DNA of 64,000 bases. Source: Geosiphon pyriformis. Lineage: Eukaryota > Glomeromycota > Glomeromycetes > Archaeosporales > Geosiphonaceae. A program made the position numbers and the translations under genes. The DNA is taken from assembly GCA_016748015.1 (NCBI GenBank), contig JAAOMT010000502.1, forward strand, positions 314,519-378,518. The letters run 5' to 3'. This document shows positions 1 through 64,000 of the stretch, in pieces. Position 1 is the stretch's first letter, and each line of letters opens with the position of its first letter. The notes under the pieces are model-generated. The model was not told the origin of the DNA and did not search any database. It saw nothing but the letters and a program-made list of their open reading frames with translations.

Positions 1-244
1 AAATTATTTCTATAAAGATAGTGTACGTCTGATTTCAGAAGGTAAAAGGCTTAAGATGCGTTATGTAATAATATAATATAGTTGATAAACCTATAATAAT
101 GCTTAGTAGTAGCTTACCAAAGTCTAGATTGTTAAAAATTTCGGCAACATATATGATAACGATTTATTTATTTATTTAAACTTTTCATAAAAAAACTTTT
201 TTGACGTGAATTTTTTTTTTTTACAGTTTTAAAAAGCCTTTCCT

Positions 245-280
245 AATAATAATAATAATTATTATTATTATTATTATTAA
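245..280. repeat. AAT/ATT microsatellite forming a self-complementary hairpin
   Basis: A run of AAT units passes directly into a run of ATT units, so the two halves are complementary and could fold on themselves. Confidence 0.8.
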
Positions 281-1016
281 TTTTTATAGGAATTAATAAA
301 TAACGAGTAAAAAAGTTTTTTGTAATCTAGTTTTTAGATAGATTTATCTAATAATAAATTTTAAAATGAAATATATATCATCTGGAAGAAAAACAAATGG
401 CAAAAGATGCACATTTAATTGATCAACTCGAAAAAAGAGCAAGTTAATCTGGTTGTTATAAAAATATTTTTATATTCAAGAAAAATTTTAGTTAGAGAAG
501 CCAACAAGAAAAAAAAGTCAAAAATCGTTGTAAACCTAGTATTTTGTACGAAATTCTTGAACTTCACATAATGTTTTTTACTAATTTATTTTAATTGAAA
601 ATATGAATCTATAAATTCGTAATGAGATGAGAAAAAATTTAAGAAATGAAGTAATTTCTGTTGTAAAGTAATTTGTATGTACAATGTTCAAATGTACAAT
701 GTTCAAAAGTGCATGAAAAATAACTTTTTTCTCCAAAAAAAAAAAAGACCACAAATGCTACGATCTTCTTTTTATGGTTAGAGCTGATATCGTTTATTTA
801 TGTTTATTTATCTTCCAATTTCCGAGGTTAGATTTCACAATAAAAAAGTGTTTTTGCCTAACGAAGCATGTTGATTAACTGGTAAAAAAAAACACTCAAA
901 TTTAGTATTATTATCATTTGAATAGTTAGTATTGTTTCCTTTTATTTATTTTTAGGATAAAAATCTTTGACAAGAAAAGACATATTTAATATGATAAATA
1001 TTTACTTTTAATATTG

Positions 1017-1081
1017 TTTGGTTGGTTGGTTGGTTGGTTGGTTGTTTGTTTGTTTGTTTACTTGTTTACTTGTTTGTTTGG
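1017..1081 (+). repeat. compound GGTT / TTTG microsatellite
   Basis: About six GGTT units are followed by several TTTG units and degenerate TTTAC TTG variants. This is plain simple-sequence DNA. Confidence 0.85.
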
Positions 1082-1246
1082 GATTTTCTTCAAATAAAAA
1101 CTTGTTATACAAAAACGTAAATAATTAATTTTTACTTTTTTTTTTTAAAAAGAATAAGCAACAAAAAAATAAATTGGTTTAATTAATCTGAACCATATTG
1201 TTTCCAAAAAATAATTTTTTTGAGTTAGCTTGTTTTTTTAAAAACA

Positions 1247-1249
<3 letters not shown>

Positions 1250-1288
<39 letters not shown>
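1250..1288 (+). repeat. 39-base poly(A) tract
   Basis: An uninterrupted run of A. It could be the tail of an old retroposed copy, but no recognisable element precedes it, so I treat it as a homopolymer. Confidence 0.8.
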
Positions 1289-1291
<3 letters not shown>

Positions 1292-4198
1292 GAAATCGGC
1301 AAAAAATTTTTCAACAGCTGAATGCATAAACCTAATTTAAAAAATTTTATAAAAATATTAAATTTTGTTTAAAAGTCTAAATTATGATATAAAAATATTT
1401 ATAAAAAAAAAAATACTTTTTTTAAATATTACTTCTACCCAAACAATAAAATATTGTGAATTATATATATAGATATTTATACAAAAAAAAATATTTATAA
1501 AAAGATTTGAAAGAAATTGAAAATGAAAATTTTTTTGTAATGTTTATTAACTTCTAAATTGTTGTTCATTTAGTTTTATAAACAGTTCTTTTGATCTCGT
1601 TTAAAAATTAATGTCGTATATTTAACATTTTTGGTTAAAAAAGAACTTTTTTTTCATGTTTTAACAATATATTATTCTGTAAATATTTATATTTATATTC
1701 TCAAACAAAAGCTTTAATAATTCCAAGTTAAAAACTGTAAATTATTATTTTTTTAATAGTAAAAATAACATTTGTAAGATTTTTTTTTTAATATCAAAAA
1801 GTTTAAAATAATAAAATTTTATTTTAAAAAATTGAAAATTAAATGACAAATGAATATTGAGTTTTAAATTATTTGGTTATTTTAAAAAAATTTTAATTAT
1901 TTTTCAATTGGAAAATATTATAAATTAGTTTAAGTAAAATGTCAAAATGATTAATTTATTTTTTTTTGCAATATTTATTCCTGTATTTATTTGATTTTCA
2001 AATTCTTATACTGTACAAAGCAAAACATATATTTAAATTTTTGTCAAATATATTCTCAAATAGATATTAAAATTAAAAGCAAAATAAATTAAAGAAAGAA
2101 TAAAACATTTATTTATAAGAATTAATATTTGTATATTTCAATAAAATTTTTATTAAAATGTCATGTAAAATGTTATCACATACGTAAAACACTTTTTTAA
2201 AACTATTTTAACTATTAATAAACATATAAAGTCTATTAATGAGCAAGCCTTACCTTTTTCTGATAGAATTTTCTTATAAAATTATTGATTCATATCGAAA
2301 ATCAACGAAATAATATATTTATTATTATATCAGCCTATAATTTTTTAGCAGCAATATAAAGGATGCATTTATAAGAAAAAGTACAATTCTATAGTTTTAT
2401 ACAAATTTTAACGATTGAATAAACAGAATCTCTATTTCAGCACAGAGTCATAAATAAATATTTCCTTTTTCTAAAAAATAAACATTGCCTGTAAGTATAC
2501 TCTCGATTCTCATAACCATTTTATGCTTAAGTCTTATTTCCTATTTTAAAAAGTTATAACTGAATGCGAAATAATCATATTTTAACAGGATTTTGAGAAT
2601 TTTTGATTGAATGAAGCAGGCTGTAAGTTTTTCTTTTTTTTATTAAATAACAGATCTTGAAGAAGGATATCATCAAAAATGCGGATTAAATAATCAAAAG
2701 ACTCATAAAAATTGTGTCAAAAATGATTCTAAATTTAATTGTTATATTTTAAGAAGTATAGCCTTTAGTTTCTATTTAAAGGAGAAATTGTTTTTGAACG
2801 GTGTAAAAAGTTGAAAAAAGTTTTTTCCATGTTTTTAAAAAATAAAGCCAAAATTTTTACAGAATTTTAAAAGCTCAATATTCTTCCACAAAAAAAACAT
2901 ACTCTTATGAATCATTTTAGTATTAAAACAAAAAACAAAAGTTCCTGATTCCATAAATTACTTTATGCCCATCCTATCCCCAAGCGAATGAATTCTCACT
3001 TTAATTATAGTCGTTTGTGGTTTTTGTTTATCGCAACTCATGAAAAATCTCGTGGCATAAAATTCAATTGAATAAAATATTAAAATTATTCTTGGAATTC
3101 TAAATTTGTTATCTGATAGGTCCAGAGGTCAGGCTGTTTAAGAATCTTGACACATAGAAACAATAATCGCAGATCTGAAGACTTGCAGTATTAAGATTAT
3201 AGTCCAAAAGATTTTTATATAAATTACCAGTTTGGCTTCAATTTGTGATAGGAAATTAACAAAAAGTAACAAACTGATATTGAAATAAAATAATTGATTG
3301 ATTTGGAATATGTCATTTACATAATATATTTTCTACAAAGTTTATTTCTTCAAATGCTAATCAGTTATAGACAATACTTTCACAAAATATTAAAAAAATT
3401 ACAAAAATATTTTGAATAAAATTACATGGCAAAATAAATTTTTTATATTACAATAAAAAAATTTATTAATTAATTAAAATTTATTTATACCTAAAAATAA
3501 AATAAAATGAAATAAATTTTTTTTTATTGTCATCATAATTTATATATATTTTTAAATTTACTATAATTATTAAAAATTAAATATTATTTATTAAAAATTA
3601 ATATAGTTTAAAATTTTACAATAATTATTATTTTGTATAATTAAAGTTATTTAAATATGTTTACAATTTTCATTTATTAATATTTTGAATTGTATTATTT
3701 TATTTTATTTTATTTTATTTTTTACTTATATTTTTAAATATTTTTTTTCAAATTTTTAATTCTTAATTTAAATTTAAATTTTAAAAAGCAATATTTTCAA
3801 TTCTATTTAATAAAATAAGAATTTTAAATTACAAAAAATAATTTAATATTGTTTGTAAATATTATTAGCACTTCAAAACTTTGAACTTTTAAATAATTTT
3901 TCATTGTTAAAAATAGTAATTATTTGTAGAAAAACGGCCGCAAAAAAAAGTTGAAGTATTCAAATTCTGTTTTGCCCAACTTTTACTGGGATAATACTTT
4001 ATACGGTTTTAGTGAAGGCTTAAATTTCTACTTTCTTTGTAGGGCAATTTGTGATCAATTAAAAAATACTGAGACACGAGCCCTGACACGAATATAAATA
4101 AATAAGATAAGTCGCAATTAAAACCAACGCCACTTTCTTTTACTTTTAACCTACCGAAATTCAAAATAAAATTCATAGTTAGGCACATTATTTCATTT

Positions 4199-5469
4199 TT
4201 ATTCAGTTGTAATTTGAATTTCTAATTCTTCAGAGTCTAAAACTTGACCTTTGCTATCATTTCCAGGTAAATTTAAAGCTTTTGTCCAAGGATTCAAATC
4301 ATTAATATCATTATTTAAACCTCGCGTTAAAGTTGAAGTATTACTTTCAAGCTCATTGTTCTGGGAATTTTTCTCTATATTTATTGGGTAGTTATATTCT
4401 GGAAATGAGAGAATTCTAGTACTTTGGATGTTTTGTTTTCTCAATTTCATAATATTTTTTATCCCGTCAGAATCAGTAGGTTTGTAATAAAAACATGGAA
4501 GGAAGCAAGCTGCCGAACGGTGAGCACCAAATATTAAAAATAGTACAATTCCTCTGAAAAAGAAATAGAAAGTCACTAAAAAGAGTAAAAGAAATAGGCT
4601 AACTAATGTTGGTGTTTATTTATAATCAATTTTGACTTACATTATGCTTCCAGTATATTCGGATAAACTCAAAGCATTTGCATCAGGAATTTTTTTAGAT
4701 CTATTTATTATCCTTGGAACCAAGGAAGATAATAAAACAGCAATATAACCAATACAACAAACGTGCAATCGAATCGCTTGACCTAATTTTATCGCTGTGC
4801 CTCTGGTTTGGTTCTTTGAAAATTTCTCCCAATGTCTGATGAGAATGATAGTTGAATGACCTTATTAAAAAATTAATATAGTCAGAAATTTTTTTAATTT
4901 GTGAATTTTTCCAATTCATACTTACCAGTAAACCCTATACAGATTAATGTCACAATTACTGATGGAATTAAAAATGCCAACCAATCCCTATCATAACTTG
5001 TACCCTTACAATACAATCGATTAACATCCACACCCCAATGTTCATATTTACTAGAAATGATCAGCTTGACTCCTTGATACAACGAATTCAATCCCCAAAT
5101 TCCTGCAGATACTTTCCAACCCCATCTTTTTTCTATTGTAATTTCATTCTTCCAAATTCCATACCAAAGATAAAATATGATTGCTAAAGGAAAGATTTGT
5201 ATAGGATGAAAAAAAAATTGTCCAAATTTTTGGGCTATTATGCATAATGATGTTTCGAATGCTTTTTGGCGTAAATTTTCACCATATTTTAGTAATGGAG
5301 GAAGATTTGAAATTTGACTAAAGAATGCTGAAATACATAGCTGGGAAAGCGTCCATTTTGTAAAAAAACCGGGAGATTTATGAATTATTACTAGGAGCAA
5401 AACTAGCAGTGTGGAGCTAAAGAGGTTCAAGACTATGTAAATAATGAGTGGGGGAGAATAGTAAGTCAT
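4199..5469 (-). CDS. seven-transmembrane receptor-like protein, copy A
   Basis: Three exons on the minus strand: 5469-4926, 4860-4641 and 4553-4199, giving 372 residues. Both donors are GTAAGT and both acceptors end in AG; junction phases are 1 then 2. Exon 1 carries five hydrophobic segments, exon 2 the sixth, and exon 3 the seventh followed by a hydrophilic Ser/Asn-rich tail of about 95 residues. A Cys before the third span (motif SLCIIAQ) and a Cys in the loop after the fourth span (NRLYC) could form the disulphide typical of G-protein-coupled receptors. The tail begins FLPCFYY, a possible palmitoylation/helix-8 site; copies B-D have FLPCCYY. Three paralogues with the same exon design lie at 9.2, 15.4 and 18.5 kb. 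Family class is not certain: the Cys plus aromatic pattern of span three recalls cAMP-receptor/Git3-like fungal receptors more than Ste2/Ste3, but this is inference. Confidence 0.8.
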
Positions 5470-8400
5470 CGAATCTTCTTATTTAGAAGCAATAGTAATC
5501 AAATGATAATGATGATAACTTTATCAAATATTCTATTAAAAAAAATTTCACAATTTTTACTACTCCTTTTATATATATATATATATATATATCACATGTA
5601 TCGTAAACTTCGGGTAAATTCTATCGAAACTCAAATATTATGTCTCGATTGAATCGAGACAAAAACGTTTAATTCAAATATATTATATATCATTTGCTCA
5701 CGTTAAAGATGACCTAATCACATGTACATGTATATGGTTTTCACTATTTTTTAATATCTAAATTACAAAGTTACACATTAAATTTCCTTGTGATAAATTT
5801 AGCATATTCAGTATGCATATAAAATAAAACTCCCTTTTTCAATCTCACCTGATATATGAGCTTTTAAAATTCAATGTAAGCATCGATCGTAGAATTTTTC
5901 ATTTATCATAAATATATAACATTAACAAAAAAAGGGTTTCATAGTAATTTTTGAGATTTATAATATTAACGTAAGAATATTCGATAATTTTTATCTTTTG
6001 TAGATATTTAGCCATTTCGTTTTACAAAACTATATTATTTGTCCTTGATAGCTTTATTAAATTATAAATTTGATTATAAGAATCGTCATTAGCTTTCAAA
6101 ATATTTTATTTAGAGATTAAAGATAATCATTTGATTACTTGAATATAAATTTGAATGACTCAAGTTGCCTAAGCCGTTAAATCAAATCCATCCTAAAATA
6201 ATTTCGTGCAGGATTATAGAACTCGCGGTATGAAACCATAAATACAGATCCTCAGTTGTACAAAAGATTTTTAAAGCTTTCACAAAAGCAATCCCAATAA
6301 AGCCTTCTTTCAAAGAAGCTTTTTACCATTAAACATTTTGAGCTTCGCCATAACTATAATAGGATACATGAACGGATATTTCGGATCATTTCTGAATACA
6401 TGAAAAATTTGTGTATTTATATTTTTGCTGATCTATTTCATTATAAACATGTCAGCGTAATTGCCATTTATATCTTAGCTCCCTTTAAAGTTTGTAAACC
6501 ATAAATACCATCAAAGTCAAAGAATATTATGAGAATCGAAATACATTAAACTATAAGAATTAAATTTAAAAAAGAAACAAATAATAATAATAAATATCAT
6601 GCGAGTCTATATAGAATGAAATAATATATATCGAATGACCCGTCTTTATTTATTATTTCAAATGGTCAAATACATTCAAACTTTGTAATCACCTTTTTTC
6701 CGAAAAATGATATTACTTTTATCATTATGAATACAGAGATACAAAATATTAAGGTTAACATATAATAAATAGAAAACAAAATAAGTAATAAATGTATGGA
6801 AAATATATATATATATATATTGATATATTTTGATATATTGATATATTTTGAAAATTATTTTTGATTTATAATAAAGAATAAAGTAAAAAAAAAAAAAAAA
6901 TTTTTTTTAATAATGTATTAATTAATCTTGAAAATATATAATTTTTGTTGACAAATATGATAACTTGTTTACTTTTTATAATAATTTATTGTAGTTTAAT
7001 TGACCACTATGGTTTTTGTTATTTTTTAATCCAATCAATTTTATATTTAAAAAATTTGTTGTTTCATTTATATTTTTAAGTATTTATAATGTATTATTTT
7101 ATTAAAAATTATTTCAATAAATGTTAAATTATTTTAGAATATATTTTTAAAAACCAAAAGTAATTAATCATCGAAATATAAACATTAATAAAAAAAATTC
7201 TTTAGAGCTAACAACAATATTCCTTGATTTTACTAAATTTAAATCAAAATTTTTGTTAAATCACAAAACTAGTACGTTTTTAATCCATAAATCTATGAAC
7301 TTGAACCAATATAATGTAAATTATTCACAAGTCAAGCAAATAAACAAACTTAAAGTAGATTGGAATGCATTAATTGGTTTTATAAAATTCAGCTTAAACT
7401 GTTGGGAGTTAACAAAACAAAAATTTACCATCTTTCCATTAAAGTAAAACTATTCTAGAAACTTGAAATCTAATTTTTTAATTTTTAATTTCTTAATAAA
7501 AATAGTAATTAAACTTTAAAATTTGACAAACAAGGTACCTACTTAACTTTTCTAATCGGCTTTAAATTATTCCAGAGAAAAAAATTGCAACTCCCAAAGA
7601 TATATTTACATAGAAATTCTATTTAATAAATAAATGCTTCTTTTAAATACAGTGTATCACAAAAAAACTTAAAGATCAACAGGCAAAAGTTACCACATGT
7701 AAGACTTTTTTAAATTTCGAAAGCGGAATTAATTTACAACTTTTGATGTAATTTATATTATATATAAATCTGTCGATCAAGAAACGCAGCAAGCAAAAGC
7801 TAATCTACTTCTATAGTGAGGACTGTCAAATTAAGTAAACTATGCAAAAAACAATGAATGATGGAAAATTTGAGCATAAAGGGGGTAATGATCGTCGCAA
7901 TAAAGATTACGGGACACGTAGTAGGTCAATATGTCCCTTTGTCTCTGGAAAAAATTGTTACTAAATCAGATAAACATTTAATATTGTACAATTGGCAGAA
8001 ATTTAAGTTTTTCCTTTGGATATATGAAAAATTTACCAATTACCACGCTAATGTTGACAAAATTTCAAAACAGAAACATGTTGAATGGTCAAATTTCATC
8101 TTAATAATAACTGAAAAAAATCTTACTTGCAATTAAACTTCATTTCATGTAACAGCATGTTGGAGAAGTTAATGAAACACTTGAAAAGAAGTGCCACTTT
8201 CAACAAGGTAAAAATGCCGAGCATAAAAGTCAAGTAGCCAAGGCGTTTGTTTCTTTGGGGGAAAATGTATTTTAAACTTATTGACTGGCCATTGTTAAAA
8301 ACATGAAGTAGAACGATAGATGATTAAATTATGAAATTCTTTGCCAAAAAACTATATTGATCAATTTAATAAATTCAATGTTTGATGCATTGTGAATTGA

Positions 8401-9172
8401 TTATCAAGAATAAAAAGCATATTAAGTTTTACATCAACAACAACAAGCAATATATCAATCATATAAATTTTATTTTTTGTTACACATTGGATTAAATTAA
8501 ACCTTGATAAAAACATATTGATTAATTGAATAAAATCAAACATTATCTTGACAAGATATGAATCCCGGTAATCTTTTTATTTCAAAAGTTTAAAATTCTT
8601 TTTTAATGATAAAATGATCTTGAACTTTCGAAATCGCCTCATGAAAGCTGACGTGACCTATATTCCCTGCCTTTGCATATGCGTTTTTAAAAAATTGACC
8701 CATACAAAAAGTTTATATTTTAAGTTTGAAATCACAAAAAGCAGTTTTTTATGATTTTTCATGAACTTTTATTAAGGAAAATACATTTTATAGTCCATTT
8801 CAAATTAATTTCACAGATATTACTGGTCTTCCTTTGGCAAGATTATATTTCATCCTGGGTACTTAACTCGCAAGTATTGGAGTCTTTGAAACTCTCAATG
8901 TTAAAAGGAAAGTTTAAATTCCATGTGAAAATATTTTATAAATAATTGGGCATCTAAGCTATTTCTCGAGAAACTATTCGATAGATCTAACGGGGGAAAA
9001 TTTCGAAATAACCTTATCTATTAATAAAGATAACATTGGTTTGACTAATAATTGTGTGTAAATTTATGTTACTATACAAATTCTATATCGATTTTATTTT
9101 CATTCTAAGATTAGAATCATAATTCTTGTTTGAACAGATTAATTTGACATGAAGAATAACCCCTTTTTTAAT
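5470..9172. other. intergenic spacer between receptor-like copies A and B
   Basis: AT-rich DNA with a TA dinucleotide tract at about 5570-5592, another TA tract near 6806-6822, and poly(A)/poly(T) near 6887-6908. Apart from a short pocket with coding-like wording at 7842-8275, listed separately, no gene can be supported. Confidence 0.5.
7842..8275 (+). pseudogene. possible remnant of a coding sequence
   Basis: Several short open stretches in different frames read like protein rather than AT noise. One begins MQKTMNDGKFEHKGG at 7842; a different frame, 8151-8274 after a plausible AG acceptor, contains NETLEKKCHFQQGKN and AEHKSQVAKAFVSLGE. The GC content is locally higher than the flanks. I cannot join them into one ORF with convincing splice sites and recognise no family. 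It may be a decayed gene or a chance pattern. Confidence 0.22.
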
Positions 9173-10387
9173 TCAAATGGGATCGAAAGTAGAAACTCTA
9201 AATAAGAAACTACTGGAGGAAGCACTAAATTCATCAACTGAGGGTTCTTTTTCATCACTATTATTGTCCATTTGAGTGCTGTACCATATAGGTTCTGGAG
9301 TTTTTACATCGAGAGTGGTCATTGAATCAACTATTTCCTTATTCGAAATGGCATCATTAGGTTTCAGTGATGGACTTTCAAGATCCCTTCTGCGATCTGG
9401 AGGGGCGTAATAACAACATGGTAAAAACACGGCTGCCGATTTAGTAGTTCCAAAGATCAAGAATAAAACTATTCCCCTAAAAAAAACTAGATATTTATTT
9501 TGTTGTTCAATTAGGAAAAAAAAGTCAATAAATTCTTTGCTTACTGGATACTGCCTGCGTAATCCGAAATTACGAGCTCATTTGGATCAGGAACCTTCTT
9601 GGTTCGCTTAATTAGAGGTGGCAGTAATGAGAACAAAAGGCAACATATATATACGTTGCTAGAAATAGAGAGTCGAACAGCCTGTCCAAGTTTAATTGCA
9701 GTATTTCTATTTTGTCTATGTACATATTGTCGCCAATGTTGAAAGAGCATGATTGTGGAATGACCTTAAAAAGAATCTATGTTAACACAGCCTAGTTAAC
9801 CTTTTTTCTTTATTCATTGATTCATTCATGAACAACTTACTTGCAAGGAAAGCAGCTATCAAACTAAGTATTGCCATAGGTATTAGAAATATTAGCCAAT
9901 TCTGTTTCATATTTGAAGCTGGTCTACAAAACAATCGATTTACTTCGGTGGCCCAATGTTCTTTACTACTTTCTATAGACCAACGAATACAACAACTTAT
10001 GACTGTATAACCCCAAATCCCACCAAATATATATCGAAAAGATTTCTTCTCAATTTCAGTATCCCTTTTATAGAGAGCCCACCAAAGATAAAAGGCAAGT
10101 ACTGCTGGAAACATTTGAAACGATGGAAAGAAGAAGAGTGCTACTTTTTGCTGTATTATACAAATAGGGGTCTCATAGGCTCGCTCCCTCAAAGTGTCAC
10201 CATATATTAAAATTGAAGGCAAACCAGAAAGTTGCTCAAAGAAGGTACTAAAACACAATTGAAAAAGTGTCCATTTTGTAAAATATGCTTTTGTACGAAG
10301 TATCATGGTAATAAGGATTGATAATAAAGCAAGGTTTAAAAACTGTAAAAGAATGTAAAGAATGACAGGCGTTGAATAACTCGGCAT
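9173..10387 (-). CDS. seven-transmembrane receptor-like protein, copy B
   Basis: Minus-strand exons 10387-9841, 9764-9545 and 9476-9173 encode 356 residues. Exon 2 is exactly 220 bases, as in copies A and C, and junction phases are again 1 and 2. The donors are GTAAGT and GTAAGC. Seven hydrophobic segments are visible. The region from span two to span three (GLPSILIYGDTLRERAYETP followed by CIIQQK) is the best-conserved part of the family, with the putative disulphide Cys at the start of span three and its partner in NRLFC. After span seven comes FLPCCYYAPP and then an acidic Ser-rich cytoplasmic-type tail. The start ATG aligns with those of the other three copies. Ligand, G-protein coupling and expression cannot be told from sequence. 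Confidence 0.8.
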
Positions 10388-12570
10388 ATTTTAATGATGA
10401 AAAGTGGAATCGAGGGTTTATAAAAAAAGTGCCACTGACATCAATGATTTTTTTAAAAGTAATTACAAAATGGTTTATTCGAATCTAAACCCAATTGCAT
10501 TTATTGCATTTCAAAATATGAACAAAAGCAAAAAGCCAAGGACCACAAAATCTGCAGGAGTGTGTAATTTTGGGAAAGATCTCTTCTAATAAATATGCCC
10601 GATTTACTTTTAATATGCAATGAAGCCTTTTGTATTCATGAATGTAAAAATTTTCGGATAAATATTAGTCAAATGTTATACAAAGTTTTTGATGCAAAGT
10701 TTAAAAGTATTTCTTGTGTTTAATCAACTTTAACTTATCGTGCGAATGAGCTTCTTAGACCAATTATTTTTACTCAATGACTAAAATAGTTAAAATTTAT
10801 TGAATAAATAACGGTTTAAATCTTGGATAAACAAATTTTCTATCATTGCTTTAATAATAAATCTTTTAAAAAACTTTGCAGTTTACATATTTCTTAAAAA
10901 TTTTGAATAAAAATAAACCTTTATTGTAGCATTTTGGACGTTTAAATGAATCAAGGGATTGTTTGATTCTTTGAAGAAAAATTCAAAAAAGTCCCTTTTT
11001 CAAAATGACTTATCCATAATGGTCGTTTTCACCCATCATAGTTAAAAGGAAAATTCATTAAGCCGCCCTAATATTTCATTTATACACATTAATAACAATA
11101 ATCTACCCTTTTTGTAAATCATAATTAGATTTTTGCCGAACAGATACATTTACAAAATGACAAAAAAAGATAGGGAGGTTTTTCATTGAAACTGAAATTG
11201 TGGTCTATCCCAATATAGAAATAAATGAAGATGATGTGACACCTTTTAATTTCATGCACTATAAGAATGAATCTAATCGTTAAACCAAGCATTTAATATA
11301 TATATATTATTTTGTACTCTATGAATAGTATCTAATTGTTAGGTAAACATTTAATATATTATATGCCCTTGTATAAATTTGGTAATCGTCTATCGCCCTG
11401 TTGTTTTAATTTAAAAGTTTCTAGAATATTAGAATAAACTATTTTTAATCAATAGATTTGGAAAGATTAAGATAAACAATAATCCTATTTAAATCTCTGA
11501 CAATCAAACATACTTTTCTTATTCCTTTTCTTCATAGAACGGTAGTTTTTACCCCGAAATAAACACAATTTACCTAATATTATTATATTGAAAAAAATTT
11601 CCGTTCTTAGCAATTGATCATATTAATACATAAGGAAAAATTTTTTTAAACAAGTGACGAATAGTATATTTTAAAAAATTTTCAGAAAAAAGAAACCGAA
11701 AAATCATTCATTTAACCAAAAATTCAAAAAACTAAAAAATCCTGAATACACTTGAGGAAACCTTTGCCAAGAAAATGCTTTGAGCTGTCACCAATCCTAA
11801 ATTCAACATTATCTAAATAAAATCCAGCATCAAAGAGCTTAATAATATTACAAAGTCGTTTTCAACAATTAAGTTTCATTTAAATTTGGAGTTTCGAAAT
11901 AGAAAACCTTTTTATCAAATATCTTTTCTGACAATTGAAACTATTTTCATGAAATTATGATTTTAAAAACAGATTATGTGTTTTTTTAATTTAGTTCAAA
12001 AAAATTTGACTGTAAAAATTTATTTATTTCCTTTGAGTTTATAAAAAAAAAGGTTTAATATTTGGTACTCTCAAAAACAATACCACTTCTACATGTATTA
12101 AATGAAGAATTGGGCGACCGTCTTATAATGAATTTTAGTTTCAACATATAATCTTTTCCAAAAATTTGGTTTTCAATTTGCAGTTCAAATTATTTTTGAC
12201 CCTAAATCATTGAAAATATTCAAATTCAAGGCACACCTTTTTTAAATTTATTTTCGAGGCACGCAATTTGAAATGTTACTGTAATCGAAATTAGTATTTA
12301 AAAGTTTCTTTTGTGAAACTTTAAAAGCTTAACTTCAGGCTCGTTTGTTAAATGAAACTTTGATATATACAATAGGTATTTGGCTGATTTATAATTTTAA
12401 ATTGAACGATTGAATCTTAACAGTAGATGGTTTAAAATATTGAATTACAATCCTTTTAGCATGAAATGAACACATAAAAGGCATCCGAGCCTTTGAAGTT
12501 TGAAGCTCTGAAGTTACGTTGATTTCTTCTATTCTATTAAAAAAATTTTTTTGAGCTTTACGACACATAC
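10388..12570. other. intergenic AT-rich spacer
   Basis: Upstream of receptor-like copy B and upstream of the Myb-like gene. No conserved coding sequence, RNA gene or repeat array is visible; open stretches are short and low in complexity. Confidence 0.5.
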
Positions 12571-13111
12571 ATGGAGCACCCAATGGCAGTCAAGCAGGAA
12601 GCTGACCAAGGAATGATCGAACGTCAAGATACAATTGATGGGGAGAGTGTAATGTCTTTTTTAAAATTATTATTAATACAAAGTAAACGTATAGTATGTT
12701 TCTATTAGATAACAGCTGGTATGATGAGAAAATAAATTACTTTTTAATTGAAAGAAACCTGCGAAATGTGAAGAGAGATACGACCCAGGCAAGAATTCAT
12801 CTAAAGTACCCCCTACGAAACGACGAAAGGCAACTTTTAAATCTATCAAACAAAAAAAGGAATCTCTATCACTTGAAATGAAGTCCGATCCAGATTTAAC
12901 ATTGACTATAACTAAAAAATCCCTGCCTAAAAAAGGAACCATCTCAACTGGTGGAAAGTGGACAGCCGAGGAGGATAAATTATTGATCGATTGTATTCTA
13001 GGCTTGGTCCAAACAATCCCGTGGCAAGAATTTGTTGATCGGTTTCCCAATCGGGATGTAAAATCCTTGCAGAATAGGTGGTTTCGTTTAAAAAATAAAA
13101 TGAATGGTTGA
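12571..13111 (+). CDS. small Myb/SANT-domain protein
   Basis: Predicted exons 12571-12648 and 12755-13111 give 144 residues. The second exon is the firm part. It has a Lys/Arg-rich region (PPTKRRKATFKSIKQKKES) and then a single Myb-like repeat, with the spaced tryptophans of the fold in GGKWTAEEDKLL, IPWQEF and LQNRWFRLK, ending KNKMNG. This is the pattern of a DNA-binding SANT/Myb domain at the very C terminus. The upstream exon is inferred: ATG at 12571, donor AGT|GTAATG, acceptor GAAAG|AAA, both phase 0. A different acceptor near 12710 would read another frame without the Myb repeat. The frame before 12571 is also open, so the true start could lie further upstream. Function as a transcription factor is family inference. 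Confidence 0.6.
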
Positions 13112-15426
13112 AAATAGGGAGAATCAATTTTTTTACTTTATTTCTGATCTCACGATAATTTTTTAGGCAAAGAACCATTCAGAAAGATTAATATCTTATT
13201 TCAACATAAAATAACGAAACTTTTTCAAATTTTGTTACACATTAACTATTTTAAAGATTGATGGGATATTGGTCAAAAAATAATTTTCAAAGTACTCAAA
13301 TTATCATAAGCGAGTTGAGCGTAGAAACTTTTTTCAAAAAAAGTCATTAATTTAAAATTTTAATCTGTTTAGCCACTTCCTTACACTCAATAATACATGA
13401 GATCTCAGTAGCTTTGTTATAATTTAAAATTTTCAAATTTAATTACGTCATTTAAGAAAAAAGTATACTCGATATTTGTCAAACATTTTAAAATCCAAAA
13501 AAGTAAATTCATCCTAGCCCAACCTTCTTAAACGCTCAATTATTTAACCGTTCTCGGATGAATGAGATTTGGTTCACGCAGTTGAAACTATTTGAGTGTG
13601 ACAAAAAATAATTGGGGCCCAATTACGAATATTTGTTAAAAAATTTTCAAAATGGTATTTTTCCTAAATTGAGTTCATTCTTGTTAATAAAAAGCTTTTG
13701 GTTGAGCATATTTGATATTTGGTTCCCACACTTTTGAAATAATAGTTGTTTTTTAACTGTTTGTTAATCTAAAAATTGATGATAGTCAATAATCAGGAAA
13801 TTTTTTTAAAGCTAACTGAATGAGGTGTTAATCATGTGAGCTAGATTTCTCTATATTTATAAAGGGTAACAATATACAAATTTTGAAATTTTGAAATCAC
13901 ATTTATTTGTAAAAAAAACATCTCTTTTAAAGAAAGTCATTGTTGTCAACATTGATAGAAAAATCCAAAACTGTTTCTGTTCCAATCTATGAAATCTTAA
14001 CCCTTTTTTTTTTACTACCTCTCATTCAATATGAAAAATTCTTAACTTGCAGTTACACGTTTCATACAGATTAGAATATAGAGATTTTAATCTGCAAATA
14101 GTTTATCAAAGTGGTTTTCTTTTTTTTAAGGAGAAACCCTTGTTTGAACTGCAAATTCCTAAACTTTTAACTTTGCTATCTCAGGCTATGCATAATTTTT
14201 AATATCGATCCAATAATATTTCAAATTCTTAAAATTTAAAATTGTGTACTCTATAAGAAATATCTTCGAAACTAAAATTTTTATCGACCCATATATTTAA
14301 AAAAGTTTTATTCTAAAAATTACAAAGATCTTTTTAAAAAACCTAAATATTTGGTAATTTCTTGGTTTTTTGCCTTTTGGATAAACATATTAAAACGTGA
14401 TGAACTAAAATCGGTCTTATAAAAAAATTTGCCTGCATCAAAAGGTTAAATCAAAATTAATTCCGATATACACGTAGTATAAACACAATTTCCTATCGCT
14501 TTAACCTTACAGCAAAATTTTATATGATCTTCTCAAAAGGCAGTTCATTACGTTCTACTAACAGTTTATAAGTTTGATCTTTTATTGTGAAATTTAACTG
14601 GCAGAACTTTTGTATATTTTTAACCCTCGGGGCACATTCATCTACAATTTTCCACGTGAAAAAAACTGAACTGCTGTGCTACATTTACCAGATTTTATGG
14701 AATTTGGCGTGGCCGCAGGCACATAATTGTTATTGTCCCATTAGAATTTAATTTTATATGAAACGGAATTTCATCTTTTCGGGAAAGGATCAATATATGC
14801 ATGCAAATTAAAGTCCTTTTATTATTGATGTATCTGTTCTTGGAAATGAATATTTGCCTAATTTCATTTTCATCACCATAAACATGGTCCAATGATTACA
14901 AACTTAATATATAATGAAACACTATTTATTAATGAATTTTATTTTTCGACCAATGATCAAATTAAATTGAAAAAAGACCCTTAACATCAACAAGTATCTG
15001 GTACAGAATTACTAAAAAGGTAGGAAAACCTTTATTCAAAAGCTCAAAGTCCTAGCATCTGTTTTTAACGGAATTTTTATTAATTGATATCTATATTCCC
15101 ATGCAGGAGAAAAAAAAAGCAACCTAAAAAATGTGTAATAGTGACCTCACAAAAATTTGGTTTCACTAAAAAATATAAATACACTCTGCTTAAACTTTTT
15201 TTTCAACAAAAAAGACAATCCCAGAAAAATATTTTTCTAAATTAATAGTTATTGACTCTTGATACTTTGTCATTCTTTTGCCTTAAATTAGTTGCTCAGA
15301 AAAAAGTTTTATAATTTTTAAAAGTCGACATTTGAAGGCATTTAACTTTTCAAGACTCAACCTTTTAAAAAAAAACTTTAAAGGAAATAGTTAAAAAAAA
15401 AATTCTCCCAGAACCCATTATCTACC
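13112..15426. other. intergenic AT-rich spacer
   Basis: Lies between the Myb-like gene and receptor-like copy C. I see no coding structure, RNA gene or long repeat in it. Confidence 0.5.
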
Positions 15427-16766
15427 ATGCCAACCTACTCACCTCCAATCATCATATATATAATCCTACAATTTATCAGTGTAATTTTTTTGTCAATTTT
15501 AATTTTTTTTATAATCAAATCAAAACAATATTTTGGAAAATGGACTTTATTTCAACTGTGCCTATGTTCTTTTTTTGAAAGCTTCGCTGGCTTACCTTCC
15601 ATACTCATATATGGCGATTCTTTGAAAGAACGCGCATTCGAAACTCCCTTATGCATAATACAAGAGCGAATAGCAGGATTTTTCTATTACCAATTTTTAA
15701 TTTTTCCCGCGGTACTGTCCTTTTATTTGTGGTATGCGTTGGTGAAGAATGATACAGAGATTGAAAATAAGTGTATACGTTATGTTTCGAGTACAATATG
15801 GTTATATGGTGCTGCTTATCATTTTGGCGAGTGGCTTGGTGTTAGAAATGAAAAAAATTGGGGCGTTCAGGCTAATCGCTTGACTTGTGTTACCAATTCT
15901 AGCGGAAAATATTGGATCGCTTGGGTTATACCTGATACTATAATGACTGCTGTTGCCACATTTTTCGCATGTAAGTTGAAATTTAATTTTAATTTTCAAC
16001 CAAATTTCTTTTTGTTTTCGCAAGCGATTGAAAAAAAAAAATTGATTTTTATTTTATTTTATTTAATTTTATTTCAGTTCACTCAGCGATCATCTTATTT
16101 TTGAATTGGCGTAATTTCACAAAAAGACAAAATAGATTTACCGCAATAAAATTAGGCCAATCGCTCAGACTATGCCTCGCTAGCTGCATTTATATTATAG
16201 TTCTATTGGCAGGATTGATACCTAAAGTGGTTCTTAAACTTCAAAATGGTCCAGATCCAGATGTATTAACATCTGCCGATTATTCTGTGGGTGTGTCGTA
16301 AGTAATACATTTATTCTAAACATGAATATAATTAATCCATTAAAAATGCCTGAAGAAAACTCAAATCGAAATTTATTCTTGCAATCTCAATTTTTTTTAC
16401 AGAGGTATCCTATTATTTATGGTATTTGGTACGACACATTCCGCTGCCATCTTTCTTCCATGCTGCTATTACGCACCTCATAGAAAAGCTAGCATATCAA
16501 CGAACGCGGGATCGTTTCATCAACTTGAAGAAAATTCTAAAGACACTGTACACTCTAAAGGGGTGTTGCCAAAATATGATTTAATTTTTATAAAACAAGA
16601 GAATCAATCACGTCCAAAGGTGCTAACGATTATCAGTGAGGTTTTGGAAGAGGATGAAATGTCGGAAAAAAAAAATAGTAATTCATATGCTTATAGGACT
16701 GAAAGTACAATCCAAACGTTAATATCTTCTGGAAGAGATTCCTTTGAGATTGTTGAAATTTTGTGA
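15427..16766 (+). CDS. seven-transmembrane receptor-like protein, copy C
   Basis: The only plus-strand member of the four-gene set. Exons 15427-15970, 16078-16297 and 16403-16766 give 375 residues; donors are GTAAGT at both introns and acceptors TTTCAG and TTACAG. Exon 1 is 544 bases and exon 2 is 220 bases, as in copy A. Five membrane spans lie in exon 1, span six in exon 2 (motif AIKLGQSLRL precedes it) and span seven in exon 3 (FGTTHSAAIFLPCCYYAP). The Cys of ETPLCIIQ and of NRLTC form the likely extracellular disulphide. The tail is Ser/Lys/Glu-rich and unlike those of the paralogues, suggesting divergent signalling or turnover. Without splicing, exon 1 would run on into a hydrophobic intron-encoded stretch ending at 16104, which is a splicing artefact. 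Confidence 0.82.
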
Positions 16767-18523
16767 AATATTAGAATAATTTTGATGGTGTATGTAAAAA
16801 TCAAAACTGATTAAAGAAAAACTGGTCAAAATAAATTTGCTTAAAAGACAAAAAAAATGACTAAAAAAGTTTATATATAACAAAATTCGATTAATTAGAT
16901 TTGCATATTAAATAATAAACCTTATTACTTTAGACAAGATTTTTATTTTCGGGTAAAATAAATTAACCAACTTTCTAATGGTTAAGGTTATTTGAAAATT
17001 TTTGCTTGATTTGTTTTACCATTTATAATTGAGAAATCCTGAAAAAGATATTCGAATGTAAAAACTTGTTTATCGGCTATCGGAGGAAGGGTTGTGATGA
17101 TTGTCAAGGTTGGACGAAACGATTTAACGGAAATAGATTTAATAATATAATTTAACGGTTTTTAAAAGTAAAATCTTTAAATAATTTTTTTAAAATCAAA
17201 TTATAGTGAGGAGAAAAATATTTTTTTTAAAATAAATGTTAAAGTAAAATTTTATTAATTTATTACAATTTTCAAAACCTTTATAGTTTATTTTATTTAG
17301 TTTATTTTTATTTTAATCTTAATTTTAATTTCAATTTTTATTTTTATTTTAAATAACAAAAAAAGCCATTTCTTGATCTTTTTAAAGTATTCGGTAAAAG
17401 TTTGAATCAAATCAATCCCAACAAATTATATTTAAAATTTAGTAAACAAAAATAAAAGAACTCTTTTTTACTGTAATGAAATTTATTAATAAAACGTCCT
17501 TCTTAATTACTTTTATTTGTTACAATAAAAACGGGGTTTATTGACTACCTTGGAAAAGATTTGATAAGAATTAAATTTGAAATAAATTTTTAATCCATTA
17601 TAATTCCCATTTAATCCAAAAAAGCTAAATAGTATAAACATTTTTATTGGATTTCATATAATCACAAACTTAAGAATTTAAATATATTCTCCCAAATGAA
17701 ATGAAAATGAAAATGATATTATCATGTTACATTAAAAATTTGAATTTCAGATTTTTTTGTTTTACTAATGAGGATATTTGAAACAAGTCTAGAACATGAA
17801 TATATATATCATTTCATACTCAAAAAAAAAGATTTTCTATTTTCAATTGGAATTTTCTGTACTTGTTTTATCCAATTTTGGAGTCGAAAGAATTTCTGAA
17901 TTATTCAAAAAATGAGAAAATAAGATTTTGTTTTCCAGAAAGATTTTCAACCAAATTATAATAACTATTTTTGAAATTCAGAAATTAAAAGTTTAAAAAA
18001 TGACTTTTTTTAGTTGAAGAAATGACTTATTTGAAATGAAAAGAGTTCAAGAATAACTTTTTTTGAAATTTGGGGGGGGGAATTTTTTTTTCTTTGAATT
18101 AATTAAGAAAATTTTTATCATCCTGAAAAAATGTTTCATGTTCAAAGAAAACATAATCAGCGGTAAAAACTTTTGAAATGACAATCATCTCAAAATTTAT
18201 AATCTAGTCACATATGAATTTAAAATAATTTTTTGGCAAAAAAATTTTTTGAATTGAGAAAAATACATTAATTTTAACTTTTAAATTAATTTCTTTTAAA
18301 TTGATTTCTTTTAAAACTTTCATTGAATTTTATGTGTGTCCATCAAATTTTCTTAAATTAAGAACCTCAGGATTATTAAATCTCGTATTAAATTTAAGTA
18401 TCTCAGTCTGTTGGCACAGCCAACCTTATATACTTATCAAATTATTTCTGTTTCAAAAAATATACATTAAAAAAATAAATTACAAATTATTACTATTCTA
18501 TTTATTCTAGCTTGATGTTTTAA
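16767..18523. other. spacer between convergent receptor-like copies C and D
   Basis: The two genes point towards each other, so this stretch holds both 3' ends. It is AT-rich with homopolymer runs, including a G run near 18074 that is unusual for this window. No gene is supported. Confidence 0.5.
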
Positions 18524-19823
18524 TCAACCATTATCCAAAATATTAATGGAGTAGTCAATTTGAGTGTCCAAACTAAGTTTACTATTCAATCCTGTTTCAC
18601 TCCCTTCTGATACCGAGTTAAAACCTTGTAGCGTCATCATATCACTATAAAATGTTTCAATTCCGATTTCTTTTTCGTTCATTTCAGGAATAAACAATGG
18701 TTTCATTGGTTCAATCATTCCTGATGCCTTTTCTAAATCTAATCGATTGTTAATTACTGTTTCGATCAAGAGTAAATTGTTTTGAGGTAATTTCGGGTTT
18801 GGCTGTGAGTAATAACAGCATGGTAAGAATAGGGCAACAGATCGTGTGGTACCGAATACCAGGAAAAGGAATATACCACTAAATTAAAAAATCAGATATT
18901 ATCAAATTTTTTGTTAATGTAAATTTTGAAAAATAAAGTTTTAAATTTGAATTCAAAGAACTTACGAGAAACTGTGAGAATATTGAGAAGGGGTCAAAAT
19001 TTCTTCCTTTGATGGTATTTCTTCAATCTTTTGTATCAAAGGTGGAACCAATGACGCGTATATCAGAATGATGTATAATATACTACAAACCTGAAGTCTT
19101 AGAGCATGACCTAATTGAATAGCTGTTCGTCGATTTTGATTTCGCCGAAATACACGCCATTGAGTGAATAAAAGGATGCTGGAATGACCTATGACAAAGA
19201 AAAAGATTAATGTTGAATTTATTTATTTATTTATTTATTTATTTTAAAAAAATGGGGATTTCAATTATTTTTAACTTACAAGTTAAAGCAGATCCAACAG
19301 CAGCCACAAAGATACTAGGTATCAAAAATGCTAACCAATCTCTTTCTTTATTTGATGATTGACAATATAAGTGATTCACCGCCACATCCCAATGCTCACT
19401 TCTACTTGCTAAAGTCCATCTATACGCACAACTTATTAAAGAAGTCATCCATATTCCAAAAGAAATGTATTTACCTACTATTTGTTCAATATTTATATCA
19501 TTTCTTACAGTTGCCCACCATAAATAGAACGAAAGCGAGCAGGGAAATAATAGAAGTGGGTAATAGAAGAATTGCATGAATTTCTGTTGAATTATACATA
19601 TTGGGGTTTGGAAAGCTTTTGAACGAAGGTCATCACCATAAATTAATAGAGCTGGAAGACCTCCCAAATGTGTGAAAAATGCACAAATGCAAAGTTGAAG
19701 GAGTGTCCATTTCACAAAGTAAAGTTTTGATTTTATGAATAGAAAGAAAATTACGATTAACAAAAGAATACTAACAAGATTTAAGCAAATGTATATTAGT
19801 TGTGGTGCTGAGTATAATACCAT
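18524..19823 (-). CDS. seven-transmembrane receptor-like protein, copy D
   Basis: Minus-strand exons 19823-19280, 19188-18966 and 18878-18524 encode 373 residues. Exon 1 is again 544 bases; exon 2 is one codon longer than in the other three copies. Phases are 1 and 2. The first intron contains a TTTA tract. The family signatures are present: KWTLLQLC at the start of span two, GGLPALLIYGDDLR, TPICIIQQKF at span three, a Cys in NHLYC, and FLPCCYY after span seven. The tail of roughly 100 residues is acidic. The start codon sits just downstream (in the gene's direction) of an unusual CAA-repeat leader. Copy D is a receptor-like membrane protein by topology; the ligand is unknown. Confidence 0.8.
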
Positions 19824-19835
19824 TTTCGATATGTT

Positions 19836-19837
<2 letters not shown>

Positions 19838-19873
<36 letters not shown>
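19838..19873 (-). repeat. CAA-repeat tract directly upstream of receptor-like copy D
   Basis: On the plus strand this is a TTG/TGT repeat; read in the direction of the gene it is about twelve CAA units ending some 15 bases before the ATG at 19823. Further upstream the same G-free C/A/T composition continues to about 19930. If transcribed it would be a long unstructured 5' leader. Confidence 0.75.
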
Positions 19874-19874
<1 letters not shown>

Positions 19875-19879
19875 TGTTG

Positions 19880-22080
19880 TTATCGTTATTGTTATTATTA
19901 TTGTTTTTGTTTTTGTTTTTGTTATTATTGAATCTACATTTAAATTTATAATTTTAAAGTTTAAATCATTTCTTTCAACTAATAATATTGTTCAAAGGTC
20001 CTTTTGTCAATTCCACTTTTTTAATTCTCCCCTAGCAATCCTCAAAAGCTAAATGTAGTTGTGAAATTTCTGACTTTAATAAAATATAGTTCTTTTTTCA
20101 CTTTTTCAAAAAGACATCAAAAATTGTAACTGTCGACTTTTCCTATATTTATATTAATCATAATCTTTAGCCTTATCATTTAATTTCATTTTATTATTGG
20201 TCATATGGATTATTAATAACACGATTTAAATTTTAATGATAAATGTCCGATAGATTTGTTTCACAAATACATTTATATGCATTTATCTACTACTATCTTT
20301 TAACATATCTTTTAAATGGGGGTTTAAAAGTTAAAATACATTCCCTTTTCCCTTTACCTTCTCCTTTCTCTTTTAATTTAGATAGATACGACAAATTTTC
20401 TTTTTAGGAAATTTTTAATTTTATGTAATGTTATAACCGTGTACATGTACTAAAATAGTAATTTTTAAAATAATAAAATTTTCAAAAACAGATATTCTAA
20501 TAATAATATTAATAATAATAATATGAATTTCGGGATCACTTTATTCCTTTATTTACAAAATTTATCTTTTTATTTTACATCTATATTTGTGATAGAAAAT
20601 TATCAATTTGGATAGTCTCAAAAAAATTCGGTTCTTGTCGCGGTTAATGTGCAAATATGTGTGAAATTATAATAGTCGTGCTTGGAATTAATTTCAAGAC
20701 CATAGCCCCTTATCAAGATTTATTATAGAAAGTTCAGTAAAGGGATAACAAGAATCATTGAATTTCTTGAATGAAACAGGCTTGATAAATGAAATTTTTG
20801 CCCCCTTTGAATCGGAAAACTTTTAGCGTTAAGTCAATTTGTATTTAACATAGAAATTTAAATTGCGGGTATAAAAAATGGTTTGTCGCCGTTCCAAGCT
20901 GACTTGCCACAATTCTGCTTTTATTGAATTTATAATTCAAAGGAGGTGAATTTTTCCACATGGTTTTTGATAGTGAAAATAGGTCTAAAATAGGATTATC
21001 TATAATTTATCTACTGTATATCTAAATTCTCATCTCGTTTCTGTCATGAGTTCACCAACATTATCCAAAAAGATTAAGAAATTGGTATGATCATATCGTC
21101 AGACATTTTTTAATTATTATTATTATTATTATTATTATTATCAAAAGTCTCACAAAGTATTGTTACACTTCGGGAGTGGTTAACCTAATTGAGAAATATT
21201 TAGAGTAATTTTAATTTGTTCATCTTGTTACACCACATACTGCTCTTCAATAAAGAACACGTTTTTACGATTTTCACAAAGACATCCCCTGAGTACCTTA
21301 GATCTATTTAATTTAAACCGTCTTGTGTGTCTTTGAATAGCGAACCTAATATAAGTAAACAAAGACTTTGATATTAAATGATTCGAAATGATCAAAAGTT
21401 ATTTGTTATTTTTAATGTTAGTTTTAGCCACATTTCCAAAATGGGAAAGATTCGAATTTTTGAAAATCAAAAAAGAATTAAAGAATTGCTGCGTGTAATA
21501 ATATTCAATCATAAAAAAAATTCTCGGAGATATGAATTCCATATAATATGATCTAATTTTAAAACCCAAAAAAAGTTTTATGAAAATGTTATGGCCTGAA
21601 TTACAAATTTCCCCCGATTGAGATTTGGAATATGTGGTTTCGTGCCCCAAAACAAAATATCAATTATTCTACTAGCATTCTAAACCTAATTTAGGTCAAT
21701 TTTGATTTGAGACAATTGTTTTACCAAATAGAAAATTTTTTTCATTTTAATTTTTTCTCTGTAAATTTTTTAAAGTGTATTATTCTCATCAACAAAACTT
21801 GAATTTAATCAAACTTTCTCTATTGATAAAAAATAATTATTTCATTTTATTTTATTTATTCATTAAATGGTTGAAAAATTTATAAATTTATCCATTTATG
21901 AATTTACCATTGCTCAATCAATTAAAACCACCTAAATTAACTTATATTTAATTTTCAATGAAATCTTAAAGAAACATACAATTATTAATATTTTAATATG
22001 ACATACTAGGATCAAATCTTGTTTGTGCAAGAAAATCTTTAAGTTTTAGGTTGGTAAATATCTTGGACAAGAAATTAATT
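19880..22080. other. 5' flank of copy D and intergenic DNA
   Basis: Contains an ATT microsatellite at about 21113-21141 and AT-rich sequence with no supportable gene. Short open stretches, for example near 21400-21650, are low complexity. Confidence 0.5.
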
Positions 22081-22945
22081 GAATTAATAACGGTTAATAT
22101 AGATAGAATACAATACAATAATATATAATATTTTATTTTTTGAAATTAAATATAAATATATAACCCCAAAAATGGTTTTCCCTAGCTATTTATGATGTGT
22201 CTACAATCTTTCAAATTTTGCTTAATGATAGCCAAATTATAAATGCTAAAACTTAATATGTTACGATAACTAAAAAATTTTTAAAAAAAGTCATCTATTG
22301 ATTTATCTTATTTGTATTTTTTTAATGGGTCTAGATCTATAAAAATACAAAATCTAGATTCATTTATGTCCGTCTTTTCTAAAATATATCCCGTCTCAAT
22401 ATAACAATACCTGCTTCAATGGTACGTTTTTGACAAACTTGTAATTTCAAATGCCTGGCTTTAAAAAGTATTTACATCTAATTCTTTCGATCATATTTTT
22501 ATATACAATCCATAAATTTTTGCCTTTATTGAATATATGATATATGAATGGATTCTATATTTGTAACAATAACAAAACAAAAATAATAGTGTCAAACATT
22601 ATACAATACAACAATATCTTGAAAAAATTAATTAAATGATGAATAATTTTTTTTTAATCGATATATTATTTAAATAATACATTTATGAATTTCTTTTTTT
22701 ATTTTTTAAACAAATATATTTAATCAATTTATTAATTATAAATTCTTTATTCTTACCAAATTTTTCATTATTAAGTAAAATTTTGTTTTTGAATTTAAAC
22801 AGTTTGAATAATATATATATATATATATATATCAACTTTTTATTGAATTAATTAATTTTTAGAAATAAATTTATCAAATTTATTTATTTTTTTAAAATGA
22901 ATATTACGAATAAATATATTCTAATTTGATTTAAAAAATCTTGAC

Positions 22946-23008
<63 letters not shown>

Positions 23009-26000
23009 TATTATTATTTTTATTTTTATTAAAGATTGGTTGGAAATAATTAATGCTTATTATATATTGTTTTTATTAAAAAACCAAATTAAAAAATTGA
23101 AATTTGAAAATTTTTAAAACTATTGTCATAAGTTGTTTTAAAATAATAAAAGATTAAATTAATCTAGTTACAAAAAACGAGCAAATTAAGTATTTTTAAA
23201 TATTTTTTGAATTGAGAATATTTATTATTATTTATTTATTTTTTATTTATTTCATAATTTTCAAAAATTTTGAATTTGATTGTTAACATACTTGTTAAAC
23301 TGATTTTAATTGGATTGTTAATTCTATTTGACCAATATTTAAAATATATTTATTTATTTATTTATATTTAATAAATGTAGTTCAATCACTATCTAATACA
23401 ATACAACATTAAATTATTCTAAATTAAATATGATTTTTATTTTTTCTATTTGTTACCAGTTACTTAAACTAATCAAGACAATATTACATAATTATCTCAA
23501 TAAAAACATTATTATTCAAATCAAAAAAAAAACAAAAAGATTTCAACCCAAAATACACACTATGATCTTTTATAATACCAAATAATTTTACCACACTCTT
23601 AAATAAAACAGCATAAAGACCACCAATAAAATAAATACAAAGTTATTCATATACAAAATACTATTTTTTTTTTTATTGTTTACATAAAATTAAGCAACCA
23701 AATACACTTTTTATGATAAATTACAATTTCATAAATAAATTTGACCAACTTTGTTATTGTATTTTTTATATTATCTAAAATTAACAAAGTTTTTATTAAT
23801 TCAATTTTTAAACACAATGTTTTTACTTATTACTATATATAAATTATAATTAATAATACTTAAAAACAAAAATTAAAACACAAAAAAAGTATTCAAATTA
23901 GTACTAATTAAAAATATTATGGCAAAAAGTATTTGTTCAATAATATATAATAAGTAATTAAACTTATATAATAAATAAAACTATAATTTAAAAATTCTAT
24001 TTTTTCATATTAAATAAACAATATACTAAGATAACTAATATTATAAAGCTGTTTATAAACTATTTTTAACAATCTTTTATATAATGTTTTATTATATAAG
24101 TATATAAATTGGTTATAGTTTTGTTAATATATTTAAAAAACATAAAAAAATTAAAATATTAAACCAAAACAGTATAATATCAATTAATATTACAAATAAA
24201 AAATGAATTAATAGCTTTAATTCCAAATTTAGCATTTTACTAAGCTTTTTTATTTGTATTATTATAATTAAAACTTTTATTTTTTAGTTTTTATTTATTA
24301 TTTAATTATAATTAATTACATATTTTAACAATTAATATTATTTAAAATTAGTTATTGATATAATTAATTAATGATTTAATTATTAATTTAATTATTAATC
24401 AAATTATTATTTTTATTGCTATTTATTAATATATTATATCCAATTATAATAGTATTAAATATATTTAACTAAAATTTTTTTGTTAAAATAATATTATAAA
24501 CATAATTTTTTTTTATTTAATAATAATTACAAAATTAAATTTAATTTAGTCTTATAAGTATTTAATAATAATTAATTATTTAAAAAAACAATAATATTAC
24601 TTAAAGCTAATATATATCTAAAAACCAAAATTATAATTTATATTTAGCCAGTATAAAAGACAACAAACTATAAATTTTTATTTTTATTTTCAATTTTAAG
24701 TTAAAAAATAAATAATTATACTACTTATTATATTAATAAATATTAAGATTTTATTTAATCCAGTTTTTTTAAACCAGATTAAAAAACTCTAAAACTATAA
24801 GTATTAAACATAGAAATGTTAAATACAAATATTTATCTAAAAATTATTAAATATATAAAGTTTTAATTTAACAAAAAATTATAACAGATTTTAGAACATC
24901 TAATTTAAAACTTGTAAATTTAATAATTTTGGTTTAAAAAACTGTTCAAAAATACTTATAATATTTACTAAAACACTTTTTTTTTAATTTAGATTTACTA
25001 AAAAGATTATTATCTATATAAAAAGAGATAATACAAAGTTTTATTTAAAAGTTTTTAAACAAATTCACTTTATTTTTCAACCTTATTTTAATTAAACAAT
25101 TTTATTTCTTATAAATATTCTTAAATACAAAATTAAATTAAATTCTATAACCAATAATAAATTATAATATAATTAAAACTAAATATTAATTACAATTTTT
25201 TTAAAACCAAATTAGTAAAAAATCAGATATTTAAATATGTTTTTTTTAAATTAAATATAAATAGATTTTTAATAAATAAAAAAATGCTAAAATATTTGTA
25301 TATTTCTTTTTTTTTAACAACAAAAATTAATTTGCCAATTGGTAAAAATAGTTATAGTTTTATTATTATTAATAAAAATATTATTAATCTTAAAAAATTT
25401 ATTAACAATATTCAAAATATTTTTAATTTAATTGTGTTATTAATAAATATATTAGCTATTAAATAAAAATTAAACTAGTTTTAACTTTAATCTTGCCAGT
25501 TTTGACAATAAACTTAGTATTAATTCTGTATTTATACAAACTTTTATGCTTTTTACTTTATGTAAAAAAGAATTATAAAAGATTTTTCAAAATAATAAAA
25601 AAAACTTTTATCTTAATTTAACTTATTATATACTTAATAATTTTATTTATTTTGCTATTGTAAATATAATTAAAAAACTTTATAAAATATGTAAATCATC
25701 TTTTAAGTTTTTAAACTTAAAACAAACTTATTACAATACTTTTAAAGTTTATTTAAAATATGAAACAAATTAACAGTTTTATTATTAAATAGATTCTCAA
25801 TTATATTTAATAATTTATTACTAATTATTTTTTTTATAACTTTAAAAAACATTTAATTATTAACATAATTTAGTAAAATATATTAATAATATCATAAATT
25901 AAAAACTATATCTAATATTGTGTTTGATTTTTTAAGATTGTTGTTTATTAAAACACTTTTATTAACAGCCAATATTATAGTCTTATTTAAACTGAATTTT

Positions 26001-26680
26001 AATGTAAATATTAATTTAATAATTTTTTAAAAACTATTTATTAATGAAAATAATTTTTTAATCATTTCCATTTTTTCTATAGAATATTTTTTTAATAGCT
26101 GAAAAATTGATATTTAATGCATAAAATTTATTAATGGCAACTTTAAATTTTTTCTTAACCATAAAAACAGAGCAACCAGATTTTAAAGCTATAAAAAGAA
26201 TACATAAAAGAGATGTCTTTTTGTTTTTAGTATTAAAACTAATTATGTTAAGTAGAAATGCCATCAAATTTACCAGTATTTACACTTTTCACTTTTGGAG
26301 TGTTTATTTAAGAGTTTAAAAAAGCTTTACTTTTATTACCTGTTTCAAATCTATTGTAAATTACTACAGATCTTCTTATTCATATTTAGTATCTGTTTTT
26401 ATGTCTTTATTTCTGTTATTAACAGCCAAACCATCATTCAAAAAAAATTTACTTAAAAAAATCATCTTATTACCAAAATTCTTGATATTTTTATTTATAT
26501 TTTTTGACTTCTACATAAACCACCACCAACAGAACCATAAATGACTCCTCTTATTGACTTTTTCTTAATTATGTTATTACTAGTAATAACCACTAGCTTT
26601 AGAACAAAGGAATTCATATTTTGTAAAATATTGAAAGACAAAGCAGGAAAAAATAAAGAATTCTTTTCATAAAACTATTT
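22081..26680. other. exceptionally AT-rich, gene-free block
   Basis: AT content rises further than in the rest of the window: by counting, 60-base lines near 24361 and 24421 have only four or five G+C bases. There are TA tracts (about 22811-22832), a long TTA microsatellite, and many short A/T-only words. The longest open stretches (for example 25284-25466 plus, and overlapping ones on both strands at 26058-26319) use almost only Ile/Asn/Lys/Phe/Leu codons and are not convincing. Slightly less extreme sequence at 26400-26680 could be the edge of an old insertion. It may be heavily mutated transposon DNA, but I can name no element. Confidence 0.5.
22948..23020. repeat. TTA trinucleotide microsatellite
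   Basis: About twenty near-perfect TTA units, the longest trinucleotide array in the window. Confidence 0.85.
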
Positions 26681-27199
26681 CTTTTTGGAAAATTTGAGAT
26701 AGGAGAGAAAGAAGTTTTATATTTATATATATATATAAAATCATTTAAAAAATCAATACAAAGAATATAAATATTTAAATCAATTATCATTTTTTTAAAA
26801 AATACTTATTTTACATAAAATATTAATTGAAAATAAAATATTCAAATATTAACTTTATAATATATTGCTAATTATTGATCAATTTAAAAAAATAAAAAAA
26901 TAGTTAATTATAAAGGCAAATTGTTTTTAAATAAAAAATTAATGTCTTTTTTCAAAAAAGTGACTTGCGCTAAATAATTTTTCAATTCATGAAAATGTGA
27001 TCCAGAAAAAATAGTGACTTTCAATTGATCATAAAACTTATTTAATTTTTAGCATTGTGTTCCTAATATGCATATAAATAAAAATGCTTATTTGTTTGAT
27101 AATCACCGTTTTACTGTATCACTCAAATTTGGGAACTATTTTCGTAAATATATTGCTGAAATTATGAAGTCTATTCCTACTAAAACGAAAATCTATTTA

Positions 27200-27795
27200 T
27201 AAAATATTCTATGAAAAGGTTCAATCAAAAAGGTATTTAATTAAGGAATCAAAAATATGGTTGCAAAGAAACATTGTTTAAAACAAGTATATTCACATAA
27301 CAATAATAGACTCATACTATTTGATCACGTGAATATTAAAGCATCTTTAAAGTGATACCTCATTGCCTTTAATTTTTGAAATTAGTACTCAAAGATATTT
27401 CAATATAAGTTTGCATAAGATTTTACTTAAAATTTGAATGTTCATTAAGAAGTACGAGAGCATGCTTCTCCAAGTTTGTTAACAAAAGCATCCTTGAAAA
27501 ACAAATAATATTTCATTTAGCTACATTTTATCTTCTGAAATTAAAATATCAAACCACTAAAGCTAAATTTTAATTTTTTTTCGTTATCCGAAACAAAATG
27601 AATGAGTTTTATTTTACAGTAGCCTAAAGATTTAATTTTATAAATGAAAGAATCGAATAATTAATCGGACTTCATCTATAAAAAAATGGTATTAAAAAGA
27701 AAAATTATAAGTTAAAATGGATTCACGTTTGATTAGTGCGTTCGTATTCATCTGGATGTTGATTTTTCAACGAGTTAATACAGCTGTGACTGTCG
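27200..27795 (-). pseudogene. degraded duplicate of the glucanase-like gene's last exon and 3' flank
   Basis: The segment matches 34.6-35.23 kb with many substitutions and small indels. Shared blocks include TCTGGATGTTGATTTTTCAA/CTGGATGTTGATTTTTCAAC near the coding end, the GTTATC..AACAAAATGAA block, and the TTTACAGT..CCTAAAGATTTAATTTTA block. In the gene's direction the coding part reads SLKNQHPDEYERTNQT then stop, against SLKNQHPGEYEDAGKTWKPA in the intact copy. Nothing upstream of this tail matches the glucanase, so only the 3' end was duplicated or survives. Confidence 0.7.
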
Positions 27796-27839
27796 GTGTG
27801 AGAAACTCTTAGTAAAAAATAAGGCAGAGCAATAAGGAA

Positions 27840-28532
27840 TCAAAAGTTTAATACCTCGTATAATAGCTCTTGTTGTAGACCCTTGATAAGTGAGTCGAGA
27901 TCAAATTAGATATTCTCATTGTCTTTGATTTCATCCGCAATTTTTGTCTGTTTTATCTCTGAAAGAATGTTTCGCTCAGTTTGATCGTAGTTTTCATTAG
28001 AAATAAAAGGACAAAATAATTATAGTTAAAAAAATATGCATTTGTTCTTCCTTAAAATCACTTGTGAATCATCTTTTCCCTAATGGGTTGCTCTGAGCTT
28101 CATTAAAGTATAAGAGCGCGTCCAAAGTGTAAGTGAAAGCTTTGCATAAACCATAAATTTAATAAGTTCTAAATGATCTCACCTTTTGGATAATCATCTC
28201 CTAGCTTCGGATTTTCAGGAAATTTTGACCCTAATTTTTGAATATTATACTTCCCAACAGATCGAGACTACCAGTAATATGTATGTTTTCAACCGACAAC
28301 TGATTTTATATAAGCAGAGCAATCAAATAACATCTAAGGTTTGACTCACTTCTTTTTGCTCACGCACAATTTCATCCTAATAGAACTTTAACTTTTGATT
28401 TAAACATTCAGACTCTACCTATATAATGACGATCTTGCAAATCATAGCAAGTCGCCCGACATGATAACCGACCAGGAGCCAACCATTATTACTCGGGTCG
28501 ATATGACAACCGAATACCCCTGATCTAACCAT
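27840..28532 (-). pseudogene. decayed minus-strand ORF of unknown family
   Basis: From an ATG at 28532 one frame runs with protein-like wording (GCHIDPSNNGWLLVGYHV; ESECLNQKLKFY; DEIVREQKEVSQTLDVI) but is broken by in-frame stops after each block. Further along the minus strand other frames contain SVGKYNIQKLGSKFPENP, TLDALLYFNEAQSNPLGKR and SNENYDQTERNILSEIKQ, the last followed by a single stop and then FDLDSLIKGLQQELLYEVL. Some breaks could be introns (a GGTAG acceptor near 28264, an AAAG|GTGAGA donor near 28185), but the stops inside continuous blocks argue for a pseudogene. Local GC is clearly higher than the flanks. I do not recognise the family. Confidence 0.5.
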
Positions 28533-28752
28533 AACCGTTCAGAGTCCCTTTCGCTATATTTGATTTGCGATTATAAATAGAAAAATAAAACTTTCCGGAG
28601 TAACCTGAGTAAATGTTAGAAAAATAAGAAAGTTTTTACCCAATGATCAGGAGTCTTCTTTTCACATGATATAGATGTGCACACGCTTTTGTTACACAAA
28701 GATTTTTTTGATACATATCATGAGCCATGTATTCATAACAAAATTTTCAAAC

Positions 28753-31385
28753 ATGAACATGTCTGTTCTCAAGGCTTTTTACCATGACATCGCGATCAAG
28801 AACTGGACCTGTGATAATATGATAGAACATTATCGTACGAAATCGGAACACAAAGATAGGGTAAGAATTCTAGACCGCATAAGAAAAGATCTTCAGGAAG
28901 TAGCGAACTCCGACTCTGAATGTGATATTGTGCGCAAGGGAAAAGCTCAAGATATCCTTGACGACTGGAAGGTATGTTTATTAGGGATATAAGGGTTTGA
29001 ATAGTTAAGAACTGCTCATTTGATGTCTGAATGAGTTAAGAACTTAGTCCAACAGTAATGAACTGCTAGTTCGACGCTTAGCGCAAGCTGGGACTGCTAG
29101 TCTCCAGTGATGAACTGCTAGTTCGACGCTTAGTGCAAGCTGGGACTGCTAGTCTGAAGGATAGTTCCTAGTTCAATGCTATATAGTTATTGAAAACAAT
29201 TATTGAAAATGTTTCTTTTAAATATTAATATATTAATTATGTATTCATTTTCTGAGAATTGGACCACACAAAAAAACATGAAGCGTTCCAGTGATATGAA
29301 AATCGGGCGTCTGCAGGTGGGTTTTAGTGTAAAAATTTTATAAGACAAAAGAAGGATTATAAATAGTGTTTTTATTAGATTAAGAAGATGAAAAATTTTG
29401 CAACTGCAACTGGACGCGCGACCCAGATCGTTGATGGCAATATAGTATTTGAAAACTGTCGTCAAGATGTTAATGATGAAGAAGAAATGATGAATACTGA
29501 AGGAGCTTCGATTCTATCAAAAAAGGCGAGATTATTGCAACGCATCTTAAGAGTGAAAAATCTGAACTCATTGTTTGTCATTTGTTCTTTATTACTAGAA
29601 TAATGATGAAAATCAGGCACAAACAAAACAAAAAATAAACGAATTTTTTCCCTTGTGTGATAACGCTTCTCACCCCTTTCAACATGAAGAAGCTCATGAA
29701 AACGTGAATAATGGATATGATAATGAGGAACTTGTCATTACCTCAGAGTTACAATGTTATAAGGATAATTTTTCCAAAGAAGATAGTCTTTTACAAGAAA
29801 ATCCTTATGCTATTGTTGATTGTAAATTAATTATTAATAGCATATGTATCCGGTCAACAATAGAGAAATGGCGCGAATCATCAAAATACATTGAAGAAAT
29901 ACACAAGCAAGAGTATGTATATCTGTTGATATTGCTCTCATTGATATGTGTATATATATTTTAAATACTGAAAACTTTGCAGTTTAATGCGCTACAATAT
30001 TCTAGACACGACTAGTTTATCTGCAACAGAAGCACGAAAACTTTTTAAGGAGCATTGGAATGATGTTATTAAAACAATAGAAGAATTTTTGTCATCTAGT
30101 TCTAATGTAACATCATTAGCTTCAAATTCTGCTCCCATTTCATCTTTAGCTGATCAAGACACAGAACAAGATGGACGGGCAGAAGATGTAAAACAATATC
30201 TAAAAAATGTATTGAAAAATGTAGTAAGTAAATCTTATTTTAAGATTAGATTTTGATTTGTTGGTAATTACCTATGTTTACATTTATTTTATTAGAACAG
30301 TGCGAAAAAGTTAGGTGATGCAATCAAAACAGAGCGTGAAAGATTACGGACAAATGGGAATACAAAATGGAAGAAACGGGTTTTAGAATTAATGAAAATA
30401 TTGTTAGCATTCTGTGCACTTTCTTATATTATAATTTTGATTTAGTACTAATATTGAATCTCTTTTACTATAGTCGAAAACAATTTCAAAATGACAGAAA
30501 CTGCCTTAAAGAACATCAATCAGAAGGCAATTATATAATTAAGTTTATTTCCCACATCTTTACCATGTTATTTGAAGATAAATTGTCTTTGAACTGTAGA
30601 TGGTAAGTTAGAATGTATTAAATTATGCTTGTTATTTTGTTAGTTATCATTGCTAATTTGTTATTTAATAGGGGTGAATCAACTTTACAATGTTCTGCTA
30701 TTCTGCTTAATCAGTCATTAAGAGATGATTACCGACGACGCTCCGGCAATAAAATTGACTCAATCATTTCAATGGTGGACCTGGACTTGGAGGTCTCAAT
30801 CGTGGAAGTTTCGGGATCTCCATCATATCTTGATCATACTCACTATGTTGAGGATAAGAATAAAACTGCAAAGATGCTTAAGATTATCCTGAACTACATT
30901 AAAATTAATTATTCAGGTGATTTCGAAGAGTTTAGGAGGATAAAAATATATGGTGTTCAAATATATGGTAAGTTTTATGAATTGAATAAATGTTTTTATA
31001 AAAAGTATATATTAATTTTTTCGTTTCAAAAATCCATATAGATCATAACTTTCACATTTATAGCATGTGTATGCCCTTCGCTGGCATCTATTACTTTAAA
31101 CTGGAAAAAAAATTCTCTTATCCAAAAATACCATTTTTGCTCTTCAAGAAGTTGCCAAAGTTCGCTTCAAACTTGTGGATAATGCGAGTAAGTATTATAT
31201 TAAAATATTGGCATACATTTAATGATACTAATGTAACTAAAAATTCTTAAAATTAGGATATGATTATTTCGAGTACTGAAAGTATACTGATTTATGTCAC
31301 AAATACTATTTCCGAATCGAGTGATGATGATTCTAAGCTTGATGAAGTAAAAATCTCGCCCAAGAAAAAAAAATCAATAGGATGA
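28753..31385 (+). CDS. nine-exon protein with possible PD-(D/E)XK-like domain
   Basis: Predicted exons: 28753-28971, 29379-29552, 29599-29912, 29983-30223, 30296-30402, 30474-30602, 30672-30967, 31042-31187, 31257-31385; 584 residues. Every junction keeps one frame, the main support for the model. Most donors are GTAAGT or GTATGT; GTGAAA (exon 2) and GTTAGC (exon 5) are weak. The N-terminal half is charged and probably helical. Residues about 400-540 hold the conserved-looking part: an Arg/Gly-rich RRRSGNKID motif, a beta-strand pair ending VEVSGSPS, then HTHYVEDKNKTAKMLK, and later GVQIYDHNFHIYSM. An Asp (about 424) followed by Glu-x-Ser (about 440-442) is arranged like the core of PD-(D/E)XK nucleases, with Ser in place of the usual Lys. 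The C terminus is acidic then Lys-rich. Such proteins are, to my knowledge, common but uncharacterised in Rhizophagus. In-frame ATGs lie at 28675, 28753 and 28759. Confidence 0.65.
29059..29162 (+). repeat. 52-bp tandem repeat in the first intron of the nine-exon gene
   Basis: Two almost identical copies begin at 29059 and 29111 (shared core GAACTGCTAGTTCGACGCTT, then a shared GCAAGCTGGGACTGCTAG block). Degenerate partial copies flank them on both sides from about 29008 to 29180. Each unit contains repeated CTAGT words. The sequence is richer in GC than the surrounding intron. Confidence 0.8.
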
Positions 31386-31670
31386 AAATAAGCGAGTCAA
31401 AATTAGTGAACTTATTAAAAAATTATTGCATTTATCAGTATATTTTTATGATCAGACTGCTACAATTTTGCATAAAAATTGGGCTTATTATATATAGCGT
31501 GATGGGGTATGCAACTGTGTATAGGAAAAATAAAATTTAATATGCTATTAATTAGTCGAATTCATGTTATTAAATCCTGCCTTTGGTGATCAGACATTAA
31601 CGAAATCGATAGTGCGCCCAGCATAGCATAATGTTCGATGCCTAAAGGGAAGAATGACAATAACATTAAA

Positions 31671-31976
31671 TTAGTGAGTAAAAAATGCGACAGCCTTTCT
31701 GTAAATTTCTGTCTGCATAATATCTTCTGACACATGCACCCAATCGTCTTTTCTAATCTTCTAGCTTTAGCTTTCTTTGAGAGGTATTTAATTCATCTTT
31801 CTTTGAGCAAAGATCATCCATAAATTTGCAGAGGCAGAGTCTATTTTGCCTACACCTCTTGTTGAAGACCATATAAATGGAGTACAAATGCTAGGATTTA
31901 TGGAGACTGAATGAACAGAGTCATTCACGAGATTTTTGCAAAGCTGTTTTTGCGTCTCGAATTCCCAGGCAAACTT
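31671..31976 (-). pseudogene. stop-broken coding remnant
   Basis: A single minus-strand frame of about 100 codons contains protein-like blocks (WEFETQKQLCKNLVNDS; STRGVGKIDSASANLWMIF; DDWVHVSEDIMQTEIYRK) interrupted by three stop codons between the second and third blocks. It lies downstream, in the minus direction, of the frameshifted remnant at 32264-32866 and may be part of the same dead gene. No family recognised. Confidence 0.45.
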
Positions 31977-32263
31977 TCATTCATTAATTTTCAGATATTA
32001 AGTGAGCTTGCCATCTTGTATGGATTGGGCCACTTGTTGTTTTCGCGTTTTTCCGAAGTGGAGAGGCCATAGTACATGTTAATCCCGAGAATAAAGATAC
32101 AAAGCAATTTAAAAAGAAACAAAAAAATTTATTATCTTTATCTTGTGTCGCTGTGGATATGCATATATTGCTGGAGTGCGAAGGTAAAATACATAGAAGC
32201 GAATTATTATGATGTGATGCAGTGCCTTACGAGATTGAAAAGATGATGTGTTGATGCACCTTG

Positions 32264-32866
32264 TTATTGCTTTGTATTATGTTTAATAACTTCCTTTCGC
32301 ACAACCAATACTTTATCAATCGTTTTGTCTGTGATTTTAGCAGGATCGAACCTAAACAACTTCTTAAAAGCATGCCAAGACGAACGATGACTCTGCAGAA
32401 TTTTCTTTCACCCCAGATAGCTGAAACATCATTAAAAAGATGTTTTTGTTTAAATGTCATAGGTTTTAAACATCCTTTTTCTGTGATATCATCTTGTTTC
32501 ATAATGATGCGACGCCTTTCGTTCCATCTCATCCTAATATCAAAGGCAAATATCCCTAAGCCCATCCATCGCTTCATTAGCTGCTTCTGAGGATCGTTAG
32601 GATACATCTTGACAAATAACGCGCAGTTAAGACTTATAACGTTTTCCATGGGCTGCTGTTGCCTTTCCCTTATGCTTTTTTGTTCCTGCATTCTCTGCAG
32701 TAGTGAAAAGCTATCCTTCCTTGCATGCGAGATAAAGACTGTGTTGGAAAAAAGAATATCCTAAGAGTTTGTGCCTGTCAGAGGTCCCATCGTCGAAAAG
32801 AACCACGAGTTCTGCAGAATGAAGGGAGAAGATATATTGAAACTCGGAAGAGTCTTCAGGAACGAA
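32264..32866 (-). pseudogene. frameshifted coding remnant of unknown family
   Basis: Three successive minus-strand frames read like one protein. The first (32866 to about 32705) contains AELVVLFDDGTSDRHKLLGY and FFQHSLYLACKEG. The second (about 32700-32400) contains MQEQKSIRERQQQPMENV, LFVKMYPNDPQKQLMKRW and IMKQDDITEKGCLKP. The third (about 32400-32264) contains ILQSHRSSWHAFKKLFRF and IDKVLVVRKEVIKHNTKQ. The second break falls in an A run after WGERK, where one missing base would join the frames; a stop then follows NTKQ. The reverse strand also has an ORF here (32261-32590), which I judge to be the shadow. A degraded gene or transposon protein is likely. Confidence 0.45.
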
Positions 32867-32869
32867 TTA

Positions 32870-35159
32870 ACAATTTTTTTCTCATGACACGTATTTTTAT
32901 AGGGGGAACGCGTAAAAATATACCCTTCTTGGAGAAGGATATTTTATCCTAAAAGTTGGTTCTTGTGAATGTGTATAAACACAGATCTGAACGTTCGCGA
33001 ATTTTAACCAAAAGTAATAATTTGTCTTATTTCTACTCGAGAATGTTTAAAAGCAGTAGAAATTCAAAAAAAAATCAAAATCGGCGATAACATTAATGTT
33101 AAGTGTTGACACTGTTCGTAAAGCACTCTAGCAAAATGGTTTATAACCATATATTAGTCACCGCAAAATATGTAGTTGAAATTTAGATACCTTTTTAGTG
33201 ATGAAAAAAATTTCAAAATTATATTCTCTATTTAAAAATATCGGTATTTCCTTATTGAAGTGCAAACTCCATCGAATTTCAACAACTTAACAGTAATGCT
33301 CTGAGATAATTATAGATTCCCCATAAAAAGATTTACTGTTAGGATAGTAGAAAAAATTGAAGAAAAAGCTATAAATATTTCTAATAAAAATAAAAAATCC
33401 AAAGTTACTTTATTGATTTTTTAGTGACTCTCACACTACTAAAAAACTTGGATGCTGTTCAGCAAATAAAATTATTTTAATTGATAATGTCCAAGCTCAT
33501 CACTCGTCGATGTATATATTAGGGAGAAACCAACTAGTTTACCTATAATTGTGGACAATCTATGCTAGCAAATTGTTAATTAATTTAAAGAAGTTTCTTT
33601 GGAAATTCTTTTCAAATTCTCCAGAATCTTTTGGATGTCGACAATTTTTAAAAATATTTAATGCTTTAACTTTATTCCATTCAACTTGTAGATAGCGTTA
33701 GGAAGCAAAATTCTTGTTTCCATAACACTCCAAACCGTATTTCAAGGGCCGTAAGCGGGGTATTATATAGTATTTTTACCCATGCAACAATCAATTTTTC
33801 CCAAAATAGTAAATGAGATTTAATTTGATGTCATTATAAACCATAATTTATAACTCCAAGTAACACTTGTTCATTATCCCGCATTTGATTTGATCATTTT
33901 GACACTAGCTTCATTTGTGCTTGTTTGTCTAATTGTGGATTCTAGAATATAAAGGATTTCCTCTTTTGGGCTTTTATATCTTAATGTATCACAATATCAA
34001 ATTTCCCAAAATGAAAAATTCGGCTACATTTCTTAATTTATTAATAGAGCTAGCCTTCTACTATAAATAACATCCATAACAAATTCAATAGAAGTTTATC
34101 TCCTGATTTTTGTAGCAGATTATCTTTTCAATTATCTTTAATCTATTGAAAAACTTTAGCAGGCCTGTGAAATATTTAACATTGGTAGTACTCATTAGCT
34201 CCTGTTGTTAACAAGTTTTGAATTGTATTTGAAAATAAACTTTCGAGACTAGCAGATAGAACAGTGTCTTGCAAAGGTGTAATTATGAAAATAATAAAGA
34301 ATAAATTACTCTATAAATACAAATAAATTAAAATTTAATACCAGAAAGTTTAAAACTGTGATAACCTATTTTTAATTTTCAAATATTAGATCCTCAAAAT
34401 AAAACTTGTTCATTAAAGAAATTTTTAACACAAGATAGATTACTAAATAGGATTATCTGTCCAGCTTTAGAAAAACATTGAAAAGACTAAGAGTAATTAC
34501 AACAAAGTGTAGTCTGAGATTAACTCTTTGAACAAATAAATAAAAGTTCTCTAAATAAAAACTTCATATTTTTCTGAGCTTTGCCTTTATCGAAATAATG
34601 AAAGTTATCGAAATCAAAAAGATATTTGGTCAAGTAATCGAAAACATGATTGCAAACAGTGATTTCTTAATCCAATTTTAGTCTTGAACCACTAACTAAT
34701 TTAACATTTTGGGTCATTATCAAAAGCTAAATGAATCTGAGAAGATTTTAAAAAATCAATATACTCACATGATTTATACGCCCTTTTCTTATTTGAGTGA
34801 ATTTTTTTTGATTCTTTGGATTTTCAAAATTGACATTCAAGTCTACAACTCAATCGCAAGGATATATTTTTTAAAAAGAGCATTTTTTATTTCTTAAATA
34901 CCTAAATAAAATTGTATTTAACTAGATTTTATCTTCTTGAAAATTAAAATATTAATATATCGAAATCCTTGGAACCGCAAATCACTTAAAATACTTTCAA
35001 AACTAGTTTAAGTTTTTCTCGTTATCTGTAACAAAATGAAATAATTTTATTTTACAGTCGCCTAAAGATTTAATTTTACAAATGAAAGAATCGAATCATA
35101 ATTCGGGCTTCATTTACAAAAAAAATGGTATAAAAAGAAAAATACAAGTTAAAAATAGA
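32870..35159. other. intergenic DNA, including the parental 3' flank of the glucanase-like gene
   Basis: No gene is supported. The part from about 34595 to 35159 is the downstream flank of the glucanase-like gene and is duplicated, with divergence, at 27.2-27.7 kb. The remainder is AT-rich with only short, low-complexity open stretches. Confidence 0.5.
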
Positions 35160-37094
35160 TTAAGCTGGTTTCCACGTTTTTCCAGCATCCTCGTATTCAC
35201 CTGGATGTTGATTTTTCAACGAGTTACATGAGTTCACACGGCTATCGAGATTTTTAGGAATCCATCCATTATTCTGAAATAAAAGAAATTATAAGTGATT
35301 CATTCAACTTGAATAAAAAGGGTAGAAAGGCTCATCTTAAATTAACATACCACCCCAAACTGATAATCCCATTTTGGATTAACATTTTTTTCAGTTTTCC
35401 ATGTCCAAAAGAACCATCCACCTCCAGCTTCAAATGCCTCTATTTGTAGTTCACTCAATGCTAATTGATAATCCTTTTTCTCTTTCGACCATGACTGCCA
35501 ATTATTTTGATCCTCACAAGGCCTATTTTTCCATCCAGAGTTTTTATATATAAGACTCTCGGATCCAACACCATTTATGTATTTCCCACAATCATCTGTA
35601 GTCGCAGCCCATGCACTAACAATACTAGGAGCATAGTTATTACTTTTAGCTAATTCGGGTTTCCATTTCACACAAGGGTAGGCGAGTAATTCATATTCAT
35701 TATTTTTGTATAAGTCTTTATCAAATACTAAAAAATTCTGAACACCTGTTGAAAGGGTAAATAGTTTTGTTAATTTTATCAGAATTGAAAATTTTAATAC
35801 ATCCTTAATGTTTTGGCTTACCTATAATTTTTTTATCAAGAGTCGCCAACATATTAATGTCCGACCAAATCTTAAGTCCGATTTTTCCTTCGCCAAAAAC
35901 AACATAAGGTTTTTGATTGCTACTATTATAAGCATCTTGCATTACATCATAGACTTGTCTGTAAAATTCGGTTAAATTTCCGACTATACTTCGAGCATCT
36001 GGATTGTCAGCTGGGCTAAATAACGGAGTTACATGACTGTAACTTTCATCCTTGAAAAAATTTGCGAGAGCTCTCATCATATTTAAAGTTCTAAGGGTAC
36101 TGTTGTTAGACTCCAAATGAATCAGCTGGCCTTAAAATCATTAAATAAAAAGTTAGGAAGACATTTGCTACGTTTTCTTTATGGATAAAAATCGGGAGAA
36201 ATACATGCCTTTTTCATCGCCACCCGGTACAACATGCAAATCAATATATACCCTAAGACCATATTTCCTTGCCCAATTTATCCCTCTTAATAAGAATTGC
36301 CAGCTCACAAGTGGTACATACGGTTCGTCTAATTTTTTTAATGTTTCAATAGCCCAGAATCCAATCGGAATTCGTACATGATTCAAACCAAAATTTCTCA
36401 TCTGTTCAAAATCTGTTTCATTGATAAATTCATTGTAATGTTTAATTAATCTCTCTTTGGCTTCTCCAGGCTGCATTAACTTCACCAGGTCCTTTTCATT
36501 TTTCATTTTTTCGTTAAAAAAGGATGGCGTAATAAATGGTTCAAGCACTAACCAACCACCCAAATTGACTCCTCGTATTGGAGGATTCGAACCTCCATAA
36601 GAAAATGGTTGGTTCAAAGGTGGAGTTCTATCATTTGGTCTTTTTGAATCATCAAAGGTGCTTTTTTCTATTATCATAAATGAAGGATCGAGAGCTGGAA
36701 GAATCGGTACACCAAGTTTATCATAAACCACATTCGTTGGATAATTGAAGTTGAAGTTGGTTATTTTGGTTGGCTGAGTTGTTGATTTTGAAGGTTCTTG
36801 AGTTGATGAGTACTTTTTTCTAGGTCGAATTACCAAAAATAAAATGCCACCAATTATCACAAATAACGTGACAATAAATCCTAATATCAATTTTGACCGA
36901 TTTCGTTTTAGTACATTTGTAGACTTTTCAGAAGGTTCTCTTGAAATGATTGAGATATCTCCCAGCTTTTGTAATAAAGAAGAAGGAATTAAATATGGTG
37001 AGTCTTCTTGAATTTTCACAAGCTGTTCTGTACTCAGTTCAGCAGCAAAGTCGCCGCCATGAATTTCTTCTGTTATTGCATACGGATGTTCCAT
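35160..37094 (-). CDS. membrane-anchored GH5-family exo-beta-1,3-glucanase-like protein lacking catalytic residues
   Basis: Minus-strand exons 37094-36209, 36130-35822, 35745-35351 and 35273-35160 encode 567 residues. A cytoplasmic N terminus (1-67) leads into one membrane span (about 69-89), a Ser/Thr-rich stalk, then a GH5_9-like domain from about 173 (RGVNLGGWLVLEPFITP). Kept landmarks: HVRIP (about 239-243), DLH (285-287), GGWFFWTWKTE and the disulphide-type C-terminal region. Lost landmarks: the acid/base Asn-Glu-Pro is replaced by DNP (about 337-339), the nucleophile Gly-Glu-Trp by Ser-Ala-Trp (442-444), and the substrate-binding His-x-Tyr region by VQNFLVF. Family enzymes trim cell-wall beta-1,3-glucan; this one is predicted inactive and may bind glucan instead. 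The first intron appears to start with GC, since the only frame-keeping junction is AAAG|GCATGT. The frame is otherwise intact, arguing against a simple pseudogene. Confidence 0.78.
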
Positions 37095-40000
37095 TTAACT
37101 AAAATATTTCGATTTAAATTATATCAAGAATGAATTATCAAAATGTTGTATTTTTGACTGTATAATTTTCATATTTTTTTTAAAAAGTTGTTCGAAAAAT
37201 AGACGAACATAAATGGAGAACCAAGTGATTTTAGAGGAGAAAAAAGAGAAAAATTAATCAATCGGAAAATTGGTGAAAACAAGAAACATTGACACAATGC
37301 AGTTATCCTTAAGATAGGAACAGTAAATATTTAGGTAATTTTAACTGGGATTCTTTTTATAGCCATAATATTCATTAAAATTAGTTCAAATATCAGGTTT
37401 ACTTTATTCCTAGCCCAACAAAATATTTAGCCGATAATTTCCAAAAATAGTCCCTTTTATTCCGAAGGGAACTCACATGTCAACTTTTTAGAAATTCTTT
37501 TCCATCTAAACCATGATAATTAATTGGTCCTTTACCTAGCCGCAGCTTCTAAATCAGTAACTGCCATACAAAATACATTTACCAATATAGAAAATTCATT
37601 GAAAAAACAATTGCAGTGTATTATAAATGAGACTTATACTTTGTGGCGTAGACTAAAGCTTGTAATACGAGAAGCTGTCTCTATCGTCTTGAATGTGAAA
37701 AATAAATCTTCATTTTATAGGGTTGTACAAAATTCAAATATCGATGAACGCGCAAAGCCAGTATCAGGTTCCTAATAGCTGGAAAAGCCCAGAAGAAGAC
37801 CAGGGCCACAGAATAAAGATGAAATGAATAAATTCGTAATGAAGACTCAAGTTCAGATGATAAGGTAAAGAGAAAGTTAAGAATTTCCCATTCGACTAAG
37901 TATTTTATTTTGCGTATATAAATTCATTTGGCGAACCTCATTTTAAAAAAAGTGTTGTAGTCTTTTCAATATTTTTAGCGTAGTTATCTGGTAACATTCT
38001 CTTAAATTATGCTTCTCGTTTCTTTTGTTTGTTTGGATGTTTTTTCTATTTTAAATTCTTAAAGAATGCTTTAACTTGATTTTTGTCATAGTAAAACATA
38101 CCATTGTTGCGTTAGAAAAATGACAATAATAAAACATTTAGTGATATAAGGTGTATAAAACCCCTAGAATTTCAACAATACTAAAGGGAAATTCAATTCC
38201 TGGTTTTATCGTGTGCTAATGAATTAATCCAAACGATAAGCCTTAAAACGTCTGAGGCGTTTTAATCTCTGAAAGGTGTTTTATTTATCACGCGGTTTAC
38301 TTCTTGATTCAAAAATGAAACGCCTCATTAAAGATTACAATCATTTCTTTCCCTTAAAATGTGTTTTGATTTTTTTCATTGAGATTATTATTTAAAAAAA
38401 AGTTGATTTATTTCATATAAAATTTATTAATCTTTTGTTTCTATCCAGTTAAACTTCAAAGAGGTGCAATAGATAATAAAATATATATCAAAATTTAAAA
38501 TTAGGCATAAATTTTCTCAAAAAACCTTTCCAATGTTGTTTCAATAAAAATAACTAGGTTGAATGGTAAAAAAAGGAAATAGATAAAGTTCAAAAACATT
38601 TCCAAGTTTCAAAAAAAAAACTTTTAATGTTGATAGTAATATAAAAATATTATAAATAAGTTTGAGATTCGTGAAAACAGATAAAAGTTTAATGAGAAAA
38701 TTCATTAAAAATGTTAATAGCTAGTTATATCTAAATATTATTTCTTTTAAATTAATATATTGAAAATAATTGTTTTATTTTTAATTAAAAATAATTTTAA
38801 ACTATAAACGACTTGGAAAGAAACAGAAATTAAATGAATCAATAAACTAAGAATATTATGTATTATCAAAGATTTGTTTGATATAACATTTTGTTTATTT
38901 TTATTCCAAACACGGATTTTATAGCAAAAACTTTTGGCATTATAGCTGTAATAACAAAAAAAATTAATTTATATAAATAATTTTTAATTCTGAAATACAA
39001 AATATAGAACATTGACCAAAATTTTTTTATTTTTTTGTTGAATTTATTGAATTAAACATAATTTTTAGTTTTTTTATTAACTTTGTACACGTACTTATTT
39101 GCAAAATCTATTTTTGAATATAACTAAAGCATGATTATTTTATGAGTCAAATTAAATAATTTTCAAAAACTCTGAAAGTAAATAAAAGAATTAATTAGTT
39201 TTTGCATTTATTTATAATTTCAAAAATTATTATTATAATATAAATATTTTTTTCTGAGTTTTTTATATTTAATTATGATATTACATTTCTTAAAAATCAG
39301 TAATCAGTAATCAGAAATCAGAAATCATCACATATATTAAACCATGTTTGATTTGTTTTGATCAAAGTTCATGAGTAATTTACATCAATATGATTTGGAA
39401 GAGAAACCTATTAACCCAAAGTCACATAGCTTTTTCAAAATCAAATTCATTGCGAGAAGTTTTGATATGATAAATACAAAATTTTCAGTACTTAAGCCTT
39501 TTGCGTGAAATCAACTGAAAAAAAATTATTTGCTTTTGCTAAAGCCTATAGGTTTTTTATATGACTCTCTCGATATTTTTATAAAAAAACTTTTTTGGAT
39601 ACTTTTCCTAACTTTTTTTAATAATTTAGCTGCTATCTCACTTGAATGTTTATTTTACTGCACTGTATAATTTGGCTTTTTATCATCTTTTTATATCTTA
39701 GTATTTTTAACAATTCTATCTCATGAGAAACCAAGTGTTCATAATATTATGAAAGAATTATAGTAAAAACGATTATTTGTAATATGGTTAAATCTTTTCA
39801 TGCTCAGAATATTATCATTGGATATGAGAAACGAGATTCTGCCGCCGGTTTTATCGAATTCTTTTCGGATGGTTTTGAAATTTCTGCCTCATGAAACTAC
39901 AAGTTTTACATTTTAAATTGTATGGCATGCTTTTCACGTTTGCAATCGGGAAATCACGGTGAACAACTAAAATGCCTCACCGATATAGCCATCCCGTGTA

Positions 40001-40457
40001 TGTTTCTCTGAATGATAGACCAAAGGCTTTTTTTCATGTGTGTAAGTGGGAAGATGCATTGAAATTTGCATATGGTACGGTAATACCAATGCATGCAGGC
40101 TCATGAACCTTTAGGGATGTCAAAAATTTACACTGGAAAATGTTTGGCCTCCGAGCATCAGGTAGAGATAATCATCTGCTATAATTTTTGAAAATGGCAG
40201 ATACTTGCGTGAGAAGTCTCTTCGTTCCTATTAGTTAATTCTCCCTTCGTTTAAATTTGTCATGGTCACTGTCAGCTGTGTCGATTCTATCCTTGGTTTT
40301 GTCTTATATCTTCTCGGAAGAAGAAAAGAAAAGGGTTATTCAAAAAATCCGCTCAACCCGTCAACAAAGGCAAGTCAATATTTTGAATGCATGTCTATTT
40401 TCTGTTTATTAAGTTATTAAAATCTGAGAAAATAAATAGAAAAATGACACATTTATA
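37095..40457. other. intergenic region upstream of two divergent genes
   Basis: AT-rich. A pair of inverted copies of about 11 bases, TGAGGCGTTTT near 38253 and AAACGCCTCA near 38309, could be terminal repeats of a small relic. An 83-codon open stretch at 37524-37775 lacks an ATG and is not convincing. From about 39830 to 40360 GC content is noticeably higher but I cannot find a frame; it is probably the promoter region of the asparaginase-like gene plus degraded sequence. Confidence 0.45.
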
Positions 40458-41817
40458 ATGAATCATGGACCCACACTTGTAATTCATGGCGGTGCTGGAT
40501 TGATGATTCGTAAAAATTTTCCTCTAGAGGAACAACGAAAGTATTTAGACGCCCTAGACGAATCTTTGCGAGCAGGAAATGCCATTTTGCTTGCGGGTGG
40601 AAGCTCCATTGATGCTGTTGAAACAGCCGTCAGGGTTTTAGAAGGTAAAAGAATGAAAATTAGAATGTTTTGAATGTTTTGGCTAACTAAATTTCTTTTA
40701 TTATCATTAGACTGTCCACTTTTCAATGCTGGTAAAGGTTCTGTTTTTACAATTGGAGGCAAGGTAATGAATTCATCATCAAACAACATTTACTATGAGA
40801 TATTTCATAAAAATTACGTTTTTAATTATAGAACGAGCTTGAGGCCTCAATTATGATCGGGACAAAAATTCATCCAGCTGGAGCATGTACTTTGCTTCAC
40901 ACTGTGAAAAATCCTATTTCTTTGGCGAAAACAATTTTGCTTGATCCGAAAAATCCTCATGTTTTCCTCGGTGGTGAAGAGGCAGAGAAATATGCCAAAA
41001 CAAATGGATTAGAAATTGTTGATCCGGGTTACTTTTGGACTAAGAGTCGTTGGGAACAGCATAAAAGAAGGCTAGAAAAAGGAAAAGGAATTTCGCTTGC
41101 ATTTGAAGATTCAATAAACCTTCCTTCCCTACGAAGTAAGAATGATAATTTCGACTATTACCCAAAAGGAACCGTTGGTGCTGTCGCCGTTGATATAAAT
41201 GGAATAATTGCTTCGGCTACATCGACTGGTATTCTCTGAACTTTTAAGTTTTCTATTTAACTTAATGCTTTTGTACATAACCCTACATTTTTTGCTTTTG
41301 CAGGTGGCTTAACTAATAAAAAAGATGGACGGATCGGTGATACTCCATTAATCGCATGTGGAACGTGGGCAGACAACGAAACTTGTGGTGTTAGTGGGAC
41401 AGGCGATGGAGAGGTCAGGCAAAGGTGTTAATGTTTAATTAAATCTCCAATACAATTCTGACATTTAAATGGTTTCGAATCAAGTTTTTTATTCGTTATG
41501 GTATCGCTCAGGATGTTGCGGCACGTATGAAATACCTTGGGGAAAATGTTTCCCAAGCTGCCTCTACCGTGATTGAGAATGTAAAAAAAGTTGGTGGTGA
41601 AGCTGGTGTGATTGTTTTGGACAAATATGGCAATGGTAAGTCTATATCAAGTTGAACTTGTGACCATTCAAAAGGCTAACTTCTGTTTGATTATTACTTT
41701 TTTGAATCAATTTTTTTAGTCGCTATGCCTTTCAATTCTCTTGGAATGTATAGAGGATATATTCGGACTTTTGAGGGCGTGCCTCATATGGCAATCTTTG
41801 ATGAGATGACGAATTGA
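40458..41817 (+). CDS. isoaspartyl peptidase / L-asparaginase (Ntn-hydrolase)
   Basis: Six exons, 40458-40644, 40711-40763, 40832-41228, 41304-41413, 41485-41635 and 41720-41817, give 331 residues, the normal length of the family. The N terminus has the family motif LVIHGGAG. Later come [13 protein letters not shown], then ELEASIM. The autocleavage site is GTVGAVAVD, where the Thr (about 194) becomes the N-terminal nucleophile of the beta subunit. Downstream are the substrate-pocket motifs [16 protein letters not shown] and SGTGDGEFFIR. The enzyme hydrolyses asparagine and beta-aspartyl peptides in the cytosol after self-cleavage. All phases agree. The donor of exon 4 (GAG|GTCAGG) is weak but is the only one that restores the conserved GDGE-F-IR sequence. 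Adjacent copies are not present. Assignment is firm; preference for asparagine or isoaspartyl dipeptide cannot be told. Confidence 0.92.
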
Positions 41818-43300
41818 ATTGCGGATGAGAGATTTTAAAAAACCTTCGTTTTAAATTCATTTTATTTTTTGATAAAATCTATGAAATATAAAAATGGTTC
41901 TAAAATCTCTGAATATCAATCGCATATTGAAATAAATTAGTCCAAGATTCTTGAGAAGATTTTCATTAATCATCAGTTTAATATGTGAGCTTCAAAAATT
42001 CTTATTACCGCCTTATTTAATTTTAGAACCGAGAATAAGAGCGATGAATTCTAAAAATACTGATTTAAGATTTTTTAAATTTTATAATATTTTCACTTGA
42101 ACTTTTACGCTTATTAGAATTAATTTTATGATTCATACGGGTGCTGCGGTTATATTAGGAATAGGTAGAAGCAAAGCTTATGGAACTTTTTTTTGAAAGA
42201 AAATTAGTGGAAAGATATATAATTAACATCGTATACTTTGTCGAGTAGAAGAAGTCAACTAATAACTAATTAATTAAATTCTTATAGTTATAAAAATTTA
42301 AAGTTTAGTGATAATGAAAAAATTTTGTCAATTACTATTTGATTTTTGAAAGTCAGTAAAAATTGAACTTGTTTTTAATAAATAAATTAATAATATTACA
42401 TTTTAATATTCATCATAAAAAAAATTTATGTAATTTATTTTGATAATTCTAAACACAAAAAATTTGTTGTTAAGTTGTCATCCAATGAGGCATATGACTG
42501 TGGTAACATAAAGAAGCCTTGATCCTTTCCTAAAGGTAGTGATGCCTAGTTATTTTTCTAAATTTTCTTAAATTTGCACTTTATACATGTAGTGCCTTGC
42601 GAGTAGAAAAAAATACAAATCTGTAATTGAACAAAGGCAATTAAGAAATCAATAAATTGGGTTGTTCTTAGACAAATAATCCGTTACTCTAGGATAATAA
42701 CTAGCCATTTTTGGTGGCTCTTTAATGGCTGAGCTATTTAATGTGAACCAACCTTCACAAAAATCTGGTTAAAAATAGTATAGCGAAAGAGGGAAGGACA
42801 CCATATCTTGAAAGCCGGGATTTCGGTCAAGTGAAGCGTTGAGGTGGAAATCGAAAAAAATACCATCTGCAACACATAGATAAGATTGGCAAACGTGATG
42901 TCACATGCTCACTTTATCTGGTTTATTTAAAATAATGGTTATCATATTATTTTAAAAATAAAATGATTGTTATTATCATTAAAGATAGAATTATAAAATC
43001 TAACAAATAAAAATCACATGGATTACAATTATTTGATAATTTATTTCAAAACCCGTATCTAGCATTAACGCTGTTTCCGGCAAAACCAATTCATCACTCA
43101 CTATAGTATCAAATTTTTCTGAATCAGAGGATTTTAAAATGATAAAAATAAATTTTTCCTAACATAACTATTTGAAAGCACATCTTTTGCCTTTTGCGAC
43201 ACTAAATAATACTCTAGAAAATAATCTCCTTCTAAATTATCGAATATTGAAAGTGAATTTCTTTAAAGTAAGGCACCTTGGAATATTTAAAAAAATCTAA
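41818..43300. other. intergenic spacer
   Basis: Downstream of the asparaginase-like gene. Between about 42460 and 42910 the sequence is a little richer in GC, but no frame is open on either strand and no RNA gene is recognised. Confidence 0.45.
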
Positions 43301-43838
43301 GACTCTTGAAAGATAAAAACAAAATCCTTGATGTGCTTAAATAGAAAACTTTTTATTCTCTATGCTTATTCAAAAAACGAGGTGTTTAATAGCTATCCCA
43401 ACCTAGTTTGAAGAAGTTCCTTTAATGTTTCATTCTCTTTCTTGAGTTTTTCATTTTCTTCTTTCAATTGCATGATGAAAGATAAAAGTGAGTTAATTTC
43501 ACTAAGATTTTCTGTTTGGCCTTGACTGTTAATCCTCTGATCTGTTAAATTCGAATTAGGAATAGATGTGAAGGATTGATTTTGGTTCAAGGGTAAAAGT
43601 GGTTGATTATTTAGCTTAAAGATTCCTGGTGTATGATCTGTTACAATCATTTCGTCAAGAAGTGGGTTCATAATGTCTTCAAAATTTTGAGTCCCCAAAG
43701 GATCAAAAGAGGAAAGTTCTCGGGGAAGATTCAAAAGGAAATTTTCAAGTGAAGCATAGTTTGAATTAAATCTTTCATTAAAAATATCTTTTGCATTTCT
43801 AGCGAAGTCTTTTTATGCACTCTTGGCACTCAAATATA
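43300..43838 (-). pseudogene. 5'-truncated inverted copy of the HMG-box gene
   Basis: Read on the minus strand, this matches the 3' two thirds of the HMG-box gene at 54800-55489 and some 80 bases of its 3' flank. The open part (43734-43393) differs from the intact protein at only four of the last 99 residues, so the copy is recent or has been homogenised. Before that the frame is broken: the stretch encoding DAYKKLARDAKD has indels and a stop, and sequence upstream (with the DNA-binding core PPNAFIIYR) is missing altogether. The homology ends at about 43838, next to an integrase relic. It cannot encode a DNA-binding HMG box. Confidence 0.85.
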
Positions 43839-43857
43839 TTGATCAATAATCTTTAAA

Positions 43858-44250
43858 GAAATAATTAATATAAAATATTTTATTATTTTCATTTCAAATA
43901 ATTATAAAATAATACACCTTTACATGTTTTATAATATCCAACATGTTGTAATTTTTGATGTAATCTTCCAATAATTTCATATAAACTATCTTTTAAATAC
44001 ATTATTTTTTATAATTTTTTATCTATTATATGAGTAGTATTATTAATAATTATTAATGACGAAAAATGTTTATAAACTCAATTTTTTAAAGTAATAGGAT
44101 GGTTTTTAGATTCAGAATTAGATAAAATTTCTTGAATTTGATTTTTTATTTATTGTGTAATTAAAGCCTTTTCTTGATGTTTAGAAGATAAAGAATTTAA
44201 ATATTTATTTAGAATATTATTAAAATTTTCAAGCGAAATAAAATTGAATT
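43858..44250 (-). mobile_element. degraded integrase (zinc-binding region) relic
   Basis: One minus-strand frame, from about 44231 down to 43890, reads as a transposon integrase fragment with internal stops: SLSSKHQEKALITQ, stop, then QIQEILSNSESKNHPITLKN, stop, VYKHFSSLIIINN, a further stop, then YEIIGRLHQKLQHVGYYKTC. The last block has the His-x4-His spacing and H-x-G-Y/R-x-K-T ending of the H2C2 zinc-binding domain that precedes the catalytic core of Ty3/Gypsy-type and related integrases. The catalytic core itself is absent. The stops are what one gets from TGG or CAA codons by C-to-T or G-to-A change. No terminal repeats are visible. Confidence 0.6.
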
Positions 44251-46278
44251 AATTTGAAGTAATTTTTAACGATTTAAAGAAGATGTGAAGATCTTTGAAT
44301 TACAAAAATCTGTGTAAAATATGTATAATTTAACCAATCAAATTAATATTACAAGTCCTAGATATTACTATTACTAGTTGAATTTTTATTACCTATATTA
44401 ATATGGGCTAGCCCAAATTAAATTTTTATTTTGGCTAGATATCGATCAGTCCATTATTAATTTGGTTCGATTTTCATTTTTAGTCTAGAACATATATGCG
44501 CGATAAGATTTACGAAACTGAGTAATTTACAATTAAATAACTTTTTTCCTTTCGCTTTGCAAAATAATAAAACTCATCATTAAATTTTTTAAATGATATC
44601 ATACATAGTCCCATAGAACTTAACAAACACTCAATCAACTGTTAAATACAGTCTTAGAAAGTTGAAGGAAACATGAAGTATTGGACATAGAAGAGTTAGT
44701 GACCATTCTAAAAGATTGGAGGATTATTAAAAAGTACTATGTGGAATACACTGAGATATTGAGCTAATTTTCAGTTCAAATATTTTTCTCAATAAAAAAC
44801 AGTGGTTGATGAATGGCAAAGAAAAATTCAAAAGTTTTATAAGCAACTTTAACGTCTTTCATCAATAAAATTTCATTGAAAATATAAAACTCTCCGCAAT
44901 AATTGAAAATTTAATGATTGATTTCGAAATCAAAAGAAAGATGAAATCTTAACTAATTTTGGCATATCTTATTTTGGTGTCAGGGCTCCAAGCCTATTTT
45001 TTGTTGCTAAATTTTTTTAAAAAATTTAAAAGCTCATTTGATTTATCCTTTTGATTTTCTCAATAGTTGAATCTATTTATATTAACCAATTTTATTTAAA
45101 GTAACCTACTTTTACGTTGATAAACATTAAAAACGTGAATGAGGTGTAAATTATTCAAAATTTATTTCCTCGCTATAATTTATAAGTTACTTGCGGGAAC
45201 TAATTGCTTTATGTGTGGTTGAATGGTTAACACTAATAAATTTTAAATTTAACATTAAAACTTAAATTTTTTTTACATATAGTCAAATTCCTAATGCAAT
45301 TTAATTTTATTTCATAATATTTCTATCAATTATTTTAAAAATCTTTATTTGTTGTGATTAGGACAAATTTTTTAAATCAACAATTAAACTTAATTACTAT
45401 AAAAAACCATAACTGATTCAACATTTTGAATATTTTCCCAAGCAGCTAAAAAAAGGTTTAATTTATCTTTTTTTTTTTTTTTTACAAATGAAAGCAATCA
45501 AAGTCTTTAGTTTATTAAGTTATTAGTCCCAGGTTATAGTTTTACAATGTTAAATCTCAATAAATTTGATTATGAAACATTTTATGCGTCATATGTACTC
45601 CTATATGCAACATCGAAGAGGGAGGGACTGTAAAATCAAATAACACGTTAATTATTCCTTCGCAAAAAATTTTACCAGAAAATTTTCATGTTAAATGATT
45701 CTAAGATGTTCCTAAATCGGAAAAATCTAGATGAGTTTAATTAGTAGAACATCTACTTTGGTCACCTTTCAAACAATAGATTATATTCTTGTCTCAAACT
45801 CTATTATAAGGATACCTATTGAATCTATAATTAAAATAGTATCCCTGTTTTAAGATAACCAGTTTTACTTCAAATTTAGCTAAATTTACGCCAATATATT
45901 GTGCATCATTATTTAAACATTCATCATTCGTTTAAAGTGAGTAGTTTGTGCATTTAGCCTCATGCAATATGTCATAGATCGTTCTCAAGAGCAGATTATG
46001 AAATTATTAAAACTTGAACTGAGAATTTATAATTTATACAGACATGCTCGACTATAATTACTATTTAAACTTTTTCCACAATATTAAAAAGTCTTACTAA
46101 TATTAATTGAGCTAAAACGCATTTAGTCCAATGAAACTTTTTGAAGATCAGGGGAAAATAAAGCATTTGAATTTTAGTATAACTAGCGAGCAATCTCAAA
46201 AATAAAATTGGCTTCAACTGATGTATAATCCAAATTTTTACTTCAAAAAATAGCAGATCTAAAAATCTATTTCTTAAA
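44251..46278. other. intergenic region upstream of the first BTB-TLDc gene
   Basis: AT-rich. A perfect palindrome TGGGCTAGCCCA at 44404-44415 stands out by composition. A T run of about 18 occurs near 45466-45483. Nothing else is supported. Confidence 0.45.
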
Positions 46279-47785
46279 ATGCATGCAGTGAATTCCGAGT
46301 GCAAACTTACAATAATACAAGTTGGTGAAACATACGGAGAAAAAAAACTATTTGAAGCAAGTTCTTTCATATTAAAAGAGCGATCAGAATATTTCAATAC
46401 AGCATTATCGAGTCAATGGGCAATCAGGAAAGGAGAAAATTACTTTTTTCGAAAGCCAAATATCTCATCAAAAGTTTTTGAAATGTTATTAAGGTGATTA
46501 CTTAAAAAAAATTTTTAGATACAAAGATTTTTCTTTGTTAAATGAAATATTTGATTAATGTCAGATTTCACTTTTCTCTAGATCTATTTATCATGAAGTT
46601 GTCGATTTAATCAGATATGATTCCTTGACGTGGCTAGAACTTTTGATAGCAGCCGACGAAATGATTTTTGAAACACTACTCAACGAAATCCAAACATTTT
46701 TCATTCAAAACACAAATCTCTGGATTAACCTTTACCTAGTACAAGTTCTTAACACTGTGTTTCCACGAATAGCTTGTTCACGCCTACGAAATTATTGTAT
46801 CGAAGAAATAATAGAACGTGATGCGTCCAAACTTTTTAATTCTCCAAAATTTATTCAGGTTGAAGTACCAATTTTATTGGAAATTCTAGTCCGAGACGAG
46901 ATTGGAATTCATGAAATTGATCTTTGGAAAAGTTTGGTTAGTTGGGGGCTTGCTCATCCTTCGGCTGAGCAACTCAAAATAAATGAAAAGACGTTGAAAG
47001 AAAATGAAATGAATCACTTTCAATTAAAAAAATCATTTATTGATTTTATACCTTTTATTCGCTTCTTTCATATTTCGTCAGTTGATTTTGAAAAATCCGT
47101 GAAACAATATGTTGAAATCCTGCCAGAAACTCTGGTTAGTCAGTTGAGCAGATACCACTTTTCTAATTTCCAACCAGAAATGACAGAGTTATTACCTTCA
47201 CGAATTCCTCCAATCCTAATTGACTCCAATATAATTCGTCCTAAACATGCGGCACAAATTGTCGCTTGGATAGAAGGAAAAACTGATTTTCATGATATTA
47301 AAACTGATCTTCTTTCATCATATCGATTTAAAAGAATTTATCGGTCAAGTGATCAAGGAATCTCTGGAAAAAGCTTTCACAAAAACTGTGATAAATCCGG
47401 CCCAACAATTGTAGTGGTAAAATTAAAAGGCACTGATCAAATCTTGGGTGGTTATAACCCAATTCGAAATGGATGGCAAAGAGTCTGGTTTTCAACAAAT
47501 CGGGATAAAAAATCGGGGTTCTTATTCTCTTTCGATAACGGAAAAAATTTGCAAGGTGCTCAATTAAGCAAGATTATAGAACATCAATTCGCGACGTATG
47601 ATCATCCATGGGATGGTCCGTGTTTTGGGGTAGGTCCTGATTTATGGATTAGTATTAATAATAAGCAACGGATCGGGCAATCGATCAGAAAAACATATCA
47701 AGAACGCTTAAGAGCCAAGGAAGGATTCTTCTTTTGGGATGATTGGGAGGTGTTCCAGATTGGGAAAAATGACAATTTCAACTAG
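46279..47785 (+). CDS. BTB-BACK-TLDc domain protein, copy 1
   Basis: Two exons, 46279-46493 and 46582-47785, encode 472 residues; donor AAG|GTGATT and acceptor CTCTAG|AT join in phase 2 within the BTB fold. Residues 5-95 are the BTB/POZ domain (IIQVGE at the start, ILKERSEYFNTALSS, FFRKPNISSKVFEMLL). A helical BACK region follows to about 245. Residues 289-470 are a TLDc domain: FKRIYRSSDQGISGKSFH, GPTIVVVKLKG, ILGGYNP, GPCFGVGPDLWI, and EGFFFWDDWEVFQI at the end. BTB-BACK proteins serve as substrate adaptors of CUL3 ubiquitin ligases; TLDc domains bind V-ATPase or act in oxidative-stress resistance. The combined role here is inference. Such genes are strongly amplified in Glomeromycotina. 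The start is the first ATG; the frame upstream stays open for some codons without another ATG. Confidence 0.88.
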
Positions 47786-49185
47786 TAAAATTTAAAAATC
47801 TTTATTCATGAAATGTTTGAAAGTTATGCTGTTTGAGAAAATGATTATGTAATTATTTAGAAAATTAGTAGTCACATATTTTCCATCACTTAGACATCTT
47901 TAAATTATGATTGATGCGAATTTTATATTTTACAATACTGAAAAGGGAATAAAACCTGAAATTTTCAAAGAATTTCTTTAAAAATCTCTTCTGCATAGCC
48001 AAAATTTGAAGGAAAAACTTAATACATAACTTAAAAAATAAAATAAAAAAGTTTTGTTATATTTTTGAAAAACTTACTTCTAAAAACATACTGTATATCA
48101 CAAAAAGTTATGAAAGTACAAATTCCAAACTTATTTTCAAAAAAAACCATGTTAAACAACCTATAAAAGTTAACATGCAAAATCAAAAGGAAGTTGTGAA
48201 AATAATTAAGGATCTGTTAAAAGTTTCAAAATTTTGAAAAGTAAAAGTGATAAATGGTCAGTGTTTTCTTCAAAAATGCTAAACCTTCTGGAGAATTAAG
48301 AATTAATATGACTTACCATAACATATAAAATTACATTTTCAGCTCTTGATACCTAATTAAATTTTTAATAAATTATGATTCTTTTCATTGATATATATTT
48401 TTCAAACACTGTCCAAGTGATTTTACTTTATAATAAGAAAAATTGAAATTTGCTTTGATCAAACTTTAACTTCTGCTAAATATTCAAGCTGATAAAAAAT
48501 TTCAATAAATTTTTCAACGAAAAGTAAACTAATTTGAGTTTGCTTTACAGCAATTCTGAATAATAATATATAGTTGAAAATACGATTTTAAAAAGCTAAA
48601 CTTAGATTCTCTCAAAAAAAATTTAAAATCTCTTTACAAAAATTTGTTTCTCTTTTTAAAAAAAAAATCTTAATAATACAAATTATTAATGATTACCCCT
48701 CCTCCCCCAAAAAAAACTGAAAACTGAAAACTAAAATTATAAAAATAAAAATTTAAAAGTGTTCATCTTTTAAAAAGTAATTTCGATTATAAAATTTTAA
48801 TGTTTTTAAATTTTTTTCTAAAATATAATTAAATTAAAAACAAAAACAGTTCAATTAAATCTTTAAAAAATTACAATATCAAAACTATGAATGCAATAAA
48901 AATATTTGAAAAGATAATTTTGTCATCATTTAAAACATTAGAAAGACATGTGAAAATTAAAAAAGAAACTTTTGTTAATAAATAAAGCAAAACTAATATA
49001 TATATCTAATTTAATGCCATTTTTCAAAAAGAAAAGGGTTCCAAATTTCTAATTGAAATGAAAATTTTACTAGCAGCCATAGATTCATGCAAATCAAATC
49101 AATTTTGCCTTTAGTTTGTCAAATATAAAAATCTGATATTAAAGCAGACCGTGTATATATCTACTTTGTATAAGTTGATTTCAAA

Positions 49186-49222
<37 letters not shown>

Positions 49223-50871
49223 TGGATGTAATAAATTTATTTTAACAAAAAATGAAGTTCTTCAATTTTGAAACTTTAAAACAAAAAATATCCAATTAAA
49301 GAATATAAAAATATTACATAATTGTATATTTTATTTAAATTTTTAAAATATTTAACTTGATTGGAATTCACTTATTAATTTTAATTAAAAATTAAAATTT
49401 TCTACTCTTTATTTTAAAAGTATATTTTCTAAAAGCTTTTAGAATAAAATTTTTTTTCAAAAACCAATTTTAAAAGAATTATTGAAATAATAATAAATTC
49501 ATTTATGTCAATTTCAATTCCAGAATTAAAATTAAAGCTTGATAAAAATTATTTTATGATTATATTTCAAAAAAATTGCCACAAAATTTTATCAAAATTT
49601 TTGTTAAACCCTCAATACTAATATATAATTTGGTTTTTTTATGTAAAATTATAGCCATAAAAAAATTCTTTTAATTTTTCTAAAAATATTTTTAACTAAT
49701 TGAAAATTTAAATCTGACAAAACATTTATATATACCAGTTTTTAAAATTGAACAGTAATTTTTTTTCAAGGATCTATTGTTTGTTTTGCTGAGTTTTAAT
49801 AAATTAATATATATATATATATTTTACATCTGAAATTATCTCGCTAAAATTTGATAATTAACTTTATAATATTTGATAGATTTCTTTTATATTAATTTTT
49901 ACCAATTAGTTTTATCAATTTAATTAATAATAGCTATTTTTTTTAAACTATATGTATTGACCTTGATAAATAACCAATATATTTATAATAAATGTGTAAC
50001 GTAACTCACTTCTTGATCAACCTGTTTATAGATAGATTGTAACACATCAATAATTAGTATTGTTATATAATCAAGAAATCCCTGAAGGAAGATCCTCCAA
50101 GTACCATTTTTATCTCTTTCCCACAATTTCCTAATTCCTCATCCTTTGTTGATTAGACGTTGCCGAAAGCAATAATGCATCCCACAAAGCATAATAATGA
50201 AAGAGTGTAAGAATGAGCTCATTTCTTAAAAAAGCTTTTAATAATCTTTAGTAAGATCTGTCATTTGTAAATATGCATAGCAATTAAATTATAAAACAAA
50301 ACATAGTTTTGGGTCTTGAAATCCTCACTTATATTAAAAATGGGAAAATTAAAAAGTGATAAATCAAATTTTACAATTTTTCTTTTGTACCAATTCTTTT
50401 TTAGAAACTGTATGAATAAGTGTTTTAAGAATAAATGCAACATTTTTTTGTTATTTTAGAAACTGATTTTTTCTTTTACGATTTTCCAAAAGTCTATACT
50501 ATAAAAAATCGTGATTTCGGATGTTTTTAGGAACTGATATGTAAATTTTTTCTTAATAAACCAATTTTAAAAGAATGATTTCTTAATGTATAAAAAATTA
50601 TTATTGGTTATCAAAACAAGTTTTAAAGAGTAAAAATAGTGCTATATTATCATAAGTAACCTTTCATGGATTAATTTTACAAATGTAGAAATTCTTGATT
50701 GTATTAATTTGTTGCTAAATGCTTTGGGAAATTAAAAAAAAAATTACTTTTTAATGTAAATATTGGTTGTGTTAAAAAAATATTTCGAGACTTTGGTAAT
50801 TAGTTAATTTATAAAACTAAAAATTTTATCATCTCAAGATAGTCCATTACTTTTACTTCCCGCCCATGATA
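47786..50871. other. spacer between convergent BTB-TLDc copies 1 and 2
   Basis: Both neighbouring genes point into this stretch. It is very AT-rich with an AAT microsatellite at about 49188-49221 and a TA tract near 49807-49822. No gene is supported. Confidence 0.5.
49188..49221 (+). repeat. AAT microsatellite
   Basis: Eleven near-perfect AAT units. Confidence 0.85.
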
Positions 50872-52357
50872 TCAACCCCTTTTTTTCAACACTTGAAATA
50901 TCTCGCAATCATCCCAATAAAAGTACCCTTCCGTGCCTCTCACATTTCCTATATACGTTTTTTCTACTGTTTGTCCAATCTTTTTCTCAAGGCCGGTACA
51001 AATCCATAAATCTGGTCCCATTCCAAAACAAGGGCCACCGCCAGGATGATCATAGATTCCACAATTTCTTTTCTTTGGTAAAATTTTGCAAATCTTTGCT
51101 TTATCTAAAGTTTGACGGTCGGTAAACGAAAATAAAAACCCCGTCCGATCACCACGAGCTGAAGAAAATCGTCCATGTTTCCAAGCTGAATTTAGTGGAT
51201 TATATCCGCCAATAATTTGTTTGCTATTTTTTAATTTTACTACAATAATTGTGGGGCCGACATTTTTGCACTTATTGTAAAAGGTTTTGATGGATCTTCC
51301 ATGAGTGCTTGCTCGATAGATGAGACAAAATTTTATGTATAGAGGAGCTTCAATTTCAAATTTTCCTTCAATCCAAGATGCGATTAGCGCTGCTTGTCCC
51401 GACGTGATTATTTCTGATTCAATCGGTATGTATTTTTGTCTTGGTGGTTTTGGTTCAAAATAAAGCGGTTTTTTATCAGTAAGTTGCCATCGCACAAAAT
51501 CACCGATTAAATATTCCGGTAATATTGATGAAAATGGACGAACTTCTTTCTCAAAGTCCATCAAAGATATGTCAAAAAATCTAATCCATTGCAACAGGGG
51601 TGCAAGTTTTTCTTTCAGTCCCCAAAATTCTTCTTTTTCCCATTCTTCCGGTTGATAGGTTGTTGTATTTTTTAACCGAGAAGAATTAGGAACATTCGCA
51701 ATTCCCCATATCACCACCTTTTTCCAAAGATCAATTTCTCTTATTCCTAATTTATCGCATTTTACAATTTCTTCAAGTGCTTTTTCATTTAATGCATTGA
51801 AATCCGGTGAATTGAATAGCAGAGATGGATTTTTCTCTATTGCATCTTTTAAGCAGTAGTCCCGTAAGTCGGTACAAGTTGGTCGTGATACAACAGCATT
51901 AAGGACTTGAACTAAAAGTGAAGAGATCCATTGATGCGGATGGCAAAGAAAATGAAATTGAACGTGGTTGAGTACATTATCGAATAGCATTTCATCAGCT
52001 GCTAATAGAAGATCGAGCCAGGTGGTGGGTGAATAGGTGGATAAGTCGATCAGACTCAAGTTCATGAAGCTGTAAAGTTAATGCATTTTGAGAGGTCTGA
52101 CAAAATAAAACATTTGAAACTCTAGGACTTTGAATAACTTACTCTAACAAAATCTGAAACGCCTCAACAGAAACGTTTGGTTTCTTGAAGATCAACCTTT
52201 CCTCATCAGGTCTTTTTTGTGCCCACCAAATTGACAAAGCAGCTTTAAAATACGGGGAATGACGCGTCAAGATTTCAATATTTGTCTCAAATTCTTTAGT
52301 TTTGTTTGGTGGTTCACCAATTTCGATGCACACATTAAAATCATTATGTTTTATCAT
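50872..52357 (-). CDS. BTB-BACK-TLDc domain protein, copy 2
   Basis: Minus-strand exons 52357-52143 and 52069-50872 give 470 residues. The first exon is 215 bases with a phase-2 donor (GA|GTAAGT), identical in length and phase to copy 1, which supports the ATG at 52357 rather than the open codons before it. Domain order is BTB (FNVCIEIGE, HSPYFKAALSIWWAQ, IFKKPNVSVEAFQILL), BACK (WLDLLLAADEMLFDNVLNHV onwards) and TLDc from about 298 (AALIASWIEGK, YRASTHGRSIKTFYNKC, IIGGYNPLN, GPCFGMGPDLWIC, GYFYWDDCEIF). It differs considerably from copy 1, so the pair is not recent. It faces copy 1 across a 3-kb spacer. Role as a CUL3-type adaptor with a TLDc cargo or effector domain is family inference. Confidence 0.88.
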
Positions 52358-53741
52358 GGTCCAATTTGGATTAATCAATTTTTTTTAATGAACCAAGATT
52401 CAACATTTTCAGAATGGTCTATTTATTAATAAAGATTTTAAATCACGATGCATAAAACATGACAAAAACCATTGTGTTTTAGATTCCTTTTGGATGTGGG
52501 AATGGTGTTGTCTAAATTTTTTTTACAAAACGTCATATAGAAGTCATCAAAAATTATTCAATGCGTCATTAAAATCATTTTAGTGCGGGGATGATCAATT
52601 TGAAAGCACAAACTTTTTCTTAAAGATCATCAATTGAGGATGAACTAGCCAAGTATATTTTTTCATTTCATAAATTCGTTTTTTAAGACAAAAAGTATAA
52701 TTAAACTGAAAAATCTATGAAAGATAATAATTCTATATAAAGCCACCGTTACCATTTTTGCTTACCGAAAAATTTTGTTGCAATTTGCCTATTAAATTTT
52801 TAGACTTGTGGAAATTTAAAAATCAAAAAGCTATTCAAACCTTTGTGACTTGAACTAATCATCAAAATCAATATGAAAATTATAGTTTTAAATAATCATT
52901 TAAATCAGGATATTTTGTTTTCAAATGATTTCATCAGAACTATTTAATATTTCAAGGTCTATTATCATGTTTCGAAAATTTCAATTAGGAGGAATAAAAG
53001 AAATAAGTAAAAATTTCGTTGGGTTCGAACAGAATTACACTTAAAAGTGTAAATTGAATAAAAAGTATGATATTTTATTTCTTTTACATTATTTATATTA
53101 ACTTGGATAAAATGGGACAGGGTCATAATATAAATAGTTAAAATGTGATCCCAAAATTAGAAAAGAAAGATATAAAATTTGGATCTAACAAAATGAAAGA
53201 TTTTAACGAATGAACTTTTTATTTTCCGAGTATAATTTTTATTAAGAATCACAATGTAAAGGCTCAAGACGAAATAAAGGTGAATGAAATATGAATCTTG
53301 ATAATCATGATCAACAATTTTTTGATCACGTCTATAGCATGAGCTTGCCATTAATAAAGTGCCTGAAAGAGATTAGAGAAATCTATAAATTTCAAGAATT
53401 ATTAAATAATTCAACATTCAAAATGATTATTTGTATACTACTTTTAAAGCATATTTACTTTAAAAGAAATTGAAATTTGCAAATCAGTTAATAGAAGTGG
53501 CCTTAATATTTTTAAAACAATTTGTCTTGAATTATTTTTTCTCAAAAAAAAAATTCGGCACACAAAAGAAATCTAAAAATATTTTTAGAAAATTCTGCAA
53601 TAAATTCATTCCAGAATTCAAGCAATTTTTATGATTTTTTAATTATTGGTCCAAATACTGATACAAATTGATTTTCTTTATTAAATTTCCCATCTTTACA
53701 TAAATTTACAAAAACTAGAATTCTAATTTAAGATTTCCATA
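52358..53741. other. intergenic spacer
   Basis: The 5' flank of the minus-strand BTB-TLDc copy 2. Short open stretches near 53157-53473 on both strands are low complexity. No gene is supported. Confidence 0.5.
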
Positions 53742-53915
53742 AATGGTGACAAATTAAATAAGGGCTTGGACCACAGTGAAGAGTTCAAATTTACGATTTA
53801 ATGGTGACAATTAAATAAGGGCTTGTACCACAAAGTGAAGACACAGACCAGAGTTCAAATATACGATTTAATGGTGACAATTAAATATGAGCTGGTGCCC
53901 CAAAGTGGGATCTTA
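53742..53915 (+). repeat. three-copy tandem repeat with units of 58 and 70 bp
   Basis: Copies start at about 53742, 53801 and 53871, each beginning AATGGTGACAA(A)TTAAATA and containing GAGTTCAAATTTACGATTT-type ends. The second copy has an extra 12-base insert (AGACACAGACCA region). The third copy runs out into unique sequence in which a short membrane-like reading frame follows. Confidence 0.8.
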
Positions 53916-54300
53916 TACTTACCATTTTATTTGTTGGCCATATAATCCTAATTTTCTATGGCAACACAGCATTTGTCAAATATTGGATTCTCGGATGAAT
54001 GGTTACTCAGGATAGTCAGGAAATGGAGCCAAATCTCAAGTAAACTCCTTAATGTATTTTACATCCCCATCTGCGCACCAGGTACGTTTAAAGAAATTTT
54101 ATTTAGTGAAACAGTCCACAAAATTAGCCATATGTATAACAGTGGGAAATAAATATATTTTTATGAGATTCATCCACTTTATTATAGCGAGAAAATTTTG
54201 GTTAGTTTTTAATTTTTGGGCAAATTATGGAGATAACTAAACAATATTTGCGTACTAATCTATCTCCTTTACAATTGAATATTTTGAATCTATTTTAAAG

Positions 54301-54456
54301 CTGTCAAATTTTTTTGCCTTCAAAAATAAAATATTTGCGACTGTTTATTTAGCAGTAACTTGTGTAACGATTAGATTTTTTTTGGCTTCAAAATAAAATA
54401 CTTGCGACTGTTTATTTAGGAGTAACTTGTGATTTTTTTTGCCTTCAAATAACTAT
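54301..54456 (+). repeat. degenerate direct repeat, two full copies and a partial third
   Basis: Copy 1 (54312-54364) and copy 2 (about 54380-54432) share TTGCGACTGTTTATTTAG and AGTAACTTGTG, preceded by GCCTTCAAAA/GGCTTCAAAA and a T run. A third partial copy starts near 54436. The unit is about 68 bp. Confidence 0.75.
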
Positions 54457-54707
54457 ATTTTAAGAGCATTTTTCATTTCGAAGATTGGGCAAATATTGGA
54501 GATCTTGGATTATTTCAACGCAAAAATGATACATTTCACAAAATAAATAAAGTTGTGGTAGTAATGATTTGATTGGGACAGGAAAAAAAATGAAAAAAAA
54601 CCCTGTTTAGGAATAATCTGCGAAAATTTAGAATAATTCTAATTTCTTACTTTGGAGAAAGTCTAAAGTTTATAAAGTGTTGCCGTCGTACAAGCATTCG
54701 GAAAATC

Positions 54708-54717
54708 TATATAAATA
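54708..54717 (+). promoter_or_regulatory. TATA-box-like element of the HMG-box gene
   Basis: TATATAAATA lies about 90 bases before the predicted ATG at 54800, in locally less AT-rich surroundings (a CGTCGTACAAGCATTCGG patch is just upstream). In such AT-rich DNA the word is not rare, so this is tentative. Confidence 0.3.
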
Positions 54718-54799
54718 CCCTACATAAATTTTGCTCATTAGATCCCTTGAATCGAAATAATTATATTTACTAAAAGAATCTTTGAATAATAATAAAAAT

Positions 54800-55489
54800 A
54801 TGTTACCACAAAATGATTCTCTTCAAGCCACTTCAGATACAATAAATGGGCTAATGCAAATTCCATTTAAACCAACTTATCCACCTCTTCTTACTATCAA
54901 TGACCTAATTCCACGAGTTACACGCAAGGGAAGAACCCCAACTAAGCCCCCAAATGCTTTTATCATTTATCGAAAAAACTACACGTCTGAGATTAAAACC
55001 AAAAAAATTTCAATTGACATGTCACAAGTTTCATCAATTGTTGGTCAATTATGGAAGGAAGAAGCAGAATTCGTTAAGGATGCATACAAAAAGCTCGCTA
55101 GAGATGCAAAAGATATTTTTAATAAAAGATTTAATTCAAACTATACTTCACTTGAAAACCCTCCTTTTGAATCTTTTAATCAGTTGGATACTCAAAATTT
55201 TGAAGACATTATGAACCCACTTCTTGACGAAATGATTGTAACAGATCATACACCAGGAATCTTTACGCTAAATAATCAACCACTTTTACCCTTGAACCAA
55301 AATCAATTCTTTACATCTATTCCTAATTCGAATTTAACAGATCAGAGGATTAACAGTCAAGGCCAAACAGAAAATCTTAGTGGAATTAACTCACTTTTAT
55401 CTTTCATCATGCAATTGAAAGAAGAAATGGAAAAACTCAAGAAAGAGAATGAAACATTAAAGGAACTTCTTCAAACTAGGTTGGGATAG
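54800..55489 (+). CDS. MATA-type HMG-box transcription factor
   Basis: A single-exon gene of 229 residues starting at the ATG at 54800; the frame is open a few codons further up but without an ATG. Residues 46-112 form an HMG box of the MATA_HMG/Sox type: TPTKPPNAFIIYRK for helix one, SSIVGQLWKEEAEFVKDAYK for helices two and three, then KLARDAKDIF. HMG boxes bend DNA through the minor groove. A linker rich in Asn/Gln and Pro follows, and the last 35 residues (IMQLKEEMEKLKKENETLKE) form a leucine-rich coiled coil for dimerisation. In fungi this family includes mating-type regulators; in Glomeromycotina it is hugely expanded, so a mating role cannot be assumed. A truncated inverted copy of this gene lies at 43.3-43.8 kb. 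Confidence 0.9.
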   Translation: MLPQNDSLQATSDTINGLMQIPFKPTYPPLLTINDLIPRVTRKGRTPTKPPNAFIIYRKNYTSEIKTKKISIDMSQVSSIVGQLWKEEAEFVKDAYKKLARDAKDIFNKRFNSNYTSLENPPFESFNQLDTQNFEDIMNPLLDEMIVTDHTPGIFTLNNQPLLPLNQNQFFTSIPNSNLTDQRINSQGQTENLSGINSLLSFIMQLKEEMEKLKKENETLKELLQTRLG

Positions 55490-55769
55490 CTATTAAACAC
55501 CTCGTTTTTTGAATAAGCATAGGGAATAAAGGTTTTACTATTTAAGCACATCAAGAATTTTGTTTTTATCTTTCATACAATTAATAATTTAAATTAAAAA
55601 AAAATTAATTCGAATTTTTACTTAGATAGAAACAATTAATTTAAAGTTATTAAATCAAAGAATAACCGAAATTGAATTTGCTGTATTTTGTGTATAGAAA
55701 ATAATAATAATAATATATATATATATTTTATTTGCGTTAACTGAGTGTGATCCTAAAAAAAGCATTACA

Positions 55770-56070
55770 TGTATTAAGAGTAGCTCACGCGTTTTCCACA
55801 TGTGACCAGCCACCCGGGGGATAGTCAAGACTACACTAACCAGCCACACTCTACATAATTAAAGCCACCAAAGCTTCCTACCCTCCTTCTCCGCGTCAGC
55901 TCTAAATTTGGCTCGGGGCATCCAAATCTTCTCTCGATAACTATTTGACGAAACTTCTTACCAGATCCACAATTTTCATCCTCGTTAATTTACCGTCCTT
56001 TAATACTTTCAATGCTTCCCTATACCACTCTCCAGGAACAAAATCCTTTATTAATTTCCACATTAATAAA
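55770..56070 (-). other. GC-enriched island with a 40-codon ORF
   Basis: About 300 bases are clearly richer in GC than the surroundings and contain few A/T runs. On the minus strand an ATG at 56063 opens a 40-codon frame ending at 55941 (WKLIKDFVPGEWYREALKVL, then DGKLTRMKIVDLVRSF), which would be amphipathic helices. Downstream of its stop are two related words, GTGGCTGGTTAGTGTAGTC and GGTGGCTGGTCACATGTGG, around a CCCCCGGG core. It may be the 3' end of a small gene or a non-autonomous element; a GTAAG donor overlaps the end of the ORF. Confidence 0.4.
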
Positions 56071-56725
56071 TTTAATTTTTATAATTTTGAATAATGCTAT
56101 TTTGATTTGAATTTAAGCGTTCATTCTGATTTACAATAAAATCGGAAAATTAATAGGCATTTAAATAAATTTCAACCTTTTTTTTATTCCATTATTGAAA
56201 TCTTTAATGTTCAATTTATTTTTTTATTCAGTTTTAAAACCGTTCTTTTATATAAAATATATAAAAACCAACATTTTAGGATGTCAACCAAAATTTAAAA
56301 AATTCGAAAAATATAAATCGATAATTTTTAAATGATAAATTTTCTGAAATTTTACTTTAGCTAGTTTGAAACTCTTAAAGAACTAATTGATTCTTAATTT
56401 TTAGTCTTTTAAGAATAAAGTACATTTAAGAGTTTTAATATTTTTTCAAATTTTTTTTTTAATTATCGAGTTTTTCATTTCTTAATTTTTTAAAACTTTT
56501 AAATTATTTAATTATCGAACTTTTAGATTCCTTGATTTTTATTAAAAATTGAATTATTATGCTTTTTTTTATACTTTGTAATAAAATAATCTTTGTCTAA
56601 ATATAAGATTAAACCTTTTTCAAAGAAACTTTTATTACAAACAAAATCATTCTCTTTATTAATAATCTTGGGTTGGAGGTTGTGAGCTACACACAACTTG
56701 TTGATACATTTTAATTTTATCTTGA

Positions 56726-56768
<43 letters not shown>

Positions 56769-57910
56769 CCTGGATATTTAGCTGTTAATGATACGCGCTC
56801 GAATTGTGGCGCAAATCTGCAAAAAATTTAGTGCAAATTGATTTATAATCAAACTTTGACAATGCATTTCACTTAATAAAAAGTAAAGATACTTTAGGAT
56901 GATATTCAAGCTACAAATATTGAAGGCATGTGCACATCTGAGCTTTGACAAAATCCTTCAAGTTCTGTTGAGAACGACTTTTTTTCCTCTCTCTTGACAT
57001 AAGTTGAAAGCGTTCCTTAATATTATTCATTTTAAAAGTAATTATAAATAAAAATCAAATAAAATATATATAGTAAAATTATTAATTATAATAAAATTTT
57101 TTTTTTGTATAAATTTTAAATATATATATATATATATTAAGTCAATTATAATTGTATTTTAAATTTTTATAGTAAAATAATAATTTTTTTTTAAGATTTT
57201 ATAATATAAATAATTAAAATTGATAAGTATAATTATATTTATAAAATTTGAAATTACAATTTACATAATATTAAGATATATACATATTTATATTTATAAT
57301 TAATTTAACATAAATTATTTACTATTAGGGCAAAAGGATTTTAAAAAAATTGATATATATATATATATATTTGTTTTTTGTTTTTTAATACTATATATAT
57401 ATTGATAAATGATATTTATTTAAATAAAATCCTTTTTTTTCTAATCAATAATATTATTCCAATATAATTTGCATTTATCAAGTCAAATTTATTTTTTAAT
57501 TAAAACTATAATCTTTTAAAAATCAGTTTTTCTTTTCAATTAAAAGTTCCCCCGCTATAGGATATCAGCACGAAACGTGAGAAAAACATACTCAGCCACA
57601 CTGATATTAATCTACATTTCACAGCGGAAAATTTTGTCATAGCTTATGACCACACATTAAATTTAAGCCTTACCTATTTTATATTAAAAACAAAACAAAA
57701 CAAAGCAAATTTATAATTATCAATTTCCCTATTGTCAATCTTTGGCATCATGAGATTAATTATTTTTAATTTTTTTTTCGAAAAATTACGTCACTTTCTT
57801 ATTTTTTTTAAACTTTTACCATTTATAAACAGTGGTCGTGGAAAATAAAATTTTTTTTTTTTTTCAAAGAATACACCATTTTCTTTAAAATTTAAAGCTA
57901 CGTTTACATT
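56071..57910. other. intergenic AT-rich spacer
   Basis: Contains the TTGA array below, several TA tracts (57121-57138, 57354-57371) and long T runs. No gene is supported. Confidence 0.5.
56727..56768 (+). repeat. TTGA tetranucleotide microsatellite
   Basis: About ten GATT/TTGA units in a row. Confidence 0.85.
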
Positions 57911-58408
57911 ATGAATGATACAATCTTGAATTACTCTGGCGGGACATTTGGCTTGCTTATCGTGAGCATTTTCTTAATATTAATTTAGAACTATTACATA
58001 TAATTCTAACAAAAAAAGAGACAGAACACTATTATTTATATATATATATATATATATAAACTTTGATTTACTTTCTCAATAGCTTATTCTTGACATCGTG
58101 GCTATTATTGAGGTGCTTCAAAGTGATCGTACTACTAGGAGTAAGATCGGTTGGTCGTTATTAATTTTCCTGTTCCCGATGGTGGGTCTCATACTTTATA
58201 TGTAAGTATTGTGAAATATAGTACTGAAGTAAATTTCTTTTTCATAATAAAAAGAGAACGAAACCAGAAAAGCGAATTGGGAAATTTCAAAGTGTTATCA
58301 AATTTAAAAGATTTGAATAAAGTATTGAAAATTACATTTTTTAATTCTCACCCTCGTAGCTTCCTCTCCGGTAGGAACGATCACGTACGTTATGAACTTT
58401 TACCATAA
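57911..58408 (+). CDS. 72-residue PLDc_N-type membrane protein
   Basis: Three exons, 57911-57961, 58083-58201 and 58360-58408, join in frame (phases 0 and 2; donors GTGAGC and GTAAGT, acceptors CAATAG and CGTAG). The protein is two membrane spans with a short polar loop: GLLILILDIVAIIEVLQSD, then RSKIGWSLLIFLFPMVGLIL, ending with FLSGRNDHVRYELLP. The pattern of an aliphatic helix with Asp, a charged turn, then K-x-x-W-x-L-x-x-x-x-x-P-x-x-G-x-x-x-Y is that of the PLDc_N domain (phospholipase D/cardiolipin synthase N-terminal region), which also occurs as free-standing small proteins of unknown function. No phospholipase domain follows. It is too short and too split to stand out in an ORF scan. 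Confidence 0.72.
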
Positions 58409-58949
58409 AATATGAATGGGAACATATATGGTATATAAAATTAGCAGCTTGAATTCGAACTAGTTAGAATTCTATTTCTTTTTTGGGGGATTCTGTTTAA
58501 AATGTTTGAAACCTGTTGTAATGATATAATCTTGAGCTTTTTAATGAATGTAAATTTAAGTGATATGGGACAAGAATTTTTGATCAAACACCTTTAATCG
58601 CGTTATCTGTTGAGTCCCGTATAATGAGGAGTTACTCACATGGAAAAATGTCAGACTAAAAAAAGCTCCATCCTGGTTGGTGTCTAGTCATTTGAATATT
58701 TCAAAAAAAAAGATATTTCATCAGCATACTTATTCCAATCAAAACGAAACTTACTTTCTCATTAAAATGTATCAAAAATCCTTTCAGAGTTATAGTATTG
58801 ATAAATATGATATCATTTTCACTTTTAAGTATTGGCTGGGTATCTTAGACGTCATAATTTTTTCACATAATAATCATCAGTGGGAATAACAACTATTTAA
58901 TTTCCCAAAGTATTTTTCATCTCCCCTCAAAACTGAAAACTATTCCAAG

Positions 58950-59248
58950 ATGGAACGAACTTTTATCGGTGACAAAGAAGTCTCCAGAGATACAGAAATT
59001 CCTCATCCTTCCCCTCAAGAGGTTGAAAAACTTGAGGCTCAACGGTTCGCCAACAAGAATGAAAAAGGGAAACCGAAAGAAGGTAAACGTTAAAATATCA
59101 CTTCAATTTAAAAAGTCAAAAAAGTCAGATTTTTAATTTTGAGATAAACCAAATTGTTTAAACCTTAAAAGGTGGGTCAGCTGGAAGGTTACAAACTGGC
59201 GCTCATAAGACTACAGATGAAGAGCGGAAGAATAATGAAATTAGGTAA
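58950..59248 (+). CDS. small hydrophilic protein of unknown function
   Basis: Exons 58950-59082 and 59172-59248 join in phase 1 (GAAG|GTAAAC; AAAAG|GT) to give 69 residues with no Cys, Trp or Tyr. It is highly charged and likely disordered: IPHPSPQEVEKLEAQRF, NKNEKGKPKEGGSAGRLQ, then KTTDEERKNNEIR. The stop codon lies within AGGTAATA, which looks like a splice donor, so a further exon is possible. I do not recognise a family, though short Lys/Glu/Gly-rich proteins of this kind are often stress-associated in fungi; that is speculation. It follows the PLDc_N gene by about 540 bases on the same strand. Confidence 0.55.
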
Positions 59249-60416
59249 TATATATATATATATATATATGTTTCTCTTTGGGATTGAGGTACACAAAAAA
59301 TTAAAGCTTTGTGATTCTGAAAAAATTTTCTTTTCAATTTGGATTTAGGGAGTTTTAATTTAATCTCAAGATATCGAAACAGCTTAAACTTGTATAGTAG
59401 AAGAAAAAAATTTGCTTTTAAGAACTTTCTAATATTAAAACGAAGAAACGTCGTTATCTCAAGTTTTTGAAATTATTAAAGAGAAAACTCACTTTTTAGA
59501 AACATGCTTATAATTGAGCTATTTAAGTTTTTGAAAGTCTCGATAAAGGAAATAAAAATTGTTCAGAATTTTAATCGGTTAAATTAATCCCGGATTCAAT
59601 TGTATGAACTATGAAAATATGTTTTAATAACTTTTAATCAAAGGTTTTACTATATTTATAAGAAAATGTCCTAAAGTTTAAATGTAATTGAATTGAATTG
59701 AATTGAATTGAATTGAATTGAATTGAATTCATGTAACATTAATAAAATTAGAAATATAAACATAAAATAAAATTCAATGTAATAAAATGTGTTACATATT
59801 AAATAATAATTTTTTTATGCATACCAAAATATATTATTAAATTTATTGCAAACTTAGTTTAAGAAAAAAAAAAAAAAAAAAAAGAAAAAATATGAATTTG
59901 AACAAAAAACGGAAAAAAACAACAACAAAAACAATATAAATGGTTACAAGTAATTGTCACAAAATTCTTTAAAGTTTACATTTTATTCTATGTACTTTCA
60001 AAAGATAGGAAAAAAAGAAAATCTGACATCAGATTACTCATGAAAATTAAATTTTCTTATCTTCTTACTAATTCAGATAACTTAAATTGCTGGATTATTA
60101 ATTCTAATTTTTAGACTTTTCATCTATACCAAAAGTTATACAACGTTTTCGGAGTTTTAAATTTTTTTTCAAATACCTTACTCCAAAGGGGCAACTTTTG
60201 TAAATCTGATTTCTGTTGTTTCTGGACTTTCCAGATAGAAAACAGCTAGTTTTAGATGGCAATTTTTATTTAAACTGTTTCAACTTCAAATAACTACCAA
60301 ATAATGATGTATGATCTACTTGGTCTTTGATCCGCATAAGATTTGTCGCACAATTCATGCCGAAAAACTAATAAAAACGCCTAATTAATTTGAAAAAGAA
60401 TAAAAAAAAACTCTAA
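59249..60416. other. intergenic spacer
   Basis: Holds a TA tract at 59250-59268, the AATTG array, and an A run at about 59866-59883. No gene is supported; the last 100 bases would be the promoter and leader of the GRAM-domain gene. Confidence 0.5.
59686..59729 (+). repeat. AATTG pentanucleotide microsatellite
   Basis: Nine consecutive AATTG units (TGAAT in the other register). Confidence 0.85.
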
Positions 60417-61052
60417 ATGGCATACTTAAACGCACTCCCATTCGAAACTCGTTTTTCCTATAAATTTCCAATTCAAGTGGAAGGTGAACAATTTTTCTAT
60501 CGTTATCATCCGATCAAAATTCGTCTCTCCATTTCGAAACCACCACATTCAACTCCCAAAACCACCCACAAAGCAGTCGGTCGGATTTTTTTAACTGACA
60601 AAAGGTTAATTTTTATCGCTGATGCTCCTTCCCAAGATGGATTTGAAACTTTTTCTTTGATTCTTGATGATATTACAACATCATCCAGAGTAGATGGTTC
60701 CCATTCAATCTCTCGCCCTTGTACCTTCTCCCTCATTATAACTTTGACCAATATGAACATTGTAAAATTGGATTTTATCTTTAAGATTGACAAAAAAGAC
60801 TTGAAAGCAAAAGAAACTATGCAAGATTATTATGGCATGATGATTGATAGTATAACGGCTGCAAAACGAAGGAAAAGTTTAGCTGCTGGACCTAATACTT
60901 TGGAAAGTGTTACAAATTTACGTGTAAGGGAACAACCACCAAGTTATTCAAGAAGTTTTGGTATCATGGAAGTCATTGAACCACCAAGCTATCGAGCAGC
61001 AATGACGGGGTTAAGGGAGGATGGTTTACCTCCATATTCTAATGCCGTATAA
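60417..61052 (+). CDS. WBP2-like GRAM-domain protein
   Basis: A single exon of 211 residues. The GRAM/PH-like domain covers about 25-150: VGRIFLTDKRLIFIADAP is its central strand pair, followed by FETFSLILDDITTSS and a strand-rich part ending FIFKIDKK. The C-terminal tail is Pro-rich with two PPSY motifs (about 174-177 and 189-192) and a related PPYS near the end; PPxY binds WW domains such as those of NEDD4/Rsp5-type ubiquitin ligases. This layout is that of WW-domain-binding protein 2, a membrane-lipid and WW-partner adaptor and transcription coactivator in animals. The fungal orthologue's role is not established. An in-frame Met at position 1 directly precedes the conserved region, and length is close to the family norm. 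Confidence 0.85.
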   Translation: MAYLNALPFETRFSYKFPIQVEGEQFFYRYHPIKIRLSISKPPHSTPKTTHKAVGRIFLTDKRLIFIADAPSQDGFETFSLILDDITTSSRVDGSHSISRPCTFSLIITLTNMNIVKLDFIFKIDKKDLKAKETMQDYYGMMIDSITAAKRRKSLAAGPNTLESVTNLRVREQPPSYSRSFGIMEVIEPPSYRAAMTGLREDGLPPYSNAV

Positions 61053-62768
61053 ATATATTATTAAAAACGGGTGAAACTGTTCGATTTGAGAACATAGCTC
61101 CCCAGTTTGTTTTTTAAACGCTTGTGACATCTTCCCATTCAACTTATAATTTTAAACAAAAGAAAAAGCTAAAAGTTTAATTATAATCAATAGTTGTTTA
61201 CCCCTTATTCTCTCGAATTTTGTGTAGCATAATATTATTACAAGACAATTATTCAGCTCATGTATTGTTGATAATGTAATTGTTTGCCAAGAACTCAATT
61301 TTTGTAACTGATCTTGTAAATCTTTTCTTTTTTAGGATTTCAATTGTTCAAAACAAATGATTCAATATTTATATATTAAATTTGAATTCTTTACAATATT
61401 AAAAAAACAGAGATCAAATTATATATTTTTCTTTCAACCAACGAAAATACAGTTGAAGCCAGAATAATCAAATTTGAATGGCTTAATCTCAGGGACTGAG
61501 AAATACAATTTTTTCTATAACGAGTAAAATGAAGTAAAAAATGTATTAAATAAGACAATTCATTTTCTTCTTCCAATAATAAATAAATAAAAATTTTTTA
61601 TAATTTTCTAATTATTTTTTCATTCAAAATTTCTCGAAAAAATTCGGAGTGGGATTATTTGTACATTTTTTAAAAAAAAATTATTTTAATCTTGTGGTTT
61701 TCACATCAAGCACTTTTTTTTTGTTTGTATAAAATTAAAATTTCAAATTAAAATAATTTTAATCAAATTTAATACAAAAGATAAATATATTATTTCACAG
61801 ACAAATTCTCAATTTATTTTAATAACCCCTTTTTATTTTATAAAAAATGTTGACCTATAAATTTTTTTACGTCCCATCTTATTTTCCGATATTAACAAAT
61901 CTATTTAGGTTAATTACCCCTTTCTCCTGTAAAAAACTTTTTAGAATTCTAAATGTGAAAACTCACCTTAAAAATTATCATGCAGGCTGAGTTTATGTCA
62001 AAGACAAATAGGACTTTTTTTTAGATCGTCTTCTAAACTCCCAAATACAAAAAGCGCATGACAATTTAATACAATGTAACTTTTTTTACATCAATGGAAG
62101 TCTGAAAAGATTTATCTGTATGAAATCAAAAACTTGTATAACACTAAAACACAGGTTTCTTGTTTTCCATCTTATTTCTCCTAAATCCCTATACCATGAG
62201 GAGCACTTGAATTTAAAGTTTATTATAGGTATGAATCTCCTTTAGGCATGAATCTCCTTTTAGCAAGATTTTAAACTAGAAAAATCCCCAAAAAGACGCT
62301 AAATTTTCTTATTGATCTAAACTTTTTTGCAAAATGAGACGAAAAATTATGCACAGTGACGATTGGGAATTTTAATGATAGGATGAACAATACATCATTT
62401 GATTGACAAGCCTTTACTTTAATATCCACGTTACGATGACAACAATAAACTGACCACGCTAGATCAAGTCAGATTTATAGGAGCAACATCAATTTCTTTA
62501 GCGAACGCCTTGTGAGCATTATCATTATGATGATAATTTTTTTTGAATGAGGTACAATTGACGTATAGAGGAATTTGAACCCTTGAAGAAAAACATTACA
62601 TTTATTTTTCATCATGAAAAAAAAAAACTTATAAAACCCCTCATTTAAATATTTCTCCAAACATGAACATACACAGCATTCAGGTTACTTTAATATTTGG
62701 CATTTTTCCCCAGACTATATTTAAAGAAAGTTAAAAAAAAAATCTATTTTCAAAAAAAATTTTTATAA
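61053..62768. other. intergenic spacer
   Basis: AT-rich DNA between the GRAM gene and the third BTB-TLDc gene. A short direct duplication, (T)ATGAATCTCCTTTAGG / CATGAATCTCCTTTTAG, is visible near 62230-62262. No gene is supported. Confidence 0.5.
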
Positions 62769-64000
62769 ATGTCAATTTCAATTTTAAAACGATTTTCCAG
62801 TGATATTAGCCTTATTCTAAAATTCAAAAAAGATTTTGATGTAATCATACAAGTGGGTGAATCACCAGATGAGGTTCGTACTTTTCATGCGCATTCATTT
62901 ATCCTGCGCGCTAGATCTGCCTATTTCAATGTTGCCTTGTCGACTTGTTGGGCGGATAAGAAAGGCGATGTGTATTTTTTCAAGAAACCAAATATTTCTG
63001 CACGTGTCTTTGAGCTATTGTTAGGGTGATTATTTTTATATTTGTAAACAAAATCTTTTCTTCATTTCTTCAACATGTTTTAATCTTCAGTTTAACGGCT
63101 TTATCAATTAGATATATTTATACGGGAACAATTAAATTTACTAAACTCAAAGCCAAAGACCTCCTTGGTCTCTTAATCGCAGCTGACGAATTAATATTGG
63201 AAGAATTAATAGATAAAATTCAAAACTACCTTATAAATAACAAACCAACGCTAATTGATGAATACTTGATCGAAATCTTGAACAAAGTTATTTCACGTCC
63301 GACCTGCCAAAAATTACTGGATCACTGTCACGATGAGATAATTTGTCGCAATCCAAACACGCTATTTAAATCGAATTGTTTCTCAAAATTAGAGGAATGT
63401 ACCTTACAAACGATTCTTGAATTCGACGATTTGCCAATGAAAGAAATTGAGATCTGGGATCAGCTCTTAAATTGGGCCAAATTGCAAAATTCAAGTACGG
63501 ATAAGAAACCCGTAGAAGAGTTCACAACAATGGATTTTATTTCGGTTCAAAAGACACTTGAAAATCTTATACCATTTATAAGATTTTTTCAAATTAGCTT
63601 TGACGATTTCAACGAGAAAATTCTTCCATTTAATAAGTGCCTGTCACAGAAATTATTTTATGAAATTTTGAGTTTTCATATCGAAGGAAAGCCACCAAGC
63701 TCTTTCAAGATTCAACCTTCAAGGATTCCGGCAATCAAAATTAACTCAAAATTGCTCAAACCCAAACACGCAGCTTTACTGGCAACTTGGATGAAAATTG
63801 ATTCTCCAACTCGTGAAACGAACCAATTTGAAGTACCATATTCATTTCGTCTTTTGTATCGAGCAAGTGAAGACGAAGTCTCACCTAAAGCTTTTCATGA
63901 ACGATGTGACAAATCAGGACCAACAATCGTTGTCCTAAAGATAAAAAATAGCGAGCAATTAATTGGTGGATTTAATCCGATTGTAAATGGATGGAGGCGA
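62769..64000 (+). CDS. BTB-BACK-TLDc domain protein, copy 3 (cut by the window end)
   Basis: Exon 1 is 62769-63025 (phase-2 donor GG|GTGATT, the same type as copy 1) and exon 2 runs from 63112 past the window edge; 382 residues are visible. Unlike copies 1 and 2 it keeps a longer N terminus (ISILKRFSSDISLILKFKKD). BTB follows (DVIIQVGESPDEVRTFHAHS, ILRARSAYFNVALS, FFKKPNISARVFELLL) and, across the intron, YIYTG. BACK covers the middle (LLGLLIAADELILEELID; SRPTCQKLL). The TLDc domain begins about residue 310 (KPKHAALLATWMK, FRLLYRASEDEVSPKAFH, GPTIVVLKIKN, LIGGFNPIVNGW) and is truncated only by the window, not by mutation. An alternative acceptor at 63090 would not keep YIYTG in frame. Same adaptor-type inference as the other copies. 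Confidence 0.88.

Follow-up and report, generated by a model that had tools for sequence, protein, structure and literature searches.

The gene cluster between positions 4,199 and 19,823 of the window (the whole stretch of DNA analysed, 64,000 nucleotides) probably encodes plasma-membrane G-protein-coupled receptors (GPCRs) belonging to a divergent, class D-like subfamily related to STE3; these receptors are candidate chemosensors. The best relative of this family was the only STE3 gene of the genome, at C303. The initial annotation of the four copies A-D was confirmed as a whole, with corrections to the copy number and to the signature string; from its interpretation, the seven-span receptor-like character, the constrained core and the free tails stood, but the hint at a cyclic-AMP-receptor or Git3 class did not.

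Gene structure and conserved features

Copy A is on the reverse strand, with exon 1 (4926..5469, 544 nt) carrying spans 1-5, exon 2 (4641..4860, 220 nt) carrying span 6, and exon 3 (4199..4553, 355 nt) carrying span 7 and the tail. The exons of copy B (9841..10387, 547 nt; 9545..9764, 220 nt; 9173..9476, 304 nt) and of copy D (19280..19823, 544 nt; 18966..19188, 223 nt; 18524..18878, 355 nt) are also on the reverse strand, and those of copy C (15427..15970, 544 nt; 16078..16297, 220 nt; 16403..16766, 364 nt) on the forward strand. The exon lengths, the intron phases (1 and 2) and the protein lengths (372, 356, 375 and 373 aa) first described were reproduced in the four copies, and all of their introns (8/8) start with GT and end with AG. 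Copies A-D are intact spliced frames.

The mean hydropathy profile of copies A-F had exactly seven maxima, in agreement with the seven hydrophobic spans proposed at the outset, although single sequences were less clean and gave 5 to 9 segments above the cut-off used. Mean net charges in A-F were +2.7, +0.6 and +5.2 for the cytosolic loops and 0, +0.5 and 0 for the outer loops, a positive-inside pattern that fits a predicted N-terminus outside. The Cys pair reported as conserved (Cys76 and Cys154, copy B numbering), with one Cys opening span three and the other in the loop that precedes span five, was invariant in A-D and in all eight aligned genes A-H; a Cys at each of these two places is common, though not universal, in GPCRs. 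The FLPC(C/F)YY motif noted after span seven was present in 6/6 of the copies A-F, while copy G reads FPCIKL at this position and the part of H that was read ends before it. The GLPSILIYGD signature was exact in B and C, but A has NLPPLLKYGE and D has GLPALLIYGD.

Family size and divergence

The cluster had been described as one of four genes; it contains five, the fifth being copy E (C114:312404-313622), about 0.9 kb upstream of the window start. Copy F was found on another contig and the diverged copies G and H on two further contigs, so that the family has at least eight members (A-H) in the same genome, at least four of them beyond A-D. A match at C96 (E 0.058) was dropped, as it falls in a region of simple sequence with masked runs. 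Searches for relatives in collections of non-fungal genomes and viral contigs gave 16 and 88 pattern matches, respectively, none of which was confirmed.

Core identity among A-D was 43-52%, versus 11-20% in the aligned tails, which bears out the contrast between constrained spans and unrelated C-terminal tails drawn in the initial annotation. For the cores of A-F, pN (0.31-0.38) was lower than pS (0.62-0.81) in 15/15 pairs, and synonymous change between family cores was near saturation. The near-saturated synonymous change and the level of core identity indicate that this receptor gene set is old and constrained; within this genome the copies are old and star-like rather than the product of a recent burst. 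No branch was resolved in a tree of A-G and STE3 (H left out), and the order of duplication is therefore not readable from it.

Relationship to STE3

A hidden Markov model (HMM) built from A-H scored the STE3 protein of the genome at 17.6 bits, a value reached by none of the 1986 reported local shuffles (best 13.3), and the reversed STE3 scored -2.9 bits; the composition-bias correction in the comparison with STE3 was large (10.5 bits). Alignment of the A-H profile with STE3 by hhalign gave a score of 42.0, a probability of 76% and an E-value of 2.3e-5 for a database of one, and the A-F profile gave 37.7, versus at most 25.4 in 200 shuffles; over three profiles the hhalign probabilities were modest (32-76%). 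With the A-F or A-G profile alone the STE3 score was 10.4 bits, which was reached by 3 and 4 of 1980 shuffles, respectively, and leave-one-out profiles scored STE3 at 10.3 to 23.5. Both Cys and the span-5 Pro of the family align with STE3. These comparisons, made with one STE3 sequence, argue for homology of the family to bona fide STE3 when the A-H profile is used, and more weakly so with A-F or A-G alone.

Other searches did not recover this relationship. A genome-wide search with Pfam STE3 (PF02076) returned C303 only, with none of A-H; the same model did not match A-G at E up to 10 or two family consensus proteins, and when the genome was searched with the STE3 protein no member of A-H was recovered up to E 10. 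Matches to STE3 at C348, C404 and C301 were dropped, with no receptor-like forward frame among those read (at least 60 aa). In the Pfam scan all matches of A-G were weak and fell far short of every cut-off, and matches of the two consensus proteins to 7tm_1 (E 8.6e-4) and Frizzled (E 3.3e-3) were discarded because two of six reversed or shuffled controls did better (TMEM128, 2.1e-4; 7TM_GPCR_Sri, 6.2e-4).

Intron 1 occupied the same alignment column, in phase 1, in A-H and STE3 (9/9 genes), and this column was kept in 8/8 further alignment settings, five with all nine genes and three with fewer. The span-seven intron of A-F was also found in G, although it was displaced in one alignment setting (E-INS-i), and it is absent from STE3; one further intron was common to G and H.

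Predicted fold

Exon 1 of copy D (spans 1-5) was folded with AlphaFold, yielding a model with a pLDDT of 70.7. Each of the five spans is helical in this model, span 2 being broken into two pieces, and span 5 is preceded by a beta hairpin. The best 50 of 599 Foldseek matches to this model were all GPCRs by entry title, with probabilities of 0.90-1.00 and E-values of 0.006-0.22; among the matches listed, none was below E 0.001, the superpositions were loose (rmsd 7.4-13.2) and no GPCR class was singled out. The model first obtained, which was led by copy B, was of poor quality, and 3 of its 50 listed matches were non-GPCR. The predicted fold of spans 1-5 of copy D is tentatively GPCR-like, the best E-value being 0.006.

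Alternative explanations

The family might consist of GPCRs of another or a new class without special kinship to STE3, in which case coincidence or a general resemblance among GPCRs would account for the STE3 signal and for the sharing of the intron. This reading is unlikely, although it retains an appreciable minority chance: the Pfam STE3 model matches neither A-G nor the consensus proteins, the fold search singles out no class among the matches listed, and the signal comes from a single STE3 sequence and becomes modest once the diverged copy H is removed. It is opposed by the exact column and phase of intron 1 in all nine genes, by the A-H profile having no PDB match (0 chains at E up to 10), and by the cAMP-receptor-like (cAR-like) GPCRs of the same genome, which score nothing comparable. 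These latter proteins also bear on the class hint of the initial annotation, that the family is made of cyclic-AMP-receptor or Git3-like receptors. The genome does have cAR-like genes (eight Dicty_CAR matches, four over cut-off), and both families, judged by eye, have a Cys where span three begins; however, the A-H profile scored 7/7 cAR-like proteins negatively (-3.0 to -8.4), the reverse test reached at most 2.4 bits, and hhalign gave 14.8-18.8, under the reversed-STE3 control of 19.2. Seven of the eight cAR loci were used in these comparisons, L067 being left out since its frames look like a carrier. Pfam Dicty_CAR (PF05462) and Git3 (PF11710) did not match A-G; the genome-wide Git3 search had no match anywhere in the genome and is therefore uninformative on the family. 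With STE3 as the better relative, a cyclic-AMP-receptor or Git3 identity is extremely improbable.

Seven-span membrane proteins other than receptors, such as a transporter, an enzyme or a scaffold, would be compatible with A-G reaching no Pfam cut-off, with a partial fold of modest E-values and with the three non-GPCR matches of the poorer first model; we consider this improbable given the GPCR titles of the best 50 of 599 structural matches to the better model, the Cys pair with a hairpin before span five, and the STE3 sequence signal. A basidiomycete-like mating locus, with tandem STE3-type receptors and pheromone genes, would be a special case of the preferred explanation, and its chances overlap with it. 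The tandem STE3-related receptors on one contig and an HMG-box gene at a distance of about 35 kb are in its favor, but only one strict CaaX-ended short ORF was found in 30 kb, where 20 simulations gave 0-2, so that linked CaaX pheromone precursors were not in excess over chance (precursors with introns would be missed by this search), and 0/10 homeodomain matches were on the contig of the cluster. HMG genes are numerous in such fungi. A mating locus of this kind is accordingly very improbable.

Proposed mechanism and comparison with known systems

In the preferred explanation, that of divergent STE3-related receptors, a Cys76-Cys154 disulfide would tie span 3 to the loop before span 5, an outside cue would bind the helix bundle, and the third cytosolic loop, which is basic, may act with the end of span seven in coupling to one of the G-alpha proteins of the genome (10 of 12 matches over cut-off, on three contigs). 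The signal would pass on to MAPK or cAMP-PKA, and the divergent tails could set turnover or kinase regulation. That several old receptors have stayed next to each other suggests a different cue for each clustered receptor, candidate classes being a root-derived compound, a lipidated peptide or a self signal. A broader proposal, of an ancient undescribed STE3-derived family that arbuscular mycorrhizal fungi would maintain as a tandem array for sensing root signals or self/non-self, is speculative and rather unlikely as it stands; if true, such a family would supply receptors still missing for the perception of root signals or partners in these fungi. No description of the family was found among the matches listed in a search of titles and abstract openings of the open-licence literature. 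A 2013 survey of arbuscular mycorrhizal genomes reports one STE3 copy only and no peptide pheromone gene found, and describes the remaining pheromone receptors as awaiting characterisation (PMC3834313). Composition and neighbours suggest an arbuscular mycorrhizal host; if so, receptors that perceive root and partner signals would still have to be found in it, and the eight related receptor genes are concrete candidates for ligand screens.

The family resembles the STE3 gene at C303 (class D; PF02076) in its collinear spans, both Cys, the column and phase of intron 1, the [Y/W]GD motif before span three and GIxLFxxFG in span seven (five of A-F; F has GT). It differs in its KWTL start of span two, in the FLPC(C/F)YY end of A-F, in having eight genes versus one, and in that A-G lie out of reach of the Pfam STE3 model. 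The comparisons with other fungi are by description. The receptors proposed for trisporic acid in Rhizopus microsporus are likewise orphan GPCRs of an early-diverging fungus, but are reported as class C (PMC5705715). CgSte3 of the root-infecting Colletotrichum graminicola is reported to perceive diterpenoids from maize roots, which places root compounds within the reach of a STE3 receptor; it differs from the present orphan family in being reported as the a-pheromone receptor itself (PMC12445352). In Schizophyllum commune, the pheromone receptor-like brl1-4, for which roles in growth direction and self-recognition have been proposed, are also extra pheromone-type receptors besides the mating receptor, although three of the four brl genes are reported at the mating locus, whereas no mating locus was recognised here (PMC8161036).

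Extent and age of the receptor family

The four receptor-like copies A-D (window 4199..19823; C on the + strand, A, B and D on the - strand) were spliced with GT-AG introns, which reproduced the exon sizes, phases and protein lengths of the initial annotation in all four cases. The four-gene cluster proposed there is real, but it is part of a larger set. Searches of the genome (124.7 Mb assembly, 406 contigs) with B and D yielded copy E, beside A-D (C114:312404-313622; exons of 544/220/226), copy F on contig C270 (535/220/172) and the diverged copy G on C98, and a family-consensus search added copy H on C311 (E = 6.2e-4); these member counts are lower bounds. The YGD and CxIQ family strings are present in H, and a reciprocal search from its exon 1 recovered F, C and B (E = 9e-5 to 0.006). 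Copies A-E extend over about 22 kb, and F, though on a separate contig, is no more distant from them than they are among themselves. No duplication order was resolved in a tree of A-G with STE3, this genome's one PF02076 gene (H left out).

Identity among the whole A-D proteins was 38-45%. The opposition of constrained spans to unrelated C-terminal tails described earlier was upheld among A-F, whose cores (up to the FLPCxYY motif after span seven) were 43-52% identical, against only 11-33% for the aligned tails. Core pS was 0.62-0.81, with synonymous change near saturation, and core pN 0.31-0.38; tail pN was 0.49-0.66, on doubtful tail alignments. Near-saturated pS with a lower core pN, together with spliced A-F frames that run without interruption to their stop codons, marks the copies as old and under constraint and argues against a recent burst; the family is both larger and older than first stated.

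Genomic setting

The window (C114:314519-378518) has a G+C content of about 12 to 36% (2 kb steps). Six of the ten other frames scanned were recognised by Pfam: two as TLDc and one each as Myb, asparaginase and HMG-box, with GH5 as a weak match. The setting resembles that of an arbuscular mycorrhizal (AM) fungus. The Myb-like DNA-binding frame (12752-13111, +) lies between B and C and was the sole other frame scanned within the cluster. Immediately before the start codon of copy D, a CAA repeat (19824-19990, -) is open as polyglutamine, with no upstream Met in frame, and a long purine (G/A) tract just past the donor site of copy E intron 1 (C114:312948-313095) was not seen in the other copies. 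By eye, an inverted frame (43393-43812, -) about 11 kb from the HMG-box gene (54761-55486, +) is near-identical to its C-terminal half, suggesting a recent duplicate whose listed open frame is shorter. Three diverged frames of TLDc/BACK type occur within 18 kb: 46559-47785 (+) and 50872-52077 (-), both with a TLD Pfam match, and 63014-64000 (+), similar to both by eye only.

Topology and predicted fold

The seven hydrophobic spans of the initial annotation were recovered as seven maxima in the mean hydropathy of A-F, with a charge pattern consistent with an outside N-terminus. Structure was predicted for exon 1 alone (spans 1-5), with the alignment led by B or by D. The B-led model was poor (pLDDT 58.9), and its best 50 Foldseek matches, all with E > 0.5, comprised 46 GPCRs by title, one "peptide receptor complex" and three non-GPCR entries. 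The D-led AlphaFold model (pLDDT 70.7, pTM 0.64) had helices over spans 1-5, span two being split in two, and strands at 143-148 and 151-156 ahead of span five, roughly at the second conserved Cys. The best 50 of its 599 Foldseek matches were all GPCRs by title, a mix of adhesion and rhodopsin-type receptors (probability 0.90-1.00, E = 0.006-0.22, rmsd 7.4-13.2). The D-led model favours a GPCR fold for spans 1-5, with no class singled out.

Receptor class and relationship to STE3

A Pfam scan of A-G gave no model over cut-off, the STE3 model included, which leaves them outside Pfam's definition of the STE3 family; that model did not match the family consensus proteins either. The 7tm_1 and Frizzled matches of the consensus proteins were no better than those of control sequences and were discarded. 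A Dicty_CAR search of the genome returned eight matches, four over cut-off, and seven loci on C207, C143, C401, C238 and C369 (two apiece on C401 and C238), a set distinct from A-H, read as cAR-like. All seven cAR-like proteins received negative scores from the A-H profile and no Pfam cut-off was reached by A-G; the cAMP-receptor/Git3-like class hinted at initially appears to be a misassignment.

The genome-wide PF02076 search listed only the STE3 gene (protein E = 5.4e-71), and a genome search with the STE3 protein did not recover A-H; with the Pfam result for A-G, these negatives speak against a link to STE3. Profiles of A-F or A-G scored STE3 at 10.4 bits, equalled by 3 and 4 of 1980 local shuffles; with H added the score was 17.6 bits, reached by none of the 1986 shuffles with reported scores (2000 made), and leave-one-out profiles gave 10.3 to 23.5 bits. 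Profile-profile comparison with STE3 (score 42.0, probability 76%, E = 2.3e-5) covered the pre-span-five loop through span seven. Intron 1 occupied the same alignment column, in phase 1, in A-H and STE3 (9/9 genes), a match kept in all eight further alignment settings (five with all nine genes, three with fewer). By our own estimate, assuming even spacing over 289 residues, the chance for one STE3 intron to meet either of two family sites and phases is about 2 in 870. Taken together, the profile scores and the shared intron favour common descent with STE3 as the best reading.

Proposed mechanism and candidate cues

The genes are intact and constrained, and encode seven-span proteins that are linked to STE3 and have a core predicted to be GPCR-like. 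Such a receptor would receive an outside cue, rearrange its helix bundle and couple to G-alpha through the basic third loop, with output possibly through MAPK or cAMP-PKA and regulation via the tails. G-alpha matches over cut-off were found on three contigs. No pheromone gene linked to the cluster stood out above chance among short CaaX-ended ORFs in 30 kb of sequence, a search that intron-bearing precursors would escape.

Root signals and self signals are both candidate cues, because the STE3 of a root-infecting fungus is reported as a sensor of maize diterpenoids (PMC12445352) and Schizophyllum pheromone receptor-like proteins have been proposed to take part in self-recognition and in directing growth (PMC8161036). 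In a statement naming no receptor, a nutrient-signalling review suggests that AM fungi may perceive plant signals through Gpa3 and GPCRs (PMC8401276). The family is best read as divergent STE3-related orphan receptors.
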